NCBI GenBank assembly: GCA_016218705.1
Contig: JACRDC010000064.1
Coordinates: 1 to 61,424, forward strand
DNA from: Desulfarculus sp.
Lineage (GTDB): Bacteria > Desulfobacterota > Desulfarculia > Desulfarculales > Desulfarculaceae
DNA: 61,424 nucleotides
Direction of reading: 5' to 3'
Shown here: positions 1 to 61,424 of the stretch, one piece after another
How positions within the stretch are numbered: the stretch's first letter is position 1
How the letters are laid out: the number at the start of each line of letters is the position of its first letter
Made by a program: the position numbers and the translations under genes
Notes under the pieces: generated by a model
What the model saw: only the letters and a program-made list of their open reading frames with translations
Databases searched by the model: none
What the model was told of the DNA's origin: nothing

Positions 1-62
1 CCAAAATGCGCCTCTAAAAACCGCATCTTCCGAACCTCCTGCAACAGCTCTGTCCGCCTCAT
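1..62 (-). CDS. Transposase, N-terminal fragment (cut by window edge)
   Basis: Reading leftward from an ATG at 62-60, the visible peptide begins MRRTELLQEVRKMRFLEA, with GGAGGTG about eight bases upstream as ribosome binding site. This opening resembles transposases of the ISNCY/IS1202-type group, whose first residues precede a helix-turn-helix. Only about 20 codons are inside the window, so the family call rests on a short match plus the repeat structure of the adjacent end. Whether the rest is intact is unknown. Confidence 0.5.
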   Translation of the reverse strand, partial: MRRTELLQEVRKMRFLEAHF

Positions 63-139
63 CGGGGCACCTCCATGGACCCCAACTCAAACCGGACAAC
101 TCATGTGCTACAAGTCCGGACAGTTTATGTGTCAGCTAC
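1..139 (-). mobile_element. Terminal part of an insertion sequence (ISNCY/IS1202-like)
   Basis: The start of a transposase-like gene (62 down to 1, minus strand) lies beside a short non-coding end. That end carries two direct repeats of the form CCGGACA-N4-ATGTG at 92-107 and 116-131, exactly 24 bases apart. Repeated subterminal motifs of this kind are common transposase binding sites. The element runs off the left edge, so its far end and target duplication cannot be seen. The outer boundary near 139 is inferred from where the repeats stop, just before a hairpin that seems to belong to the next gene. Confidence 0.6.
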
Positions 140-140
140 A

Positions 141-169
141 TGTCCCTGGCCAAGGGCTTGCCAGGGACA
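141..169. other. Perfect hairpin upstream of mce
   Basis: Arms TGTCCCTGGC (141-150) and GCCAGGGACA (160-169) form a perfect 10-bp stem with a 9-base loop, between the insertion-sequence end and the epimerase gene. There is no T-run, so it could be an operator, a leader structure or part of a repeat. It lies about 95 bases before the mce start codon. Confidence 0.4.
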
Positions 170-262
170 GCCGCAGACCCTAATATAGGTAAATGGCCCC
201 AGCCGGGGCTGGCGTATAGGCGCGTCCCCGGCCCCACCCCCAGCACCGATGAGGAATTGACA

Positions 263-670
263 ATGAAAATCAAGCGGCTGGCCCACATTGGCGTGGCGGT
301 GAAGGACATCGCCGAGGTAGCCAAGGTCTACACCGAGTTCCTGCCCCTGGAGCTGGCCAGCACCAGCGACGTGGGCGAGCTCAAGACCGGCTTCCTGCCC
401 GTGGGCGACACCTCCATCGAGCTGGTCATGAGCACCACCCCCGAGGGCATCATGGCCAAGTACGTGGAGAAGAAGGGCGAGGGCGTGCACCACCTGGCCT
501 TCGAGGTGGATGACGTGGCCCAAGCCATCGAGGAGCTCAAGGCCAAGGGCGTGCCGCTCACCAGCGACGCCCCCCGCCCGGGGGCCCACGGCAGCAAGGT
601 GGTCTTCATCCATCCCAAGGCCACCCGGGGCGTGCTCATCGAGCTGGTGGAGTACGCGCAAGGGCATTAG
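263..670 (+). CDS. mce: Methylmalonyl-CoA epimerase
   Basis: Interconverts (S)- and (R)-methylmalonyl-CoA in the cytoplasm so that the B12 mutase can use the product of propionyl-CoA carboxylation. The 135-residue protein is a single vicinal-oxygen-chelate (glyoxalase-fold) unit of usual family length. The expected metal ligands are visible: His8 in LAHIGVAV, Glu53 in TSIELV, His76/77 in GVHHLAFEV and Glu127 in LIELVEY. I chose the ATG at 263 because GAGGAA lies just upstream and the longer reading frame from 140 adds a non-conserved leader. The other methylmalonyl-CoA genes are at 53.5-61 kb, so the epimerase is separated from its pathway operon and stands as a single gene followed by a hairpin-string repeat. 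Confidence 0.93.
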   Translation: MKIKRLAHIGVAVKDIAEVAKVYTEFLPLELASTSDVGELKTGFLPVGDTSIELVMSTTPEGIMAKYVEKKGEGVHHLAFEVDDVAQAIEELKAKGVPLTSDAPRPGAHGSKVVFIHPKATRGVLIELVEYAQGH

Positions 671-681
671 GCGGCTTTTCC

Positions 682-787
682 GCGATCAAGGCCATCCATG
701 GCCTTGATCGCCTATCGGCCGGGCAAAAACGTGGTTTTGCCCGGCCTCCCGGGCGCTGGCGCGCCCGGCGGGCCATCCATGGCCCGC
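682..787. repeat. Hairpin-string repeat, copy A1
   Basis: Four perfect hairpins in a row within 106 bases. H1: GCGATCAAGGCC (682-693) pairs with 700-711, loop ATCCAT. H2: GGCCGGGCAAAA (717-728) pairs with 735-746. H3: CCGGGCGC (749-756) pairs with 761-768. H4: GCGGGCC (768-774) pairs with 781-787, again with loop ATCCAT. H1 starts 12 bases after the mce stop codon. A second copy of H1-H3 lies at 13025-13111. The remaining gap before nifU (788-928) holds a GCTGACGTCAGC palindrome but no gene. Confidence 0.8.
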
Positions 788-928
788 GTGAGGCTGACGT
801 CAGCGCCAGGCCTGAATATAGCAGCGGACCGTGAATGCACGGGCCGTGGAGCTTATGGCTCGTTCCCGCCGCGCAAAGGCGTTACTCGATATTCCCGGGC
901 CGCCAGGCCCGCCAATTAGGAGACGAAC

Positions 929-1777
929 ATGTGGGAGTACACTGACAAGGTCAAGAAGTACTTCACCGAGCCGGTGAACGTGGGCGAGGTGGAGAACCCC
1001 GACGGCGTGGGCGAGGTGGGCTCCCTGGCCTGCGGCGACGCGCTCAAGCTCACCTTCAAACTGGACGAGAAAGGCCGCATCGCCGACGCCAAGTTCCAGA
1101 CCTTCGGCTGCGCCTCGGCGATCGCCTCTAGCTCCGCCCTCACCGAGATGATAAAGGGCATGACCCTGGAGCAGGCCTCCAAGATCACCAACAAGGACAT
1201 CGCCGCCTTTTTGGGCGGCCTGCCGCCCGAGAAGATGCACTGCTCGGTGATGGGCGAGCAGGCGCTGACCGCCGCCATCCGCAACTATCAGGGCCTGGAG
1301 CCCCTGCCCTCCGAAGAGGGCGAGGTGGTCTGCGAGTGCTTCGGGGTCACCGACAAGGAGATCGAGAAGGTGGCCCGCAACAACAACCTGCACACGGTGG
1401 AGGAGATCACCAACTTCACCAAGGCCGGCGGCGGCTGTGGCAAGTGCGTGGACAAGATCGAGGAGCTGCTGGCCAAGATATGGTCCACGGCGGCCCCCAC
1501 CCAGGCGGCGCCTATTCAGCCCCCCAAGAAGAAGCTCACCAACATCCAGAAGATGAAGCTGATCGAGGAGACCCTGGAGCGCGAGGTGCGCCCGGCGCTG
1601 AAGGCCGACGGCGGCGGCATCGAGCTGATAGACATCGCCGGCGACGTGGTGCAGGTCTCCCTGCGCGGCACCTGCTCCTCCTGCGCCGCCAGCCAGGCCA
1701 CGCTGTCCCAGTTCGTGCAGACCAAGCTGAGGGAGTTCGTAACCCCCGAGTTGGTCGTGGAGGAGGTGAAGCCGTGA
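929..1777 (+). CDS. nifU: NifU-type Fe-S cluster scaffold protein
   Basis: Scaffold on which [2Fe-2S] and [4Fe-4S] clusters are built with sulfur from the cysteine desulfurase encoded next. At 282 residues it has the full three-domain NifU layout. An IscU-like N-terminal domain carries Cys35, Cys61 and Cys105. A central ferredoxin-like [2Fe-2S] domain carries Cys135, Cys137, Cys170 and Cys173. A C-terminal Nfu domain has the CSSC pair at 249-252. TAGGAGAC precedes the ATG. The stop overlaps the nifS start. No nitrogenase genes are visible, so a general Fe-S role is inferred; the many FeS proteins in this window would need it. Confidence 0.94.
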   Translation: MWEYTDKVKKYFTEPVNVGEVENPDGVGEVGSLACGDALKLTFKLDEKGRIADAKFQTFGCASAIASSSALTEMIKGMTLEQASKITNKDIAAFLGGLPPEKMHCSVMGEQALTAAIRNYQGLEPLPSEEGEVVCECFGVTDKEIEKVARNNNLHTVEEITNFTKAGGGCGKCVDKIEELLAKIWSTAAPTQAAPIQPPKKKLTNIQKMKLIEETLEREVRPALKADGGGIELIDIAGDVVQVSLRGTCSSCAASQATLSQFVQTKLREFVTPELVVEEVKP

Positions 1778-2982
1778 GCCATCACAAGGTCGTGTACCTG
1801 GACAACAACGCCACCAGCCAGACCGCGCCCGAGGTGGTGGCGGCCATGCTGCCCTTCTTTGGCGAGCTTTACGGCAACCCCAGCTCCATGCACACCTTCG
1901 GCGGCCAGGTCAAGGCCCACCTGGACCAGGCCCGCCAGCGGGTGGCCGATCTCTTGGGCTGCTCCCCCGAGGAGATCATCTTCACCTCCTGCGGCACCGA
2001 GAGCGACAACACCGCCATCATGGCCGCCCTGCGCTCCTTCCCGGGTAAGCGCCACGTGGTCACCACTCGCGTGGAACACCCGGCGGTCCTGAACTTCTGC
2101 CAGGACCTGGCCCGCCGGGGCCACGAGGTCACCTTCTTGCCCGTGGACCGCCAGGGCAACCTGGACCTGAACCAGGTGGAGGACTCCATCCGCGACGACA
2201 CGGCGCTGGTCAGCGTGATGTGGGCCAACAACGAGACCGGCGTCATCTTCCCGGTGGAGCAAATCGCGGCCATGGCCAAGGCCAAGGGCGCCGTGTTCCA
2301 CACCGACGCCGTGCAGGCCGTGGGCAAGGTGCCCATCAGCCTCAAGGACACCCAGATAGACATGCTGGCGCTCTCGGGCCACAAGCTGCACACCCCCAAG
2401 GGCGTGGGCGTGCTCTACGTGCGCAAGGGCACCCCCTTCGTGGCCTACGTCATGGGCGGGCACCAGGAGCACGGCCGCCGGGCCGGCACCGAGAACGTGC
2501 CCTACATCGTGGGCTTGGGGCGCGCCTGCGAACTGGCCCGCCAGCGCATGGTGGACGAGAACACCCGGGTCAAGGGCCTGCGCGACCGCCTGGAAGAGGG
2601 GCTGCTCAAGGTCGAGGCCACCATGGTCAACGGCGACCCCAACCGGAGGCTGCCCAACACCTCCTCGGTGAGCTTCGAGTACGTGGAGGGCGAGTCCATC
2701 CTCCTGATGCTCTCCGACCTGGGCATCTGCGCCAGCAGTGGCAGCGCCTGCACCTCGGGTTCCCTGGAGCCCAGCCATGTACTCAGGGCCATGGGCGTGC
2801 CCTTCACGGCGGCCCACGGCTCCATCCGCTTCTCGCTGTCCTACTACAGCACCGGCGAGGAGATTGACCACGTGCTCAAGCACATGCCGGGCATCATCGA
2901 GCGCCTGCGCAAGATCTCGCCCTTCTGGCAGAAGTACAAGACCAGCAAGGCCTGCGCCACGCCAGGCTACGTGGAGCCTTAA
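1774..2982 (+). CDS. nifS: NifS-type cysteine desulfurase
   Basis: PLP enzyme that converts cysteine to alanine and passes the persulfide sulfur to NifU. The GTG start at 1774 overlaps the nifU stop (GTGA) and is preceded by GGAGGAGG, implying translational coupling. An upstream extension in this frame is only the shadow of nifU. The 402-residue product has the PLP lysine in SGHKLHTPKG (Lys204), the His-Thr-Asp context HTDAVQAVGK, and the catalytic loop cysteine Cys326 in SSGSACTSGS. Length and motifs fit the NifS/IscS class I family. The gene is followed after 8 bases by a five-hairpin repeat. Confidence 0.94.
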   Translation: MSHHKVVYLDNNATSQTAPEVVAAMLPFFGELYGNPSSMHTFGGQVKAHLDQARQRVADLLGCSPEEIIFTSCGTESDNTAIMAALRSFPGKRHVVTTRVEHPAVLNFCQDLARRGHEVTFLPVDRQGNLDLNQVEDSIRDDTALVSVMWANNETGVIFPVEQIAAMAKAKGAVFHTDAVQAVGKVPISLKDTQIDMLALSGHKLHTPKGVGVLYVRKGTPFVAYVMGGHQEHGRRAGTENVPYIVGLGRACELARQRMVDENTRVKGLRDRLEEGLLKVEATMVNGDPNRRLPNTSSVSFEYVEGESILLMLSDLGICASSGSACTSGSLEPSHVLRAMGVPFTAAHGSIRFSLSYYSTGEEIDHVLKHMPGIIERLRKISPFWQKYKTSKACATPGYVEP

Positions 2983-2990
2983 TGTAGGTC

Positions 2991-3148
2991 GGCGAAAGCC
3001 TTCCGTGGCTTTCGCCTCTTGCGCTTGCCAAAAGTAAATTTTGGCAAGCTTCCGAAATCGCGCCAAACAGGATTTTGGCGCGATTTCGGGCGGGCCGTCC
3101 TGGCCCGCCACCCAGGAGCCTGTCCGAGCAGTACCGCGACATGCTCCT
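2991..3148. repeat. Hairpin-string repeat, copy B1
   Basis: Five hairpins in tandem just after the nifS stop. H1 GGCGAAAGCC/GGCTTTCGCC (2991-3016). H2 GCTTGCCAAAA/TTTTGGCAAGC (3023-3049, loop GTAAA). H3 CCGAAATCGCGCCAAA with its 16-bp partner (3052-3089). H4 GGCGGGCC/GGCCCGCC (3089-3109, loop GTCCT). H5 AGGAGC...GCTCCT with an inner TGTC/GACA (3114-3148). A reverse-oriented copy of the same length class is at 38884-39041. The order of hairpins and the loop sequences are the same while stems differ by paired changes. Confidence 0.85.
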
Positions 3149-3232
3149 GGATCAGCGGACATACCCGCCGGGGCCCACCTTGGACAAGGCCGGCCCCGGC
3201 GCCCCGCCCACTCCAGCCCGGGAGGCCTGGCC

Positions 3233-4171
3233 ATGCGAGCAAGGCGCTTTGCGATCAGTGCGTTGGTCCTGGCGGCGGCCCTGGCCCTGCCGCCCGCCCC
3301 GGCCCTGGCCCTGGGGCGCCTCTTTCCGGCCGACAACATCTGGAACACCTCCGTGCGCGGCCTGCCGGTGCACGCCCGCTCCACGGCCTACGTGGACAGC
3401 ATTGGCGCCGGCGAGGGCCTGCACCCAGACTTCGGCTCCGGCCTGTGGGAGGGGCGGGCCATCGGCTTCCCCTGGAACGAGGTGGGCGCCGGCCAGGCCA
3501 AGGTGAACATCAGCTTCTATTACCCCGGCGAGTCCGACCCCGGCCCCTACCCCATCCCCCCCGGCGCGGCCATCGAGGGCGGCTCCGACCGCCACTTGCT
3601 CCTGGTGGACCACTCCACCAACCAGCTCTACGAGGTCTACGACGCCCAGCACAACGCCGACGGCTCCTGGTCGGCGGGCTCGGGGGCGGTGTGGGACCTG
3701 GGCTCCAATGCGCTCAGGCCCGCCGGCTGGACCAGCGCCGACGCCGCCGGCTTGCCCCTTTTGCCCGGCCTGGTGCGCTACGAAGAGGTCGCCGCCGGCT
3801 ACATCGGCCACGCCCTGCGCTTCACCGTCCCCGACACCAGCCCGGACTGGGTCTGGCCGGCCCGCCACCAGGCCTCGGACTCGGGTGATTCCAGCCTGCC
3901 GCCCATGGGCCAGCGCTTCCGCCTCAAGAGCGGCTTCGACACCGCGGGCTTCGCCGCCCCGGTGCGGGTTATTCTGGAGGCGCTGAAGGAGTACGGCATG
4001 ATGGTGGCCGACAACGGCGGCCCCTGGTACATCAGCGGCGCCCCGGACTCGCGCTGGAACGACGACGTGCTGGTCAACCAACTGCGCCAGGTGCCGGGCA
4101 GCGCCTTCGAGGCCGTGGACGTCTCCTCGCTGATGATAAACCCCGACTCGGCGCAGGCCCGCCAGCCCTAA
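3233..4171 (+). CDS. Secreted protein of unknown function
   Basis: A 312-residue protein that starts with a clear Sec signal peptide: MRARRF, a hydrophobic alanine/leucine stretch, then an Ala-Leu-Ala cleavage region near residue 24. The mature part is rich in Trp, Gly and Pro. It has strikingly regular segments such as SDPGPYPIPPGA, DRHLLLVDHSTNQLYEVYDA, GLVRYEEVAAGYIGHALRF and WYISGAPDSRWNDD. I have a sense of related secreted proteins in soil bacteria but know no assigned function. GGGAGG precedes the ATG at 3233. A longer frame from 3041 runs through the hairpin repeat and is rejected. The exported location and Trp-rich motifs would fit a polysaccharide or surface-binding protein, but that is only a guess. 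Confidence 0.8.
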   Translation: MRARRFAISALVLAAALALPPAPALALGRLFPADNIWNTSVRGLPVHARSTAYVDSIGAGEGLHPDFGSGLWEGRAIGFPWNEVGAGQAKVNISFYYPGESDPGPYPIPPGAAIEGGSDRHLLLVDHSTNQLYEVYDAQHNADGSWSAGSGAVWDLGSNALRPAGWTSADAAGLPLLPGLVRYEEVAAGYIGHALRFTVPDTSPDWVWPARHQASDSGDSSLPPMGQRFRLKSGFDTAGFAAPVRVILEALKEYGMMVADNGGPWYISGAPDSRWNDDVLVNQLRQVPGSAFEAVDVSSLMINPDSAQARQP

Positions 4172-4198
4172 TCCGAAAGGCCAAGCAACCAGCCCGCC

Positions 4199-5146
4199 AT
4201 GCCCACATCCCCCCTCGATCTGGCCCTCTCCACCTCCTGGCTGGCCAAGGATGCCGTTAGCGGCGCGGCCCTGGCCCAGGCCGTGCAGGAGACCGGCCTG
4301 AGCCGCCTGGAGTTGGAGTACCGCCTGAGCGTCCCGCTCTTGGCCGAGTTGCGCCGCGAACTTAAGCCCCGGGGGATCAGCGTGGGCAGCGTGCACAACT
4401 ATTGCCCTTTCCCCAGCGAGTACGCCGGCCTGCTGGAACCCAGCGGCGACCTGTTCAACCTGGCCGCCAGCGACCCGGACCAACGCCGCCGGGCCGTGGA
4501 GCACACCACGGGCAGCCTGGAGCTGGCCAGCGACCTGGAGGCCGGCGCCGTGGTGCTGCACCTGGGCTGGCTGCCCGAACTCAAGGACCAGGCCATCACC
4601 GGTCAGGCCGCCCGCCTGGGCCGGCTCACCCCGGAGCTGGCCGCCGCCCGCGAGCTGCGCCTGGCCGCCTCGCCCCGGCTGCTGGACGCCATGAGCTTCA
4701 GCCTGGAGCCCCTCTTGGAACGGGCCGCGCCCCTGGGGGTGCGCCTGGGCCTGGAGAACCGCTTCCATCTCTTCCAGGCCCCCACCCTGGAGGAGACCCT
4801 GGCCCTGTTGCATCGCTTCGCCGGCGCGCCCCTGGGCTACTGGCACGACACCGGCCACGCCCGCCACCGCGAGCTGGCCGGGCTCAACCCGGCAAGCGCC
4901 TACCTGGAGCGCCTGGGGCCTTGGCTGCTGGGCTGCCATTTGCACGACATCAAGGGCGTGGAGGACCACATCCCGCCGGGCCAAGGCGACTTGGATTGGC
5001 CGGCCCTGGCCCCCCTCCTGGCCCCAGCCGCCCACCTGGTCATCGAGCTGCGCCCCGGGCCTTCGCCCCGCCAGGTGGCGGAATCGGCCCGCCTGCTGGA
5101 AGGGGTGCTGGCCGCCGCCCGCGCCGCGCGGGAACAGGGAAAATGA
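4199..5146 (+). CDS. Sugar phosphate isomerase/epimerase-like TIM-barrel protein
   Basis: A 315-residue member of the xylose-isomerase-like/AP-endonuclease-2 barrel superfamily. Typical elements are an early SRLELEYRL strand, SVHNYCPFPSEYA, VLHLGWLP, a metal-site glutamate in GVRLGLENRF, the His pair in GYWHDTGHARHRE, HLHDIKG, and a terminal VIELRPG. The metal ligands Glu, Asp, His, Glu in this order argue for an active metal-dependent isomerase or hydrolase. The substrate cannot be read from the sequence. Its stop overlaps the next start (ATGA), so it is made together with the MocA-YqeC fusion, an unusual partner that may hint at a cofactor-related role. Confidence 0.8.
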   Translation: MPTSPLDLALSTSWLAKDAVSGAALAQAVQETGLSRLELEYRLSVPLLAELRRELKPRGISVGSVHNYCPFPSEYAGLLEPSGDLFNLAASDPDQRRRAVEHTTGSLELASDLEAGAVVLHLGWLPELKDQAITGQAARLGRLTPELAAARELRLAASPRLLDAMSFSLEPLLERAAPLGVRLGLENRFHLFQAPTLEETLALLHRFAGAPLGYWHDTGHARHRELAGLNPASAYLERLGPWLLGCHLHDIKGVEDHIPPGQGDLDWPALAPLLAPAAHLVIELRPGPSPRQVAESARLLEGVLAAARAAREQGK

Positions 5147-6501
5147 CCGCCGACCAGGCCTGGTGCGCGGTGTTGGCCGCCGGCCAGGGGGCGCGCTTCG
5201 GCGGGGGCAAGCTATCGGCTGATTTGGCCGGGCGTCCCCTGCTCCGCTGGGCGGTGGACACCGCACTGGCCGCCGGCCTGGAGCGGGTGCTGGTGGTGCT
5301 GGGGGCGGAGGCCGAGGACCTGCGCGCCCTCTTGCCCAGCGACCCCCGCCTGGAGGTGCTGGTCAACCCCCGCCACCAGGAGGGCATGGGCACCTCCCTG
5401 GCTGTAGCCGCCCGGCGGGCGCGAGAGAGTGGGGCCGAGGTGTTGGCGGTGCTCTTGGGCGATCAGCCCTTGGTGGCCCCGGCCACGGTGGCCGCCGTGG
5501 CCCAGGCGGCGTGCACCGCCCCGTCCGGCGCGGCGGCGGCTACAGCCGGCGCCCAGCGGGGGCACCCCGTGGCCTTTACGCGCCGGCACTTCGCGGAACT
5601 GGCCAAACTGGAGGGCGACCAGGGCGGACGCGCCCTGCTGGGACGCCTGGGCCAGGGGGTGGCCTTGCTGCCGGCGGCCCAGGCCAGCCTTGTGGACGTG
5701 GACCGCCCCGCCGACCTGGAACGGGTCAGGGCCTTGTTGGCCCCTGCGGGGCCGGGCCTGGGCCTGGCCCTGGGCCTGGAGGGGCCGGGGCTGTGGGCCA
5801 TGGCCGGCAGCGGCGGCAAGACCAGCCTGCTATATGCCCTGGCCGGGGAGCTGCACGGTCAGGGACGACCGGTGATCCTCACCACCAGCACCCGCATCTA
5901 CCCGCCGCCCGTGGGCGTGGCCCCCCAGACCTGGCTGCTGGGCCAGGAAACACCGGAGATCGCCCAACTGGAGCAGCGCCTGGCCCCTGGGCAGCCCCTG
6001 TGCCTGGCCCAGGGCCGCCAGGCCGACGGCAAGCTCCAGGGCCTGGCCCCGGCCCAACTGGCGGCCCTGCTCACGGTGCCCGGGCTGTGGGTGTTCTGCG
6101 AGGCCGACGGCGCCGCCGGGCGGCCCCTCAAGGGCTGGGCCAGCCACGAGCCGGCGCTGGTGGGCCGGGAGCGGGGCTTGATCGTGGTGGCCGGGGCCTC
6201 GGGCCTGGGCCGGCCCCTGGGCCAGCGCTGGGTGCATAGGCCGGAGATGTTTGCCAAGGCCTCCGGCCTGGGGCCGGGCCAGGCCGTGACCCCAATGGCC
6301 TTGGCCCGGGTGCTGGGCGGGGCGGACGGCCCCCTGCGCGGTCTGGCCGCCGGGGCGCGGGCCATGGCGCTCATCAACCAGGCCGAGAGCGCCCCTCCGG
6401 CCCTGTTGCGGGAACTGGGCGCCGCCTTGGAAGGCCAGGGCCGCTGGGACGCGGTGCTCCGCGCCTCGCTGCGCCTGGGCTGGTGGCGGGGCTGCGGCTA
6501 G
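5143..6501 (+). CDS. MocA-YqeC fusion: molybdenum cofactor cytidylyltransferase + selenium-dependent hydroxylase accessory protein
   Basis: Two domains in one 452-residue chain. Residues about 1-200 are a MobA/MocA-type nucleotidyltransferase (VLAAGQGARFGGGKL, LLGDQPLVAP, GHPVAF, SLVDVDRPADL), expected to attach CMP to molybdopterin. Residues about 215-452 match the YqeC family linked to selenium-dependent molybdenum hydroxylases: an ATP-binding-like AGSGGKTSLLYAL, LTTSTRIYPP, FCEADGAAGRPLKGW and a late AMALINQAE. The ATG at 5143 overlaps the preceding stop. Fusion of these two steps suggests that cofactor maturation for a xanthine-dehydrogenase-family enzyme is channelled; the obvious client is the hydroxylase at 41.4-45 kb. 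YqeC function is known mainly from genome association. Confidence 0.88.
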   Translation: MTADQAWCAVLAAGQGARFGGGKLSADLAGRPLLRWAVDTALAAGLERVLVVLGAEAEDLRALLPSDPRLEVLVNPRHQEGMGTSLAVAARRARESGAEVLAVLLGDQPLVAPATVAAVAQAACTAPSGAAAATAGAQRGHPVAFTRRHFAELAKLEGDQGGRALLGRLGQGVALLPAAQASLVDVDRPADLERVRALLAPAGPGLGLALGLEGPGLWAMAGSGGKTSLLYALAGELHGQGRPVILTTSTRIYPPPVGVAPQTWLLGQETPEIAQLEQRLAPGQPLCLAQGRQADGKLQGLAPAQLAALLTVPGLWVFCEADGAAGRPLKGWASHEPALVGRERGLIVVAGASGLGRPLGQRWVHRPEMFAKASGLGPGQAVTPMALARVLGGADGPLRGLAAGARAMALINQAESAPPALLRELGAALEGQGRWDAVLRASLRLGWWRGCG

Positions 6502-6695
6502 TCTTTCTCCACGCTGGCCAGGGCGCTGGAGGCCAGGTTCTTGATGAAGGCCAGGCGCTCGGGGTGGCCCATGTCCTGGCTCTTGGCGCAGGCCAGCACG
6601 TCGTGCAGGGTCTCGTAAAGGACCAGCCAGGTCTCGGCCAGGCGGGGCAGGTCAGTGAAGGCGGGGGAGAGTTGGCGGACCTGGTCGGCGTTCAT
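6498..6695 (-). CDS. Small protein of unknown function (65 residues)
   Basis: Leftward ORF ending in a TAG that overlaps the convergent MocA-YqeC stop by four bases. GCGGAGG precedes its ATG, giving a plausible ribosome binding site. The product, starting MNADQVRQLSPAFTDLPRL, looks like a compact helical protein, has no signal peptide or membrane segment, and contains a single Cys. I recognise no family. It lies downstream of the 3-hydroxyacyl-CoA dehydrogenase terminator, so it would need its own promoter. Its composition fits real protein better than the usual antisense shadows, but it could still be spurious. Confidence 0.5.
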   Translation of the reverse strand: MNADQVRQLSPAFTDLPRLAETWLVLYETLHDVLACAKSQDMGHPERLAFIKNLASSALASVEKD

Positions 6696-6726
6696 GGGGG
6701 GCCTCCGCGAGGGGTGGGGTGATGAA

Positions 6727-6756
6727 AACGGGCCGGGGAACTCTCCCCGGCCCGTT
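6727..6756 (-). terminator. Intrinsic terminator of hbd
   Basis: AACGGGCCGGGGA pairs perfectly with its partner across a short loop. On the minus strand the stem runs into TTTT. It sits 28 bases beyond the stop codon of the leftward 3-hydroxyacyl-CoA dehydrogenase gene. Confidence 0.75.
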
Positions 6757-6783
6757 ATAGCAGACCCTAAAGGCCCCAGTCCA

Positions 6784-7647
6784 TTACTTGCCGTAGTCGT
6801 ACCAGCCCTTGCCGGACTTGCGGCCCAACTGGCCGGAGCGCACCTGGTTTTTCATGGTGGTGGGCACGGCCCACTTCTGCTCCTTGTTCAGCTCCAGGTA
6901 GAAGTAGTCGGCCACGAACTTGCAGATGTCAATGCCCGTGAAGTCCATCAGCTCGAAGGGACCCATGGGGTAGTTCAGTCCCAGCTTGAGGGCCTTGTCA
7001 ATGTCCTCGCGGGTGGCCACGCCCTCTTCCAGCAGCTTGACCGCCTCGATCATGTGGGGGATCATCAGGCGGTTGACGATGAAGCCCGGGCTGTCCACCT
7101 TTACCTCCACCGTCTCCTTGCCCATCTTCTGGGCCAGCCCGGTGGTGATCTTGACCGTCTCGTCGCTGGTGTTGTAGCCGCGGATGATCTCCACCAGCTT
7201 CATCAGGGGCACGGGGTTGAAGAAGTGCATGCCCACCACCCTGTCCTGGCGCTTGGTGGCGGCGGCGATGAGGGTGATGGACATGGAGCTGGTGTTGGTG
7301 GCCAGGATGGTCTCGGGCTTGCAGATGGCGTCCAGCTCGGAGAAGACCTGCTTTTTCAGCTCCAGGTCCTCGATCACGGCCTCGATGACGAAGTCGCACT
7401 TGGCCAGCTCGCCCATGTCGGTGGTGCCCACCACCCGGCCCAGCACGGCGGCCTTCTGCTCGGGCGTGACCTTGCCCCGCTCCACGCCCTTGCTCAAAAA
7501 CTTGTCTATGGCCTTGAGCCCACGCTGCACGAAGTCGTCCTTGATGTCGCGCATGACGACGTTGGCCCCCATCTGGGCGGCCAACTGGGCGATGCCGTTG
7601 CCCATGGTACCGGCGCCCACCACGCCGATGGTTTTGATCTCGCTCAT
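6784..7647 (-). CDS. hbd: 3-hydroxybutyryl-CoA (3-hydroxyacyl-CoA) dehydrogenase
   Basis: NAD-dependent oxidation of 3-hydroxyacyl-CoA to 3-oxoacyl-CoA in the beta-oxidation of short-chain acyl-CoA, or the reverse. The 287-residue protein has the Rossmann start IGVVGAGTMGNGIAQLAA, the ATNTSSMSIT segment, the catalytic His in GMHFFNPVPLMKLVE with its partner Glu, and the C-terminal dimerisation domain (PGFIVNRLMIP, NYPMGPFELMDF). I chose the ATG at 7647, which has AAGGAGG upstream; the frame could extend 12 codons further without support. It is a single-gene unit with its own terminator. Its likely partners are the acyl-CoA dehydrogenases at 28-33 kb. Confidence 0.93.
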   Translation of the reverse strand: MSEIKTIGVVGAGTMGNGIAQLAAQMGANVVMRDIKDDFVQRGLKAIDKFLSKGVERGKVTPEQKAAVLGRVVGTTDMGELAKCDFVIEAVIEDLELKKQVFSELDAICKPETILATNTSSMSITLIAAATKRQDRVVGMHFFNPVPLMKLVEIIRGYNTSDETVKITTGLAQKMGKETVEVKVDSPGFIVNRLMIPHMIEAVKLLEEGVATREDIDKALKLGLNYPMGPFELMDFTGIDICKFVADYFYLELNKEQKWAVPTTMKNQVRSGQLGRKSGKGWYDYGK

Positions 7648-7831
7648 GAAATCCTCCTTGTTAGCTAATAGGACCGGTTTCAATGCCTGTTTGGCTACCC
7701 CTGGGCAACGGCCCTGGCCCGCCCCGGGGCACCTGGGAGCGCCTTCCTATCACAGGCCTCCCCTTGCTTCTTTTTACCTGCCGTGGGCTGTCAACAGGTG
7801 ATTAACATGACTTGCCGCCGATGGTCCAGGC

Positions 7832-9355
7832 CTAGCCCGGGTAATCGGCGAAGATTTTCTCCATCTGGGGGTGCAGGTCGCCGAAGGCCTCCAGGATGCG
7901 CGGATCGAAGTAGCTGGGCTGCAAGCGGTCGTCGCCCCTGGTGATGATATCCACCGCCCGCTGGTGGCCGAAGGCCGGCTTGTAGGGCCGGGTGCTGCGC
8001 AGGGCGTCGTAGACGTCGGCCAGCATGGTGATGCGCCCCGACAGGGGGATGTCCGGCCCCTGGAGCCCCTGGGGATAGCCCGAGCCGTCCCAGTGCTCGT
8101 GGTGGCTCAAAGCCACCTCGCGGGCCATGGCCAGGCGGGGGTCCTCGCCCAGGATGCGCACGCCGTAGATGGTGTGCTTCTTGACCTCCTCCCACTGGGC
8201 GGCGCTCAGGCGGCCGGGCTTGCGCAGGATGTCGGGGTGGATGTGCAGCTTGCCCACGTCGTGCATCTGGGCCGAATAGCCCAGCACCTTGACGAAGTTG
8301 AGGTCGCAGCCCAGGGCGTTGGCCACCATCTCGGCGTAGCGGTTGACGCGGATGATGTGGTTGCCCGTGTCCTCGTCGTGGCTCTCGGCCGCCCGGGCCA
8401 GGGCGCCGATGGTGTAGAGAAAGGCCCGTTCCACCTCCTGTATCTGGGAGCTGATGGTCTTGAGGAAGAAGTGGATGGTGGCCACCAGGGCCGAGAGCAC
8501 CTGGGCCTCGTAGGCGCTGACCTGCTTGCCAAAGTCCAGGGCCAAGACCGCCACCGAGTCGGAACGGTAGGCCACCAGGTTGTTCTCGGGGGCCGGCTGG
8601 CGCAGGCGTTCCCACAAGGGCAGGGCCGCCACGCCGGCGAAGGGTTGCTCGCCCCGGTTGGCGTAGACCAGGCCGCGCCCCTCGAAGACCGGGGCCAACT
8701 GGGGCGGGCTGAGCTTCTCGGGCAGGGGGTGGAAGGTCAGGCGCCCATCCTTGAGATAGTAGACCCAGCCGCCCCACTGGCCCCCCTGGTCGGCGCCCAG
8801 GAGCAGCACCCGCTGGGGCCGGGTCTTGTCGGTGCTGGCCGGCCCCAGCAAAAACTCCATGAGCCCGCGCAGGGAGGCGTCCAAATCGAAGTTGTAGGGG
8901 TCGAACTGCCTCAGCAGGGTGTTGGTGTAGGAGGCGATCTCGGCCAAACGGTGGTAGGCGCTCTCCAGCTCGTCGCCCAGGTCCTTGACCCGCAAGAGGG
9001 CGCGCGAGCGGGTGAGTAGCTCGGCGGCGTTGACCGGCTTGGAGAGAAAGTCGTCGGCCCCGGCCTCCAGGCCGCGTATCTTGTCGTCCAGGGCGCCCAG
9101 GCCGGTTATCATCACCACTGGGATGCGCCGGGTGGACTCGTCGGCCTTGAGCCGCCGGCAGACCTCGTAGCCGTCCATGCCCGGCATCATCACGTCCAGG
9201 AGCACGATGTCGGGCCGCTCCTCTTGGGCCAACCTTAGGGCGGTCTGGCCGTCCTGGGCCGAGGACGTGCGTGCCCCCTGCTGGTGGAAGAGCTCCTCCA
9301 TCAGCAGCAGGTTGGTGGGTTCGTCATCTACGATCAGGACATGGCCCTGGATCAT
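7832..9355 (-). CDS. Response regulator with HD-GYP domain (probable cyclic-di-GMP phosphodiesterase)
   Basis: A 507-residue signalling protein. Residues 1-120 are a receiver domain with phospho-acceptor Asp54 (LLDVMMPGMDG) and the switch lysine in FLSKPVN. The middle (about 130-300) is a sensory-like region with no recognised motif, perhaps GAF-like. Residues about 312-500 form an HD-GYP domain with the metal pair His365-Asp366 in MHDVGKLHI, the HHEHWDGSGYP signature at 418-428 and DVYDALRSTRPYK. The complete HD-GYP signature predicts cyclic-di-GMP hydrolysis. No histidine kinase is adjacent, so the input is unknown. The gene is divergent from the SH3-domain gene across about 200 bases. Confidence 0.9.
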   Translation of the reverse strand: MIQGHVLIVDDEPTNLLLMEELFHQQGARTSSAQDGQTALRLAQEERPDIVLLDVMMPGMDGYEVCRRLKADESTRRIPVVMITGLGALDDKIRGLEAGADDFLSKPVNAAELLTRSRALLRVKDLGDELESAYHRLAEIASYTNTLLRQFDPYNFDLDASLRGLMEFLLGPASTDKTRPQRVLLLGADQGGQWGGWVYYLKDGRLTFHPLPEKLSPPQLAPVFEGRGLVYANRGEQPFAGVAALPLWERLRQPAPENNLVAYRSDSVAVLALDFGKQVSAYEAQVLSALVATIHFFLKTISSQIQEVERAFLYTIGALARAAESHDEDTGNHIIRVNRYAEMVANALGCDLNFVKVLGYSAQMHDVGKLHIHPDILRKPGRLSAAQWEEVKKHTIYGVRILGEDPRLAMAREVALSHHEHWDGSGYPQGLQGPDIPLSGRITMLADVYDALRSTRPYKPAFGHQRAVDIITRGDDRLQPSYFDPRILEAFGDLHPQMEKIFADYPG

Positions 9356-9496
9356 GGGCGCCTGCGCTCGCCGTCCCGGCGGGACGGGCCTATTGCGGGT
9401 TGATTATCATGTATTGGTAAATAGCATCCTCGCGGGCAAAGGTCAAATGCCCAGGCGCCCCCTCGGCGGCCACCCCTGGGTCCACGGGGGCCTTCG

Positions 9497-9525
9497 TTGA
9501 CATTTCGCCGTAAGGCTGATACGTT
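9497..9525 (+). promoter_or_regulatory. Candidate sigma-70 promoter for the SH3-domain gene
   Basis: A perfect -35 hexamer TTGACA (9497-9502) is followed after 17 bases by a weak -10, TACGTT (9520-9525), about 40 bases before the start codon. The good -35 and spacing support it; the poor -10 keeps confidence moderate. Confidence 0.45.
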
Positions 9526-9566
9526 AGCGATAGTGACCAAGTACTGCTTCGCCGGGAGCCGTGTCC

Positions 9567-10214
9567 ATGAAAGCCACCCGCACCCTTTGTCTGATATGGT
9601 TGGGCTTGTTGGTTCTGGCCGGGCCGGCCATGGCCCAACAGGCCATGTACGTCAGCGACCGCATGCAGATAACCGTGCGCACCGACCCATCCAACGACGC
9701 CCGGGTGCTGGCCATGGTCTCCTCGGGCGAGCAGGTGACCATGCTGGAGGACAACGGCGAGGGCTGGGCGCGGGTGCAGACCCCGGCGGGCAAGGAGGGC
9801 TGGGTGCTCAAGCGCCACCTCATGGAGGAAAAGCCCGCCGCCCTGCGCCTCAAGGAGATGGCCCCCCAGGACAAGACCGTGGGCCAACGCCTGGAAGATC
9901 TGCAGCGCGAGTTGACGGCGGCCAAGAAGGCCCTGGCCCAGGCCGAGGGGCGCTCCCAGGACTCGGAAACCAGCCTGACCCGCCTGCAAAGGGACTGCGC
10001 CGAGGTGATTAAGCTGCGCGAGGAGCACGCCAAGCTGCAGGAGGAATGCCAGCAGAAGGCCGTGTCCCTGGAGGAGCTGACCACCGAGAATGAGTCCCTG
10101 CGCTTCGGCACCAACATCAAATGGTTCCTGGCCGGGGGCGGGGTGCTGCTCCTGGGCTGGATTCTGGGCGCGGCCTTCAGCCGGCGCAAGCGCCGCTGGT
10201 CCAACCTGGATTAG
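9567..10214 (+). CDS. SH3-domain, coiled-coil inner-membrane protein (YgiM-like)
   Basis: A 215-residue envelope protein: signal peptide (about 1-25), bacterial SH3 domain (about 27-90; YVSDRMQITVRTDPS, GWARVQTPAGKEGWVLKRHL), a long Glu/Lys/Gln-rich coiled coil (about 108-178), one transmembrane helix (about 186-205) and a basic cytoplasmic tail RRKRR. This order is the same as in the YgiM family of predicted signal-transduction or cell-wall-associated proteins. I chose the ATG at 9567 over the GTG six bases earlier because GGGAG is too close to the GTG. The role is not established; the SH3 domain probably faces the periplasm and binds peptidoglycan or a protein. Confidence 0.82.
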   Translation: MKATRTLCLIWLGLLVLAGPAMAQQAMYVSDRMQITVRTDPSNDARVLAMVSSGEQVTMLEDNGEGWARVQTPAGKEGWVLKRHLMEEKPAALRLKEMAPQDKTVGQRLEDLQRELTAAKKALAQAEGRSQDSETSLTRLQRDCAEVIKLREEHAKLQEECQQKAVSLEELTTENESLRFGTNIKWFLAGGGVLLLGWILGAAFSRRKRRWSNLD

Positions 10215-10288
10215 GCCGGCCTCCACCGCCAGCGCCCCGAAACCACGGGCCAAGCTGGCCCTCCCTGCTCTATTCGGCGGACCTGGGC

Positions 10289-11290
10289 ATGCGACTATCA
10301 GGAGTATTGGGCCAGCGCCGGGCGCTCGGCCAGCTTGAAACCGAGATGGCCAACCGCCGTCTGGCCCACGCCTACCTCTTCGTGGGGCCAATGGGCTCGG
10401 GCCGGGGCAGCACCGCCCTGGCCCTGTTCCAGGCCCTCAATTGCCAGGACCCGGGGCAGACCGCCTGCGGCCAGTGCCCCTCCTGCCGCCGGGCCGCCGC
10501 CGGCCAGCACGAGGATCTCGCCGTCCTGGCCCCCCCCAACGACCAGGCCTCGGCCCAGATCAAGGTGGAGGAAGTGCGCGAGATGATCCGCGCCATCTCC
10601 TTCGCGCCCTTTGGCGGTGGTACCCGTCTGGTCTTGATCCGCCAGGCCGGCCAGCTCAACATCGCCAGCGCCAACGTGCTGCTCAAGACCCTGGAGGAGC
10701 CGCCACCGGGCAACATCCTGGTGCTGACCGTGCAAGACCCCGGCGAGGTCCTGCCCACCCTGGTCAGCCGCTGCCGGCGGGTGAACTTCCTGCCCCTGGA
10801 GGAAGGGCTCATCGCCCAGGAACTGGAGCGCCGGGGCCTGGAGGCCAAGGCCGCCCGGCTCAAGGCCGCGCTCTCGGGCGGCTCCCTGGGGCTGGCCCTG
10901 GCCCTGGACCAAGACCGGCTTTTCGCCACCCTGGAGCGCCTGCTGGGGCATTTGCGCGCCCCCGGCGGGGCCTTGGAGGACTGGGCCCTGGCCGAGGAGC
11001 TGGTGGCGCCCTTCCGGGGCGGCGAGCGCCTGGACCGCCAGGGCCTGGTGGAAACCCTGGACCTTTTGGCCCTCTACTACCGCGACGCGGCCGTGGGGGC
11101 CGCCGGACGGTCCGGGGCGGCCTTTCTGGAGGCCTCGGGCCTGCTGGGCGGCGCCCCCAGCCTGGCCCCGGCCTGCCGGGGCTTCGATCTGGTGCGGGCC
11201 TGCCAGGGCCAGGTGCTGGCCAACGCCGCCCCCGAACTGGCGCTCACCGTGCTCCTGCAGGGTCTGCGCCAAGAAGCCCCGGCGGCATAA
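10289..11290 (+). CDS. holB: DNA polymerase III delta-prime subunit
   Basis: Clamp-loader subunit. The 333-residue protein has the AAA+ layout of delta-prime: a degenerate P-loop GPMGSGRGS, a zinc module with four cysteines (Cys in ALNCQDPG, TACGQCPSC), the sensor region LLKTLEEPPPGNILVL and the SRC motif in SRCRRVNF. The C-terminal collar is weakly conserved, as usual. I chose the ATG at 10289 because MRLSGVLGQRRAL is the normal family N-terminus; the longer frame reads through the preceding gene. No strong ribosome binding site is visible. The order holB, ricT, metG is a familiar bacterial housekeeping arrangement. Confidence 0.9.
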   Translation: MRLSGVLGQRRALGQLETEMANRRLAHAYLFVGPMGSGRGSTALALFQALNCQDPGQTACGQCPSCRRAAAGQHEDLAVLAPPNDQASAQIKVEEVREMIRAISFAPFGGGTRLVLIRQAGQLNIASANVLLKTLEEPPPGNILVLTVQDPGEVLPTLVSRCRRVNFLPLEEGLIAQELERRGLEAKAARLKAALSGGSLGLALALDQDRLFATLERLLGHLRAPGGALEDWALAEELVAPFRGGERLDRQGLVETLDLLALYYRDAAVGAAGRSGAAFLEASGLLGGAPSLAPACRGFDLVRACQGQVLANAAPELALTVLLQGLRQEAPAA

Positions 11291-11391
11291 CCCCTGGTAA
11301 AAATTCCTCAAGACGTGTAAAGATTACCTATTCGGCCGCCTAGGCCGTGCATGGACGCTTGGCGGGCCGCCGGTGGCCCCTGGAGACATAT

Positions 11392-12450
11392 ATGGGCAAG
11401 GTGGTGGGGGTCCGCTTCCAGCGCGGCTGCAAGGTCTACGACTTCGACGCCGGGCACTTCGTGCTGGGGCCGGGCGACATGGTCATCGTGGAGACCGAGC
11501 AGGGCCTGGCCCTGGGCCAGGTGGTGCACGGTCCGCGGCCCCAGGTGGAGGTGGAGCTGCGGCCCCAGGACCAGGACCTCAAGCAGGTCTACCGCCTGGC
11601 CACGCCCGAGGACCTGCAGCAACTGGAGCAGAACAGCAAGCTGGAGAAGGAGGCCCACACCCTGTGCCAGGAGCGCATCGCCGCGCGCAAGCTGGACATG
11701 AACCTGGTCAAGGTGGAGTGCCTCTTCGACCGCTCCAAGATCATCTTCTACTTCACCGCCGAGGGCCGGCTGGACTTCCGGGACCTGGTGCGCGACCTGG
11801 TGGCCAAGCTGCGCACCCGGGTGGAGATGCGCCAGATAGGGGTGCGCCACGAGGCCAAGCTCCTGGGCGGCCTGGGTTCTTGCGGGCGCGAGCTGTGCTG
11901 CGCCACCTTCCTCAAGGACTTCGAGCCGGTGAGCGTCAAGATGGCCAAGGAGCAGAACCTCTCCTTGAACCCCACCAAGATCAGCGGCCTATGCGGCCGG
12001 CTGATGTGCTGCCTCACCTACGAGTTCTCCACCTACCAGGCCCTGAAGCGCGACCTGCCCAAGCTGGGCAAGCGTCTGGTCCTAAGCCCGGAGCTGGAGG
12101 CCAAGGTGATACGCCAGAACGTGCTGGAGCGCAAGGTCACGGTGATCTTGAGCGACGGCCGCGAGGTCACCTGCTCGCCCGAGGAACTGGCCACCCTGGC
12201 CTCCCAGCCGGCGCCAGCACCGGCGCCCTCCGGCGGCCGGGGCCGGGTGCCCCTGCCGGCCCCCATGGAGGCCGCGCCGCCCACTCCGGCGGCGCCGGCA
12301 CCGCCGCCCCCGGCCCCCCCGGGCGAGGCCGGGCCCGCCGCCGAGGCCGCCCCGTCCGCCGAGGGTGAGAGGCACCGCCGGGGGCGGGGCCGCCGGGGAC
12401 GGGGCCGCCGGGGGCCGGGCGAGGAAGCCGCCGGCAAAAACCCATCCTAA
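11392..12450 (+). CDS. ricT: PSP1-domain protein RicT (YaaT) with Arg/Gly-rich tail
   Basis: Member of the PSP1/RicT family, which in Bacillus forms the FeS-containing Y-complex that supports RNA processing and phosphorelay control. Residues about 1-270 carry the conserved core, including GKVVGVRFQRG, GLGSCGRELCC, and the cysteine motif GLCGRLMCCLTYE. The last about 80 residues are an Ala/Pro-rich linker ending in repeats of RGRRG, a likely flexible RNA-binding tail. I chose the ATG at 11392 with TGGAGA upstream. It sits between holB and metG, its usual neighbours. The tail could be lineage-specific low complexity rather than functional. Confidence 0.87.
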   Translation: MGKVVGVRFQRGCKVYDFDAGHFVLGPGDMVIVETEQGLALGQVVHGPRPQVEVELRPQDQDLKQVYRLATPEDLQQLEQNSKLEKEAHTLCQERIAARKLDMNLVKVECLFDRSKIIFYFTAEGRLDFRDLVRDLVAKLRTRVEMRQIGVRHEAKLLGGLGSCGRELCCATFLKDFEPVSVKMAKEQNLSLNPTKISGLCGRLMCCLTYEFSTYQALKRDLPKLGKRLVLSPELEAKVIRQNVLERKVTVILSDGREVTCSPEELATLASQPAPAPAPSGGRGRVPLPAPMEAAPPTPAAPAPPPPAPPGEAGPAAEAAPSAEGERHRRGRGRRGRGRRGPGEEAAGKNPS

Positions 12451-12464
12451 AGGAGGAGAAGGCC

Positions 12465-12896
12465 ATGGCCGACCATACCGATCTCAAGCTGGCGCCCCGG
12501 GCCGAGCTGCTCCTGGAGGAAAACCTGGAGCGCTTCAACGAAATGGTGCGCCAGGGCCAGCCGCCCAACCTCAAGGGGGCCAATCTGGCCGGCCTGGACC
12601 TGCGCCAGGCCCTGCTCAAGGGCCTGGACCTCTCGGGCTGCTACCTGCGCAACGCCAACCTGAAGGGCGTGGACCTCTCCGGCTGCAACCTCAAGGGGGC
12701 CAGCCTGCGCAACGCCCAGGTCAGCGGCACCCTGTTCCCGGAGAACATCGCGCCCCAGGAGCTGCGCCTGTCCCTGGAGCTGGGCACCCGCCTGCGCACC
12801 CAGGACGACAGCAAGAGCCTCAGGCTCATGGCCAGCCTGCTGGGCGAGATATACAAGATGGTGCGCGAGAAGACCTGCGGCGAGGAAATCAAGTAA
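12465..12896 (+). CDS. Pentapeptide-repeat protein
   Basis: A 143-residue protein whose centre (about residues 34-90) is a run of A(N/D)L-x-x pentapeptides (LKGANLAGLDLRQALLKGLD, then LRNANLKGVDLSGCNLKGAS), expected to fold as a short right-handed beta helix. The flanking parts are helical and charged. AAGGAGGAG precedes the ATG and only 14 bases separate it from ricT, so it is probably in the same operon. The repeat is too short for a gyrase-mimicking protein. The function is unknown; a small scaffold or interaction protein is plausible. Confidence 0.82.
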   Translation: MADHTDLKLAPRAELLLEENLERFNEMVRQGQPPNLKGANLAGLDLRQALLKGLDLSGCYLRNANLKGVDLSGCNLKGASLRNAQVSGTLFPENIAPQELRLSLELGTRLRTQDDSKSLRLMASLLGEIYKMVREKTCGEEIK

Positions 12897-12964
12897 GTGT
12901 CAGGCGAGCCGGCGCGCGATAAGCGGTGAGGCCGGTTGGTTTTTGTTTACAACAGCAAAAAAAG

Positions 12965-13278
12965 CTGTCATTGCCAGGAGCGTAGCGGCGAAGCAATCTC
13001 CCGCTTCGCTCTTAATACCAATATGCAATCAAAGCCATCCATGGCTTTGATTGCTGATCGGCCGGGCAAAAGCGTGATTTTGCCCGGCCTCCCGGGCGCT
13101 TACGCGCCCGGCGGGCCATCCACCGGGGCCCCCAAAAAAGCGCGGCTTTTTTGGGGTGGTTCTTGGCCCGCATACCCAGTTGCGATCAAACTATTCATTT
13201 GATCGCAACTGGGTATGAAAGCATTTAAAAAACAAGAACGAAGCGGGAGATTGCTTCGCTGCGCTCGCAATGATGGCT
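12965..13278. repeat. Composite repeat island: outer inverted repeats around five hairpins (copy A2)
   Basis: The outer arms (12965-13013 and 13233-13278) are inverted copies of a CATTGC...GAAGCAATCTC-type repeat, a class I know as widespread in bacterial intergenic DNA. Inside are five hairpins: GCAATCAAAGCC with partner (13025-13054, loop ATCCAT); GGCCGGGCAAAA with partner (13060-13089); CCGGGCGC with partner (13092-13111); CCCCAAAAAAGC with partner (13130-13156); and a 20-bp perfect stem (13171-13190 with 13198-13217). The first three match copy A1 near 0.7 kb. The long stretch 12897-13461 has no credible gene. Confidence 0.8.
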
Positions 13279-13321
13279 ATTTCTGGATTTGTTGGCAACA
13301 TCGGCTAGCTCGGCTGTGTTG

Positions 13322-13395
13322 ATGTAGGGGCGGGGGTTACCCCGGCCCTCTTCAACCGATAACATGGCGGGCGGGGATAAACCCCGCCCCTACAT
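13322..13395. repeat. Short inverted repeat with GTAGGGGCGGGG arms
   Basis: ATGTAGGGGCGGGG (13322-13335) is repeated in inverse at 13382-13395 around about 46 bases. A related GGGGCGGGGTTTACCCCCGCCC stretch, in shorter form, occurs near 31680-31705. This looks like a dispersed intergenic repeat rather than a terminator. It lies directly upstream of metG. Confidence 0.65.
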
Positions 13396-13461
13396 TAAGA
13401 GTGCATGTCGCGCCGCCGCAGCTCCTGCCGGGGGGCGCCCAACCTTCATCAGGATCGTCCC

Positions 13462-15456
13462 ATGACCCAGAGCTTCTACATCACCACGCCCATCTACTAC
13501 GTCAACGCCGAGCCCCACCTGGGGCACGCCTATTCCACCATCGTCTGCGATACCGCCGCCCGCTTCCACCGCCTCTTGGGCCAGGAGGTGCGCTTTCAGA
13601 CCGGCAGCGACGAGCACGGCGACAAGATCGCCGAGGCCGCGGCCAGGGAGGGCATCGCCCCCCAGGCCTACGCCGACCGGGTCAGCCGGATGTTCCGCGA
13701 CACCTGGCCGCCGCTGCACATCAGCCACGACAACTTCGTCCGCACCACCGACGCCGCCCACATCGCATGCGTGCGCCTGATCCTGCAAAAGATTTTCGAC
13801 GCCGGCGACATCTACCTGGGCAAGTACGGCGGCAACTACTGCGTGGGCTGCGAGCGCTTCCTCACCGACAAGGAACTGGTGGACGGCAAGTGTCCGGACC
13901 ACGACCGCCCCACCCAGTACATCGAGGAGGAGAATTACTTCTTCCGCATGGGCGCCTACCAAGAGGCCCTAATCGCCCACATCCAGGCGCACCCCGATTT
14001 CATCCGGCCCGAGCGCTACAAGAACGAGGTGCTCTCCTTCCTCAAGGAGCCCCTGGATGACCTGTGCATCAGCCGGCCCAAGACCCGGCTAACCTGGGGC
14101 ATCGAGCTGCCCTTTGACGGCCGCTTCGTCACCTACGTGTGGTTCGACGCGCTCATCAACTACCTCAGCGGCCTGGGCTACCCCGACGAGGCCCTCATGG
14201 CCCAGTTCTGGCCGGCGGCCCAGCACCTCATCGCCAAGGACATATTGAAGCCCCACGGCATCTACTGGCCCACCATGCTCATGGCCCTGGCCAAGGCCGA
14301 GCAAAAACCCCTGGACGCCTACCTCTACCAGCACCTCAACGTGCACGGCTACTGGAAGACCGGCCAGGGCAAGATGAGCAAGAGCCTGGGCAACGTGGTG
14401 GCCCCCCTGGACCTGGCCCGGGTCTACGGGGCCGACGCCTTCCGCTACTTCCTGCTCAGGGACATGGCCTTCGGCCTGGACGCCAGCTTCAGCGAGGAAG
14501 CCCTGGTGGAGCGCTACAACGCCGACCTGGCCAACGACCTGGGCAACCTGTTCAGCCGCGTGCTGAACATGCTCTTCCAGTACCGGCAGGGCGTGGTGCC
14601 CACCCCGGGAGAGCCCCAGCCCGACGCCCAGGAGCTCCTGGCCCTGGCCAGCCGGGTGGCCCAGACCTATGCCCAGCAGATGGAGGGCTTCCACTTCCAC
14701 CTGGCCCTGGCCGAGGTCTGGCAGCTCATCGGCGAGGCCAACCGCTTCGTGGTCAAGAGCGAACCCTGGGTGCTGGCCAAGGACCCCGGCCAGGGGGCGC
14801 GCCTGGACGCGGTGCTCGCCGCCTTGGTGCGGGTGCTGGGCACGGTGGCGGTGCTTATCCAGCCGGCCATGCCCGAGACGGCGCTCAAGATGGCCCAGCA
14901 CCTCAAACTGGAGCTGCCCGAGCTGATCGGACTGGACCGCCTGGCGAGCGCCGGCCTGGTGGCCCCGGGCACGGCCCTGGGCAAGCCGCCGGCCCTGTTC
15001 CCGCGCATAGACACCGCCAAGGTCAAGGCCAAGGCCGAAAAGGCCGAGGCCAAGGCCGCCGCGCCCGCCGCCCAGCCCGCGCCCAAGGAGAAGAAGCCCA
15101 TGGCCAAGGCCCCTGTGGAGCCCCCCGCCCAGATCGAGTACGACGACTTCGCCAAGGTGGACCTGAGGCTGGGCACCGTGCTGGCCGCCGAGAAGGTCAC
15201 GGGCGCCGACCGCCTCCTGAAGCTGACCATAGACCTGGGCGAGGAAGGCGGCCTGCGCACCGTGGTGGCCGGCATCGCCCTGCACTACGCACCCGAGGAA
15301 CTGGTGGGGCGCCAGGTGGTGGTGGTGGCCAACCTCAAGCCCGTGACCCTTAAGGGCGTGGAGAGCCGGGGCATGGTGCTGGCGGCGGTGGGCGATGACA
15401 AGGTCCGCGTGCTCTCCCCCGACACCCTCCTGCCCCCGGGCAGCAAGGTCCGCTAG
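13462..15456 (+). CDS. metG: Methionyl-tRNA synthetase
   Basis: Charges tRNA-Met. The 664-residue protein has the class I signatures HLGH (19-22) and KMSKS (304-308). A single zinc knuckle is formed by Cys127, Cys130, Cys144 and His147, as in the Thermus-type enzyme. The anticodon-binding helical domain includes SEPWVLAKD. After a Lys/Ala-rich linker (about 515-550) comes a C-terminal EMAP/Trbp111-like tRNA-binding domain (FAKVDLRLGTVLAAEKV, VVVVANLKPV), which is the dimerisation module. The ATG at 13462 gives the family N-terminus MTQSFYITTPIYYVN; the upstream extension reads repeat DNA. Confidence 0.96.
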   Translation: MTQSFYITTPIYYVNAEPHLGHAYSTIVCDTAARFHRLLGQEVRFQTGSDEHGDKIAEAAAREGIAPQAYADRVSRMFRDTWPPLHISHDNFVRTTDAAHIACVRLILQKIFDAGDIYLGKYGGNYCVGCERFLTDKELVDGKCPDHDRPTQYIEEENYFFRMGAYQEALIAHIQAHPDFIRPERYKNEVLSFLKEPLDDLCISRPKTRLTWGIELPFDGRFVTYVWFDALINYLSGLGYPDEALMAQFWPAAQHLIAKDILKPHGIYWPTMLMALAKAEQKPLDAYLYQHLNVHGYWKTGQGKMSKSLGNVVAPLDLARVYGADAFRYFLLRDMAFGLDASFSEEALVERYNADLANDLGNLFSRVLNMLFQYRQGVVPTPGEPQPDAQELLALASRVAQTYAQQMEGFHFHLALAEVWQLIGEANRFVVKSEPWVLAKDPGQGARLDAVLAALVRVLGTVAVLIQPAMPETALKMAQHLKLELPELIGLDRLASAGLVAPGTALGKPPALFPRIDTAKVKAKAEKAEAKAAAPAAQPAPKEKKPMAKAPVEPPAQIEYDDFAKVDLRLGTVLAAEKVTGADRLLKLTIDLGEEGGLRTVVAGIALHYAPEELVGRQVVVVANLKPVTLKGVESRGMVLAAVGDDKVRVLSPDTLLPPGSKVR

Positions 15457-15576
15457 CCGCGAGCCGCGGCGGGCGTAAACGGGTCGAGCGGGGCTGCCGC
15501 TACCGCCCAGGCTGGCGGCTCCCGCTGCAAGGACGCCGAGAGGCCCGCGGCGGTGGCTTTTGGGGGCGGAGGGGTT

Positions 15577-15610
15577 TTGGGGTTCCCTTTTTCTGGCCGT
15601 ATAATATAAT
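15577..15610 (+). promoter_or_regulatory. Candidate promoter for the first Cache-protein gene
   Basis: Two overlapping perfect -10 hexamers TATAAT (15600-15605 and 15605-15610) lie in an A+T-rich island. TTGGGG at 15577-15582 has 17-base spacing to the first. The start codon is about 110 bases downstream, leaving a long leader. The stretch between metG and this gene otherwise holds nothing recognisable. Confidence 0.55.
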
Positions 15611-15720
15611 TTACGTATAAATCAATTGCCGCCGCCTGCCCGACGGACTTGGGGGGATCCCCGGGCGCCGCGCTGCCGGGAGGACGGCCCTGGCCACACC
15701 CTAGTTTCAAGGAGTGATCC

Positions 15721-16212
15721 ATGCGCAAAGCCCTGCTGACCACCCTGACCTTGGCCCTGATTCTGTGTTGGTCTTCCCTGGCCTTGGCCGTGACCGCGCA
15801 GGAGGTGGTGGACCTGGTGAAATCAACGGGCAAGTTCTACCAAGAGAAGGGAGCCGAGGCCACCCTCGCGGCCGTCAACGACAAAAACGGCCCCTTCTTC
15901 AAGGGCGACCTGTACGTCTTCATGGGCCCCATGGAAAAGCCCGAACTGGCGGCCCACCCCCTGGCCCCCCAGCTCATCGGCAAGGACATGTCCATGATGA
16001 AGGACATCAAGGGCAAGCTCTTCCAGATGGAGTTTTTGCGCATCGCCAAGGAGAAGGGCGCCGGCTGGACCGAGTACTACTGGCCCAAGCCCGGCACCAA
16101 GGACCCCCTGCCCAAGGCCACCTACATCCTCAAGTCCTCTGACGGCAAGTACTGGTTCGGCTGCGGCACCTGGGACCTCAACGCCCAGGCCGCCGAGGCC
16201 CAGGCCAAGTAG
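15721..16212 (+). CDS. Periplasmic single-Cache-domain protein, copy 1
   Basis: A 163-residue exported protein with a Sec signal peptide (MRKALLTTLTLALIL..., cleavage near LALA-VT). The mature part resembles a stand-alone sCache_2-type sensor domain: TAQEVVDLVKSTGKFYQEKG, a DKNGPFFKGDLYVF strand pair and the GWTEYYWPKPGTK segment. Such domains usually bind small ligands ahead of a kinase or chemoreceptor; here there is no partner domain, so it may be a soluble periplasmic binding protein. AAGGAG precedes the ATG. It is followed by a homologue about two-thirds identical by eye. Confidence 0.85.
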   Translation: MRKALLTTLTLALILCWSSLALAVTAQEVVDLVKSTGKFYQEKGAEATLAAVNDKNGPFFKGDLYVFMGPMEKPELAAHPLAPQLIGKDMSMMKDIKGKLFQMEFLRIAKEKGAGWTEYYWPKPGTKDPLPKATYILKSSDGKYWFGCGTWDLNAQAAEAQAK

Positions 16213-16253
16213 GACCTTCCGCCGTCTCCGTTTCTCTTAAGCGCTGTTTTGTC

Positions 16254-16289
16254 GCGGGCGTGCCTGGCCACGGGGCCGGGCACGCCCGC
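16254..16289 (+). terminator. Terminator-like hairpin after Cache copy 1
   Basis: GCGGGCGTGCCTGGCC pairs with the sequence ending at 16289 over 16 bp with one G-T wobble. There is no strong T-run after it, so it may act as an mRNA 3-prime stabiliser rather than an efficient terminator. Confidence 0.5.
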
Positions 16290-16297
16290 CTATTACC

Positions 16298-16327
16298 TTG
16301 CGCCCTTGCGCCCATGGTGGCTATAAT
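16298..16327 (+). promoter_or_regulatory. Candidate promoter for Cache copy 2
   Basis: Perfect -10 TATAAT at 16322-16327, with TTGCGC at 16298-16303 as a partial -35 at 18-base spacing. The second gene therefore probably has its own promoter and a leader of about 120 bases, mirroring the first copy. Confidence 0.5.
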
Positions 16328-16453
16328 TTAGCTAATCGCCGGTCATTGGCCGGCGAGCCGCCTGCCCCTCCGCCTGTCTGCCCACCCCCGGGGGGCCGCG
16401 TGGAGGTTTAGGGGGCCATGGTCCATCAACGTGTCAGCGCAAAGGAGAAGCCC

Positions 16454-16945
16454 ATGAAGAAAGCCCTGTTGTCAACCCTGGTCCTGGCCCTGGTCTTGTG
16501 CGGGGCCTCCCTGGCCCCGGCCGCCACCCCCCAGGAGGTGGTGGACTTGGTCAAATCGGCGGTCAAGCACTATCAGGACAAGGGCCAGGAGGCCACGGTG
16601 GCCGCCGTGGCCGACAAGAACGGTCCCTTTGTCAAGGGCGAGCTGTACGTCTTCATGGGGACCATGGATAAGATGGAGCTCTTCGCCCATCCCGTGTCGC
16701 CCCAGTTGGTGGGCAAGGACCTGACCACCATCAAGGACGTCAAGGGCAAGCTCTTCTTCGTGGAGTTCCGCAACATCGCCCGCGACAAGGGCGCCGGCTG
16801 GACCGAGTACTGGTGGCCCAAGCCCGGCTCCAAGGAGGCCGAGCCCAAGGCCTCCTACATCATGATCTCCGCCGACAAAAAGGTGTGGTTCGGCTGCGGG
16901 GCCTACGGCATTGACGCCAAGGCCGCCGAGGCCCAGGCCAAGTAG
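16454..16945 (+). CDS. Periplasmic single-Cache-domain protein, copy 2
   Basis: Paralogue of the preceding gene with the same length (163 residues), a signal peptide (MKKALLSTLVLALVLC..., cleavage near APAA) and the same blocks (EVVDLVKSAVKHYQDKG, DKNGPFVKGELYVFMG, GAGWTEYWWPKPGSK, WFGCG). AAAGGAGAAG precedes the ATG at 16454. Differences are concentrated between the conserved blocks and include likely ligand-contact residues (YYWP versus YWWP, EKPELAAHP versus DKMELFAHP). This suggests duplication followed by change in ligand preference, but no ligand can be named. Confidence 0.85.
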   Translation: MKKALLSTLVLALVLCGASLAPAATPQEVVDLVKSAVKHYQDKGQEATVAAVADKNGPFVKGELYVFMGTMDKMELFAHPVSPQLVGKDLTTIKDVKGKLFFVEFRNIARDKGAGWTEYWWPKPGSKEAEPKASYIMISADKKVWFGCGAYGIDAKAAEAQAK

Positions 16946-16970
16946 AACCGCCGCGTTTGGCGCGGACAAT

Positions 16971-17000
16971 GGCCGCTCGCCCCGGTGGGGGCGGGCGGCC
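16971..17000 (+). terminator. Hairpin between convergent genes
   Basis: GGCCGCTCGCCCC (16971-16983) pairs with the segment ending at 17000 over 13 bp with one wobble, 26 bases after the stop of Cache copy 2, followed by AAATTATT. It could also serve the convergent CoA ligase on the other strand. Confidence 0.55.
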
Positions 17001-17073
17001 AAATTATTGGGGGCAAGGGCGGGGCGCCGTTGGGGCGAGATTGCCGAGCGAAGCGCGCCGGCGGGAGCCGCCT

Positions 17074-18735
17074 CTAGGTCTTGGTCTTCTGTTCGATGCG
17101 CGACATCTCCTCGGCGCGGATGTCGCGCCTGAGGAGCTTGCCCACCTTGGACTTGGGCAGCATGTCGCGGAACTCGATGTAGTTGGGGATCTTGTAGTCT
17201 ATCAGCCTTTCCTTGCACCAGTGGATCAGGTCGTAGCCGGTGACGCCCTTGATGTCTTTCTTAAGCACCACGAAGGCCTTGATGCGCTCGCCCACCTTGG
17301 CGTCGGGCACGCCCACCACGCAGGACTCGATCACCGCCGGGTGCTCCTGCAAGACGGCCTCGATCTCCGAGGCGCTGACCCGGTAGCCCTTGTGCTTGAT
17401 GGTGTCCACGGTGCGGTCCACGAAGTAGAGGAAGTCCTCGGCGTCGCGGGCCACCACGTCTGCCGTGCGGTAGTAGGTCTTGCCCTCCAGGGTCACGAAG
17501 GAGCTGTTCGTCTCCTCGGGCTTGTTCCAGTAGGCGCTGACCATGGGCTTGGAGTGCACCAACAGCTCGCCGGGCTTGCCCCGGGGCACCTCCTCCATGC
17601 TGGCCGGGTCCACCACCCTGACGTCCTTGCTGGCCAGGATGCGCCCCATGGAGCCCAGGGGGATGTTGTCCTGGGGGTAGGACATGCACACCCCGCCCAC
17701 GGTCTCGGTGGCGCCGTAGCCGATGTATATCTTGAGACCGAAGCGCTCCTGCCAGCGGCGGGCCACCTCCTGGGGCATCACGTCGCCGCCGCTGAAGCAA
17801 AAGGCCAGGGAGGATAGGTCGTACTGGTCCAGGCGGTGGTGCTCCAGGATCATGCGGTACAGGGCCGGCACGCCGATGAAGGTGCGCACGCGGTGATGCT
17901 CGATGGCCTCGAACATGGCGTCCAGGTTGACCCGGGGTTGCAGGATCAGGCAGCCGCCGTAGGTAAACAGGGTGCCCAGGCCGCAGGTCTGCCCCAGGAT
18001 GTGGAAGACCGGCGCGGAACCCAGGATGACGTTGTCGGCCGGCGCGAAGAGATGGGCGCTGACGGCCAACTGCTCGGCCGCGCAGCCCAGCAGCAGGCCG
18101 TGGGTTATGGGCACGCCCTTGGGGTGGCGGGTGGTGCCGCCGGTGTAGAGTATTTGGGCCACGTCCTCGGGCGTGGCCTGGCTGGCCGGCGGCGGCGCGC
18201 TGGCCAGGTTCAGCAGGCGGCGCAGGCCGATGGTGTGCTCGGCCCTGGCCACCTTGCCCCGGGGCACGATGTCCATGGCCCAGCCGAAGAAGCGCTTCCA
18301 GGCCGGCAAGAGTTCGGTCATGCCGCTGACCACCACCTGCTTGAGCCCGGTGGTGGCGAGCGCCTGGGTGACATAGCCGTAGTTGCGGTCCTGGCAGACC
18401 ACGGCCGTGGCCCCGGTGTCGCCCGCCACGTAGGCCAGGTCGTGGGCGGTGTAGATGGGGGTGATGGGCACGGCCACGCAGCCGGCCTTCTGCACCCCCA
18501 GCCAGGCCACCACCCACTGCACCGAGTTGGGCAGGTAGAGCACCACCTTTTGCCCTGGCCCCACCCCCCGGGCCAACAGCCCGGCGGCGAAGCGGCTGGA
18601 GAGGTCGTCAATCTGGGCGTAGGTGTAGGCGGTGCCCAGGTAGACCACGGCGGTCTTGCCGGGGTGCTCGGCGGCGAGCCGCGCGAAGGCGGAGGGGATG
18701 TTGGCGGCGCTGGGTGTTGACAAAATCCTTCTCAC
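17074..18735 (-). CDS. AMP-forming acyl-CoA synthetase (CoA ligase)
   Basis: Activates a carboxylic acid to its CoA thioester via an acyl-adenylate. The 553-residue protein has the adenylation signatures YTGGTTRHPKGVPITH (variant of the P-loop), YGATETVGGV, the YRTAD region and the C-terminal GKLLRRDIR with the catalytic lysine. The GTG start at 18735 overlaps the livF stop (GTGA), so it is the last gene of the transporter operon and probably activates the imported acid. Fatty, branched or aromatic acids are all possible. An Arg in TTRHPKG replaces the commoner Gly-Asn. Confidence 0.88.
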   Translation of the reverse strand: MRRILSTPSAANIPSAFARLAAEHPGKTAVVYLGTAYTYAQIDDLSSRFAAGLLARGVGPGQKVVLYLPNSVQWVVAWLGVQKAGCVAVPITPIYTAHDLAYVAGDTGATAVVCQDRNYGYVTQALATTGLKQVVVSGMTELLPAWKRFFGWAMDIVPRGKVARAEHTIGLRRLLNLASAPPPASQATPEDVAQILYTGGTTRHPKGVPITHGLLLGCAAEQLAVSAHLFAPADNVILGSAPVFHILGQTCGLGTLFTYGGCLILQPRVNLDAMFEAIEHHRVRTFIGVPALYRMILEHHRLDQYDLSSLAFCFSGGDVMPQEVARRWQERFGLKIYIGYGATETVGGVCMSYPQDNIPLGSMGRILASKDVRVVDPASMEEVPRGKPGELLVHSKPMVSAYWNKPEETNSSFVTLEGKTYYRTADVVARDAEDFLYFVDRTVDTIKHKGYRVSASEIEAVLQEHPAVIESCVVGVPDAKVGERIKAFVVLKKDIKGVTGYDLIHWCKERLIDYKIPNYIEFRDMLPKSKVGKLLRRDIRAEEMSRIEQKTKT

Positions 18736-19478
18736 AAGCCGAAGTAGGCGCTCTTCACCTCGGGGTTTTCCATCAGGTCGCGGCCGGAGCCGGTCAGCGT
18801 GAGCATACCGTTTTCGATGACATAGCCGAAATCCAGCATGGGCAGGATGGGCCGCGCGAACTGCTCGGCGATGACGATGGTCACGCCGGTCTTCTCGCGC
18901 ACGCTCCTGATCGCCTCAACCACCTTCTCCTGCATGGCCGGCGAGAGCCCCAGCAGGGGCTCGTCCAGCAAGAGCAGCCGGGGCCGCACCACCAGGGCCA
19001 TGCCGATGGCCAGCATCTGCTGCTCGCCGCCGGAGAGGAACCCAGCCTTGCGGCGGCGCCAGCGGGTCAGGTTGGGAAAGAGGTCGAAGCAAAGCTCGGT
19101 GGTTTGGGCCACCTCCACCTTGGAGCGCAGGTGGCCGGCGATGGCCAGGTTCTCCAGCACGGTGCTGTCGGGAAACACCGGGTGGCGCTCGCGGCAGAGC
19201 ACGATGCCCAGGCGCACCCGCTCGTAGGCGGGCATGTCGCTGATGTCCTGGCCCTCGTGGATCACCTTGCCCATGATGGTGATGCGCTCGCCACCCTTGC
19301 GCAGCTCCTTGATCCGTTGGTCCAGGATCAGCCCGGAGAGCGTGTTCATCAGGGTGGTCTTGCCGGCGCTGTTGGAGCCGATGACCCCCACCACCTGGCC
19401 GGCCTGCACCTTTAGCGACAGGTCGTTGACCGCTAAAGCGTTCTCGTAGAAAACCATCAGGCCCTTGACTTCCAGCAC
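18732..19478 (-). CDS. livF: Branched-chain amino acid-type ABC transporter, ATP-binding protein LivF
   Basis: One of two ATPases powering a liv/HAAT-type importer. The 248-residue protein has a Walker A GSNSAGKTT, signature LSGGEQQM and Walker B LLLLDEP with the following switch region. The insert ILDQRIKELRKGGERITI after the first strand is longer than in typical LivF. It lies 3 bases after livG and overlaps the CoA ligase. In anaerobes such systems with a ligase often carry aromatic or fatty acids rather than amino acids, and the context favours that here. Confidence 0.9.
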   Translation of the reverse strand: MLEVKGLMVFYENALAVNDLSLKVQAGQVVGVIGSNSAGKTTLMNTLSGLILDQRIKELRKGGERITIMGKVIHEGQDISDMPAYERVRLGIVLCRERHPVFPDSTVLENLAIAGHLRSKVEVAQTTELCFDLFPNLTRWRRRKAGFLSGGEQQMLAIGMALVVRPRLLLLDEPLLGLSPAMQEKVVEAIRSVREKTGVTIVIAEQFARPILPMLDFGYVIENGMLTLTGSGRDLMENPEVKSAYFGL

Positions 19479-19481
19479 GGC

Positions 19482-20264
19482 CTAGTCCTCCGACTCGCTG
19501 CCCAGGTAGGCCCCGCGCACCTTGGGTTGGGCCATGACCTCGGCGGGAACGCCCTCGGCGATCTTCTGGCCGAAGTTGAGCACCAGCACCCGGTTGGCGA
19601 TGCGGAACAGCTCCTTGAGGCGGTGCTCCACCATTATGATGGTCATGCCTTGGACCATCAGCTTCTCGATCACCGGCACCAGGCTGGCCACCTCGGCCAG
19701 GGACAGGCCCGAGAAGAGCTCGTCCAGCACCAGCACCTCGGGCCTTAGCGCCAGGCAGCGGGCCAGCTCCAGGCGCTTCAGGTAGCCGTGGGGCAGCACG
19801 CTGGCCTGCTTGTTGATGACCCAGGAGTCGCGCTCGAAGCCGACTTCCTCCAGCAGGTCCTTGGCCACGGCGTCGCGGTCGCCGTAGGCCCCACCGGCCA
19901 GCCGCTTCACCCGGGGCGAGAACAAGGCCACCACCACGTTCTTGAAGGCCGGGAGCTGGTAGAAGGGCTTGACCATCTGGAAGGTGCGCGCCAGGCCCAG
20001 GTCGGCGGTGCGGTAGGGCGGACCGCCGGTGATGTCCTGGCCCTTGAGGGTCACCCGGCCGGCGCTGGGCTGCAAAAAGCCGGTGATGAGGTTGACCAGG
20101 GTGGTCTTGCCCGAGCCGTTGGGGCCGATCACCCCCAAGAGCTCGTTGCGTTTGACGTTGAAGCTGACATCGTCCACGGCGGTGACGCCACCGAAGCGCT
20201 TGGTCAGGCCCTCAATCGAGAGGATGGTCTCGTCGCGGGGGGGCTGGGGGGCTGATTGGGTCAT
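19482..20264 (-). CDS. livG: Branched-chain amino acid-type ABC transporter, ATP-binding protein LivG (unusual signature motif)
   Basis: Second ATPase of the importer, 260 residues. Walker A is canonical (GPNGSGKTT, residues 47-55), with the typical LivG QMVKPFYQLPAFKNV region. The ABC signature is strongly altered: LPHGYLKRLELARCL stands where LSxGQQ is expected, and Walker B reads LVLDELFSGL. The start at 20264 overlaps the livM stop (ATGA); the longer frame is a shadow of livM. With LivF carrying a normal signature, the two ATP sites are likely asymmetric. Function is not in doubt from context. Confidence 0.9.
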   Translation of the reverse strand: MTQSAPQPPRDETILSIEGLTKRFGGVTAVDDVSFNVKRNELLGVIGPNGSGKTTLVNLITGFLQPSAGRVTLKGQDITGGPPYRTADLGLARTFQMVKPFYQLPAFKNVVVALFSPRVKRLAGGAYGDRDAVAKDLLEEVGFERDSWVINKQASVLPHGYLKRLELARCLALRPEVLVLDELFSGLSLAEVASLVPVIEKLMVQGMTIIMVEHRLKELFRIANRVLVLNFGQKIAEGVPAEVMAQPKVRGAYLGSESED

Positions 20265-21292
20265 TTGCCCACCTCGGTCCAGCGCTCGAACTGGGTGTAC
20301 TTGCGCCGCAGGTAGTGGAACACGCCCTCGGGCAGCCCCACGGTGAAGACCACCAGGAGCACGGCGTAGATCACGATGCGTAGCCCCCCCAGGCCCCGGA
20401 GCATCTCCGAGAGCGGCACCAGGATGAAGGCCCCCAGGGCCGGGCCGGCCAGGGTGCCCAGGCCGCCCACGGCCGCGCTGGCGATGGGCAGGATGGAGTA
20501 GTCCAGGGCGAAGACCGGCATGCCCACGAAGCGGTAGGAGTGGGTCATGAAGGCCCCGGCGAAGGCCCCGGTGGCCGATGCCAGGAACAGGGCCTGGGCC
20601 TTGTAGCGGTAGATGTTCAGGGCGGCGCTCATCACGGCCCGGTCGTTGTCGTTGATGCCCTTGAGCACCAGGCCGTAGTCCGAGGCCATGATGCGCCTGA
20701 GGCCAAAGAGCGCCACCCACAGGGCGGTCATGGTCAGGAAGGACTCCCACAGGGGGTGGCTGAAGGGGGTCAGCCCGCTCAGGCCCTCGGTGCCGCCGAA
20801 GACCTTGGTGGCCTCGATGATGCGCTCGATCATCAGCGGCAATATGAGCGTGAACATGGCGAAGTAGATGCCGCGCAGGCGTAAGACCGGCAAGAGCAGC
20901 ACCGTGCAGATCACCCCGCCGCCCAGGGTGGCCAGGGGCAGGGTCAGCCCCGGGGGCAGGCCCAGGTAGTGGTTCATGATGCCGGCCAGGTAGGCCCCCA
21001 CCCCGAAGAAGAGCGCCTGGCCCAGGCAGACCATGCCGCTAGATGCCGCCAGGTCCCAACTGATGGCCAGCAGGGCGAAGACCGTGGTGGAGATCAGCAC
21101 CCGTTGCCAGTACTCGGGCGCCAGTAGCTGCAATAGCACCAGCGCCACCACGGGCAGGGCGCGGGGGGCCAAGAGGTACAGGGCCTCGCGCCAGGAGTTG
21201 AGGGCGTAGATGTCCTCGCTGCGGACCTTGATGCCCCGGTCCAGGCGCTCGCGCCGGCGGGTGACTTGCTTGCTTGTATCCTGCGCGGCCAT
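20261..21292 (-). CDS. livM: Branched-chain amino acid-type ABC transporter permease LivM
   Basis: Inner-membrane permease of 343 residues with about ten hydrophobic segments after a charged 40-residue N-terminal extension (MAAQDTSKQVTRRRERLDRG). The family hallmarks include WDLAASSGMVCLGQALFFG and the late GGLGTLAGPALGAFILV loop that contacts the ATPase. Its start shares one base with the livH stop (TGATG), so all permease and ATPase genes are translationally coupled. The cytoplasmic N-terminal extension is longer than usual for LivM. Confidence 0.91.
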   Translation of the reverse strand: MAAQDTSKQVTRRRERLDRGIKVRSEDIYALNSWREALYLLAPRALPVVALVLLQLLAPEYWQRVLISTTVFALLAISWDLAASSGMVCLGQALFFGVGAYLAGIMNHYLGLPPGLTLPLATLGGGVICTVLLLPVLRLRGIYFAMFTLILPLMIERIIEATKVFGGTEGLSGLTPFSHPLWESFLTMTALWVALFGLRRIMASDYGLVLKGINDNDRAVMSAALNIYRYKAQALFLASATGAFAGAFMTHSYRFVGMPVFALDYSILPIASAAVGGLGTLAGPALGAFILVPLSEMLRGLGGLRIVIYAVLLVVFTVGLPEGVFHYLRRKYTQFERWTEVGK

Positions 21293-22164
21293 CAGATGCG
21301 TTCTTCCAGTTGCTTCTGGCTACCAAAGAGCCCCGAGGGGCGCGCCAGGAGGATGACCAGGATGGCCAGCAGGCTGACCACCATCATCCAGCTGGTGTCC
21401 AGGTAGGTGGCGGTGAAGGTCTGGGCGAAGCCGATCATGAAGCTGGCCACCACCACCCCCAGGGTGGAGCCCAGGCCGCCCACGATGCACACGGCCAGGG
21501 CGTTGACCAGCACGTGATAGCCCTCGTTTACGGCGATGGTTCCCAGGGGCAGGATCACCAGGGCGGCCACCGCGGCGTAGGCCGCGCCAAAGGCCACGGA
21601 GACGGTGGCCACGCGCTCGGTGTTGATGCCCAGCGTCAGCGCGGTGTGCTCGTCCTGGGCGATGGCCCTAAAGGCTCGGCCCGTGCGCGTGTGGCGGGTA
21701 AACCACCACAGGAACAGGGTCAGCCCGGCGCCCACCAAGAGGATGGCCAAACGCTGGCCGTCCACGATCACCCCGGCCAGGCTCACCTCCAGGTCCAGCA
21801 TCTCGGGCAGGGTGTACTCAAAGCCGATGAAGCCCAGGAAGCGGAACAGCTCCAGGATGGCCAGGCCCACGCCGAAGGTGGCGATGACCTCGCTGACCAC
21901 CAGGCCGCGCACCCTAAGCACCACGAAGCGGTAGAGCAGGCCGGCCAGCACCGCGGTGATGAATACCGCCGCCGGTCCGGCCAGCCAGTAGGGCAGGCCC
22001 AGGGTGTTGAGCCCGATCCAGGCCAGGAAGCCGGCGGTGATGTACAGGGCGCCAAAGGCGAAGTTGGCCACCCCGCTGATGCCGAAGGTGAGGTTGAAGC
22101 CCAGCGCCACCAATAGCAGCATGACGCTGTTGATGAACCCGTAGATGATCGTGCCCTGTAGCAC
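21292..22164 (-). CDS. livH: Branched-chain amino acid-type ABC transporter permease LivH
   Basis: Second permease, 290 residues, about eight membrane segments. It starts MLQGTIIYGFINSVMLLLVA and contains the conserved GVANFAFGALYITAGF, the cytoplasmic RTGRAFRAIAQDEHTA coupling helix typical of LivH, and GGLGSTLGVVVASF. It lies between the binding protein (separated by an 86-base gap with a strong hairpin) and livM. Membrane location and role in substrate passage follow from the family. Confidence 0.92.
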   Translation of the reverse strand: MLQGTIIYGFINSVMLLLVALGFNLTFGISGVANFAFGALYITAGFLAWIGLNTLGLPYWLAGPAAVFITAVLAGLLYRFVVLRVRGLVVSEVIATFGVGLAILELFRFLGFIGFEYTLPEMLDLEVSLAGVIVDGQRLAILLVGAGLTLFLWWFTRHTRTGRAFRAIAQDEHTALTLGINTERVATVSVAFGAAYAAVAALVILPLGTIAVNEGYHVLVNALAVCIVGGLGSTLGVVVASFMIGFAQTFTATYLDTSWMMVVSLLAILVILLARPSGLFGSQKQLEERI

Positions 22165-22203
22165 TGGTCGCGGCTGCCTTGCGTCCCGGCGGGGGTGGTG
22201 GAG

Positions 22204-22238
22204 CGGCCCGCCGCCTCCGGGAGCGCGGCGGCGGGCCG
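22204..22238 (-). other. Strong hairpin between livJ and livH
   Basis: CGGCCCGCCGC (22204-22214) pairs with 22228-22238 as a perfect 11-bp G+C stem in the gap after the binding-protein gene. No T-run follows. This position is typical of structures that protect the binding-protein mRNA and lower expression of the downstream permeases, giving the needed excess of binding protein. Confidence 0.6.
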
Positions 22239-22250
22239 GGGTCTAGGCCT

Positions 22251-23525
22251 CTACTTGGCCGGCTTCATCCAGGAGGGCAGCTTGATCTCGCCCTCGGCCA
22301 GGGCCGGCGGGTAGACGATCATGCGCTTGCCGTCGTCGGTCCACTGGAAGAAGCAGGCCGTGGCCGCCTCCTTGGGGTCGGTGCCGTAGATCACCTGGTG
22401 GCCGGCGTCGAACTTGACGCGGCCCATGACGCCCTGGCGGTCGGTCTTCTCCAGGGCGGCCACCACGGCGTCGGCCTCGGTGGTGCCGGCCTTTTCCAGG
22501 GCCTCCTTGAGCAGGTACACCGACTCGTAGCTGGGGGCCGGGCCGTGGCCGGCCTCCAGGCCCTTGCCGTACTTCTTCTCGTAGGCCTGGTAGAAGGCGG
22601 TGGCCGGCGCGTACTTCTGGGAGGGCATGTTGCCCAGCTCGAAGATGGCGTTCAAGACGCCGCCGATCTTGCCGTCAAAGGCCTTCCAGGCCCCCTGGCC
22701 GGTCATGGGCGAGATGAAGCCGGCCATCAGGGCCGGCACCTTCTGGGACTTCCACTGCTTGACCAGGATGCCGCTCTCGGGCATGTCGAAGCAGGTGAAG
22801 AGCACATGGGCGCCGCCGGTCTTGGCCTTCATCAGCACCGGGGCGAAGTCGCCGGCGCCAGTGGGGTACTCGTCATGCCCCTGCACGTACCAGCCGTTGG
22901 CCGTGTACCAGCCCTTCATGGCGTTGGCGGTGCCCCGGGCCCACAGCACATCCTGGTTCATCAGGTAGACCTTGTTGAGGCCGAACTGGGTCTGCAGGGC
23001 CTTCATGGTGCCGCCCAGCAGCTTGGCCCAGTTGGGAACATTGAGGCTCACCCGGAAGATGTACTTGTACTTCTCGGGGTCCGACTGTATTTTCTTTTCT
23101 GATTCCGGGGTCATGGCGATGGTGCCCAGCATGGGCACCTTGTACTTGGCGATGATGTCCATGCCGGCCAGGAGGGCCTCGGAGCGGAAGGGACCCACCA
23201 GGATGGCGTGGGGCTTCTTCTCCAGGATCATCTTCTCGATGCCCAGGAGGGCCTCGGGCACCGGCACGCCCGGCGAGGAGTCGCGGATGTCTATGGCCTC
23301 CACCACCATCTGGCGGGCCTGGCCGGCCACCTTGACGCCGCCGGCCTGGTTGATCTCCTCCACGGCCAGCTTGACCGCGTTGAGGCTCTCCTTGCCCTCC
23401 ACGGCGCCCAGGGAGCTGGGCACGCCCAGCACGATGGGCTCGGCGGCCCCGGCGGGGGCGGCCGTCCAGGCGGTCAACAACAACAGGGCCAGACCTAGGA
23501 CACGCCACGCGGATTTGCTTGCCAT
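22251..23525 (-). CDS. ABC transporter periplasmic substrate-binding protein (LivJ-type)
   Basis: Periplasmic receptor of the importer, 424 residues. A signal peptide (MASKSAWRVLGLALLLLTAW, cleavage near APAGAA) precedes a type I periplasmic-binding fold with IVLGVPSSLGAVEGKESLNA, AVKLAVEEINQAGG, ILVGPFRSEALLAG and a MTPESEKK loop. GGAGGAGCAGGAA sits before the ATG at 23525. It is the first gene of the leftward operon liv(J)HMGF-CoA ligase. The binding-site residues are not those of the leucine receptor as far as I can judge, so an organic acid ligand is plausible. Confidence 0.9.
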   Translation of the reverse strand: MASKSAWRVLGLALLLLTAWTAAPAGAAEPIVLGVPSSLGAVEGKESLNAVKLAVEEINQAGGVKVAGQARQMVVEAIDIRDSSPGVPVPEALLGIEKMILEKKPHAILVGPFRSEALLAGMDIIAKYKVPMLGTIAMTPESEKKIQSDPEKYKYIFRVSLNVPNWAKLLGGTMKALQTQFGLNKVYLMNQDVLWARGTANAMKGWYTANGWYVQGHDEYPTGAGDFAPVLMKAKTGGAHVLFTCFDMPESGILVKQWKSQKVPALMAGFISPMTGQGAWKAFDGKIGGVLNAIFELGNMPSQKYAPATAFYQAYEKKYGKGLEAGHGPAPSYESVYLLKEALEKAGTTEADAVVAALEKTDRQGVMGRVKFDAGHQVIYGTDPKEAATACFFQWTDDGKRMIVYPPALAEGEIKLPSWMKPAK

Positions 23526-23644
23526 TTCCTGCTCCTCCCGGAATGATTGCCATGCCGGAACGGCCGGGCCAGGGTGCGGCGGAGGGGCCAGGACAGAATC
23601 GGCGTCAAGTGGGCAAGCGCCACGCCGGGGCGTCGAATTGGCCG

Positions 23645-23690
23645 ACCGTTCGTTCGATTTTTTGTACTTCAATAACCCGTGGTGTGTCAA
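23645..23690 (-). promoter_or_regulatory. livJ promoter with candidate TetR operator at the start site
   Basis: On the minus strand a perfect -35 TTGACA (23690-23685) and a -10 TACAAA (23666-23661) are 18 bases apart. Just beyond, at 23658-23645, lies ACCGTTCGTTCGAT (plus-strand reading), where transcription would begin. A related inverted motif, ACCGAACGATCGTT in reverse, is at 23888-23901 in the first codons of the divergent tetR. Both match ACCG-N2-CG-N-TCG-N-T, suggesting one regulator binds both. Confidence 0.5.
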
Positions 23691-23750
23691 CAAGGATTTT
23701 TCTAAATGAATTATTGCACAATCGCCACGGGCGTCGGGACGCGAAGACGT

Positions 23751-23780
23751 TTGACTTTATGCCTAGCTATTTTGTAGCAT
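23751..23780 (+). promoter_or_regulatory. Candidate promoter for tetR and the Etf genes
   Basis: TTGACT (23751-23756) and TAGCAT (23775-23780) with 18-base spacing, about 93 bases before the tetR start. The whole 23526-23872 gap is lower in G+C than its surroundings and contains no gene. It serves as the divergent control region. Confidence 0.45.
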
Positions 23781-23872
23781 TTGCCCAGGTCCGGGGTCAA
23801 GCCCGGGGCAGATATTTTTTGAGGTATGCCAAGCAAGGAAGGTCTTGACAGGCCCTTGCGGGAAGGATAGAG

Positions 23873-24505
23873 ATGAGAGAAAAAACTAACGATCGTTCGG
23901 TTGGCAGAATGACTCTCAGCAAGGGTGAAAAGAGGCAGCGCCAGATATACGACACCGCCGCGCGGCTGTTTGCCCAGCGGGGTTACAGCCGTACCTCCAT
24001 CCGCGACCTCTCCGAGGCGCTCGGGCTGCAAAAAAGCAGCCTCTACCACTACTTCGAGTCCAAGGAAGACCTGCTGCACCGCCTGCTGGACCAGTTCATG
24101 GAAGAGGCCCTGCAACGCATCGAGGAGCTCTGCGCCTTGGCCCTGCCCCCCCAGGAGAAGCTGGCGGCCTTCATGCGCCTCTACACCAGCTTCTACGCCG
24201 GCGACCGCGACCGCCTGAGCCTGTTGGTCAACGACCTGGACTGCCTGGGCGGCGAACTGCACGCGGCCATGGTGGCCAAGCAGCGGCGCTACGTGGCGGC
24301 CATCCAGGGCATCCTGAACGAGATGCGGCAAGCCGGGCTCATGCGCGACATTCCCCTGCCGGTGGCGGTCTTCGCCTTTTTCGGCATGGTGCACTACACC
24401 CCCAAGTGGTACCAGCGCGACGGTGGGGTCAGCCCCGAGGAACTGGGACGCCTCTTCGAGACCATCTTCTGCCACGGCATCCTGACCGGCAAGGAGCAAC
24501 CGTGA
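23873..24505 (+). CDS. TetR-family transcriptional regulator
   Basis: A 210-residue repressor-type protein. The N-terminal helix-turn-helix is clear (RQIYDTAARLFAQRGYSRTS, then LSEALGLQKSSLYHYFESKE), and the C-terminal ligand domain is divergent, with a TetR_C-like DLDCLGGELHAAMVAKQRRY stretch. The ATG at 23873 has GGAAGG upstream; a second ATG at 23909 is possible. It is divergent from the liv operon and 49 bases ahead of the Etf oxidoreductase gene, so it probably controls both arms in response to an acyl-CoA, as FadR-like TetR regulators do. Confidence 0.9.
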   Translation: MREKTNDRSVGRMTLSKGEKRQRQIYDTAARLFAQRGYSRTSIRDLSEALGLQKSSLYHYFESKEDLLHRLLDQFMEEALQRIEELCALALPPQEKLAAFMRLYTSFYAGDRDRLSLLVNDLDCLGGELHAAMVAKQRRYVAAIQGILNEMRQAGLMRDIPLPVAVFAFFGMVHYTPKWYQRDGGVSPEELGRLFETIFCHGILTGKEQP

Positions 24506-24554
24506 AGACCCGGCCACCCAGACTTCGCGCCCACCGCGCCCCCGGAGCACGGCC

Positions 24555-26624
24555 ATGGAGCCGGTGATCCTCTCGCCGGCCGCCCTGCCGGCCACCCAGG
24601 CTCTGTCCCTGGCCCTGACCTTGGCCGGCCTGGGGCTCTTCGCCTTCATCCTGGGCCGCCGCCTGGCCCCCTTGCGCCTGGCCCAGGCCGATCTTCGCCC
24701 GGGGAGCTGGGGCCAGCGCCTGGCTGGGCTGCTGAAATACTGGCTTGCTCAATACAAACAACCACGTTACCCCCTGGCCGGCCTGCTCCACATCCTGCTC
24801 TTCCTGGGCTTCCTCGTACTCTCCCTGCGCACGCTCACGCTCATCTTCATCGGCTTCTGGGATGGCTTCACGCTGCCCGGACTGGCGGGGCAGGCCGGCC
24901 ATGTCTACGCCCTGCTCAAGGACTACACCGCCACCCTGGTGCTGGTGGTGGCGGTGGTGGCGGCGGTGCGGCGGGGGGTCTTCAAGCCGGCCCGCTACGC
25001 CGTGCCCCCCCAGCACGGCCAGGACCACACCGGCGAGGCCCTGTTGGTACTGGGCTTCATCGCCACCTTGATGCTCTCCGAGGCCCTGTTCGAGGCCAGT
25101 CTGCAAGCGGCCCTGACCCAGGCCGGCCAGGCCGGTCAGCCCCCAGCCCCGGGCAGCCTGGCCTGGCTGCTGACCCTGGCCCTGGGCAATGCCCCCCGCG
25201 ACACCCTGCAAGGCCTGCACCTGGGCGGCTACTTTGTGCACGACCTGGCCTTCTACGGCTTCCTGTGCCTGTTGCCCCTGGGCAAGCATTTCCACGTGCT
25301 CACCTCCCTGCCCAACGTGCTGTTCATGAAGCTCGCCAAGGGCAGCGTCAAGCCGGTGCGCTGGGGCGTGGCCGACGACAAGCTGGACGACCTGGAGAGC
25401 TTCGGGGTCAAGCGGCTGGAGGACTTCACCTGGAAGCACCTGCTGGACTTCTACTCCTGCGCCGACTGCGGCCGCTGCGCTGACAACTGCCCGGCCAACG
25501 CCGTGGGGCGCCCCCTGTCGCCCCGCTTCTTGACCATCAAGGCCCGCGACCTTCTCTTCAGCCAGTACCCCCTGCACGGGGCCAGCCCAGAGCCCCAGCC
25601 CCTGGTGGGCGGCATCTACTCCGAGGACGAGATCTGGTCCTGCACCACCTGCGGGGCCTGCGAGGAAGAATGCCCGCTCATGATCGAGTACATTGACAAG
25701 ATCGTGGACCTGCGCCGCGGCCTGGTGGACGACGGCGAGGTGCCGGCCAGCCTGCAAGCGCCCCTCAAGGCCCTGGACAAGCGCGGCAACCCCTTCGGCA
25801 AGAAGGAGAAGGCCCGCGCCGACTGGACCCTGGAGGAGGAGTTCGCCAGGCAGGTGGAGGTCAAGGTGCTGGACGGCGAGCAAGAGGCCCAGGCCCTCTA
25901 CTTCGTGGACAGCATCACCTCCTACGACCCGCGCCTGCAAGACATCGCCCGGGCCACGGCCCGGCTGCTGACGGCCTGCGGGGTGGATTTCGGAATCCTG
26001 GGCAAGGCCGAGAAGGATAGCGGCCACGAGGCCCGCCGCTTCGGCGAGGAGATGCTATTCCAGGCCCTCAAGGAGCACAACAGCGAGGCCATCGCCGAGA
26101 CAGGCGTAACGCGCATCATCACCAGCGACCCCCACGCCTACAACGCCCTTACCAAAGACTACGCCGGCCTGCCGCCGGTGGAGCACCTCAGCCAGACCTT
26201 GCAGCAGGCCCTGGCCCAGGGCCACCTCTCCTTCCAGCCCCTGGCCGAGCCGGGCGTGGTCTACACCCTGCACGACCCCTGCTACCTGGGCCGCCACAAC
26301 GGCCTGTACGAGGCCCCCCGCCAGGTGCTGGACGCCATCCCCGGCCTCAGGCGGGTGGAGATGGAGCGCAGCCAGGACCGCAGCTTCTGCTGCGGCGGCG
26401 GCGGGCTGATGCTCTTCTACGAGCCGGTGGAGGAGACCCGCATGGGCCGGCTGCGGGTGGAGATGGCCCATAAGGCCGGCGCCGAGGTGATCGTCACCGC
26501 CTGCCCTTGTTGCCTGGTCAACATCGAGGACGCCATCAAGACCAGCGGCCTGGAGGGCAAGATGCGGGTCATGGACCTGAGCGAGCTGGCGGCGGGGCAA
26601 CTTTCTAACCCGGTGAGCCCGTAG
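24555..26624 (+). CDS. Membrane FeS oxidoreductase, probable EtfAB:menaquinone oxidoreductase (EMO type)
   Basis: A 689-residue fusion. Residues 1-255 hold about six membrane segments resembling the heme-b subunit of nitrate reductase, with candidate heme histidines (His79, His230, His245/247). Residues 302-312 and 363-373 bind two [4Fe-4S] clusters (CADCGRCADNCP, CTTCGACEEECP). The C-terminal half has two heterodisulfide-reductase-like CCG modules (HDPCYLGRHNGLYE, FCCGGGG, CPCCLVN). Proteins of this layout next to etf genes pass electrons from reduced EtfAB to menaquinone during fatty-acid oxidation in syntrophs. etfB, etfA and an acyl-CoA dehydrogenase follow, giving a complete dehydrogenation-to-quinone chain. 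Confidence 0.88.
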   Translation: MEPVILSPAALPATQALSLALTLAGLGLFAFILGRRLAPLRLAQADLRPGSWGQRLAGLLKYWLAQYKQPRYPLAGLLHILLFLGFLVLSLRTLTLIFIGFWDGFTLPGLAGQAGHVYALLKDYTATLVLVVAVVAAVRRGVFKPARYAVPPQHGQDHTGEALLVLGFIATLMLSEALFEASLQAALTQAGQAGQPPAPGSLAWLLTLALGNAPRDTLQGLHLGGYFVHDLAFYGFLCLLPLGKHFHVLTSLPNVLFMKLAKGSVKPVRWGVADDKLDDLESFGVKRLEDFTWKHLLDFYSCADCGRCADNCPANAVGRPLSPRFLTIKARDLLFSQYPLHGASPEPQPLVGGIYSEDEIWSCTTCGACEEECPLMIEYIDKIVDLRRGLVDDGEVPASLQAPLKALDKRGNPFGKKEKARADWTLEEEFARQVEVKVLDGEQEAQALYFVDSITSYDPRLQDIARATARLLTACGVDFGILGKAEKDSGHEARRFGEEMLFQALKEHNSEAIAETGVTRIITSDPHAYNALTKDYAGLPPVEHLSQTLQQALAQGHLSFQPLAEPGVVYTLHDPCYLGRHNGLYEAPRQVLDAIPGLRRVEMERSQDRSFCCGGGGLMLFYEPVEETRMGRLRVEMAHKAGAEVIVTACPCCLVNIEDAIKTSGLEGKMRVMDLSELAAGQLSNPVSP

Positions 26625-26706
26625 CAAAGGCCGGCCCATGACGGATGAACGATAAGAAAATGTTTTTTCAAAACTACCCAGCGAACCATGAAGCGCTTAT
26701 TCCGCT

Positions 26707-26814
26707 CCCTCTCCCCCATTCCCATGGGGGAGAGGGCTGGGGTGAGGGGGCCTGGGCAGTGGTGGTTGGAGTCCCCCCTCACCCTGACCCTCTCCCCCCG
26801 CTGGGGGGAGAGGG
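26707..26814. repeat. Dispersed palindromic repeat (CCCTCTCCCCC type)
   Basis: Two strong hairpins: CCCTCTCCCCCAT with partner (26707-26736, loop TCCC) and CCCTCTCCCCCC with partner (26788-26814). Between them, CTGGGGTGAGGGGG and CCCCCCTCACCCTGA are inverted copies. This sequence type is a familiar intergenic repeat in many Gram-negative genomes. It separates the oxidoreductase gene from etfB and could lower read-through. Confidence 0.75.
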
Positions 26815-26868
26815 GAAAATCAGCCTTGGCTCATTACGCGCGACCCTGAACTGACACGGGGAGTGGTC

Positions 26869-27660
26869 ATGGAAATACTGGTTTGCGTCAAGCAGGTGCC
26901 GGACACCGCCGAGAACGACATCGAGCTGGCCAAGGGCGGGCGCGACATCGAGCGCGAGGACCTGGTCTACTCGGTCAACGAATGGGACAACTACGCCGTG
27001 GAGGCGGCCATCCAACTGCGCGACCAGGTGGGCGGCCGGGTGACGGTGGTGACCATCGGCGGCGAGGAGGCCGACGAGGTGCTGCGCCGGCAGTTGGCCA
27101 TGGGCGCCGACGGGGGCCTGCACGTCAACGACGAGGCCCTGGAGGGCAGCGACGGCCTGGGCCTGGCGCGGGTGCTTGAGGCCGTGGCCCAGCAGGGGTC
27201 CTATGACCTCATCCTCACCGGGGCCCAGGCCGACGACGGCGCCGGCCAGGTGGGAGGCATGCTGGCGGCGCTAATGGACCTGCCCTTCGCGGCCCTGGTC
27301 AACCACATCGAGCCCAGCGGGGCCGGCGCCCTGCGCATCGGCCGAGAGGTGGCCGGCGGCGACCAGGAGATCAGCGAGATGGACCTGCCCTGCGTGCTCT
27401 CCATTCAGACCGGCATCAACCAGCCCCGCTACGTGGGCATCCGGGGCATCCGCAAGGTGGCCTCGGTGGAGATACCCCAACTGGACGCCGCGGCCCTGGG
27501 TCTGGACGCGGCCAGCCTGGGCGCGGGCGCGGCCCGGCTAAGGCGCCTGGACTACTTCGTGCCCCAGTCCGGCCCCGGCGCCCGCATGCTCGCCGGCAAG
27601 CCCGACCAACTGGCCGCCCAGTTGGTGGAGATACTCAAGGCCAAGGGAGGGATCAGGTAG
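26869..27660 (+). CDS. etfB: Electron transfer flavoprotein beta subunit (module 1)
   Basis: AMP/FAD-carrying small subunit of EtfAB, 263 residues, that receives electrons from acyl-CoA dehydrogenases. It opens MEILVCVKQVPDTAEN and has the ITGAQADDGAGQVGG-like nucleotide loop (LILTGAQADDGAGQVGGM) and the dehydrogenase-recognition region near QPRYVGIRGIRK. I chose the ATG at 26869 with GGGGAG upstream; a GTG two codons earlier is possible. The stop shares one base with the etfA start. The partner quinone oxidoreductase precedes it and an acyl-CoA dehydrogenase follows etfA. The sequence class differs from the second etfB at 33 kb. Confidence 0.93.
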   Translation: MEILVCVKQVPDTAENDIELAKGGRDIEREDLVYSVNEWDNYAVEAAIQLRDQVGGRVTVVTIGGEEADEVLRRQLAMGADGGLHVNDEALEGSDGLGLARVLEAVAQQGSYDLILTGAQADDGAGQVGGMLAALMDLPFAALVNHIEPSGAGALRIGREVAGGDQEISEMDLPCVLSIQTGINQPRYVGIRGIRKVASVEIPQLDAAALGLDAASLGAGAARLRRLDYFVPQSGPGARMLAGKPDQLAAQLVEILKAKGGIR

Positions 27661-28640
27661 TGGACAACCTCTTCGCCTACATAATGCACCGGGAGGGCGC
27701 CCCGCACGACAGCGCCGCCGAGCTGTTGGCCGCCGCCCGTCAGTTGGCCCCCCAGGCCGCGCCGGTGGCCATCCTGGCCGGCCACGGCCCCGAGCTTGAC
27801 GCGGCCTGCCAACAAGCCGCCGCGCTCTTCCCCCAGGTGTGGAAGATCGGCCACCCGTACCTGGCCCAGCCCAACGCCGAAATCCTGCGCCCCCTGTTGG
27901 CCCGCCTGGTGCCCCAGGGCGCGCTCTTGCTGCTGGCCCACGAGCATTTCGCCATGGACTTGGCTCCGGGGCTCTCCGTCAAGCTTGGGGCCGCCTACCT
28001 GCCCGACGCCGTGGCCTTCACGGGCATTGAGGGCGGGCGGCTCAAGGCGGTGCGCGAGGAGTTCGCCGGCCTGGTCAGCGCCCACGTCAGCCTGGACCTG
28101 AGCGCCGGCGCGGTAATCAGCCTGCGCCCCGGGGCCTTCAAGGCCGGCGAGGCGGCCCCGGTACAGGGGCAGATCAGCGACAAGAGCGCCGCGGACCTGG
28201 ACGGAGGAATGCCCCCGGCCCGCCGCCGCTATATCGAGACCGTGGCCGCCGAGGCCGGCGAGGTGGACATCACCAAGGCCGAGGTGCTGGTCTCGGTGGG
28301 CCGGGGCATCCAGGACCAGGACAACCTGGAGTTGGTCTTCGACCTGGCCAAGGCCCTGGGCGCCGAGGTCAGTTGCTCGCGCCCCATCGTGGACGCCAAG
28401 TGGCTGCCCAAGCCCCGCCAGGTGGGCACCTCGGGCAAGACGGTCAAGCCCAAGGTCTACCTGGCCTGCGGCATCTCCGGCAGCTCCCAGCACCTGGGCG
28501 GCCTCACCGGGGCCTCTTGCGTCATCGCCATCAACAAGCACCCCAAGGCCCCCATCTTCCAGCGGGCCGAGGTGGGCGTGGTGGCCGACATCATCCAATT
28601 CCTGCCGGTGCTGACCAAGGCCGTGCGGGCGGCCAAGTAG
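27660..28640 (+). CDS. etfA: Electron transfer flavoprotein alpha subunit (module 1)
   Basis: FAD-binding large subunit, 326 residues, GTG start sharing a base with the etfB stop (TAGTG). The N-terminal half has the usual Etf alpha/beta fold. The C-terminal FAD domain shows VSVGRGIQDQDNLELV, ASCVIAINKHPKAPIF and GISGSSQHLGGLTG, where the more usual form is GAIQH. Forms a heterodimer with the product of the gene just before. Expected to shuttle electrons from the acyl-CoA dehydrogenase encoded next to the membrane oxidoreductase. Confidence 0.93.
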   Translation: MDNLFAYIMHREGAPHDSAAELLAAARQLAPQAAPVAILAGHGPELDAACQQAAALFPQVWKIGHPYLAQPNAEILRPLLARLVPQGALLLLAHEHFAMDLAPGLSVKLGAAYLPDAVAFTGIEGGRLKAVREEFAGLVSAHVSLDLSAGAVISLRPGAFKAGEAAPVQGQISDKSAADLDGGMPPARRRYIETVAAEAGEVDITKAEVLVSVGRGIQDQDNLELVFDLAKALGAEVSCSRPIVDAKWLPKPRQVGTSGKTVKPKVYLACGISGSSQHLGGLTGASCVIAINKHPKAPIFQRAEVGVVADIIQFLPVLTKAVRAAK

Positions 28641-28655
28641 AGGGGAGCGCCAGCC

Positions 28656-29798
28656 ATGGATTTCAATCTGAGCAAGCAGCAACGCGACATCGTGCGCGCC
28701 GCCAAGGAGTTCGCCAACGGCGAGTTCCCGCCGGTGGCCGCCGACTTCGACCGCGAGGAGCGCTTCGACCTGGGCCTGTGGCGCAAGGCCTGCGACCTGG
28801 GCTTCGTGGGCACCTTCATACCCGAGGCCTACGAGGGCGCCGGCCTGGGCTTCTTCGAGCACTGCCTCATCACCGAGGAGTTCTGGGCCGTGGACCCGGG
28901 CATCGGCCAGGCCATCCTGGCCACCACCTTCGGGGCCGAGCTGCTTATCCTCTTCGCCAGCGAGGAGCAAAAGCAGCGCCTGCTGCCGCCCCTGGTGGAG
29001 GGCAAGGACATGCTGGCCACGGCCATCACCGAGCCCGACGCCGGCTCCGACCCCACCCAGGCCGTGACCACGGCGGTCAAGGACGGCGACGAGTGGGTCA
29101 TCAGCGGCTCCAAGATGTTCATCACCAACGGCACATGCGCTGGCCACGCCCTGGTCTTCTGCCTCACCGACCCCGAGCACCCCAGCCCCCACCAGCGCCA
29201 CAGCTTCATTCTGGTGGAGACGGACCGCCCTGGTTTCTCGGCGCGCAAGATCAAGGGAAAGCTGGGCATCCGCGCCTCCGACACCGCCGAGCTTGCCTTC
29301 AGCGATGTGCGGGTGCCGGCGGCCAACCTGGTGGGCGAGGAGGGCCGGGGCTTCTTCCAGCTCATGGAGTTCTTCAACCGCACCCGCCTGCACATCTGCG
29401 CCCAGGGCGTGGGGTTGATGCGGGCCTGCCTGGAAGACAGCGTGCGCCACGTCAAGAACCGCCGCCAGTTCGGCCAGCCCCTGGCCGCCTTCCAGGCCAC
29501 CCAGTTCAAGATCGCCGAGATGGCCACGCGCATGCGCGCCGCGCGCAACCTCTACTACAACGCCGCCTGGCTGGTGGACCAGGGCAAGGTGGACCACGGG
29601 CTCATCGCCATGGCCAAGTGGTTCTCGGCCCAGGGGGCGGTGCAGGCCGCCGACGAGGCCCTGCAGATGCACGGCGGCTACGGCTACATTGACGAATACC
29701 GCGTGCAGCGGCTCTACCGCGACGCCAAGATCCTGGAGATCTACGAGGGGGCCAAGGAGGTGGAGAAGCTCATCGTAGCCCGCACCATCCTGGGCTGA
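28656..29798 (+). CDS. Acyl-CoA dehydrogenase (module 1)
   Basis: FAD enzyme introducing the 2,3-double bond in an acyl-CoA, 380 residues. Signatures: ATAITEPDAGSDPTQAV, SKMFITNGTCAGHAL, RRQFGQPLAAFQATQFKIAEM and QMHGGYGYIDEYRVQRLYRD. The catalytic base is the Glu of EIYEGAKEVE. It begins 15 bases after etfA with GAGGGGAG upstream and is the last gene of the tetR-oxidoreductase-etfBA group. Chain length and branching preference cannot be read. GAKEVE replaces the usual GTSEIQ around the active site, which marks it as a divergent subfamily. Confidence 0.92.
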   Translation: MDFNLSKQQRDIVRAAKEFANGEFPPVAADFDREERFDLGLWRKACDLGFVGTFIPEAYEGAGLGFFEHCLITEEFWAVDPGIGQAILATTFGAELLILFASEEQKQRLLPPLVEGKDMLATAITEPDAGSDPTQAVTTAVKDGDEWVISGSKMFITNGTCAGHALVFCLTDPEHPSPHQRHSFILVETDRPGFSARKIKGKLGIRASDTAELAFSDVRVPAANLVGEEGRGFFQLMEFFNRTRLHICAQGVGLMRACLEDSVRHVKNRRQFGQPLAAFQATQFKIAEMATRMRAARNLYYNAAWLVDQGKVDHGLIAMAKWFSAQGAVQAADEALQMHGGYGYIDEYRVQRLYRDAKILEIYEGAKEVEKLIVARTILG

Positions 29799-29967
29799 GC
29801 CGGCGCCCCAAGCCGGCCGCCCCCAGGGGCAAAGATAGAGTAACCCAGGTCTGCCAAGCCTTCTTGCCCAGGCCCGGCCCAGACCCTCACAGCCAAGCGA
29901 CCTTGAACCAGGCGGGACCAGAGCGGCCCCGTCAACGCCCCAGCTCGGCCAAAAGGAGGCACCCGAC

Positions 29968-31536
29968 ATGACCGTAGGAGACATGCTGACCAGGGCGGCG
30001 GCCAAGTTCCCCAGCAAGACGGCGGTGATCTGCGGCGAGCTATCGCTGACCTACCGCCAGTTCAACCAGCGGGTCAACCGACTGGCCCAGGCGCTGTTGG
30101 CCCGGGGGCTAAAGAAGGGCGACCGCCTGGGGCTGGTCTGCCAGAACACCCACCAGTTCCTGGAGATATACTTCGCCGCCGCCAAGACCGGCGCCATCTT
30201 CTGCCCCTACAACAACCTGCTCACCCCCCGCGAGCTGGCCGACCTGCTGGGCTACTCCGGCCCGCGCATTCTACTCTACGGCCCCCAGTACGAGGACAAG
30301 GTCAGGGGCCTGGCCGAGAGCCTGCCCACGGTGGAGCAGTTCGTAAACCTGGGCCAGCCCGCCTGGGACCAGGCCGCCGATTACGAGAAGCTCCTGGCCG
30401 CCGCCTCGGATCAGGAGCCCGCCGTGGAAGTGACGCCCCAGGACGTGATGAGCATCTACTTCACCTCGGGCACCACCGGCAACCCCAAGGGCGCCATGCG
30501 CACCCACAACCACCTGGTCACCACGGCCTACAGCGGGGTCATCGAGAACAAGATCGGTTACGGCGAGCGGGTGCTGATCGTCACGCCCATGTACCACGTC
30601 TCCTTCGAGGACAACATCGGGCGCTGCTTCCTGGTGCCCAACACCACCGTGATCTACCCCAGCCACTTCGAGCCAGCCGGCGCGCTACGCATGCTCGATC
30701 AGGAGCGCATCACCTGCTGCCTGCTGGTGCCCACCATGATCAACGCCATGGTGCACAGCCCCGCGATGGAGCGCGTGGACTTGAGCGCCCTACGGCGCGT
30801 CTTCTACGTGGGCGCGCCCATGCCCGTGGAGCTTTTGAAAAAATCCATGAAGACCTTCGGCCGCTTCGGCTGCGGCTTCTGCCAGCAGTACGGCGCCACC
30901 GAGACCGGCCCCCTGACCACCATACTGTTGCCCGAGGACCACCTGGTGGAAGGCCCACCCGAGAAGGTGGGACGCCTGGCCTCGGCGGGGCGCGCGGTGC
31001 TGGACTACCAGGTGCGCGCCGTGGACCCCCAGGGCCAGGACGTGGCCCCCGGCCAGGTGGGCGAGCTGGTGGTCAAGGGCGAGGCCATGATGAAGGGCTA
31101 CTGGCAAATGCCCGAGGCCAGCGCCGAGCGGGTGCGCGGCGGCTGGCTCTACACCGGCGACATGGGCTACCTGGACAGCGAGGGCTACGTCTTCATCGTG
31201 GACCGCAAGAACGACCTCATCATCAGCGGCGGCAAGAACATCTACCCCCGCGAGGTGGAGGAAGTGCTCTACGAGCACCCCGCCGTGCTGGAGGCCACGG
31301 TGGTGGGCGTGCCCGATGACTACTGGGGCGAGGCGGTGCGCGCCGTGGTGGTGCTCAAGGAGGGGCAGGAAGCCACGCCCGAGGAGATCATCGCCTTCTG
31401 CGGCCAGCGCCTGGCCGGCTACAAGAAGCCCAAGGCCGTGGAGCTTTGGCAAGAGCTGCCCAAGAGCGCCTCGGGCAAGCTCTTGCGCCGCAAGGTGCGC
31501 GACAAGTATTGGGAGGACCGCCAGCGCAAGATATAA
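29968..31536 (+). CDS. AMP-forming acyl-CoA synthetase (CoA ligase)
   Basis: Second CoA ligase, 522 residues. Adenylation motifs: YFTSGTTGNPKGAMRTHNH, YGATETGPLT, TGDMGYLDSEGYVFIVDR and the C-terminal lysine in SASGKLLRRKVRDKY. AAAAGGAGG precedes the ATG. A 169-base gap from the acyl-CoA dehydrogenase carries no obvious structure beyond G+C-rich repeats. The binding-pocket stretch CCLLVPTMINAMVHSPAM suggests a medium-chain or aromatic acid, but this is weak evidence. It presumably feeds one of the two acyl-CoA dehydrogenase/Etf modules around it. Confidence 0.9.
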   Translation: MTVGDMLTRAAAKFPSKTAVICGELSLTYRQFNQRVNRLAQALLARGLKKGDRLGLVCQNTHQFLEIYFAAAKTGAIFCPYNNLLTPRELADLLGYSGPRILLYGPQYEDKVRGLAESLPTVEQFVNLGQPAWDQAADYEKLLAAASDQEPAVEVTPQDVMSIYFTSGTTGNPKGAMRTHNHLVTTAYSGVIENKIGYGERVLIVTPMYHVSFEDNIGRCFLVPNTTVIYPSHFEPAGALRMLDQERITCCLLVPTMINAMVHSPAMERVDLSALRRVFYVGAPMPVELLKKSMKTFGRFGCGFCQQYGATETGPLTTILLPEDHLVEGPPEKVGRLASAGRAVLDYQVRAVDPQGQDVAPGQVGELVVKGEAMMKGYWQMPEASAERVRGGWLYTGDMGYLDSEGYVFIVDRKNDLIISGGKNIYPREVEEVLYEHPAVLEATVVGVPDDYWGEAVRAVVVLKEGQEATPEEIIAFCGQRLAGYKKPKAVELWQELPKSASGKLLRRKVRDKYWEDRQRKI

Positions 31537-31884
31537 GGCGGCGTGCCTACGCTCCCGTTGCAGGCATGATCCATGAAGGCGCGGGCGGGGGTCGAGTGCC
31601 TCGACTCCCAACGCGGGTCGGGAGAGGCTCTCCCGTAACCAACCCCGTTTGCTCCCGTAGTGGCCCTGTTGAACATACAAGGGGCGGGGTTTACCCCCGC
31701 CCGTCTTGGTTTGCCCCAAATCACCATCCTTGACGTGAATCAGGCATGAATCGCCCACCCCTGGGCACCGGCGGCCAGGCGAAGTATAATCGCGGCGTTG
31801 GACCCTGCGGACGGTGCGCCGGCCCTGGCCACGTAAAAGCCTCGCCGCCCCCCCCAGGAACACCACCCTTGCCCGAGGTGTCAG
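31537..31884. other. Non-coding stretch with short palindromes
   Basis: No credible gene in these 348 bases. It contains small inverted repeats near 31588-31610 (TCGAG and CTCGA around TGC) and near 31620-31636, and a GGGGCGGGGTTTACCCCCGCCC-like sequence, shorter than the one upstream of metG but of the same kind, around 31680-31705. A run TATAAT-like AAGTATAATC near 31782 could be a -10 for the next gene. Confidence 0.5.
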
Positions 31885-33048
31885 GTGGAACTCAATCCCT
31901 GCCTCAAACACAAGGTGCTGCGCAAATCGGTGCGCGAGTTCGCCGAGGGCGTCCTGGGGCCCATCGCCGCCGAGATAGACCACCAGGCCCGCTTCCCCTG
32001 GGAGGTGGTCCAGGCCATGCGTCCCTTGCAGTACTTCGGCATCCAGGCCCCGCCCGATTTGGGCGGCGCCGGCCTGGACACCATCAGCTACGCCATCGTC
32101 ATCGAGGAGCTTAGCCGCGTCTCGGCGGGCGTGGGGCTGTGCGTGTCGGTGCACAACAGCGTGGCCCTGTACCCGCTCTTGCGCTTCGGTACCCCGGAAC
32201 AGATAGCTCGCCTGGCCCCCGAGCTTATCAGCGGTCAGCGCATCGGCGCCTTCTGCCTGACCGAGGCCAACGCCGGCTCCGACGCCGGGGGCGTGGAGAC
32301 CATGGCCACCCGCCAGGGCCAGGACTACCTGCTCAGCGGCACCAAGATATTCGTGACCAACGGCGGTGTCTGCGGCCTGGCGCTTATGTTCGCGGTCACC
32401 GACCCGGGGGCCAAGGGGCGCGCCGCCAGCGTGCTCATGGTGGAGAAGGAGCGCCCGGGTTTCGCGGTGGGCGAGATCGAGGAGCTGGCCGGCATGCGCT
32501 GCAACCCGGTCTCCAGCATTTTTCTGGAGGACTGCCGGGTGCCGGCGGCCAACCTGCTGGGCCGCCCAGGCGACGGGCTCAAGATCGGGCTCACCGCCCT
32601 GGACACCGGCCGCCTGGGCATAGCGGCACAGGCCCTGGGCATAGCCCAGGCAGCCCTGGAGGCCGGGCTCAAGTACGCCAAGGAGCGCCAGCAGTTCGGC
32701 CGGGCCATCGCCGAGTTCCAGACCATCCAGAACTACCTGGCCGACATGGCCACCGAGGTGGAGGCGGGCCGGCTGTTGCTCTACCGCGCCTGCGCCCTCA
32801 AGGATGCGGCCAAAAACTTCGGCACCCAGGCGGCCATGGCCAAGCTCTTCTGCTCGCGCACTGCGCGGGAAGTGACCAACCTGGCGGTGCAGATTCACGG
32901 CGGCTGCGGCTACAGCAAGGAGTACGAGGTGGAGCGCCTGTACCGCGACGCCAAGGTGACGGAGATTTACGAGGGCACCAGCGAGATACAGCGCCTGGTC
33001 ATCGCCCGGGGGTTGTTGTCCCAACCTACTGCGGGAAGGGCGGTGTAG
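31885..33048 (+). CDS. Acyl-CoA dehydrogenase (module 2)
   Basis: A 387-residue acyl-CoA dehydrogenase of the short/branched-chain class: CLTEANAGSDAGGVETMA, GTKIFVTNGGVCG, ERQQFGRAIAEFQTIQNYLAD, IHGGCGYSKEYEVERLYRDAK, with the catalytic Glu in EIYEGTSEIQR. The start is a GTG at 31885 with GAGGTG upstream. It lies 2 bases ahead of etfB2, so enzyme and flavoprotein form one unit with the clostridial order acyl-CoA dehydrogenase, etfB, etfA. Butyryl-, glutaryl- or cyclohexenoyl-type substrates are all possible. Confidence 0.92.
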   Translation: MELNPCLKHKVLRKSVREFAEGVLGPIAAEIDHQARFPWEVVQAMRPLQYFGIQAPPDLGGAGLDTISYAIVIEELSRVSAGVGLCVSVHNSVALYPLLRFGTPEQIARLAPELISGQRIGAFCLTEANAGSDAGGVETMATRQGQDYLLSGTKIFVTNGGVCGLALMFAVTDPGAKGRAASVLMVEKERPGFAVGEIEELAGMRCNPVSSIFLEDCRVPAANLLGRPGDGLKIGLTALDTGRLGIAAQALGIAQAALEAGLKYAKERQQFGRAIAEFQTIQNYLADMATEVEAGRLLLYRACALKDAAKNFGTQAAMAKLFCSRTAREVTNLAVQIHGGCGYSKEYEVERLYRDAKVTEIYEGTSEIQRLVIARGLLSQPTAGRAV

Positions 33049-33050
33049 CC

Positions 33051-33884
33051 ATGCATATCGTGGTCTGCCTCAAGCAGGTGCCCATGGTCAGCGAGCTGCC
33101 CTGGGACCCCAGGACAGGCCGGCTCATGCGCGGGCAGGCCGAGGGCATGATGAACCCGGCCTGCAAGCACGCCCTGGAGGCGGCCTTAAGGCTCAAGGAA
33201 GAACACGGCGGAAGCCTCACGGCGCTCTGCATGGGGCCGCCCGAGGCCGAGGAGGTCTTGCGCGAGGCCCTGGCCCTGGGCGCCGATGAGGCGGTGTTGC
33301 TCTGCGACCCGCGCCTGGCCGGGGCCGATACCCTGGCCACCTCCCACACCCTGGCCCGGGCCATCCAGGCCGTGGCCCCGGACTTTGACCTGGCGCTGTT
33401 GGGTTGCACCACCACTGACAGCGAGACGGGCCAGGTGGGGCCGCAGTTGGCCGAGGAGCTGGACCTGCCTGCCGCCTTCAACGTGGAGCACCTGGAACTC
33501 ACTGGCCGCGCGCTGACCGTGCGCCGCGTCTACGATGGCTTTCTGGAAACCCTGGAAATGGACCTGCCGGCCCTACTCACCATCACCACCCAGGAGTTCG
33601 CCCCCCGCGAGACGCCCCTGGGCGGCCTGGAGCGGGCCTTCGCCCAGGCCAGCGTGCGGGTGATGGATGCCGAGGCCATAGGCGCCAGCCTGGACCGGGT
33701 GGGCGACAAGGGCTCGGCTGGCCGCATGCTACGGGTCTATTCGCCCACGGCCCAGAAGAAATGCGTGCTGCTGACCGGGGCGGTCAAGAAGAGCGTGCAG
33801 GAACTCTTCGAACGCTATGGCGACCGCCTGGGCGGGCTCATCGGCCAGGACCTGGCCAGCGAGGAAGAAGGCCATGACCAATAG
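33051..33884 (+). CDS. etfB: Electron transfer flavoprotein beta subunit (module 2, clostridial/bifurcating-like)
   Basis: A 277-residue EtfB clearly of a different class from module 1. It begins MHIVVCLKQVPMVSELPWD, followed by TGRLMR, MNPACKHALEAAL, SLTALCMGPPEAEEVLREAL and GADTLATSHTLARAI. These segments are typical of EtfB from butyryl-CoA dehydrogenase/Etf complexes that can bifurcate electrons. The loop GCTTTDSETGQVGPQLAEEL replaces the usual GRQAIDGDTAQVGP. The real start is the ATG at 33051; the longer frame is a shadow of the dehydrogenase gene. It overlaps etfA2 by 11 bases. Bifurcation itself is an inference from class membership. Confidence 0.92.
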   Translation: MHIVVCLKQVPMVSELPWDPRTGRLMRGQAEGMMNPACKHALEAALRLKEEHGGSLTALCMGPPEAEEVLREALALGADEAVLLCDPRLAGADTLATSHTLARAIQAVAPDFDLALLGCTTTDSETGQVGPQLAEELDLPAAFNVEHLELTGRALTVRRVYDGFLETLEMDLPALLTITTQEFAPRETPLGGLERAFAQASVRVMDAEAIGASLDRVGDKGSAGRMLRVYSPTAQKKCVLLTGAVKKSVQELFERYGDRLGGLIGQDLASEEEGHDQ

Positions 33885-34872
33885 CCGCGACGTCTGGGTC
33901 TTCGGGGATTACCGCAACTACTTCCAGAATCGGGTGACCCTGCAACTGCTGGCCCGGGGCCGCGAGCTGGCCCAGGCCCAAGAGGGCGAGCTGTGCGCGG
34001 TGGTCATCGGCCACGACCTTCAGCAATGGGTTGACGAGTACGTGGCCCACGGCGCCGACCGGGTGCTGGCCCTGGACCACCCCTCCCTGACCGCCTACCA
34101 GGGCGAGACCTACACCAGCCTCTTGGTGGACCTGGCCCGGGAGCGCAAGCCCGCCGTCATCCTGGTGGGGGCCACCAGCTTCGGCCGCGAACTGGCCGCC
34201 CGCGCCGCCAAGCGCCTGGGCACCGGGCTGACCGCCGACTGCGTGGATTTGCGCCTGGACGACCAGGGCCGCCTGGTGCAGACGGCCCCCGGCTTCGGCG
34301 GCAACCTGCTGGCCGAGATCGTCATCCCCCGCCATTGGCCCCAGATGGCCACGGTGCGTCCCGGCACCTTCCAGGAACTGCCCCACGACTATGAGCGCCA
34401 GGCGCCGGTGGAGTGGCTGCCGCTGCCCGCTGGGCTAAAGCCGGAGCGTGTGCGCCTGGTCAAGAGCGAGCGCCTGGCCCCCCGCGAGCAGGCCCTGGAG
34501 ACCGCCGGCGTGGTGGTCTGCGGCGGGCGCGGCATGGGCAGCAAGAAGAAGTTCCGCAACCTGGTTGAGCTGGCGCGGCTCCTGGGCGGACAGGTGGCGG
34601 CCACCAGGCCGGTGGTCTACGCCCGCTGGTGCGAGGAGGGCGCCCTGGTGGGGCAGGCCGGCCGCCAGATCAAGCCCCAGGTGCTCTTCTCCTTCGGCGT
34701 CTCGGGGGCCATCCAGCATACCGCCGGCATCGGAGGCGCTCCCTTCATCGTGGCCGTCAACAAAAACCCCGGCGCGGTGATGATGCAGATGGCCGACGTG
34801 GGCTTGGTGGCCGACGCCAACCAGGCCTGCCTGGCCCTGATCCGCGAACTCAAGAAGCGCCTGCGCTCATGA
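33874..34872 (+). CDS. etfA: Electron transfer flavoprotein alpha subunit (module 2)
   Basis: A 332-residue EtfA partnering the preceding subunit. It opens with DVWVFGDYRNYFQNRVTLQL, has ILVGATSFGRELAARAAKRL, and a C-terminal FAD domain with VCGGRGMGSKKKFRNLVELA, FGVSGAIQHTAGIGGAPFIV and AVNKNPGAVMMQMADVGLV. The GRGMGSKKKF form is that of clostridial-type EtfA and contrasts with GRGIQDQDNL in module 1. It starts inside the etfB2 gene and its stop overlaps the next start (ATGA). No quinone oxidoreductase accompanies this module, so electrons may go to NAD/ferredoxin or to the shared membrane enzyme. Confidence 0.92.
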   Translation: MTNSRDVWVFGDYRNYFQNRVTLQLLARGRELAQAQEGELCAVVIGHDLQQWVDEYVAHGADRVLALDHPSLTAYQGETYTSLLVDLARERKPAVILVGATSFGRELAARAAKRLGTGLTADCVDLRLDDQGRLVQTAPGFGGNLLAEIVIPRHWPQMATVRPGTFQELPHDYERQAPVEWLPLPAGLKPERVRLVKSERLAPREQALETAGVVVCGGRGMGSKKKFRNLVELARLLGGQVAATRPVVYARWCEEGALVGQAGRQIKPQVLFSFGVSGAIQHTAGIGGAPFIVAVNKNPGAVMMQMADVGLVADANQACLALIRELKKRLRS

Positions 34873-35330
34873 AAATCTGGATTGACGCCGATGGCTGCCC
34901 GCGCCCGGTCAAGGACCTGGTGCTCAGGGCCTCGGAGCGCCTGCGTATCCCGGTGGTGATGGTGGCCGACCGGCCCCTGGCCCGGCAGCGCTCGCCGCTC
35001 ATCTCCAGCGTGGTGGTGCCGCGGGACATGGACAGCGCCGACCGCCACATCGTGGAGCAGGTGGACCCGGCCGACCTGGTGATAACCTCCGACCTGCCCC
35101 TGGCCGCCCTGGTGGTGGGGCGGGGGGCCACGGCCATCAATCCCCGCGGCGAGATCTACACCGAGGACAACGTGCGCGAGCGCCTGTCTTATAGGGATTT
35201 CGCCATGGCCCTGCGCGAGGCCGGCCAGGACCTGGGCGGGCCGCCGCCCTTCTCCCGCAAGGACAAGGACCGCTTCGCCTCCGCCCTGGACCGCCACCTC
35301 ACCCGCTGTAGGGCGGGTCAGCCCGGCTAG
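34869..35330 (+). CDS. YaiI/YqxD family protein (DUF188)
   Basis: A 153-residue member of the conserved YaiI/YqxD family, related to PIN/NYN-type nuclease folds. It opens MKIWIDADGCPRPVKDLVLR with the conserved Asp pair. DADIVEQ-like ADRHIVEQVDPADLVITSDL and the ATAINPRGEIYTEDNVRERL motif are diagnostic. The start overlaps the etfA2 stop. Its coupling to an Etf operon is probably incidental. The family is presumed to act on nucleic acid but no member has a firm function known to me. Confidence 0.88.
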   Translation: MKIWIDADGCPRPVKDLVLRASERLRIPVVMVADRPLARQRSPLISSVVVPRDMDSADRHIVEQVDPADLVITSDLPLAALVVGRGATAINPRGEIYTEDNVRERLSYRDFAMALREAGQDLGGPPPFSRKDKDRFASALDRHLTRCRAGQPG

Positions 35331-37150
35331 CCGCCCACCCCCACCTTCAGCCGCGCGGGCTCCGCCTGGCCCTCGTCTTGGGGCAGGCTCAGTGCCTCCA
35401 CCTGGTTTTGCAGGGCCTTCAGCTCCACCAAAAAGCGGCCCCGCTGCTCGGCGATGAACTGGCGGGCCAGGTCGCGGTAGTAGCCGATGCCCTCCAGGAG
35501 GTTCTCGCGGAAGGTGGCCAAATGGCCCTGGGGCCGGGTGGCCATGTCGTCGGAGAGCTTCTGGATGTCCTGGCTGAGTTGGTCCACATAGAGTCTGAGT
35601 TCTTGCAGGAACATGTGTGGACGGCTGCCGTCGGCGATGAGGTTGAACCGGCCGTAGATGTGCCCCACCATCTCCTCCAGGGAGGCGATGCGCTTGAACC
35701 AAATCATGTTGGGGCCGCAGCAGACGCTGGGCGTGGCCTGGCTGTCTATGCCGTAGTTGAGGGTGGCGCCGCCGGCCAGATCGTGGCACAGGCAGGCCTT
35801 GGCTAGCAACGCCTCCCGGGCCTGGTCCAGTTCCTGGCCCTGCAGGCCTTGTTGGTGCAGGCCCTCCAGCTTGCGCCGGATGTATTCGCGGGAAGCGGGG
35901 CAGATGGGCTCCGGCCCGAATTCCGTATTCAGGGCCACGAAGCGCTTGGGGCAGGGGCTGCCGGGCGTGCCCTGGTGGATGCGGCGGCGCTTGGCCTCCT
36001 CGCTGGCCGAGGTGTTCAGGCTCCAGAAGGGCACGCCGAGCGGCGAGCTCTGGCTCAGGTAGATGTCGCCCTCCTGGGCCTGTGTCAGCTTTTGCAGATG
36101 GGCCTGGTCCACGTTGGTGGCCTCGGGCACCAGCAGGAAGGGGCTGCCCCAGCCGGCGGAGTCTAGGTGGTAGTGCCGGAGCAGGAACTCGTGCTCCTGG
36201 GCGGTGCCGATGCCGCCTTGGGCGGTGACGCGCACCTGGGGCGGCTCTGGCGCCGCGGGCCGGCCCAGCTCGCGCAGGGCCTTCTGGTAGACCTCCATCA
36301 CCGTCTGCACCAGTTCCTGCTTCTTCTGCCTGAACTCCTCCAGCACCGGCCCCAGCAGATGGCCCAGGGTGGTGAAGGCGTGGCCGCCGCAGTTGACCCC
36401 CGACTCGATACGGTACTCGCTGACCCACAGGCCCTGCTTGGCCAGGAACTTGCCTTGGATCAGGGCCGAGCGGAACTCGCTGACCTTGAGGGTGATCTGC
36501 TTCTTGATCTGGGCGCCCTCGTCCTGCATGAAGTCATCGAACTTGGCGGCGTAGGTGTAGAGCCGGCGGTTGATGCCCGCCGAGAAAACCAGGGCCGAGC
36601 GCAGGGTGCTCTTGGCGTAACCGCGCAGGGCGCTCATGGCGTCGGCGAACTCGGGCGCCTGCTTCTGGCCGCCCTGGTAGGCGTCGCGGTCCAGCTTGGT
36701 CATGATGTTGACGTCAATGGAGCCGGGCAGGGCGCGGGCGCGCAGCTCCTCCTGGCGGCGGGCCTTGTCATCCGGGTCGTTGGCGGCCAGCATGCCGCGG
36801 TAGGCCTGCTTCAGGTCCGACTCGGGTAGCAGCTCATAGTAGCGGGTGATCTCGCTGCCGGGCTCAAAGGGCGAGGCCCGCAACGTCCTGACCTGCTCGG
36901 CCACCACATCGTCCAGCAGGTCCAGGTAGGCGGTGATGCGCCGGGCGCGGGAGTCTTCCTCGCTGGCGGCGATGGCCGCGTAGGGCCGGCCCAGGCGCTG
37001 GCAATGAAAGCGGCGCACCTGCTCAATGAGCACGTCGTCCACCAGGGAGACCACCGAGGAGATGCCGTACCTGGCCACCTTGAGAGGGGTGTCTATGGTG
37101 AAGCCGGTGCCCATGACGGGGATGTGGAAGCTATGGGGCTGGCTGGACAT
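35327..37150 (-). CDS. Conserved protein of unknown function (607 residues), possibly a FMN-dependent TIM barrel
   Basis: Large cytoplasmic protein without membrane segments. The N-terminus IPVMGTGFTIDTPLKVARYG and the stretch VRVTAQGGIGTAQEHEFLLR, followed by GWGSPFLLVPEATNVD, resemble the opening strand and phosphate-binding region of nitronate-monooxygenase/IMP-dehydrogenase-like flavin barrels. The C-terminal third has several cysteines (PGSPCPKRF, PICPASREY, KACLCHDLAGG, SVCCGPNMIWF) that could bind a metal or cluster. I do not recognise a named family. Its stop overlaps that of the convergent YaiI gene. The ribosome binding site at 37150 is weak. Confidence 0.75.
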   Translation of the reverse strand: MSSQPHSFHIPVMGTGFTIDTPLKVARYGISSVVSLVDDVLIEQVRRFHCQRLGRPYAAIAASEEDSRARRITAYLDLLDDVVAEQVRTLRASPFEPGSEITRYYELLPESDLKQAYRGMLAANDPDDKARRQEELRARALPGSIDVNIMTKLDRDAYQGGQKQAPEFADAMSALRGYAKSTLRSALVFSAGINRRLYTYAAKFDDFMQDEGAQIKKQITLKVSEFRSALIQGKFLAKQGLWVSEYRIESGVNCGGHAFTTLGHLLGPVLEEFRQKKQELVQTVMEVYQKALRELGRPAAPEPPQVRVTAQGGIGTAQEHEFLLRHYHLDSAGWGSPFLLVPEATNVDQAHLQKLTQAQEGDIYLSQSSPLGVPFWSLNTSASEEAKRRRIHQGTPGSPCPKRFVALNTEFGPEPICPASREYIRRKLEGLHQQGLQGQELDQAREALLAKACLCHDLAGGATLNYGIDSQATPSVCCGPNMIWFKRIASLEEMVGHIYGRFNLIADGSRPHMFLQELRLYVDQLSQDIQKLSDDMATRPQGHLATFRENLLEGIGYYRDLARQFIAEQRGRFLVELKALQNQVEALSLPQDEGQAEPARLKVGVGG

Positions 37151-37328
37151 GATGGCGCGCTCGCAATGCTGGCGTTGACGAAAGGGCCACGAGCCGCGCC
37201 GGCCTTGGCAGGGGTACCCATCCCGCGCAAGGCTGGTCCGGCCAATGAATGAGCTTCATAGTGTACCAGAGATTGGGCCGGACGGTGGATATATTTGCCT
37301 GGCCGTCTGGCCACCTGGCCCAGGGGGG

Positions 37329-38786
37329 CTAGCCGGGGGGCGGCGCGCAGGCGCGCCCCTTGAGGTTGAAGAACAGGCGTAGGCCCTTGCGCACCCGCTC
37401 GCTGAACAGCTTGGGCGCCAGCACGCTACCGGCCAGGCGCTTGTTGATCTCGCCCAGGGTGGGATAGGGGTGCACGGCCCCGGCCAAGGTGGAGAGCTTG
37501 AGCCCGCCGCCCAGGGCGGCCACCCATTCGTTGAGGAGCTCGCCGGCGCGCGGACCCAGAATCTGCACCCCCAGGGGGCGCTCGCGTTGATCCAGCAGAA
37601 GCTTGATGCGGCCCCAGGCCTGCCCCTCGGCCAGGGCGCGGTCATTGGCGCCAAAATCCTCGCTCCACACCTGGTAGGCGATCTTGGCGGCGCGGGCCTG
37701 CTTCTCGTTGAGACCGATGGAGGCCAGCTCGGGGTCGCTGTAGGTGCACCAGGGCATGAATGTGTAGTCGGCCCGGCGCGGCAGGCGCAGCACGGCGTTG
37801 GTCAAGGCCACCCCGGCCTCGTAGCCGGCGGCATGGGTGAACTGGAAGGCCCCGGTGACGTCGCCGGCCCCGAAGATATGCCTCTGGCTGGTGCGCAGGC
37901 GGTTGTCCAGCTTGAGGCCCTTGGCATCGTGCTCCACGCCGGCGGCCTCCAGCCCCAGGCCCTCCAGGTTGGGCGCCCGCCCCAGGGCCACCAGGAGGTG
38001 CTGGGCGCTCAGGCGGCGCTCGCCTTGCTCGCCGCGGATGGTCAGCTCGCGTTTTTGCCCCAGGTCGCGGGCGGCCAGGGTCTGGGCGTTCAGGATCACC
38101 TCCACGCCCTCCTCGCGCAGGCGTTCCAGCAACAGGCCGGCCAAGTCGGGGTCGTCGTTGGAGAGTATCTGGCCGCTGCGCTGCACCACCGTCACCCGCG
38201 AGCCCAGGCGATTAAAGGCCTGGGCCATCTCGATGGCGATGGGACCGGCCCCCAGCACCAAGAGCGATTCGGGCAGGCTCTCCAGAGAGAATACCTCCTG
38301 GTTGGTCAGGTAGGGCGTCTGCTCCAGGCCGGGCACCGGCGCCGGGGCTGGACGCGAGCCGGTGGCGATGAGCCAGTAGCGGGCGGCCAGGCGCCGGCCT
38401 TCCAGGTCCACGCAGTGCTCGTCCGCGAAGCGGGCCTGGCCGATCTCCACCCTGACACCCAGGCCGCAGAAGCGCTCCAGCGAGTCGTGGGCCTGGATGG
38501 TGGCGATAACCTCGCGGATGCGCGCGGCGACCTGCGCGAAGTCCACCGGCGGGGCCTCAACCGCCGGCAGGCCGTAGCGCGCGGCCTGGCGCATTTGGTG
38601 GTACACCCGCGCGCTCTTTATCAGGGTCTTGCTGGGCACGCAACCGAAGTGCAGGCAGTCGCCGCCCAGGCTGGGCCGGCGTTCGATGAGGATGGTCTTG
38701 GCCCCCAACTGGGCCGCGCCGGCGGCCATGGTCAGGCCGGCGGCCCCGCCGCCCAGGATGCCAACGTCGTATTCAAAGCTGGCCAT
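37329..38786 (-). CDS. Pyridine nucleotide-disulfide oxidoreductase (mercuric reductase-like)
   Basis: A 485-residue class I flavoprotein with the FAD motif GILGGGAAGLTMAAGAAQLG, the redox disulfide in GGDCLHFGCVPSK, a second nucleotide motif LLVLGAGPIAIEMAQAF, the T-x-x-IFGAGDV region (RHIFGAGDVTG), and a C-terminal dimer domain with the His-Glu pair in VHPYPTLGEI. There is no N-terminal metal-binding domain and no C-terminal vicinal cysteine pair, so true mercuric reductase activity is unlikely. The ATG at 38786 has GGAGGTGG upstream. Such relatives serve as thiol, CoA-disulfide or lipoamide-type reductases; the substrate is unknown. Confidence 0.85.
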   Translation of the reverse strand: MASFEYDVGILGGGAAGLTMAAGAAQLGAKTILIERRPSLGGDCLHFGCVPSKTLIKSARVYHQMRQAARYGLPAVEAPPVDFAQVAARIREVIATIQAHDSLERFCGLGVRVEIGQARFADEHCVDLEGRRLAARYWLIATGSRPAPAPVPGLEQTPYLTNQEVFSLESLPESLLVLGAGPIAIEMAQAFNRLGSRVTVVQRSGQILSNDDPDLAGLLLERLREEGVEVILNAQTLAARDLGQKRELTIRGEQGERRLSAQHLLVALGRAPNLEGLGLEAAGVEHDAKGLKLDNRLRTSQRHIFGAGDVTGAFQFTHAAGYEAGVALTNAVLRLPRRADYTFMPWCTYSDPELASIGLNEKQARAAKIAYQVWSEDFGANDRALAEGQAWGRIKLLLDQRERPLGVQILGPRAGELLNEWVAALGGGLKLSTLAGAVHPYPTLGEINKRLAGSVLAPKLFSERVRKGLRLFFNLKGRACAPPPG

Positions 38787-38883
38787 GCCGCCCACCTCCG
38801 CCGCCTGTGTGGATGCCTGCATCCATGCTAGCAGATGGGCGGGCGCCTGGCGGGGAAAAGGCGCGCGGCGAGGCGGGGGCCGC

Positions 38884-39041
38884 TAGGAGCCTGTCGGAGT
38901 AATACGCAGACAGGCGCCTAGGGCGGGCCAGGACGGCCCGCCCGAAATTCCGCCAAATTCCTATTTGGCGGAATTTCGGAAGCTTGCCAAAATTTACTTT
39001 TGGCAAGCGCCAAGAGGAGAAAGCCATGGATGGCTTTCTCC
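38884..39041. repeat. Hairpin-string repeat, copy B2 (reverse orientation)
   Basis: The same five hairpins as copy B1 in inverse order: TAGGAGCCTGTC with 38909-38920 (one mismatch); GGGCGGGCC with 38935-38943; CGAAATTCCGCCAAAT with 38963-38978; GCTTGCCAAAA with 38998-39008; and GGAGAAAGCC with 39032-39041 (loop ATGGAT, the reverse of ATCCAT). Read on the minus strand, it starts 10 bases after the stop codon of the UPF0280 gene, just as B1 starts 8 bases after nifS. Confidence 0.85.
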
Positions 39042-39050
39042 GACACACTC

Positions 39051-39914
39051 CTAGACCCGGCGCGCCAGCAGGCCGCCGCCGGCCTGGCGGGTGATGACCA
39101 GCTTGCGCCCCGAGACGCTGAAGTGGGCGCCCACCAGAGGCAGGGCCAGGAGCAGGCGGCGGGCCAGGGCCTCGCCGCCGGCCAGGGCCTGGGCCGCCTC
39201 GTCATCGCTGAGCGCGTCCACGTGGGTGGTGACCATGAACTCGGGCACGTCGGTGTTAGGGTCAAGTTCACGGGCCGGCACCCGCGTCACCCTGGGCGAG
39301 TCCACCCGGCAGGCCCCGGCCAGCACCGTGGCCGCCGCGTCGGCCAAGGCCCCGTCCGCGCCCCACACCGCCACCTGCTCGGCCACGCCCGGGCTGAAGC
39401 TGCGCCCCGGCCAACCACTGGTGGCCACCCCGCCCACGCCGTCGCCGCCGCGCAGGCTGAGCTGGTGCCCCAACGGTCCGCCCGGGAACAGCGGCAGCCC
39501 CACGAGCAACCGCCGCCCCAGCGCCAGCCGTAGCGCCAGGTCGCCGCCGTTGTTCACCACCACCTTGTCGGCGCCCAGGTTCCAGGCCGCTTGCGCCACC
39601 TGGCCGGCCACGGCCCCGGCCACGGCGGCCAGGGGCGTCAGGCGCACCCCGCTGGCCAGGGCAACCTGGCGGCAGGCCTCGGCAGCCGCGGCCACCACCG
39701 CTGGCCTGCGTCCCCGCCGGGGCAGGTCCAGGACATCCAGTTTGAGGTAATGCTGGAAGTCGGCCAACTGGGCCAGGAGTTGCAGGGCGTGGGCCGCCGC
39801 CTTGGCCGCCATCACCGGCCTGGGCTTGCCGCCGGCCCAGGCCCGCACCGAGAGCGTCATGGGCCCCCAGTCCACCACCACCAGGTCAGGGCGCAGGACC
39901 CTTATGGGCTCCAT
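39051..39914 (-). CDS. UPF0280 family protein (ApbE-like fold)
   Basis: A 287-residue protein matching the UPF0280 family, distantly related to the flavin transferase ApbE. Visible ApbE-like elements are TPLAAVAGAVAGQVAQAA (93-110), VVVNNGGDLAL (121-125 NNGGD), GVATSGWPG (164-167 ATSG) and the ADAAATVLAGA block (191-201). The ATG at 39914 lies 13 bases inside the preceding 6-hydroxynicotinate reductase-like gene, so the two are co-translated. The E. barkeri reductase carries a covalently bound flavin. A transferase-like partner made with it could attach that flavin; this is inference. It is the last gene of the leftward catabolic operon. Confidence 0.85.
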   Translation of the reverse strand: MEPIRVLRPDLVVVDWGPMTLSVRAWAGGKPRPVMAAKAAAHALQLLAQLADFQHYLKLDVLDLPRRGRRPAVVAAAAEACRQVALASGVRLTPLAAVAGAVAGQVAQAAWNLGADKVVVNNGGDLALRLALGRRLLVGLPLFPGGPLGHQLSLRGGDGVGGVATSGWPGRSFSPGVAEQVAVWGADGALADAAATVLAGACRVDSPRVTRVPARELDPNTDVPEFMVTTHVDALSDDEAAQALAGGEALARRLLLALPLVGAHFSVSGRKLVITRQAGGGLLARRV

Positions 39915-41425
39915 GTTTTGGGCTCGTGGGCCGGGAAGGGCTTCATGGCCGCCACGTGACCGCCCATGGCCCGGTAGTCCACTAGGCGCATGGTGTACTC
40001 CAGGGGGCATACGGTGGCCGGCGTGGGCACCCAGGTGAAGCTGCCCGGCCGCACCCGCTCCACGTCCACGTAGAAGGTGATGCCGCCTCCCGGCAGCACG
40101 AAGACCGGCGCCCCGCCCACGGTCAGGGTGGCCTGGCCGGCATGCACGGCCTTGGTCAGGCGCAGGGGATAGCGGGCCACTCCGGCCCGCGCCGACCCGC
40201 CGGCCCCGCCCACGTACACCGCCGAGACCCGCGAGTGCTGGCAGGTCTCGGCGATGGCCGCCAGGGCTTCGCTGGCCGCCGGGGTCAGGGGGATGGGGTG
40301 GTACTGGCCGTCGGCCCCCAACTCGAAAAGGGCCGCCCGCTCGCCGGTGGTCTCGGTGATGAACAAGGTTCTGCCCACCGGCGTGCGGGCGATATCTATG
40401 TTGGCGATGATCTGGAGCGGGTCCGTGATGTCGGTGCCGCCCCAGCCCTGGCCCGGCCGGCCAAAATAGCGGCCCGGCGTGGAGCGCTGGAAGCACAGCT
40501 CCAGGCCTAGGGGCTCAAGCCCCAGGCAGCGGCCAGCGGCGTGATGGCTGAACAGACTGGTGATGTGGGCGTCGAGGACGATCACCTCGTCGGCGGCCTT
40601 CTGCAGAAACGGCGCGAAGAGGCCCGCCGTGGCCGAGCCGCAGCCCACGCGCATGCGCCCGGCGCGCTGGCCGTTAATCACGGGCGCCTCGCCCACGCGC
40701 ACCTCCAGGCTGGCCCCGCCGCGCACCTTTAGCCTGATGCTCTCGCGGTTGGCGATGGCCGCCACGGCTCGCGCCGCCGCGAAGCCGTGCTTGCCGGTGA
40801 GCCGGTTGACCCCGCCCAGGGCCAGGATCTTGGAGCCGTACTCCTCGGTCTCCACCATGCCCACGGGCCGGCCCTCGAAGGTGACGATATCCCCCTCCTG
40901 GCCCAGGTGCAGGTCTGTGTCCACCTTCACCTTGACCCCGGAGTAGGAAAGCGGCGCCTCGGTGACCGCCGTGACCACCTCCACGCCGTCGCGCGCCGAG
41001 GTGACGATGTAGGGCGCGGGCACGTAGTCGGGGTAGGTGCCGCCAGCGCCGATGGCGGTAATCAGCGGCCTGGCCAGCAGAGGGTCAGCCAGCGGCCCTA
41101 CCTGGTCTTGCACCTGGGCGTAGGTCAGGGGCAGCATGCCCCGCTCCAGACGGCCATCCTGGTTGCGGTAGCGGCGGCAGGCCCCGGTCAGGCCCGGCGG
41201 CACCCGGCAGCCCACCGGGCAGGCCGCGCAGGCCAGCACGCCCGGGGCCAGGGGCTCCTCCTGCTCGCTCACCGCCCCGGCTGGGCAGACCTTGAGGCAG
41301 GTGCGGCAGAGCACGCAGCCCTCGGCGATGCGGGCCTTCTTGTCCTTGAGGGCGATGACGCCCAGGGGGCAGTCACGCACGCAGGTGCCGCAGCCGGTGC
41401 AGGCCTGGGCGTCTATACGCATCAT
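39902..41425 (-). CDS. 6-hydroxynicotinate reductase-like FeS flavoprotein
   Basis: Expected to reduce 6-hydroxynicotinate to 1,4,5,6-tetrahydro-6-oxonicotinate with ferredoxin. The 507-residue protein opens with two [4Fe-4S] motifs (Cys9, 12, 15, 19 and Cys37, 40, 43, 47), followed by four more cysteines (66, 69, 73, 83) that could hold one [2Fe-2S] cluster. That set equals the cofactor content reported for the E. barkeri enzyme. The large C-terminal part has no familiar fold but includes FITETTGERAALFEL and LPGGGITFYVDVERV. The start overlaps the molybdenum-subunit stop (ATGA). Related proteins are widely annotated this way, so substrate identity rests on the enamidase nearby. Confidence 0.82.
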   Translation of the reverse strand: MMRIDAQACTGCGTCVRDCPLGVIALKDKKARIAEGCVLCRTCLKVCPAGAVSEQEEPLAPGVLACAACPVGCRVPPGLTGACRRYRNQDGRLERGMLPLTYAQVQDQVGPLADPLLARPLITAIGAGGTYPDYVPAPYIVTSARDGVEVVTAVTEAPLSYSGVKVKVDTDLHLGQEGDIVTFEGRPVGMVETEEYGSKILALGGVNRLTGKHGFAAARAVAAIANRESIRLKVRGGASLEVRVGEAPVINGQRAGRMRVGCGSATAGLFAPFLQKAADEVIVLDAHITSLFSHHAAGRCLGLEPLGLELCFQRSTPGRYFGRPGQGWGGTDITDPLQIIANIDIARTPVGRTLFITETTGERAALFELGADGQYHPIPLTPAASEALAAIAETCQHSRVSAVYVGGAGGSARAGVARYPLRLTKAVHAGQATLTVGGAPVFVLPGGGITFYVDVERVRPGSFTWVPTPATVCPLEYTMRLVDYRAMGGHVAAMKPFPAHEPKTWSP

Positions 41426-43695
41426 GAGCCGGCCTCGTCCTTCTGGCGCTCGGTTTTTCGCCCTTCCATAAGGGCGGCCATGATGCGCTCCAGGCTGAAG
41501 GGCTGGTCGAACAGGCGCCGGCCCAAGGCCTGGGCCAGACCGCCGGCCACCGCCGGGGCCGTGGGGATCAAGGCCGGCTCGCCCACGCCCTTGGCCCCGA
41601 AGGGACCGGCCTCGTCGTCGCTCTCCACGATGATGGGAACGATGCGGGGCGCGTCGGCAATGGTGGGTATGTGGTATTGGTGCAGGTTGGAGCAGCGGGG
41701 GGTGTACTCCTCCATGAGGGCGTAGCCCAGGCCCATCACCACCCCGCCCTTGATCTGGGCCTCCACGGCCCGGGGGTTCATGGCCCGGCCCACGTCGTGG
41801 GCGGCGGCCACCTGGGGCACCCGGGTCAGGCCCGAATCGGCGTCCACCTCCACCAGGGCGGCCTGGGCCGCGAAGGCATAGGTTGGGTAGGGCACGCCCT
41901 GGCCGCTGGCCGGGTCCAGGGGCGTGGTGGGCGGGTCGTAGTCGCCCACCGCCTGCACCACCACCCCGCGCTCTTGCAGGCCCCGCAGCAGATCGGCCAG
42001 GGGCAGGCCCTTGCCGGCGGCGCGGGCGCCCCCGTGGTCCAGGGCGATGTCCTGGGGGGGCGCGCCCAACAGGGCGGCGGCTTGCTCCAGCAAAAGGCCG
42101 CGCAGGCCCTGGGCGGCAAGCTGCACGGCGTTGCCGCTGATGAAGGTCTGGCGGCTGGCCGAGGTGGCCCCGGCGTTAAGGGTGCGCGCGGTGTCGCCAC
42201 GCACCAGGCGCACATCTTGGGCGGGCCAGCCCAGGGTTTCGGCGGCGATCTGGCAGAGCACGGTGTCCGAGCCCTGGCCCAATTCGGCGGCGCCGGTGAA
42301 CAGGCACAAGCGGCCCTCGGCGTCCATCTCCAGGCGGGCGCTGGCCGGGTTGCTCATGGCCGTGTTGCCGATGCCGTAGAACATGGCCCCCAGGCCCACG
42401 CCGCGCAGGTATTGGCCCTCGGAGCGCGCGGCCTCGCGCCGCCACTGGCCGTAATGGGGGCGCAGGGCCTCCAGGCACTGGACCAAGCCGGCGCTACGCC
42501 CCAGGCGTTGGCCGGTGGCGGTTTCGTCGCCGGGGCGCAGGGCGTTGATGATGCGCATTTCCAGGGGGTCAAGGCCCAGGCGCTGGGCCAACTCGTCCAT
42601 CTGCCCCTCGTGGGCCAAGGCCACCTGGGGCACCCCGAAGCCGCGCATGGCACCGCACCAGGCGTTGTTGGTGTAGACCAGGCGTGAGTGCGCCTCCACG
42701 TGGGGCACCCGGTAGGGGCCGCTGGCGTGGACCGCGGCGCGCACGCACACCGCCGGCCCGTAGGAGGCGTACACCCCGGAGTCGCCGAATATCTCGGCCT
42801 GGCAGAGCAAGAGCCGCCCCTGCTCGTCGGCGGCGCTGGTGTACTCCATGACCAGACCGTGGCGCTTGGCCGTAGCCGCCAGGGACTCCTCGCGGGTGTA
42901 GGTCATGACCACCGGACGCTTCAGGTGCCAGGCGGCCAGGGCCAAAAAGCCTTGCAGGCCCAGGTCCAGCTTGCCGCCGAAACCGCCGCCGGTCTCGGCC
43001 TGGATCACGCGCACGCCCTCCTCGGGCAGGCCCAAGAGGCGCGCCAGGTCATGGCGGTCGTGGTGGGGGTTCTGGGTGGAGGCCCGTACCACCACCAGGC
43101 CGTCCTGCCACCAGGCGCGGCCGCCCTCGGGCTCGATGGCCGCGTGCTCAGCCTTGCTGGTGGTGTAGGTGTTGGTCACTACCACGGCGGCCCGGGCCAG
43201 GGCCCCATCGGGGTCACCCTTGCGCACCCGAGCCTCCCACAGGAGGTTGCCGGCCTCGCCCACCTTGGGCGCGCCGGGCAAGAGAGCCTGGCGGGGGTCG
43301 GAGACAGCGGGCAGGGGTTCCAGTTCCAGACGCGCCAGGCGGGCGGCGGCGCGGGCGGCGGTCAAGCTCTCGGCGGCGATCAGGGCCACGGCGTCGCCGG
43401 GGTAGCGCGTCTGGCCCTCGGCCAGGATGGGCTGGTCCTTGACCTTGGCGATGATGCCCACGCGGTTGATGCCCGGGATGTCGGCGGCGGTGAAGACCGC
43501 CACCACGCCGGGGTAGGCGCGAGCCGCCGCCAGGTCCAGGCGCTGGATGCGGGCCGGGCCGCTACCGGCGCGCAGGGCGAAGAGGTGCAGGTCTCCGGGC
43601 TGGGCCAGGTCCACGCCAAAAAGGCAGGCGCCGGTGACGCGCTCCAGGCCGCCGCGACGGGCCAGGCTCAACCCCACTTGGCTGGGCAAGCTCAT
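41422..43695 (-). CDS. Molybdenum hydroxylase large subunit (probable nicotinate dehydrogenase)
   Basis: Molybdopterin-binding subunit of the xanthine dehydrogenase family, 757 residues, predicted to hydroxylate nicotinate at C6 with water as oxygen donor. Motifs: ETGGGFGGKLD (236-242 GGGFGGK), AMRGFGVPQ, GAAELGQGSDTVLCQIAAE, AHDVGRAMNP, and the active-site Glu in GAKGVGEPALIPTAPAV. The ATG at 43695 overlaps the FAD-subunit stop. Unlike E. barkeri, where the Mo protein is split into two chains, this is one chain. Substrate could also be another N-heterocycle; the linked reductase and enamidase make nicotinate most likely. Confidence 0.87.
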   Translation of the reverse strand: MSLPSQVGLSLARRGGLERVTGACLFGVDLAQPGDLHLFALRAGSGPARIQRLDLAAARAYPGVVAVFTAADIPGINRVGIIAKVKDQPILAEGQTRYPGDAVALIAAESLTAARAAARLARLELEPLPAVSDPRQALLPGAPKVGEAGNLLWEARVRKGDPDGALARAAVVVTNTYTTSKAEHAAIEPEGGRAWWQDGLVVVRASTQNPHHDRHDLARLLGLPEEGVRVIQAETGGGFGGKLDLGLQGFLALAAWHLKRPVVMTYTREESLAATAKRHGLVMEYTSAADEQGRLLLCQAEIFGDSGVYASYGPAVCVRAAVHASGPYRVPHVEAHSRLVYTNNAWCGAMRGFGVPQVALAHEGQMDELAQRLGLDPLEMRIINALRPGDETATGQRLGRSAGLVQCLEALRPHYGQWRREAARSEGQYLRGVGLGAMFYGIGNTAMSNPASARLEMDAEGRLCLFTGAAELGQGSDTVLCQIAAETLGWPAQDVRLVRGDTARTLNAGATSASRQTFISGNAVQLAAQGLRGLLLEQAAALLGAPPQDIALDHGGARAAGKGLPLADLLRGLQERGVVVQAVGDYDPPTTPLDPASGQGVPYPTYAFAAQAALVEVDADSGLTRVPQVAAAHDVGRAMNPRAVEAQIKGGVVMGLGYALMEEYTPRCSNLHQYHIPTIADAPRIVPIIVESDDEAGPFGAKGVGEPALIPTAPAVAGGLAQALGRRLFDQPFSLERIMAALMEGRKTERQKDEAGS

Positions 43696-44567
43696 GGGCG
43701 CTCCCTCGCCTGGCCCCGCCGCCAGGCCAGCTCCAGGGCGCGCGCCGCCACGCGGGCTAGCGCCGGCTCCTTGTAGACCATGGATGGACGTGCCCCGCAG
43801 GCCCTTAGCATGTCGTCGCTTATGGCCTGGGCCGCCTGCTCCCACAGTGCCGGGGTGGGACGCCGGCCCAGCAGCAGGGCCTCGGCCTCGGCCACCCGCC
43901 GGGGGCTGGGGAAGACGGCGCCCACGCCTATGCCCGCCGCCGTGACCACGCCGTCTCTGTCCAGGTCCAACTGCGCGGCGATGTTGAAGCGGGCGATGCC
44001 CACGGCCTGGCGGCGGATCACCTTGGCGAAGGCGCTGGCCCCGGGGGTGGCCGGTGCCGGCAGGCCAAAGCCCACGATGATCTCGCCGGGCAAGAGGCCC
44101 CGGGCGGCCAGGTCCTCCACCAGGGCCTGACGCTCTCCCTTGGCCGAGGCCAGGCGGGCCAAGGCCCCCAGGGCCACCAGCACCGTGACCCCGTCGGCGG
44201 CGGGGCTTTTGTTGCCCAGGTTACCGCCCAGGGTGGCCACGTTGCGTATCTGCAAGGAACCCACGCGGCGGGCCGCCTCGGCCAAGAGCGGCAGGCGCTC
44301 CCTAATCAGGGCGTCCGCTTGGCACTGGCTGAAGGTCAGCCCCGCGCCCAGCCAAAGCTCCCCGACCTCCAGGTGGGCGCCTTGCAGCTCGGGCAGGCCG
44401 GCCACGTCCACCAGCAGGCCCGAGGGCTCGTTGCCGGCCAGGCGCTCATGGCGCAGCTCCACCATGAGGTCGGTGCCGCCGGCGATGACGCGCGCCGTTG
44501 GCCCGGCCTGGCTGAGGGCGGCACACGCCTCGGGCAGGCTGGCGGCAAGCAGGTATTGCGGGCTCAC
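43692..44567 (-). CDS. Molybdenum hydroxylase FAD-binding subunit
   Basis: Medium subunit (291 residues) that passes electrons from the FeS clusters to the final acceptor through FAD. The FAD-binding segments ARVIAGGTDLMVELRH and IRNVATLGGNLGNKSPAADG are typical of the CO dehydrogenase/xanthine dehydrogenase FAD domain; the C-terminal CODH_FAD_C part includes GIGVGAVFPSPRR. The GTG start at 44567 overlaps the small-subunit stop (GTGA). I see no extra FeS-binding insert of the kind found in 4-hydroxybenzoyl-CoA reductase. Confidence 0.88.
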   Translation of the reverse strand: MSPQYLLAASLPEACAALSQAGPTARVIAGGTDLMVELRHERLAGNEPSGLLVDVAGLPELQGAHLEVGELWLGAGLTFSQCQADALIRERLPLLAEAARRVGSLQIRNVATLGGNLGNKSPAADGVTVLVALGALARLASAKGERQALVEDLAARGLLPGEIIVGFGLPAPATPGASAFAKVIRRQAVGIARFNIAAQLDLDRDGVVTAAGIGVGAVFPSPRRVAEAEALLLGRRPTPALWEQAAQAISDDMLRACGARPSMVYKEPALARVAARALELAWRRGQARERP

Positions 44568-45034
44568 GGCTTTCGCTCCGGCTTGGCCGCCGCCAGGCGC
44601 ACGGCCTCGATGATGTCCTGGTAGCCGGTGCAGCGGCAGAGGTTGCCCTCCAGGGCCTCGGTGATCTCGGCGTCGCCGGGGCGGGGATGGCGTTCCAGGA
44701 GGGCCGTGGCCGACATGAGCATGCCCGGCGTGCAGTAGCCGCATTGCACCGCCCCGGCCTCCAGGAAGGCCTCTTGCAGGGGGTGCAGGCTCTCGCCCTG
44801 GGCCAGGCCCTCCACGGTGCGCACGGCCCGGCCTTGGGCCTTGGCCGCCGGCAGCAGGCAGGAATCCACGGACAGGCCGTCCAGAAGCACCGTGCAGGCC
44901 CCGCACTCGCCCACGCCGCAGCCCTCCTTGCTGCCGGTGAAACCCAGGCCGCGCAGGAGGGACAGCAGGCTCTGGGAGCCGTCCATGTCCGCCAGGTCCA
45001 TGGCCTGGCCGTTGAGCGAAAATCGCAGGCGCAT
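44564..45034 (-). CDS. Molybdenum hydroxylase [2Fe-2S] subunit
   Basis: Small subunit, 156 residues, with two [2Fe-2S] clusters. The N-terminal plant-type ferredoxin motif is GCGVGECGACTVLLDG with the fourth Cys in SVDSCLLPA. The C-terminal four-helix domain has QCGYCTPGMLM and NLCRCTGYQDI. It relays electrons from molybdenum to FAD. It is the first of the five coupled leftward genes (small, FAD and Mo subunits, reductase, UPF0280), and only 43 bases separate it from the TRAP transporter genes upstream. Confidence 0.92.
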   Translation of the reverse strand: MRLRFSLNGQAMDLADMDGSQSLLSLLRGLGFTGSKEGCGVGECGACTVLLDGLSVDSCLLPAAKAQGRAVRTVEGLAQGESLHPLQEAFLEAGAVQCGYCTPGMLMSATALLERHPRPGDAEITEALEGNLCRCTGYQDIIEAVRLAAAKPERKP

Positions 45035-45077
45035 GTTGTCTTGCTCTCGGTTGCCCGTTTTAACCTAGACCGCCTGC

Positions 45078-46385
45078 CTAGCGCCCCATCATCAGGGGTA
45101 GCACCAGGGCGACCTGGGGGAAGATGGTGATGATGACGCAGACCGCGATAATGGCGAACAGGAAGGGCAGCGAGCCCTTGAAGATGGTCTCCAGAGGCAC
45201 GTCGGGCATGACACCGGCCACGGTGAAGACGTTGAGCCCCATGGGCGGGGTGATGAGGCCGGCCTCCATCATCAAGACCGAGATAACCCCGAACCAGATG
45301 GGGTGGAAGTCCAGCGCGGTCATCACCGGGAAGATCACCGGCATGGTCAGCACCATCATGGAGATGGAGTCCAACAGGCAGCCCAGAAAGAGGTAGATGC
45401 CCACCACCACCAGAAGGATGACGTAGCGGCTGATGGTCAGTTCCGAGGCCCAGGCCGCCACCTGGGTGGGGATGGTGGACAGGGCCAGGAAGTAGCTGAA
45501 CACGCTGGCCCCGGCCACCAGGAACAGCACCATGGCCGAGATGCGCGTGGCGTCCAAGAGGCTGGCCACCAGTTGCCGGTAGTTGACCTTGCCTGCGGCC
45601 AGCACCCAGAGGAACATCACCGTGGCGCCCACGGCCGCGGCCTCGGTGGCGGTGAAGAAGCCCAGGTAGATGCCGCCGATGACCAGGAGGAACAGGCTCA
45701 GTGCCCCGGCCACGCCCTTGACGGCCTTGATTTTTTCAGCGAAGCTGACCGGCTCGGGGCTGGCCGGGGCCAGCTTGGGATTGAGCCTGACCCACACGTA
45801 GACCGTGGCTGCGTACAGGGCGGCCAGCAGCAGGCCGGGCAAGAGGCCCGAGACCAAGAGCTTGCCGATGGACTGCTCGGTGAGCATGCCGTAGACGATA
45901 AAGCCGATGCTGGGCGGGATGAGGAAGGCCAGGGTGCCGCCGGCGGCCACGCAGCCCGCCGCCAGCTTGGGGTCGTAGTGGAAGCGGCGCATCTCGGGGA
46001 TGGCGATGGTGCCCATGGCCGCCGCCGAGGCCACCGAGGAGCCGCTCACCGCCGCGAAGCCGGCGCAGGCGGCGATGGTGGCCAGGCCCAGGCCGCCGGG
46101 CAGGCGGCCCAGCCATTTGTCGAAGGTGGTGAAGAGATTGGCGGTCATGCCCGAGCTGGTGCAGAAGCCGCCCATGAGGATGAACAGCGGGATGACCGTG
46201 TAGGGGTAGAAGGCGAAGACCTCGTAGACCGTGCTGGCCAGCACGGGCATGGCCGCCTCCAGGCTGGCCAGGTAGGCGATGCCCGCCAGCCCCACGAACA
46301 TGCAGGACAGGGCTATGGGCATGCCCAGGAACAAAAGCAGAAACACCAGCACGATGCCTAGAAGCCCGATGGTCACCGGTTCCAT
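45078..46385 (-). CDS. dctM: TRAP transporter large permease (DctM)
   Basis: Integral membrane subunit of a tripartite ATP-independent periplasmic transporter, 435 residues with about 12 membrane segments. It begins MEPVTIGLLGIVLVFLLLFL and carries the DctM family loops GVASGIGFIVYG-like PPSIGFIVYGMLTEQ, SGSSVASAAAMGTIAIPEM and GLITPPMGLNVFTVAG. GGGAGG precedes the ATG by about nine bases. Together with DctQ and DctP it imports an organic anion using a sodium gradient. Its place directly ahead of the hydroxylase genes suggests nicotinate or a related heterocyclic acid. Confidence 0.92.
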   Translation of the reverse strand: MEPVTIGLLGIVLVFLLLFLGMPIALSCMFVGLAGIAYLASLEAAMPVLASTVYEVFAFYPYTVIPLFILMGGFCTSSGMTANLFTTFDKWLGRLPGGLGLATIAACAGFAAVSGSSVASAAAMGTIAIPEMRRFHYDPKLAAGCVAAGGTLAFLIPPSIGFIVYGMLTEQSIGKLLVSGLLPGLLLAALYAATVYVWVRLNPKLAPASPEPVSFAEKIKAVKGVAGALSLFLLVIGGIYLGFFTATEAAAVGATVMFLWVLAAGKVNYRQLVASLLDATRISAMVLFLVAGASVFSYFLALSTIPTQVAAWASELTISRYVILLVVVGIYLFLGCLLDSISMMVLTMPVIFPVMTALDFHPIWFGVISVLMMEAGLITPPMGLNVFTVAGVMPDVPLETIFKGSLPFLFAIIAVCVIITIFPQVALVLPLMMGR

Positions 46386-46406
46386 TGTCTTGCGCCTCCC
46401 GCTGGC

Positions 46407-46913
46407 TTAGGCCTGGTTGGTTTCGTGGCTGCCCCGGAACTTGCCCAGGGTGGTCAGCAGGTCGAGCAGCAGTTCAAGAAAGAAACAGACGCCGGCCACG
46501 GTGACCAAGAGCCTGAAGGGACGCTGGGGCACGCGCAGCATGTCCGAGACCGTGTTCTGGTCCCAGGCGATCTCCCAACCCTGCCAGGCGATGATGGCCA
46601 GCACCAGCATGCTCATCAGGGTGGTGAGCAGGTCCATGCAAAGGGCCACGGGCCGGGGCAGGCGGTCCAGGAGCATGGTGACCCGCACGTGCCCCTTCAC
46701 CTGATGGGTGTAGGCCAGGCCGCAGAGGATGAAGACCACCAGGATGAAGCTGGACAGCTCCACGGTGCCGGGCACCGGCTTGTTCCAAAAGGCACGGCCC
46801 AGCACGTCGGCGCTGGTCAAGAGCATCAGGGGCAGCAGCACGAACATGCCGCCGTAGGCCAGGCCGTGGGTGACGCGGTTCACCACCCGCCTTAATCCTT
46901 GCAGGCCGTCCAT
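46407..46913 (-). CDS. dctQ: TRAP transporter small permease (DctQ)
   Basis: Small membrane subunit, 168 residues with four hydrophobic segments and the family Trp/Arg patterns (RAFWNKPVPGTVELSSFILV, YTHQVKGHVRVTMLLDRLP). It forms the membrane complex with DctM, 21 bases downstream. GGAGGAGGAGG precedes the ATG. Confidence 0.9.
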   Translation of the reverse strand: MDGLQGLRRVVNRVTHGLAYGGMFVLLPLMLLTSADVLGRAFWNKPVPGTVELSSFILVVFILCGLAYTHQVKGHVRVTMLLDRLPRPVALCMDLLTTLMSMLVLAIIAWQGWEIAWDQNTVSDMLRVPQRPFRLLVTVAGVCFFLELLLDLLTTLGKFRGSHETNQA

Positions 46914-46931
46914 GGGCCTCCTCCTCCGGGG

Positions 46932-46955
46932 CGGCGGGGGCTCGCGCCCCCGCCG
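46932..46955 (-). other. Hairpin between dctP and dctQ
   Basis: CGGCGGGGGC (46932-46941) pairs perfectly with 46946-46955, loop TCGC. As with the liv operon, a strong stem directly follows the binding-protein gene and precedes the membrane subunits, probably setting the receptor-to-permease ratio. Confidence 0.6.
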
Positions 46956-46971
46956 AGGTCAGACGCGGTAT

Positions 46972-48039
46972 CTACTTATGCCATTCCTGCGGATAGGCCG
47001 CGCATGGCGCGCCGTACTGCTGGGCGATCTTGTTGTAAAGCTCCACGGTCTCCTTGGAGGCCAGGCCCTTGGCCTGCAGGTCGGCCACCCACTTCTTGGT
47101 CTCCTCCTGGAACTTGCCGAACCAGCGGCTTTCCTCGTCCTGGGGCAACTGGTACAGCTCCACGCCCTTGGACTTGATCTCGGCGATCATCTCCTTGTAG
47201 GACTGCTGATTGAGGCCGTGGGTGGTGGCGAAGGGGTTGCCCACCACCTCCATGATGATGGGCTTCAAGTCCTCGGGGGCCTTGTCCCAGGCCTTCTGGT
47301 TCATGACCACGCCCTCGGTCACGCAGCCGAAGGTGGCCATGACGCCGTGCTTGGCCACCTCGTGGAGTTTGAAGGCCAAAACCAGGGGCGAGCAGGTGAC
47401 TATGCCGTCTATGGTGCCGGTCTCCATGGCCATGTACACCTCGCCCAGCGGCATGAAGACCGGCTCGGCGCCCAGGGCCTTGATGTAGTTGGTCTGGTGG
47501 CCGCCGGGGCTACGGATCTTGAGCCCCTTGAGGTCGGCCATGGCGCGCACCGGCTTCTTGGTCCAGATGAAGGCCTGGATGCAGCCGTTGAGCTCCAGGA
47601 CCTTGACGCCCTCGAACTCCTTGTGCACGCCGGGGTCCTTCTCGTAGAGCTCGTTGCCGATCTTCACCGCCACGTCCTTGCCGTCCACCCAGGTGGCCAG
47701 GGACAGGGTGTCGGCCAGGGGGAAGCGTCCCGGAGTCCAGGTGGCCGTGAAGTAGCCCATGTCCGACAGGCCCTTCTTGACGATCTCGTAGTGCTCGGGG
47801 CCGGAGCCCAAGGCGCCGCCAGCGTAGAGGGTATAGGTGATGCGGCCGTTGCTGCGTTTTTTCAGCTCCTCCAGCATGGGGGTCCACACCGTCTTGACCT
47901 CGCGGCTTGCCGGCGGGTGCCAGGTGCTGAATTTGATGTGCATGGTGCCGCCCTTGGCGTCGGCGGCCAGTGCCCCGCCAGCGCCCACCAGACCGGCCAC
48001 CAGGGCCAGTGCCAGGATCATGCTACCCAAGCGACGCAT
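46972..48039 (-). CDS. dctP: TRAP transporter periplasmic binding protein (DctP)
   Basis: Periplasmic receptor, 355 residues, with a signal peptide (MRRLGSMILALALVAGLVGA, cleavage near ALA-AD). The DctP fold shows IKFSTWHPPASREVKTVWTP, GRITYTLYAGGALG, the conserved Arg-containing LKGLKIRSPGGHQT segment that normally binds the substrate carboxylate, and ETGTIDGIVTC. The ATG at 48039 has GGGAGG upstream; a longer frame exists without support. It is the first gene of the leftward operon, divergent from the Xre-cupin regulator across an A+T-rich gap. The substrate is inferred as nicotinate. Confidence 0.9.
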   Translation of the reverse strand: MRRLGSMILALALVAGLVGAGGALAADAKGGTMHIKFSTWHPPASREVKTVWTPMLEELKKRSNGRITYTLYAGGALGSGPEHYEIVKKGLSDMGYFTATWTPGRFPLADTLSLATWVDGKDVAVKIGNELYEKDPGVHKEFEGVKVLELNGCIQAFIWTKKPVRAMADLKGLKIRSPGGHQTNYIKALGAEPVFMPLGEVYMAMETGTIDGIVTCSPLVLAFKLHEVAKHGVMATFGCVTEGVVMNQKAWDKAPEDLKPIIMEVVGNPFATTHGLNQQSYKEMIAEIKSKGVELYQLPQDEESRWFGKFQEETKKWVADLQAKGLASKETVELYNKIAQQYGAPCAAYPQEWHK

Positions 48040-48414
48040 ACCCACCTCCCTCGTTCGTGTCCACTTTGATTTGGCTCTCCCGTTCAAATCGCCAGGCCGG
48101 CGTCGGTCCGCGCGCCATGGCCCGCCGTCCGCTCATCTTTAATATTTTAAGCCATGGCCACGCCCGGTGGCTATTGAACTATAACTTAAAAAATAATATA
48201 TTATTAAACAACAGAGCCTGGCAAGGAAATTTGTAAAATATTTTTACGCCTGTCAGGCACTGGCCCAACACGTACAACCCACCTCGGGGGCTTTTGGCGC
48301 CCCTGCCCCCCTGGCGGTCAACAGGGCGGTTGACAGCCGGCGCTATATATGAAACTATAAATAACTTAGTTTAATTTTACTTAATACGGCCAACGGGGGC
48401 AAGACCAGACAGCC
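48040..48414. promoter_or_regulatory. A+T-rich divergent control region of the nicotinate locus
   Basis: This 375-base gap is by far the most A+T-rich DNA in the window. It holds a 14-base palindrome AATAATATATTATT (48192-48205), two related elements AACTATAACTTA (48177-48188) and AACTATAAATAACTTA (48353-48368), and a TTGACA at 48330-48335. The paired elements lie near each divergent gene and are candidate sites for the Xre-cupin regulator. I could not fix a convincing -35/-10 pair: the TTGACA is 20 bases from the nearest TATAAA. Confidence 0.5.
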
Positions 48415-48960
48415 ATGGAGTCCATAGGTCAAAAGCTAAGGCAACTGCGCAAGGAGGCCAAGCTGACCTTGAAGCAGGTGGCCCAACAGGTGGACTGCAC
48501 CGCCGCCTATCTGTCGCAGATCGAGAATGACAAGGCCTCGCCTTCCATCGCCACCCTCAAGAAGATCGCCCAGGTCTTCAAGGTGCGCATCGTGGATTTC
48601 TTCCTGGACGACGCCCAGGACGACCCGGTGGTCACCAAGCCCGACCAATTCGTCAAGGTGAGCATGGGGCGCTGGCAGGCCGACATCCGCCAGATGGTGG
48701 CCTCGGTGTCCCAGAAGCGCATGCAGCCCTTCTACACGGTCATCGCCCCCGGCGGCGGCAGCGATGGCGAGTACACCCACGAGGGCGAGGAGTTCGGCGT
48801 GGTGCTGGAGGGCACGCTGACCCTGCGCATGGGCAGCGACCTCTACCGCATCAAGAAGGGCGAGAGCTTTTATTTCTCCTCGCTGCGCCCCCACTCCTGG
48901 GGCAACGAGGGGGCCAGGCGCTGCGTGGTGATCTGGGTGGTCAGCCCGCCCAGTTGGTAA
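48415..48960 (+). CDS. Xre-family regulator with C-terminal cupin domain
   Basis: A 181-residue regulator. Residues 1-65 form the helix-turn-helix (GQKLRQLRKEAKLTLKQVAQ, CTAAYLSQIENDKASPSIAT). Residues about 95-178 are a cupin barrel (EYTHEGEEFGVVLEGTLTLR, YRIKKGESFYFSSLRPHSW) that probably binds the effector or a metal. Proteins of this layout usually control adjacent catabolic genes. It sits between the leftward transporter/hydroxylase operon and the rightward enamidase operon, the position of a local regulator of the pathway. Its ribosome binding site is weak. Confidence 0.9.
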   Translation: MESIGQKLRQLRKEAKLTLKQVAQQVDCTAAYLSQIENDKASPSIATLKKIAQVFKVRIVDFFLDDAQDDPVVTKPDQFVKVSMGRWQADIRQMVASVSQKRMQPFYTVIAPGGGSDGEYTHEGEEFGVVLEGTLTLRMGSDLYRIKKGESFYFSSLRPHSWGNEGARRCVVIWVVSPPSW

Positions 48961-49049
48961 CGGACCGGTCAAGGCCTGGGCGCGCCTTGGGGGGCGTCCA
49001 GCCCGGATTGCCCAGCCCCGGGCCAAGGGGTAAGGGCGGGGAGCTTGCC

Positions 49050-50207
49050 ATGCCTGTGGTGTATGTAAAAAACGTGGGGCTCATGCTCAGCGGCGAGGTG
49101 GCCGCGCCCATTCTGGAGGCCGACAGCCTGGTCATCGCCGACGGCCTTATTAAAGAGGTGGGCCGGGGCCTCAATTGCCCGGCTGGGGCCACGGTGATAG
49201 ACGCCGGCGGCGCGGCGCTCTTGCCAGGGCTGATAGACAGCCACTGCCACGTGGTGCTCATGGACTACTCGCCGCGCCAGAAGACCATAGGCTTTCTGGA
49301 CAGCGCCCTGCACGGGGGAGTGACCACCTCCATCAGCGCCGGCGAGGTGCACCTGGACGGTCGCCCCAAGGACCGCGCCGGGGTCAAGGCCCTGGCCGTG
49401 CTGGCGGCCAAGAGCTTCGCCAACTATCGCCCCGGCGGCATGAAGGTGCTGGGCGGGGCGGTGATCCTGGAAAAATCCCTGGAGCTAAGCGACTTCGCCG
49501 AGCTGTACGCCGAGGGCGTGCGCGTGGTGGGCGAGGTGGGCCTGGGCTCGGTCAAGGAACCCAAGGACGCCGCGCCCATGGTCAGGGCCGCCCAGGCCGC
49601 CGGCCTGACCGTGATGATGCACACCGGCGGCACCTCCATCCCCGGCTCCTCCACGGTCACCGCCGAGCAGGTCATGGCCATCGGCCCCGACGTGGTCAGC
49701 CACATCAACGGCGGGCCAACCGCCATTAGTTTGGAGGAGGCCCGCCGCCTGGTTCAGGAGACCACGCTGACCCTGGAGATCGTGCACTGCGGCAACCCGC
49801 TGCGCGCCGTGCAGGTCTGCCAGATGATCGAGGAGCGCCGGGACTACGCAAGAATCATCGTGGGCAACGACGCCCCCAGCGGCACCGGCATCGTGCCCTT
49901 GGGCATCCTGCGCACCATGAACCTCATGGCCAGCCTGGGCGGCTTGGCGCCGGAGGTGGTGGTGGCCATGGCCACCGGCAACACCGCCCGGCGCTATGGC
50001 CTCAACCGCGGGGTCATAGCCCCGGGGCGCGAGGCCGACCTGGTCTTTGCCGACGCCTCCATGGGTTCGGCGGGGGCCGACTTTTTGGCCGGCCTGGCCG
50101 AGGGCGACAACCCCGGCGTCAGTATCGTCATGGTGGACGGCCAGGTCATAACCACCAAGAGCCGCAACACCCCCCCGCCCAAGCGGGCGGCCAAGGTCGT
50201 GGGCTGA
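49050..50207 (+). CDS. ena: Enamidase (amidohydrolase family)
   Basis: Hydrolyses 1,4,5,6-tetrahydro-6-oxonicotinate to 2-formylglutarate and ammonia. The 385-residue length equals that of the E. barkeri enzyme as I remember it, and long blocks match: PRQKTIGFLDSALHGGVTT, GGAVILEK, VVGEVGLGSVK, MHTGGTSIPGSSTVTA, VVSHINGGPTAIS, GNDAPSGTGIVPLGILR and the C-terminal KSRNTPPPKRAAK. The bimetal site is complete: His65 and His67, bridging Glu162, His191, His218 and Asp274. The start at 49050 has GGGCGGGGAG upstream. This is the strongest functional marker in the locus; hydantoinase-like alternatives fit less well. Confidence 0.9.
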   Translation: MPVVYVKNVGLMLSGEVAAPILEADSLVIADGLIKEVGRGLNCPAGATVIDAGGAALLPGLIDSHCHVVLMDYSPRQKTIGFLDSALHGGVTTSISAGEVHLDGRPKDRAGVKALAVLAAKSFANYRPGGMKVLGGAVILEKSLELSDFAELYAEGVRVVGEVGLGSVKEPKDAAPMVRAAQAAGLTVMMHTGGTSIPGSSTVTAEQVMAIGPDVVSHINGGPTAISLEEARRLVQETTLTLEIVHCGNPLRAVQVCQMIEERRDYARIIVGNDAPSGTGIVPLGILRTMNLMASLGGLAPEVVVAMATGNTARRYGLNRGVIAPGREADLVFADASMGSAGADFLAGLAEGDNPGVSIVMVDGQVITTKSRNTPPPKRAAKVVG

Positions 50208-50214
50208 GGGAAAG

Positions 50215-50802
50215 ATGAGCGACATGGATATTCGCAAGCTGATTGTCATTGTCGAGGAAACCTGCACCGAGATGGACCGCCCAGTGCAGCCGCCCACCCG
50301 CAAGGCGGCGGCCATCGCGGTCATCAAGAACTCCTTTGCCGGCCGCTACGTGGAGGACCTGACTCCCCTGATGGATATCGGCGAGGAGCTGGGCGGGCTG
50401 TTGGGCAACAAGGCCCGCCAGGCCCTGGGCATCGCGCCGGAGCAGGCCGAGAGCTACGGCAAGGCCTGCATCGTGGGCATGAGGGGCGAGCTGGAGCACG
50501 CCGGCGCCATCCTGCACCCCAAGCTGGGCGCGCCCTTCCGCAAGGCCCTGGGGCGCGGCCTGGCGCTCATCCCCTCGGTGAAGAAACGCGGGCACGCCGG
50601 CTGCACCATTGACGTGCCCCTGAACCACAAGGACGCGGCCTTCATCCGCTCCCACTTCGACGGCATGACCGTCAGCGTGCCCGACGCCCCGGCCGGCGAC
50701 GAGCTGGTGGTGGTCCTGGTGGTCACCGACTCGGGCCGGCCCAGCCCTCGCATCGGCGGGCTGACCAAGGACCAGGCCAAGTACGAGGACGGGTTGCGCT
50801 AG
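50215..50802 (+). CDS. Amino acid synthesis family protein (DUF1185)
   Basis: A 195-residue protein of the DUF1185/AA_synth family: IRKLIVIVEETCTEMDRPVQ, AAAIAVIKNSFAGRYVEDLT, GKACIVGMRGELEHAGAILH, SVKKRGHAGCTIDVPLNHKD and VVVTDSGRPSPRIGGL. It lies 7 bases after the enamidase stop and 39 bases before the aldehyde dehydrogenase, so all three are one operon. The family has no firm biochemical role known to me. Context suggests it handles a labile intermediate between ring opening and thioester formation, for example a tautomerase or imine/enol step. Confidence 0.82.
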   Translation: MSDMDIRKLIVIVEETCTEMDRPVQPPTRKAAAIAVIKNSFAGRYVEDLTPLMDIGEELGGLLGNKARQALGIAPEQAESYGKACIVGMRGELEHAGAILHPKLGAPFRKALGRGLALIPSVKKRGHAGCTIDVPLNHKDAAFIRSHFDGMTVSVPDAPAGDELVVVLVVTDSGRPSPRIGGLTKDQAKYEDGLR

Positions 50803-50841
50803 GCGCGGCTTCGCCCCCCAATCCCAAGAAAGAGGCCCAGC

Positions 50842-52335
50842 ATGCCCCAGACACTGAAAAACTACATCAACGGACAGTGGGTGGACACCCAGGGCGGCTA
50901 CATTGACGTGGTGAACCCGGCCCTGGACCAGGTGATCGCCCTGAGCCCCAAGTCCACCCTGGCCGAGGTGGACCAGGCCGTGGCCGCGGCCAAGGCCGCC
51001 TTCTGGAACTGGCGCAACACTCCGGCCACCCGCCGGGCCATCTGCATGTTCAACCTGCGCAACAAGCTCTACGAGCACAAGCGCGAGCTGGCCGAGATCA
51101 TGGTCCGTGAGCACGGCAAGACCTTGTCCGACGCTCTCGGCGAGCTGACCCGCTCCTACGAGTATGTGGAGTTCACCTGCGGCATCCCCGAGCTGATGAA
51201 GGGCTCCTACAGCGAGGACGTGGCCCGCAAGGTGGACACCCACTTCATCCGCGAGCCCCTGGGGCCGTTCCTGATCCTGCCGCCCTTCAACTTCCCGGCC
51301 ATGATCGCCCTTTACTTCTGCTGGCCGGTGGCCTGCGGCGACACGGTGGTCATCAAGAGCGCCACCCAGACCCCCATGACCATCAACCGCATCGTGGAGC
51401 TGGCACAAGAGTGCGGCTTCCCGCCGGGGGTCATCAACCTGGTGGGCTGCGGTCGCAATGAGGTGCACCGTCTCTTGACCCACCCCGACATGGTGGGCGT
51501 GACCTTCGTGGGCTCCTCCCAGGTGGGCGAGATCGTCTACAAGACGGCCACCGGGGCCTGCAAGCGCGCCCAGGTGCAGGGCGGGGCCAAGAACCACTTG
51601 GTCATCAACAGCGACTGCCCCATTGACACCAACCTGGAGAACATCATCGGCTCCTGCTACGGCAACTCCTCCCAGCGCTGCTTCGCCGGCTCCAACCTCT
51701 TGGTGCACGAGGCGGTGTATGACGAGTTCCTGCAAAAGTTCCTGGCGGCGGCCAAGTCCCAGGTGCTGGGCAATGGCCTCACTCCCGGCGTGACCATGGG
51801 GCCGGTGGTGAGCCGGGCCTCCCTGGAGAGCGCCGTGGGCTTCATCGAGCGCGCCGAGAAGGAGGGCGCCAAGATATTGCTGGACGGGCGCGGCCCCAGC
51901 GTGCCCCAGTGCCCCCAGGGCTACTTCCTGGCGCCCACCCTGATTGAGGCCGAGCCTCACATGGAGGTCTGGCGCGAGGAGGTCTTCGCCCCGGTGCGCT
52001 GCATCAAGAAGATAAAGGACCTCTCCGAGGCGGTGGCCATCATCAACGCCTCCCAGTTCGGGCACACCGCCGTGATCTACACCGAGAACGGCGGCCAGGC
52101 CCGCGACTTCGTGCGCCTGTGCGATACCGGCCAGATCGGCATCAACGTGGGCACTCCGGCGCCCATCGCCTTCTACCCCGTGGGCGGCCGCCGCACTTCC
52201 TTCTATGGCGACCTGCGGGGCCGGGCCAACGACGCCGTGGATTTCTACACCGACAAGAAGGTGGTGGTCACCCGCTGGACCAGCGCCATTCAGATGCCCG
52301 AGGCAGCCCTCAAGGCCGAGGGCAAGCTCTTCTAG
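50842..52335 (+). CDS. CoA-acylating semialdehyde dehydrogenase (methylmalonate-semialdehyde dehydrogenase type)
   Basis: A 497-residue aldehyde dehydrogenase of the MmsA/IolA class. The catalytic Cys280 is in GNSSQRCFAGSN. The region QGGAKNHLVINSDC (246-259) carries the GAKNH hallmark and lacks the general-base Glu of hydrolytic enzymes, as expected for CoA acylation. The family start is KNYINGQWVDTQ, with PPFNFPAMIALYF following. Classical members oxidise and decarboxylate methylmalonate semialdehyde to propionyl-CoA. 2-Formylglutarate is a beta-oxo acid of the same kind, so glutaryl-CoA plus CO2 is the predicted product here (inference). It ends the enamidase operon, followed by a clear terminator. 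Confidence 0.87.
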   Translation: MPQTLKNYINGQWVDTQGGYIDVVNPALDQVIALSPKSTLAEVDQAVAAAKAAFWNWRNTPATRRAICMFNLRNKLYEHKRELAEIMVREHGKTLSDALGELTRSYEYVEFTCGIPELMKGSYSEDVARKVDTHFIREPLGPFLILPPFNFPAMIALYFCWPVACGDTVVIKSATQTPMTINRIVELAQECGFPPGVINLVGCGRNEVHRLLTHPDMVGVTFVGSSQVGEIVYKTATGACKRAQVQGGAKNHLVINSDCPIDTNLENIIGSCYGNSSQRCFAGSNLLVHEAVYDEFLQKFLAAAKSQVLGNGLTPGVTMGPVVSRASLESAVGFIERAEKEGAKILLDGRGPSVPQCPQGYFLAPTLIEAEPHMEVWREEVFAPVRCIKKIKDLSEAVAIINASQFGHTAVIYTENGGQARDFVRLCDTGQIGINVGTPAPIAFYPVGGRRTSFYGDLRGRANDAVDFYTDKKVVVTRWTSAIQMPEAALKAEGKLF

Positions 52336-52381
52336 ACCGCCTGCCTCCGGGCCTCGCCCTGGCGGGGCCGGTCATGCCCAG

Positions 52382-52411
52382 CCAAGGGTCCGGGTTTCCC
52401 CGGGCCCTTGG
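52382..52411 (+). terminator. Intrinsic terminator of the enamidase operon
   Basis: CCAAGGGTCCGGG (52382-52394) pairs with 52399-52411 over 13 bp with one wobble, loop TTTC, followed by TTTGTTATT. It lies 47 bases after the aldehyde dehydrogenase stop and separates the enamidase operon from the methylmalonyl-CoA genes. Confidence 0.8.
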
Positions 52412-52676
52412 TTTGTTATTGGGCGCCCGCTTCTTCTGGGGGCCTGTGTGCAAATTTTCCTCTTGACAGGCGCGCGCCCTGGCAATAACAATGTTCTCCA
52501 ATAATCATCAATAACTGGCCGCATGGCGCAAATAATTTTTAACTTACTGTTATTATACTATATTTTCTGCACAAGCCAGCAAACATTCGTTACCGTGCGG
52601 CCTGGCCCCAGGCCTGGCGGGCCCCTCGGCGGCCCCAAGGCCGGCCGGCAAGCGCTCCAACGGCCCCCTCTAGGGC
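52412..52676 (+). promoter_or_regulatory. A+T-rich region upstream of tetR2
   Basis: The stretch from about 52480 to 52570 is A+T-rich (AATAACAATG, TTATTATACTATATTTT), in contrast to its surroundings. It likely holds the promoter of the next regulator, but I cannot assign hexamers with confidence. A CGTTACCG half-site near 52589-52596 matches one arm of the GGGTAAC/GTTACCC palindrome found after the regulator gene. Confidence 0.4.
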
Positions 52677-53384
52677 ATGGCAAACGGTCGGTTCGATGAT
52701 TCACAAACTTCGGCTGGGGTAAAGGCTATTATGACCCCGCGGCGCAAGAAAAGCTCGCAGCCTCCCGAGACCCTGGACCCCGAAAGCCAGAAACGCCTGG
52801 AGGCGGCGGTCATGGAGGTCTTCTCCAGCGTGGACTTCCACAAGGCCAACATCCGCACCGTGGCCAAGAAGGCCGGGGTGAGCTTCAGCACCATCTACAA
52901 ATACTACGGCTCCAAGGAAGGCCTTTTGTTCGCCTTCGTGGATAAGAAGCTGGCCGTGCTCACCGAGCGCATGGTGGACCACCTCAAGGGCATCGAGAGC
53001 CTCAAGGAAAAGCTGCGCAAGGTCTTCTGGCTACAACTCGACTACTACGAGAAGAACCCCGACCTGGGGCGCATCATCTTCATGACTTTACCGCTGACCA
53101 CCTGGATGAGCGACACCACCTTCGAGCAAAAAAAGCTCATCGGCCTGTTCGTGGACGCCCTGCGCCAGGGCCAGCGCCAGGGCATATTGAACCCCAACGT
53201 GCGGCCGGGGGTGCTGTTGGATTTCATGCACGGCCTGGTGCAGCGCTCCTTCTTCATGTGGGTCTACCGGGGACAAAGGGGCAGTCTGACGGGCCAGGCC
53301 AACCAGATGTTCGAGATGTGCTGGCGGGCCATGACCAAGGATGTGGAGTCCGCCCCGGGACGGGGCGAGGCCAGGGGCGCCTAG
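52677..53384 (+). CDS. TetR-family transcriptional regulator
   Basis: A 235-residue TetR-like protein with a standard DNA-binding domain (QKRLEAAVMEVFSSVDFHKA, then IRTVAKKAGVSFSTIYKYYG) and a ligand domain with WLQLDYYEKNPDLGRIIFMT. The start is uncertain: ATG at 52677 gives 18 extra residues, while ATG at 52731 gives MTPRRKKSSQ; neither has a strong ribosome binding site. It stands immediately before the methylmalonyl-CoA operon in the same direction and is the obvious candidate for its control, perhaps sensing a propionate-derived acyl-CoA. Confidence 0.87.
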   Translation: MANGRFDDSQTSAGVKAIMTPRRKKSSQPPETLDPESQKRLEAAVMEVFSSVDFHKANIRTVAKKAGVSFSTIYKYYGSKEGLLFAFVDKKLAVLTERMVDHLKGIESLKEKLRKVFWLQLDYYEKNPDLGRIIFMTLPLTTWMSDTTFEQKKLIGLFVDALRQGQRQGILNPNVRPGVLLDFMHGLVQRSFFMWVYRGQRGSLTGQANQMFEMCWRAMTKDVESAPGRGEARGA

Positions 53385-53410
53385 GGTCCCTCCGGGCCCG
53401 CTTGCCGGTC

Positions 53411-53427
53411 GGGTAACAACGTTACCC
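53411..53427. promoter_or_regulatory. Palindrome GGGTAAC-AAC-GTTACCC, candidate operator
   Basis: Perfect 7-bp arms with a 3-base spacer, 27 bases after the TetR stop and about 93 bases before the biotin-carrier gene. The size and symmetry suit a TetR-family operator. A half-site GTTACC also occurs upstream of tetR2 near 52590. Confidence 0.45.
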
Positions 53428-53519
53428 TTGGGGGCCGGCCAGGCGGCGCGCGGCCAGACAACAAGCTAAAGCGGCCGGCCCACGGGGCCAGGCCCCATCA
53501 AGACAAGAGGAGAGTGGTG

Positions 53520-53732
53520 ATGAAAGCGATCGTGGCTCCCATGGGCGGCAAGGTGGTCAAGATTTCGGTCAAGCCCGGCGACAGCATCGCCGAGGACGAC
53601 GAGGTGGCGGTGCTGGAGGCCATGAAGATGGAGATGCCCATCCTCTGCGAGGAAGACGGCACCGTGGCCGAGGTCAAGGTGGCCCCCGGCGACACCGTGG
53701 AGGCCGAGCAGGTGCTGATGGTCCTCTCCTAG
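53520..53732 (+). CDS. Biotin carrier protein (transcarboxylase 1.3S-like)
   Basis: A 70-residue biotinyl domain with the biotin-accepting Lys36 in LEAMKMEMPI. It shuttles the carboxyl group between the 12S and 5S carboxyltransferase subunits. It is much shorter than the Propionibacterium 1.3S protein (about 123 residues), lacking the N-terminal assembly arm and linker, and so is a bare domain. The ATG at 53520 has AGAGGAGAG upstream. It is the first gene of the methylmalonyl-CoA operon. Confidence 0.88.
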   Translation: MKAIVAPMGGKVVKISVKPGDSIAEDDEVAVLEAMKMEMPILCEEDGTVAEVKVAPGDTVEAEQVLMVLS

Positions 53733-53766
53733 GGAGGCCGTCCCCGCGCGAGAGCGATATACCCCT

Positions 53767-53800
53767 GGGGGCCACGCCGCCCACTACCGGCGCGGCCCCC
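53767..53800 (+). other. Hairpin between biotin carrier and 12S gene
   Basis: GGGGGCC (53767-53773) pairs with 53794-53800, continued by CGCCG/CGGCG after one mismatch, in the 107-base gap. There is no T-run. It may stabilise or partly terminate the short biotin-carrier transcript, allowing an excess of carrier over carboxyltransferase. Confidence 0.45.
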
Positions 53801-53839
53801 AATCAAGAGCCTGGCCGGAGCATCCTTCGGAGGAGACAA

Positions 53840-55402
53840 ATGACAGGTCCCCAGACCACGCAGGAGAAGATCGAGGAGCTAAGGAAACGTACCGAGGCGG
53901 CCCTGTTGGGCGGCGGCGAGAAACGCATCGCGGCCCAGCACGAGAAGGGCAAGATGACCGCCCGCGAGCGCATCGAGGCGCTTTGCGACGAGGACAGCTT
54001 CGAGGAGTTCGACCGCTTCGTGGTGCACCGCTGCACCGAGTTCGGCATGGACGAGCAGAAGATACCCGGCGACGGCGTGGTCACGGGCTATGGCACCGTG
54101 GAGGGCCGGCCGGTGTTTCTTTTCAGCCAGGACTTCACGGTCTTCGGCGGTTCGCTCTCCGGACCCTTCGGCGAGAAGGTCTGCAAGGTGATGGACCTGG
54201 CGGTCAAGGCCGGGGCGCCCATCATCGGCCTCAACGACTCCGGCGGGGCGCGCATCCAGGAGGGCGTCATCTCCCTGGGCTCCTACGGCGAGATCTTCCG
54301 CCGCAACGTGCTGGCCAGCGGCGTGGTGCCCCAGATCAGCGCCATCATGGGACCCTGCGCCGGCGGCGCGGTGTACAGTCCGGCCATCACCGACTTCATA
54401 TTCATGGTGGACCAGACCAGCTACATGCACATCACCGGCCCCCAGGTCATCAAGACCGTCACCGGCGAGGAGGTCACCAGCGAGATCGTCGGCGGGGCCA
54501 AGATACACAACCAAAAATCGGGCGTGGCCCAGTTCATCTGCAAGAGCGACAAGGAGTGCCTCAAGGACGTGCGCAAGCTTCTGGGCTACCTGCCCCAGAA
54601 CTGGGAACAGAAGCCGCCCGAGAAGCTCAGCGCCGATAGCTCCGAGCGCACCAACGAGGAGTTGAACTCCCACATCCCCGACAACCCCAAGTCGCCCTAT
54701 GACATGAAGAAGCTCATCAAGACCGTGGTGGATCTGAACAGTTTCTTCGAGGTGGCCAAGGGCTTCGCCAAGAACATGATAACCGCCTTCGCCCGCATGG
54801 GCGGCATGGTGGTGGGCATCGTGGCCAACAACCCCATGTTCATGGCCGGCTGCCTGGACATAGACGCCAGCCGAAAGTGCGCCCGCTTCGTGCGCTTCTG
54901 CGACGCCTTCAACATCCCGGTGGTCACCTTCGTGGACGTGCCGGGCTTCCTGCCGGGCATCCAGCAGGAGTACGGCGGCATCATCACCCACGGCTCCAAG
55001 GTCATCTACGCCTACTGCGAGGCCACGGTGCCCCTGGTCACGGTCATCACCCGCAAGGCCTACGGCGGGGCCTACGACGTCATGGGCTCCAAGCACCACG
55101 GGGCGGACGTCAACTTCGCCTACCCCACGGCCGAGATCGCGGTGATGGGCCCCGAGGGCGCGGTGAACATCGTCTTCCGCAACGAGTTGAAGCAGGCCAC
55201 GGACAAGAAGAAGACCTACCAGGAACTGGTGGACCAGTACCGCGCCCGCATCGCCAGCCCCTACCGGGCCGCCGAGCTGGGCTATATAGACGAGATCATC
55301 ATGCCCAGCGACACCCGGCGCAAGGTGATCCGGGCGCTGACCGCCCTTAAGCACAAGCGCACCTGGCGCCCCGTGCGCCGCCACGGCAACATCCCCCTGT
55401 GA
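53840..55402 (+). CDS. Methylmalonyl-CoA carboxyltransferase 12S subunit / propionyl-CoA carboxylase beta type
   Basis: Acyl-CoA carboxyltransferase of 520 residues that moves CO2 between biotin and propionyl-CoA to make (S)-methylmalonyl-CoA. Two crotonase-like halves are visible: the first oxyanion-hole region is LNDSGGARIQEGVISLGSYG with GPCAGGAVYSPAITDF, the second is FVDVPGFLPGIQQEYGGIIT and TRKAYGGAYDVMGSKHHGAD. CGGAGGAG precedes the ATG. No biotin carboxylase gene is nearby, while a 5S subunit is at 59.7 kb, so transcarboxylation with oxaloacetate rather than ATP-driven carboxylation is favoured. Confidence 0.92.
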   Translation: MTGPQTTQEKIEELRKRTEAALLGGGEKRIAAQHEKGKMTARERIEALCDEDSFEEFDRFVVHRCTEFGMDEQKIPGDGVVTGYGTVEGRPVFLFSQDFTVFGGSLSGPFGEKVCKVMDLAVKAGAPIIGLNDSGGARIQEGVISLGSYGEIFRRNVLASGVVPQISAIMGPCAGGAVYSPAITDFIFMVDQTSYMHITGPQVIKTVTGEEVTSEIVGGAKIHNQKSGVAQFICKSDKECLKDVRKLLGYLPQNWEQKPPEKLSADSSERTNEELNSHIPDNPKSPYDMKKLIKTVVDLNSFFEVAKGFAKNMITAFARMGGMVVGIVANNPMFMAGCLDIDASRKCARFVRFCDAFNIPVVTFVDVPGFLPGIQQEYGGIITHGSKVIYAYCEATVPLVTVITRKAYGGAYDVMGSKHHGADVNFAYPTAEIAVMGPEGAVNIVFRNELKQATDKKKTYQELVDQYRARIASPYRAAELGYIDEIIMPSDTRRKVIRALTALKHKRTWRPVRRHGNIPL

Positions 55403-55468
55403 TGGGACTCAACGCGGCCCCGCGCGCCATCTTGGGCGCCGGGTACGCCTTAGAATAAGGAGGCAGCC

Positions 55469-57133
<1,665 letters not shown>

Positions 57134-57143
57134 GAGGCCAGCC

Positions 57144-57542
57144 ATGCGTAAGATTAGAGTGCTAGCCGCCAAGCCGGGCCTGGACGGCCACGACCGCGGC
57201 GTCAAGGTGATCTCGGCGGCCCTGCGCGACGCGGGCATGGAGGTGATCTACACCGGCCTGCGCCAGACCCCCGAGCAGATCGTGGCCGCGGCCATGCAGG
57301 AGGACGTGGACGTCATCGCGCTAAGCGTGCTCTCCGGTGCCCACGATTACCTCTTCCCCCGGGTCATGGAGCTGATGCGCGAGAAGAAGCTCGATGACGT
57401 GCTGGTCATCGGCGGGGGCATCATCCCCGAGGAGGACGTGCCGGCGCTCAAACAGGCGGGCATCGCCGAGATCTTCGGGCCGGGCACCAACACCGGCGCC
57501 ATCGTGGCCTTCATCACCAACAACCTCAAACGCGCGCTGTAA
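57144..57542 (+). CDS. Methylmalonyl-CoA mutase, cobalamin-binding (small) subunit
   Basis: A 132-residue B12-binding domain that supplies adenosylcobalamin to the large subunit. The cobalt-ligating motif is DGHDRG (His in [11 protein letters not shown]), with the downstream LSVLSGAH and GGGIIPEED-containing [15 protein letters not shown] that complete the Rossmann-like pocket. It starts 10 bases after the large subunit gene with TAGGAGG upstream. Length and motifs match stand-alone mutase C-terminal domains. Confidence 0.94.
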
Positions 57543-57561
57543 GGCGGGCCGGGTAGCGATC

Positions 57562-58734
57562 ATGAACATACACGAGTATCAGGCCAAGGAGCTTTTCAAG
57601 AGCTTTGGCGTGCCGGTGCCGGGCGGCGGCCTGGCGCTCACGGCGGACGAGGCCCTCAAGGTGGCCCAGTCCTTGGCCCCGGGCAAGCTGGTGGTCAAGG
57701 CCCAGATCCACGCCGGCGGGCGCGGCAAGGGCGGCGGGGTCAAGGTGGTGGACTCGCCCCAGGAAGCGGCGGCCGCCGCCGGGAAAATGCTGGGCATGAC
57801 GCTCGTCACCCACCAGACCGGCCCGGCGGGCAAGACGGTAGGCAAGGTGTGGATCGAGGAGGGCACTGCCATCGCCGGGGAGTTGTACGCGGCGGTGGTG
57901 CTGGACCGGGCCGCCGAGCGCCTGGCGGTGATGGTCAGCCCGGCCGGCGGCATGGACATCGAGGAAGTAGCCGCCAAGACGCCCGAGAAGATCTTCACCA
58001 CCCACGTGGAGCCAGGCCAGCCCCTGTGGGGTTTCCAGGCCCGCAAGCTCCTCTTCGGCTGCGGCCTGCCGGTGGCCCTGGTCAACCAGGGCGTTGGCAT
58101 CCTCCAGAACCTGGTGCGCCTGGCCTGGGAAAAGGAAGCCACCCTGGTGGAGATCAACCCCCTGGCCGTCACCGCCCAGGACAAGCTCATCGCCCTGGAC
58201 GGCAAGATCAACTTCGATGACAGCGCGCTCAAGCGCCACAAGGAGATCGCCCTGCTGGACGACCCAGCCGAGTCCGATCCTCTGGAGCGCCAGGCCGTGG
58301 ACATGGGCCTGAACTACATCAGGCTGGGAGGCACCGTGGGCACCATGGTCAACGGCGCTGGCCTGGCCATGGCCACCATGGACGTCATCAAGATGGCGGG
58401 CGCCGAGCCGGCCAACTTCTTGGACGTGGGCGGCGGCGCCAGCGAGGAGATGGTCACCAAGGGCTTCGAGGTGATCCTGACCGACCCCAACGTCAAGGCC
58501 ATCCTCATCAACATTTTCGGGGGCATTCTGCGTTGCGACACCCTGGCCGCCGGCGTGGTGGCGGCGGCCAAGAAGCTCAAGCTGACCGTGCCCATGGTGG
58601 TGCGCCTGGAGGGCACCAACGTGCAGGCCGGCAAGGAGATACTGGGAGCCAGCGGGCTCAACTTCGAGGTGGCCGGCTCCATGAGCGAGGCGGCGCAGAA
58701 GATCGCCTTGGTGGCGGCGGGAGGTGCAAGGTGA
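57562..58734 (+). CDS. sucC: Succinyl-CoA synthetase beta subunit
   Basis: With SucD, converts succinyl-CoA, ADP or GDP and phosphate to succinate and a nucleoside triphosphate, the substrate-level phosphorylation of this pathway. The 390-residue protein begins [20 protein letters not shown], with the ATP-grasp region [28 protein letters not shown], and the late [17 protein letters not shown]. The ATG at 57562 follows the mutase subunit by 19 bases; its ribosome binding site is weak. Its stop overlaps the sucD GTG start (GTGA). ADP versus GDP preference cannot be read with confidence. Confidence 0.95.
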
Positions 58735-59603
58735 GCATCCTGGTCAACAAGAACTCCCGCGTGGTGGTGCAGGGCATAACCGGCAAGGAGGGCATGTTCC
58801 ACACCGAGAAGATGATCGAGTACGGCAGCCCCGTGGTGGCCGGCGTCACCCCCGGCAAGGCCGGGCAGGCGGTGCTGAATCTCCCGGTCTTCAACACCGT
58901 GGCCGACGCGGTCAAGCAGACCGGCGCCGACACCAGCATCTGCTTCGTGCCCGCCGCCTTTGCCGCCGACGCCGCCTGCGAGGCCTCCGACGCCGGCATC
59001 AAGGTGGTGGTGGTCATCAGCGAGCACATCCCGGTGATGGACATGATAAGGGTTAAGGCCTATCTCAAGGCCCGGGGCACCCTGATGGTGGGCCCCAACT
59101 GCCCGGGCGTCATTACCCCTGGCGAGTGCAAGCTGGGTATCATGCCCGGCTACATCCACCGCCCCGGCTCGGTGGGGGTCATCAGCCGCTCGGGCACCCT
59201 GACCTACGAGGTGGTGGACCAGCTCACCAAAGCCGGCCTGGGTCAATCCACCTGCATCGGCATCGGCGGCGACCCCATCATCGGCCTGCACTTCATTGAC
59301 CTCTTAAAGATGTTCGCCGACGACCCCCAGACCCAGGCCGTGGCTCTGATCGGCGAGATCGGCGGCGACGCCGAGGAGCGGGCGGCGGCCTACATCAAGG
59401 AGCATTTCAAGAAGCCGGTCTTTGGCTTCGTGGCCGGGCTCACCGCCCCGCCGGGCAAGCGCATGGGCCACGCCGGGGCCATCATCAGCGGCTCCAAGGG
59501 CCGCGCCGAGGACAAGCTAGCGGCCATGGAGGCCGCGGGCATCACGGTGGTCAAGGCCCTGGGCCAGTTCGGCGCCACGGTGGCCAAGGCCATCGGGGGC
59601 TAG
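58731..59603 (+). CDS. sucD: Succinyl-CoA synthetase alpha subunit
   Basis: CoA-binding and phosphohistidine subunit, 290 residues, GTG start overlapping sucC. Motifs: [53 protein letters not shown] and the active-site His in [12 protein letters not shown]. Forms the heteromeric synthetase with SucC. It is followed by a 117-base gap with an A+T-rich segment before the 5S gene. Confidence 0.95.
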
Positions 59604-59648
59604 GCTGAAGGAGACTTCACTCGCGCCGGTGGCGGCGGGCTGGGCATT

Positions 59649-59668
59649 TAATTGTATACAGATATAAT
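59649..59668 (+). promoter_or_regulatory. Possible internal promoter before the 5S gene
   Basis: A perfect TATAAT (59663-59668) lies in an A+T-rich patch 53 bases before the 5S start codon. No convincing -35 sits at the right distance, so this is tentative. It would let the transcarboxylase subunit be transcribed apart from the upstream genes. Confidence 0.35.
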
Positions 59669-59720
59669 TGGCCAACTCGTCTGCCCGGGCAACCCGTAAC
59701 GTTTTTTAGGAGAGCCGAAA

Positions 59721-61226
59721 ATGACCAGCAACGACAATTGGGGCGGCAACCCCACGCCCCTGAAGGTCATGGACCTGACCCTGCGCGACGGCACCCAGTC
59801 GCTTTTCGCCACGCGCATGCGCACCGAGGACATGATCGCCGTGGCCGAGCAGATGGACGAGGCCGGCTTCTGGGCCATGGAGGTCTGGGGCGGCGCCACC
59901 TTCGATTCCATGAGCCGCTTTTTGGGCGAGGACCCCTGGGAGCGCCCGCGCACCCTGCGCAAGTACGCCCCCAAGACGCCGTTCTCCATGCTCCTGCGCG
60001 GCCAGAACCTGGTGGGCTACCGCAACTACGCCGACGACGTGGCCAGGGAGTTCGTGGACCTGTCCTGCGAGGCGGGCATCAACGTCTTCCGCACCTTTGA
60101 CGCGCTCAACGACTTCCGCAACTTCGAGACGGTGGTGGAGCGCATCAAGGCCAACAAGCAGCACTTCCAGGGCGTGATCTGCTACTCGCTCACCGAGCGG
60201 CGCATGGGCGGGCCGGTCTTCAACCTGGACTACTACCTGGCCAAGGCGAGAGAGTTGGAGGCCATGGGCGCCGACAGCATCTGCGTGAAAGACATGGCCG
60301 GTCTCATCGCGCCCTACGACGCCTACGATCTGGTCCTGGCGCTGAAGAAAACCTGCAAGGCGCCCATCCACCTGCACAGCCACTACACCAGCGGCATGGC
60401 CTCCATGAGCATGCTCAAGGCGGCCGAGGCCGGCGTGGACATCATTGACTGCTGCCTGGCGCCCTTTGCCCTGCGCACCAGCCATCCGGCGGTGGAGCCC
60501 ATCATCGTGGCCCTGGAGGGCACCCCGCGCGACACCGGCCTGTCGCTTAAGAAAATGCTGGCCATGGGCGAGCTGCTGGAGAAGATCGCGCCCAAGTACC
60601 GCGACTACTGGATGCCCAACCAGATGAGCGTGATAGATACTGGCGTGCTCGTGCATCAGGTCCCCGGCGGCATGATAAGCAACCTGGTCAGCCAGCTCAA
60701 GGAGGCCAAGGCCCTGCATCGCCTGCCCGAGGTCTACGCCGAAGTGGCGGTTACGCGCACCGAGATGGGCACCCCGCCGCTGGTCACCCCCACCAGCCAG
60801 ATCGTGGGCGTGCAAGCCGTGCTTAACGTGCTCTTCGGCAAATACAAGATGGTGACCAACGAGAGCAAGGGCATCCTCTACGGCCTCTACGGCAAGACCC
60901 CCACCGAGCCCGACCCCGAGGTGCGCCGGAAGGCGCTGAAGAAATACCCGCGCGGCAGCGAGCCCATTACCTGCCGCCCGGCCGACGTCATCGAGCCCGA
61001 GCTGCACGTGGCGAGAGAACGGGTCAAGGACATCCCCGGCGCCGACAAGTTCGACGTGATGACCGCGGCCCTCTACGACCAGACCGGCACCCAGTATGTC
61101 AAGATCAAGCATGGGCTTTTGCCCATGCCGGCGGCCATGAAGGGCAAGACCCTGGAGGACGTGTCCGCCGAGGACAAGATCATCGCCGACTGCAAGAAGC
61201 AGGCGAAGGAAAAGCTGACCAAGTAG
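59721..61226 (+). CDS. Methylmalonyl-CoA carboxyltransferase 5S subunit (oxaloacetate decarboxylase alpha-like, no biotinyl domain)
   Basis: Carries the pyruvate/oxaloacetate half-reaction of transcarboxylation. The 501-residue protein has the barrel motif MDLTLRDGTQSLFATRMRTE with metal ligand Asp23, the lysine expected to be carbamylated (Lys190 in ICVKDMAG) and the metal pair in HLHSHYTSG (His219, His221). It ends without the biotinyl domain found in oxaloacetate decarboxylase alpha and pyruvate carboxylase B. Its length is that of the Propionibacterium 5S subunit (about 505). TAGGAGAG precedes the ATG. With the 12S and 1.3S-like genes upstream it completes a transcarboxylase. Confidence 0.9.
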   Translation: MTSNDNWGGNPTPLKVMDLTLRDGTQSLFATRMRTEDMIAVAEQMDEAGFWAMEVWGGATFDSMSRFLGEDPWERPRTLRKYAPKTPFSMLLRGQNLVGYRNYADDVAREFVDLSCEAGINVFRTFDALNDFRNFETVVERIKANKQHFQGVICYSLTERRMGGPVFNLDYYLAKARELEAMGADSICVKDMAGLIAPYDAYDLVLALKKTCKAPIHLHSHYTSGMASMSMLKAAEAGVDIIDCCLAPFALRTSHPAVEPIIVALEGTPRDTGLSLKKMLAMGELLEKIAPKYRDYWMPNQMSVIDTGVLVHQVPGGMISNLVSQLKEAKALHRLPEVYAEVAVTRTEMGTPPLVTPTSQIVGVQAVLNVLFGKYKMVTNESKGILYGLYGKTPTEPDPEVRRKALKKYPRGSEPITCRPADVIEPELHVARERVKDIPGADKFDVMTAALYDQTGTQYVKIKHGLLPMPAAMKGKTLEDVSAEDKIIADCKKQAKEKLTK

Positions 61227-61292
61227 TAAACCACTAATGGCGGCCTGGGCGGTTGATGACCGGGCCAGCGCCGCTTGAATGGAGAGTCTTCC

Positions 61293-61424
61293 ATGATTGA
61301 GGTACGTTTCCATGGCCGCGGTGGTCAGGGGGCGGTGACCTCGGCGGAGTTGATGGCGTTGGCGGCCATCGCCGAGGGCAAGTACGCCCAGGCCTTCCCG
61401 AGCTTTGGTCCGGAGCGGCGGGGG
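61293..61424 (+). CDS. 2-oxoacid:ferredoxin oxidoreductase gamma subunit, N-terminal fragment
   Basis: The first 44 codons of a gene cut by the window edge. The peptide [20 protein letters not shown] followed by [13 protein letters not shown] is the characteristic start of the gamma subunit of pyruvate or other 2-oxoacid:ferredoxin oxidoreductases. GGAGAG precedes the ATG. A pyruvate enzyme would fit here, because pyruvate is the co-product of transcarboxylation. The remaining subunits presumably follow outside the window. Confidence 0.88.

Follow-up and report, generated by a model that had tools for sequence, protein, structure and literature searches.

The window, meaning the whole 61,424-nucleotide stretch of DNA that we analysed, is one entire contig of a Desulfarculus genome of 4.21 Mb in 126 contigs. 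It holds two copies, B1 and B2, of an element of about 169 nt made of five hairpins (hp1 to hp5), and two copies of a family, A, that is also matched by the covariance model R1 built from B copies. The features are as follows.

682-795, forward strand: family A copy, hp1-hp4 part (R1 match, E 1.8e-14)
2984-3150, forward strand: B1, five-hairpin element, immediately 3' of the stop codon (2980-2982) of an aminotransferase class-V gene
2991-3016, forward strand: B1 hp1, read from the sequence as GGCGAAAGCC-TTCCGT-GGCTTTCGCC
3023-3049, forward strand: B1 hp2, read from the sequence as GCTTGCCAAAA-GTAAA-TTTTGGCAAGC
3052-3089, forward strand: B1 hp3, perfect stem of 16 bp
3090-3108, forward strand: B1 hp4, GCGGGCC-GTCCT-GGCCCGC
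3114-3148, forward strand: B1 hp5, terminal hairpin, imperfect
13013-13217, forward strand: family A copy with five hairpins and module M in the hp4 loop (R1 match at 13025-13141, E 6.4e-12)
38883-39053, reverse strand: B2, complete element with CTAG at each end
38885-38919, reverse strand: B2 hp5, terminal hairpin bearing the terminal inverted repeat
38923-38941, reverse strand: B2 hp4
38942-38979, reverse strand: B2 hp3, perfect stem of 17 bp
38982-39008, reverse strand: B2 hp2
39016-39041, reverse strand: B2 hp1, GGAGAAAGCC-ATCCAT-GGCTTTCTCC

An earlier note on this DNA had described copies at 2991-3148 and, inverted, at 38884-39041, with the same hairpins in the same order, the same loops and paired differences in the stems. 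Both copies and their common order are borne out, and the likeness is far above chance (86% identity across positions 1-161 of the query, E 3.5e-48, in a search of the own genome); the element extends past the noted limits, out to a CTAG on each side (38883-39053 for B2). The loops agree in hp2 (GTAAA), in hp4 (GTCCT) and in the AGGA core of hp3, but the hp1 loop reads TTCCGT in B1 and ATCCAT in B2. Paired stem changes are found once in hp1 (A-T to C-G) and twice in hp3, while hp2 and hp4 are identical between the copies and the differences in hp5 are unpaired. A Pfam search of 39054-40496, a putative gene neighbouring B2, gave no match.

Copies, ends and insertion sites

By DNA search, the own genome carries 10 near-complete B copies plus a tail of fragments, with far higher numbers in its sister genomes, and B matches occur in seven of 60 genomes including the own one, namely the four of genus g1 (G000-G003), G010, G020 and, weakly, G050. 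When 84,980 species genomes, possibly excluding records of the own genome, were searched for the 18-letter hairpin core plus four letters, 14 stretches were found, all in MAGs labelled Deltaproteobacteria, Desulfarculus sp. or Desulfarculaceae, labels that point to the order Desulfarculales. Family A was scored at 40 places or more in the own genome, where R1 matches A and B together at 100 places. One further locus of the own genome (L014, contig C99) represents a third subfamily with the same four hairpins and other stems (B model, E 9.5e-15), and it lies just 3' of a stop codon. Module M, as listed from G000-G003, is a small hairpin whose paired interior is hypervariable between two constant boxes, GGGGTCCCC and GGGGTGG; the pattern GGGGTCCCC-N(8-38)-GGGGTGG occurs at 80 sites in the own genome vs 2 in a reversed-pattern control. 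It often stands in tandem pairs about 38-41 nt apart and inserts into hairpin loops of A and B.

The B element ends in inverted repeats, TAGGNGNSTGTCGGAG-like at both ends, which are paired about 169 nt apart, or closer in short derivatives of about 72-108 nt; these derivatives keep both ends and the CTAG and occur as separate insertions. Among the 22 B copies that could be parsed, 17 have TA on both sides, and in 12 of these the flanks are CTAG/CTAG. For family A, the left end was located in 23 copies from 30 loci and both ends in 19, of which 12 have identical TNA flanks. In G007, where the element is about 211 nt long, 16 of 23 copies are flanked by an exact 5-bp duplication. These target duplications show that the elements are mobile. 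B itself is without room for a transposase. Of the features of MITEs, B shows terminal inverted repeats, the B, A and G007 elements all show target-site duplications, and A and B together have many short copies lacking a transposase. The relatives of B1 and B2 are best read as an order-wide MITE superfamily.

Under a simple GC3 rule for calling genes, which serves for all neighbour, orientation and CTAG counts here in place of annotation, a gene ends at the left edge (in element orientation) of 13 of the 37 distinct B copies and at the right edge of 8, one copy having both. CTAG is five-fold rarer in the window than base composition would give (36 sites vs 183 expected), and 12 of the 36 sites are stop codons, so that a CTAG target alone leads to gene ends.

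Regarding the enzyme, likeness points to a candidate autonomous parent in one relative genome, G006. Transposase genes or pieces at L271, L261 and L278 all match PF13751, and DUF772 was found in L271 and L278, the two tested. The transposon pieces of this genome carry DUF772 and DDE_Tnp_1_6 domains, which we take to mark the family IS1182, and the copies look broken, with split frames. Their ends (CAGGCTGTTGACAAAGTCC in L271, similar in L261, or CAGGCTGTTGAAAAAG in L278) closely resemble those of the hairpin strings, and L271 is flanked by two copies of a terminator-like hairpin. The transposon and the strings share both an end sequence and a site between duplicated terminator-like hairpins; unlike an IS1182-type insertion sequence, a string is too short to hold a transposase, and the window's genus yielded no parent of this kind. 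There, a PF13751 profile search in G000 and G003 gave no match, which speaks against IS1182 as the parent within that genus, and the own genome showed no transposase with matching ends. A terminal-repeat search for an autonomous partner revealed no pair at transposon spacing that we noticed in G000-G003, G010 and G020, and none among the matches listed for G007.

Two further observations concern G006. L278 (contig C26, about 537-1831) is a 1.3-kb insertion sequence with perfect 16-bp CAGGCTGTTGAAAAAG ends 1.3 kb apart and a transposase in two frames. At least five of the 13 strings listed (L187, L256, L257, L259 and L260), judged by eye, lie directly 3' of a terminator-like hairpin that recurs on the far side, as if duplicated at insertion.

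Stem changes within the genus and across the order

The claim that the stems co-vary was examined on many more copies than the two of the window, and it holds. In an alignment of 39 copies from four genomes (A2), 94.8% of 1775 cells pair, and 15 of 48 stem pairs are changed on both sides; hp4, which MAFFT had misaligned, is excluded from this count. Cells with a double change number 60, vs 18.2 in shuffles (none of 500 reaches 60) and 3-11 with slid partners. The earlier note had proposed a count of compensated versus single changes. When each copy is compared with the consensus of its own genome (38 copies, 1701 cells, leaving aside the outer hp3 pair and the A/B chimera L006), paired Watson-Crick changes number 30, vs 1.2 expected under independence, so that the paired class is about 25 times its chance expectation. 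The same count gives 86 one-sided, 5 double unpaired and 4 repairing changes; in raw numbers, one-sided changes thus outnumber paired ones 86 to 30, and a majority of unpaired changes is what the earlier note had named as refuting its claim. Module M behaves similarly under a search pattern that imposes no pairing on the interior: among those taken there are 61 distinct interiors with 25 different left arms, and 90% of their cells are Watson-Crick vs 74% with the arms shuffled (within length classes only, one long interior being excluded).

A covariance-model search, likewise proposed by the earlier note, extends the pattern to the order. R1 comprises hp1-hp4 from 24 copies of the genus, and at a threshold of E 0.001 or better it matches 10 of the 21 genomes of the order, in seven of eight genera; neither G004, G005 and G013 nor any of the eight g4 genomes gave a match. 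In the 40 matches fitted to the model, each of the 44 pairs shows a two-sided change in some match, the share of paired cells is 94.1% vs 66.4% when shuffled, and double-change cells number 414 vs 102.6. This alignment (A4) was made to follow the structure of the model, which biases its pair counts in that direction, and the 34 loci it draws on were hand-picked as representatives. Between groups, stem identity is 0.56 in hp1, 0.58 in hp2, 0.39 in hp3 and 0.87 in hp4, and loop identity is 0.86 in hp4 and 0.66 in hp1. The conserved loop is RTCCAT; in hp2, GTAAA and GCGCGG are the most frequent loops. Between genera, hp4 and its RTCCAT loop are nearly fixed while all 44 pairs co-vary.

Single copies, few and picked by inspection, point to whole-arm rewriting. 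At L102, hp3 has a perfect 17-bp stem (CCTAAAGTGCGCCAAAT) where 11 of 14 G002 copies have a C.A mismatch, and its right arm shows several simultaneous differences and a 4-nt gap at the junction. L120 has a perfect 31-bp palindrome where a module sits in hp4, a place at which the related L104 and L172 are imperfect. In G003, L104 has the paired form of a left-arm change that L061 and L072 carry as a mismatch. The rewriting of a whole arm to fit the other in L102 and L120 points to template switching, as judged from these sequences. Elements also appear to be assembled from parts. In the chimeras L006 and L165, A ends are joined to B bodies at the hp1 loop; in L168-L170, hp1 and hp4 are fused at RTCCATGG; and module M sits in the hp1 loop of L004, L011 and L172, in the hp4 loop of L104 and L172, and in the hp2 loop of the A copy L047. 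Given that chimeras, fusions and insertions of M all lie at loops, the shared loops are the joints of a mosaic.

Strand preference and the upkeep of complementarity

The genus set has 22 G.U column-types vs 19 A.C (totals that include L006 and the outer hp3 pair). Order-wide, hp1, hp2 and hp4 of 37 rows give 994 Watson-Crick, 6 G.U, 13 A.C and 15 other among 1028 cells, 3 of the 40 rows having been dropped as wrong-strand or spurious matches. In hp3, G.U exceeds A.C (27 vs 12), with part of these cells in two badly aligned columns; in the 40-row table, 14 U.G lie within two hp3 columns. Module M has 17 G.T vs 9 A.C. Relative to the neighbouring genes, 7 of 37 B copies are in ++ and 7 in -- context, and in six other genomes (68 copies) the counts are 16 and 17; for family A (19 copies) they are 6 and 2. 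We read these counts as showing no clear strand preference. As G.U is not clearly above A.C and orientations are balanced, there is no visible selection for a single RNA strand; a fixed-strand RNA function was ranked low on these counts, with hp3 and module M mildly opposite.

In our view, B1 and B2 are probably MITE-like, non-autonomous copies of a five-hairpin transposon, moved in trans by DDE transposases, with stems that are kept complementary at the DNA level mainly via template switching. Here hp1 and hp5 would hold the terminal inverted repeats and hp2-hp4 would form an internal skeleton. A DDE transposase, suggested by likeness in one relative genome, may move the element in trans, and the element would land at TA within CTAG, often a gene's stop codon, where insertion would do little harm. 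A mutated arm may be overwritten at the replication fork, where template switching would copy the other arm in its place, and transposition may in addition select for the foldback. In the long run the stems would be rewritten letter by letter or in tracts, with the layout and some loops persisting. We infer such an enzyme in the window's genus, template switching as the main cause, and any role of the fold. The earlier note had left it between selected structure and correction of one arm by the other during replication; DNA-level arm correction is the better supported, though selection may still have a share. The conserved loops need more than arm correction, and the mild excess of G.U in hp3 and of G.T in module M would also be expected from RNA selection. 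The surplus of one-sided changes within genomes, the negative transposase searches in the window's genus and the 6 to 2 contexts of family A also weigh against our reading.

That the hairpins act as RNA, be it a terminator, a 3' UTR stabiliser or a small RNA, with co-variation arising from selection on the RNA fold, appears quite improbable. Co-variation with conserved loops is its classic sign, and elements often start right after stop codons, as in the 13 B copies with a gene ending on their left edge. Against this, the 8 copies with a gene ending at the opposite edge have the other orientation, ++ and -- contexts are balanced, most stems show no clear surplus of G.U over A.C, and Rfam covariance models gave chance-level matches only (best 18.7 bits vs a gathering cut-off of 90). 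The lack of a clear strand preference is in line with selection on a DNA fold with little arm correction, in which a cruciform or single-strand hairpin would serve transposition or some host function, for example as a two-way terminator. The persistence of the layout and of RTCCAT loops across genera also agrees with such selection. However, single compensations do not suffice for L102, with its junction gap and arm rewritten at several sites, or for the 31-bp palindrome of L120, and we regard this account as unlikely.

Recombination at shared loops, by which whole hairpin modules would be swapped between elements so that stems only appear to co-vary as blocks, we hold to be unlikely to the same degree. 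The hp1-loop chimeras, the RTCCATGG fusions and the loop insertions of M all speak for it, yet isolated single-pair changes in otherwise unchanged stems (L001, L054, L055, L056 and L007) are hard to see as block swaps. That the elements belong with REP/BIME/REPIN sequences, which tyrosine transposases of the RAYT type mobilise, is by far the least credible of these readings. REPINs, too, are dispersed extragenic hairpins with compensatory changes, at least as characterised in PMC3116915. Nevertheless, the RAYT domain PF01797 (Y1_Tnp) has no match in the element-carrying genomes G007 (23 copies), G001, G009 and G020, whereas it is present in the element-free G008, G016 and G018; G000 has two weak partial matches. 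RAYT presence does not track the element, and on this phylogenetic profile a REP/RAYT origin was rejected; the clean target duplications likewise stand against it.

A bolder reading, which we offer tentatively and hold to be rather unlikely, would make the five-hairpin skeleton itself the lasting unit. It would be a replicator of DNA structure, kept order-wide via arm-templated self-repair and fixed loops, borne by at least three transposase systems (TA, TNA and 5-bp duplications, terminator-hairpin targets), with end hairpins exchanged at RTCCAT loops.

Relation to known elements

Earlier work, in parts of PMC2229807, PMC3116915 and PMC3733652, already covers MITEs, mosaic repeats and dispersed hairpins with compensatory changes. 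The earlier note knew no named family with this layout; this stands insofar as there is no Rfam match, no RAYT link and no described family that we found, but the elements are MITE-like and hence of a described kind. A search of open-licence PMC texts found no paper describing these elements, nor a multi-hairpin element kept over an order with nearly all of its stem pairs replaced. With bacterial MITEs such as Correia/NEMIS, ERIC and RUP, in the passages of the review PMC2229807 that treat them, they have in common a length of 100-200 bp, terminal inverted repeats, a terminal TA, high base-pairing and many copies. In those passages the two ends form a single stem-loop (two arms in CIR), whereas here a whole order retains five separate hairpins in a fixed succession, with altered stems and several duplication types.

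For REPINs, which are dispersed bacterial hairpins, paired stem changes have been published before (in part of PMC3116915), and the portions of PMC3116915 and PMC3733652 concerned with REPIN/REP sequences describe dispersed palindromes in which compensatory stem changes are common, with subfamilies that have alternative complementary stems. G.T pairing is often observed there in GTAG repeats. Unlike these, the present elements have no RAYT link that we found, and they have target duplications, five hairpins with terminal repeats and no clear G.T excess.

Template switching, in the account given in sections of PMC8794818, should yield multiple simultaneous compensated changes as well as longer stems, and L102 and L120 show footprints of the kind listed there. 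The cases treated in those sections are RNA genes, e.g. rRNA and microRNA; here they are mobile DNA repeats. With dozens to about 100 copies per genome, of many ages and with mismatched forms surviving, these elements preserve a natural record of the upkeep of perfect hairpins in DNA, and they make template switching vs selection countable. Strong stem co-variation is often taken to prove a functional RNA, and its occurrence here without visible strand preference calls for caution in searches for non-coding RNA.

The layout itself varies in G010, where a four-hairpin unit stands in tandem directly 3' of a stop codon at two places, three times at 129 nt in contig C106 (L110) and twice at 132 nt in contig C28 (L112).

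Follow-up and report, generated by a model that had tools for sequence, protein, structure and literature searches.

In E. barkeri, the enamidase of nicotinate breakdown and the intermediate 2-formylglutarate are already known (PMC9304392, PMC7356986). That pathway, which comprises enamidase, Hmd, 2-methyleneglutarate mutase (Mgm) and Mii, has its upper part, from the molybdenum hydroxylase to 2-formylglutarate, in common with a locus in 61,424 nucleotides of Desulfarculus sp. DNA (contig JACRDC010000064.1), a stretch referred to here, at its whole length, as the window. Unlike E. barkeri, the window's genome contains no match to Mgm at E <= 1e-20 (the positive control, genome G041, was detected), the cluster lacks Hmd, Mgm and Mii, and the reduction and B12-dependent rearrangement of E. 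barkeri have as their counterpart a single proposed oxidative step. Azorhizobium is known to break down nicotinate via glutarate, according to PMC3511419 (citing Kitts, 1992). The aerobes Azorhizobium and Bradyrhizobium share with the window both the upper pathway and the C5 level at which it ends (glutaryl-CoA), but they proceed by decarboxylation, oxidation to free glutarate and then CoA transfer, whereas in the window glutaryl-CoA would be formed directly, with no ATP or succinyl-CoA spent. In the Azorhizobium work of Kitts from 1992, decarboxylation is said to come first and oxidation to follow.

The third related system is methylmalonate-semialdehyde dehydrogenase (MMSDH; MmsA/IolA/ALDH6A1; TIGR01722; PDB 1t90, 9q0d and 4zz7), which to our knowledge catalyses the only type of beta-decarboxylating reaction in the aldehyde dehydrogenase superfamily. 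It has about 40% identity and a common fold with the aldehyde dehydrogenase (ALDH) of the window; both have the catalytic Cys and the Arg124/Arg301-type pair and lack the general-base Glu, and the chemistry proposed to be shared is acylation, beta-decarboxylation and transfer to CoA. Glutaryl-CoA as a carbon route is not new, but a direct CoA-acylating, decarboxylating step would be; no description of such a step from 2-formylglutarate to glutaryl-CoA was found in the literature searched, which covered few subscription papers.

The gene at 50842-52335 (+) encodes an MmsA/IolA-type CoA-acylating aldehyde dehydrogenase, as judged from profile, sequence, fold and residues, and is proposed as a candidate decarboxylating 2-formylglutarate dehydrogenase that forms glutaryl-CoA. 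The ORF agrees in its limits with the sequence-only reading from which this analysis started, begins with ATG and is uninterrupted for 497 aa; its codon-position GC is that of a normal high-GC coding gene (window 67.7% GC). The product is a member of the ALDH superfamily (PF00171), in which the MMSDH profile TIGR01722 is its top profile at 440.9 bits, just below the curated cut-off of 448.5; several orthologs of its clade score 454-487 bits, and one 448.1. The nearest PDB sequence is 1t90, B. subtilis IolA, and an AlphaFold2 model (mean pLDDT 91.3) gave a Foldseek result in which the top 22 matches are all MMSDHs (TM 0.90-0.95). Profile, fold and gene order thus confirm the earlier claim that an enzyme of this type ends the enamidase operon. 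The window-type enzyme is labelled ALDHa here, and the other MmsA-like type of enamidase clusters ALDHb; both labels are our own.

The order in the operon is regulator, enamidase, AA_synth protein and ALDH, with gaps of 7 and 39 bp preceding the last gene. The first gene encodes an HTH-cupin (PuuR-like) transcriptional regulator (48415-48960, +). The second encodes a homologue of enamidase (6-oxo-1,4,5,6-tetrahydronicotinate amidohydrolase; 48954-50207, +; PDB 2vun, E = 5e-139), which is identical to E. barkeri enamidase 2VUN at 220 of 382 aligned positions (58%) with full-length homology; its true start is likely to be near 49050 (MPVVYVKN). The third encodes a protein of the AA_synth family (PF06684; 50215-50802, +), a general partner of enamidase clusters. 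The opposite strand carries genes for a TRAP transporter, consisting of the solute-binding protein DctP (46972-48087, -), the small permease DctQ (46407-46913, -) and the large permease DctM (45078-46385, -), and for a molybdenum hydroxylase that is a candidate nicotinate hydroxylase, with [2Fe-2S] (44564-45034, -; PF01799, E = 5e-35), FAD (43692-44906, -) and molybdopterin (41422-43845, -) subunits; the N-terminal stretch of the FAD-subunit ORF is probably non-coding. The last of these genes (39902-41425, -) encodes a 6-hydroxynicotinate reductase homologue with a 4Fe-4S N-terminus (Fer4 domains), 45% identical over 455 columns to the 6-hydroxynicotinate reductase, so annotated electronically, of a Sulfitobacter pontiacus plasmid.

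As predicted from these homologies, the complete upper nicotinate pathway is encoded in one cluster of the window. The molybdenum enzyme would hydroxylate nicotinate to 6-hydroxynicotinate, which would be reduced to 6-oxotetrahydronicotinate, and enamidase would open the ring of the latter to give 2-formylglutarate and NH4+. The closest named enamidase locus is L058, from a Desulfarculus MAG. The window's genome, whose affiliation is near Desulfarculaceae, contains dsrA, and a sulfate- or sulfite-respiring life is therefore likely.

The residue comparison drew on 21 sequences of ALDHa, 24 of ALDHb and 31 of canonical MmsA. The catalytic Cys280 and the GAKNH motif (248-252) noted in the earlier reading are present, but the motif is not at the general-base position, as had been supposed; alignment to general ALDHs places Gln246 in the Glu268 column (ALDH2 numbering), the general-base site, and Glu268 is absent from both ALDHa and ALDHb. 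Arg104 (Arg124-type) and Arg279 (Arg301-type) occupy columns that are 100% Arg in both types, while canonical MmsA (n=31) varies between Arg and Lys at the Arg104 column and has Arg at that of Arg279. Talfournier et al. reportedly found in 2011 that Arg124 and Arg301 of IolA (ALDH2 numbering) bind the alpha-carboxylate, and we take the Arg104 and Arg279 columns to be equivalent to these positions.

Elsewhere in the active site the enzymes diverge from MMSDH. In the 177-type column, the Trp that is invariant in 31/31 canonical MmsA gives way to Tyr158 in ALDHa and to Ser in ALDHb; in the 465-type column, the invariant Phe of the same 31 gives way to Val447 and to Leu, respectively. Both columns presumably line the substrate pocket, as carried over from ALDH2. 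The 468-type column contains only Arg or Lys in ALDHa and ALDHb (Arg450 in the window) and mostly His or Trp in MmsA, and column 408 is His in both types and Asn in canonical MmsA. The loss of two aromatic walls together with a gain of positive charge would fit a longer, doubly charged substrate. In the proposed mechanism, Arg104 and Arg279 would bind the alpha-carboxylate of 2-formylglutarate and Cys280 would attack the aldehyde; hydride would pass to NAD+, the beta-carboxy thioester on the enzyme would lose CO2, and the glutaryl group would be transferred to CoA. The replacements at Tyr158 and Val447 would make room for the CH2CH2COO- side chain, which Arg450 may bind. Conversion of 2-formylglutarate, NAD and CoA to glutaryl-CoA, CO2 and NADH is the best-supported function of the window ALDH and is probably the correct one. 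It had been suggested in the sequence-only reading that an MmsA-type step yielding glutaryl-CoA and CO2 replaces Hmd and Mgm; cluster association, mutual exclusion and pocket residues now support this well, and from them we infer the reaction itself, including its substrate, its product and the order of oxidation and decarboxylation.

The chief alternative, which we consider rather unlikely, is that 2-formylglutarate decarboxylates first, either spontaneously or through another enzyme, leaving glutarate semialdehyde for the ALDH to oxidise as a CoA-acylating dehydrogenase. The final product, glutaryl-CoA, would be identical. In favour of this reading are the breakdown of THON via glutarate in Azorhizobium (PMC3511419) and an ordinary SSADH-type ALDH near an enamidase-like locus of Mesorhizobium. 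Glutarate semialdehyde, however, would need no alpha-carboxylate-binding pair, and the Arg124/Arg301-type residues are kept in both ALDHa and ALDHb.

AA_synth was considered as a 2-formylglutarate decarboxylase and ruled out, being equally common in Hmd/Mgm clusters; it is a poor candidate because it is found in 12/13 Hmd/Mgm loci, where no such decarboxylation occurs. Overall, AA_synth (PF06684) is present in 70/80 enamidase loci, including 41/41 of ALDH type, and probably serves the tetrahydro-oxonicotinate/enamidase step itself. Its solved relatives are 2qtp and 3byq.

The layout of hydroxylase and reductase genes, TRAP transporter genes and the regulator-enamidase-AA_synth-ALDH operon recurs across the window's family in whole-genome searches. 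Cultured carriers include Desulfocarbo indianensis (L069) and Dethiosulfatarculus sandiegensis (L065). Most family relatives carry ALDHb at the ALDH position, 33-38% identical to the window ALDH, MmsA-like and without Glu268. The enamidase of genome G020 is 78% identical to that of the window, the nearest outside the genus, yet is paired with ALDHb; in this operon, one ALDH type thus seems to have taken the place of the other. In the tree, ALDHa and ALDHb each form a fully supported clade (100% support), separate from MMSDH. Independent recruitment of the two was considered; a quick tree placed them apart, a careful tree joined them with support of 86/97, and they may be sisters. Both of these deep MMSDH branches, which extend across sulfate reducers, syntrophs and some Bacillota, probably consist of CoA-acylating 2-formylglutarate dehydrogenases that decarboxylate their substrate. 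No relatives were found on viral contigs.

Scanning the named genomes turned up 80 enamidase loci, of which 11 carry ALDHa and 30 ALDHb (41 MmsA-type in all), 13 carry Hmd and/or Mgm/Mii, and 26 carry neither; in all but three of these last the sequence stops short of 5 kb on one side or both. Hmd and Mgm were identified by family and gene order on the basis of Smac51 (L048), rather than by comparison with E. barkeri proteins; the Smac51 locus encodes enamidase, reductase, UPF0280, an HIBADH-family dehydrogenase, a B12-binding protein of 614 aa, a PrpF-family protein and GlmL. The two routes are mutually exclusive, in that none of the 80 loci carries both an MmsA-type ALDH and Hmd/Mgm/Mii. When the count is confined to the 42 loci that extend 5 kb or more to either side, there are 29 with ALDH, 10 with Hmd/Mgm, three with neither route within 10 kb and none with both (Fisher p = 1.9e-7, a statistic that ignores kinship). 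Loci with the B12 route, in Smac51, Sporomusa and other relatives, are all without ALDH. Co-located genes for 2-hydroxymethylglutarate dehydrogenase and the mutase, which the earlier reading had set against its own proposal, were searched for and are present only in such loci. On aerobe plasmids, the enamidase-like loci of Sulfitobacter, Mesorhizobium and Thermomicrobium have no annotated MmsA-type ALDH close by; their enamidase-like proteins are only 41-47% identical to that of the window.

Genetic linkage to enamidase is a further feature that sets the window ALDH apart from MMSDH. Orthologs (E <= 1e-140) are present in 12 of 296 genomes of the phylum, and all 12 also encode enamidase, which is found in 48/296 overall. 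In 11 of the 12 the ortholog and the enamidase gene share a contig and are no more than 10 kb apart; in the twelfth, G178, they are on different contigs, and the enamidase gene is at the very end of its contig. More broadly, an MMSDH-profile gene is found about 10 kb or less from enamidase in 35 of the 48 genomes that encode the latter. The phylum-genome set overlaps with the named-locus set, and the cluster statistics ignore relatedness.

Downstream of the ALDH gene there are 341 bp before the next gene, with a terminator-like hairpin of 15 pairs directly after ALDH (52380-52413, +) and a promoter-like site at 52463. The region from 52677 to 61226 contains genes for TetR, a carboxyltransferase, the methylmalonyl-CoA mutase large subunit, SucC, SucD and a pyruvate-carboxylase-B-like protein, and forms a separate propionate/methylmalonyl-CoA gene set with its own promoter-like site.

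The carboxyltransferase, mutase and SucCD also suit a propionyl-CoA-forming MmsA, which counts against 2-formylglutarate as the substrate. An ordinary MMSDH that feeds propionyl-CoA to these genes, 1.5-9 kb away, would agree with the top profile and fold of the enzyme, and a search with the MMSDH profile found no second MMSDH in the window's genome. This function is nevertheless unlikely for the window ALDH. The hairpin separates the enamidase operon from the propionate genes, which begin with a TetR gene of their own; the ortholog clade tracks enamidase in 12/12 genomes; both pocket residues that are invariant in the 31 canonical MmsA are altered; and the operon has no recognised gene for making methylmalonate semialdehyde. 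In addition, family relatives G008, G009, G012 and G014 have a canonical MmsA elsewhere in the genome besides the MmsA-type ALDH of the cluster. Very unlikely, finally, is oxidation without decarboxylation, to 2-carboxyglutaryl-CoA or a free tricarboxylate, or an operon for another substituted pyridine: residues cannot separate decarboxylating from non-decarboxylating turnover and the family match of the molybdenum hydroxylase leaves its substrate unfixed, but MMSDH decarboxylates at the acyl-enzyme stage, as established in the enzymology of IolA, and all 80 loci were found through enamidase, with a 6-hydroxynicotinate reductase homologue in 69 of them.

If the window ALDH does convert 2-formylglutarate to glutaryl-CoA, it would provide a testable gene for the channelling of nicotinate carbon in sulfate reducers that live on this compound, for which we know of no genetic assignment. 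It would also account for the missing B12 mutase set in ALDH-type enamidase clusters, and dozens of 'methylmalonate-semialdehyde dehydrogenases' would be re-annotated. The beta-decarboxylating ALDH reaction would have a second natural substrate, in this case dicarboxylic, and the tetrahydro-oxonicotinate pathway a further, energy-saving exit.

The glutaryl-CoA produced would enter glutaryl-CoA dehydrogenation and then beta-oxidation. The 3-hydroxybutyryl-CoA dehydrogenase that had been assigned to this lower part is a real gene, encoding a 3-hydroxyacyl-CoA dehydrogenase (6784-7683, -). The acyl-CoA dehydrogenase genes of the window (28656 and 31906) are also real, but their assignment to the glutaryl-CoA step is not supported; with the glutaryl-CoA dehydrogenase profile NF045552 (cut-off 470 bits) their scores are 272 and 293, and they lack Arg at the Arg94 column. 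An acyl-CoA dehydrogenase on contig C71, with an Arg near this column, was likewise rejected, since its nearest relatives are short-chain enzymes and 3mpi ranks far down among its matches; the same contig carries a dehydrogenase-HBD-thiolase operon.

No full-length NF045552 glutaryl-CoA dehydrogenase was found in the 99%-complete assembly of the window's genome. A 46-aa N-terminal fragment of one is present at two contig ends (C124:3-140 and C17:15257-15394; L204 and L205). This is identical at 40/46 positions (87%) to the glutaryl-CoA dehydrogenase of G002, from the same genus; the other acyl-CoA dehydrogenases checked in the window's genome match it with no more than 48% identity. The likeliest explanation is a glutaryl-CoA dehydrogenase gene, perhaps in two copies, cut by the assembly. 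Strong matches to the family occur in 16 of 20 tested genomes with enamidase and ALDH, with none in the Hmd/Mgm genome G041; the family is also present in G002 and G007, which lack enamidase, and is thus not specific to enamidase genomes. Within ALDH-type clusters no glutaryl-CoA dehydrogenase gene was found.

Several further genes recur at enamidase loci. A UPF0280 gene (L048:7161-8036, L083:12919-13785 and similar) adjoins the 6-hydroxynicotinate reductase gene in 59/80 loci, and the weak similarity of its product to ApbE (E = 2.6e-7) hints at a role in flavin attachment for the reductase. A 476-aa protein without a Pfam match (L048:4825-6255) is encoded with the Hmd/Mgm genes in 9 of the 13 loci of that type. 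At L083:6933-7682, an isochorismatase-family (nicotinamidase-like) gene adjoins the ALDH and hydroxylase genes; its group is present in 10 loci, eight of them ALDH-type, suggesting that nicotinamide may be an entry substrate.
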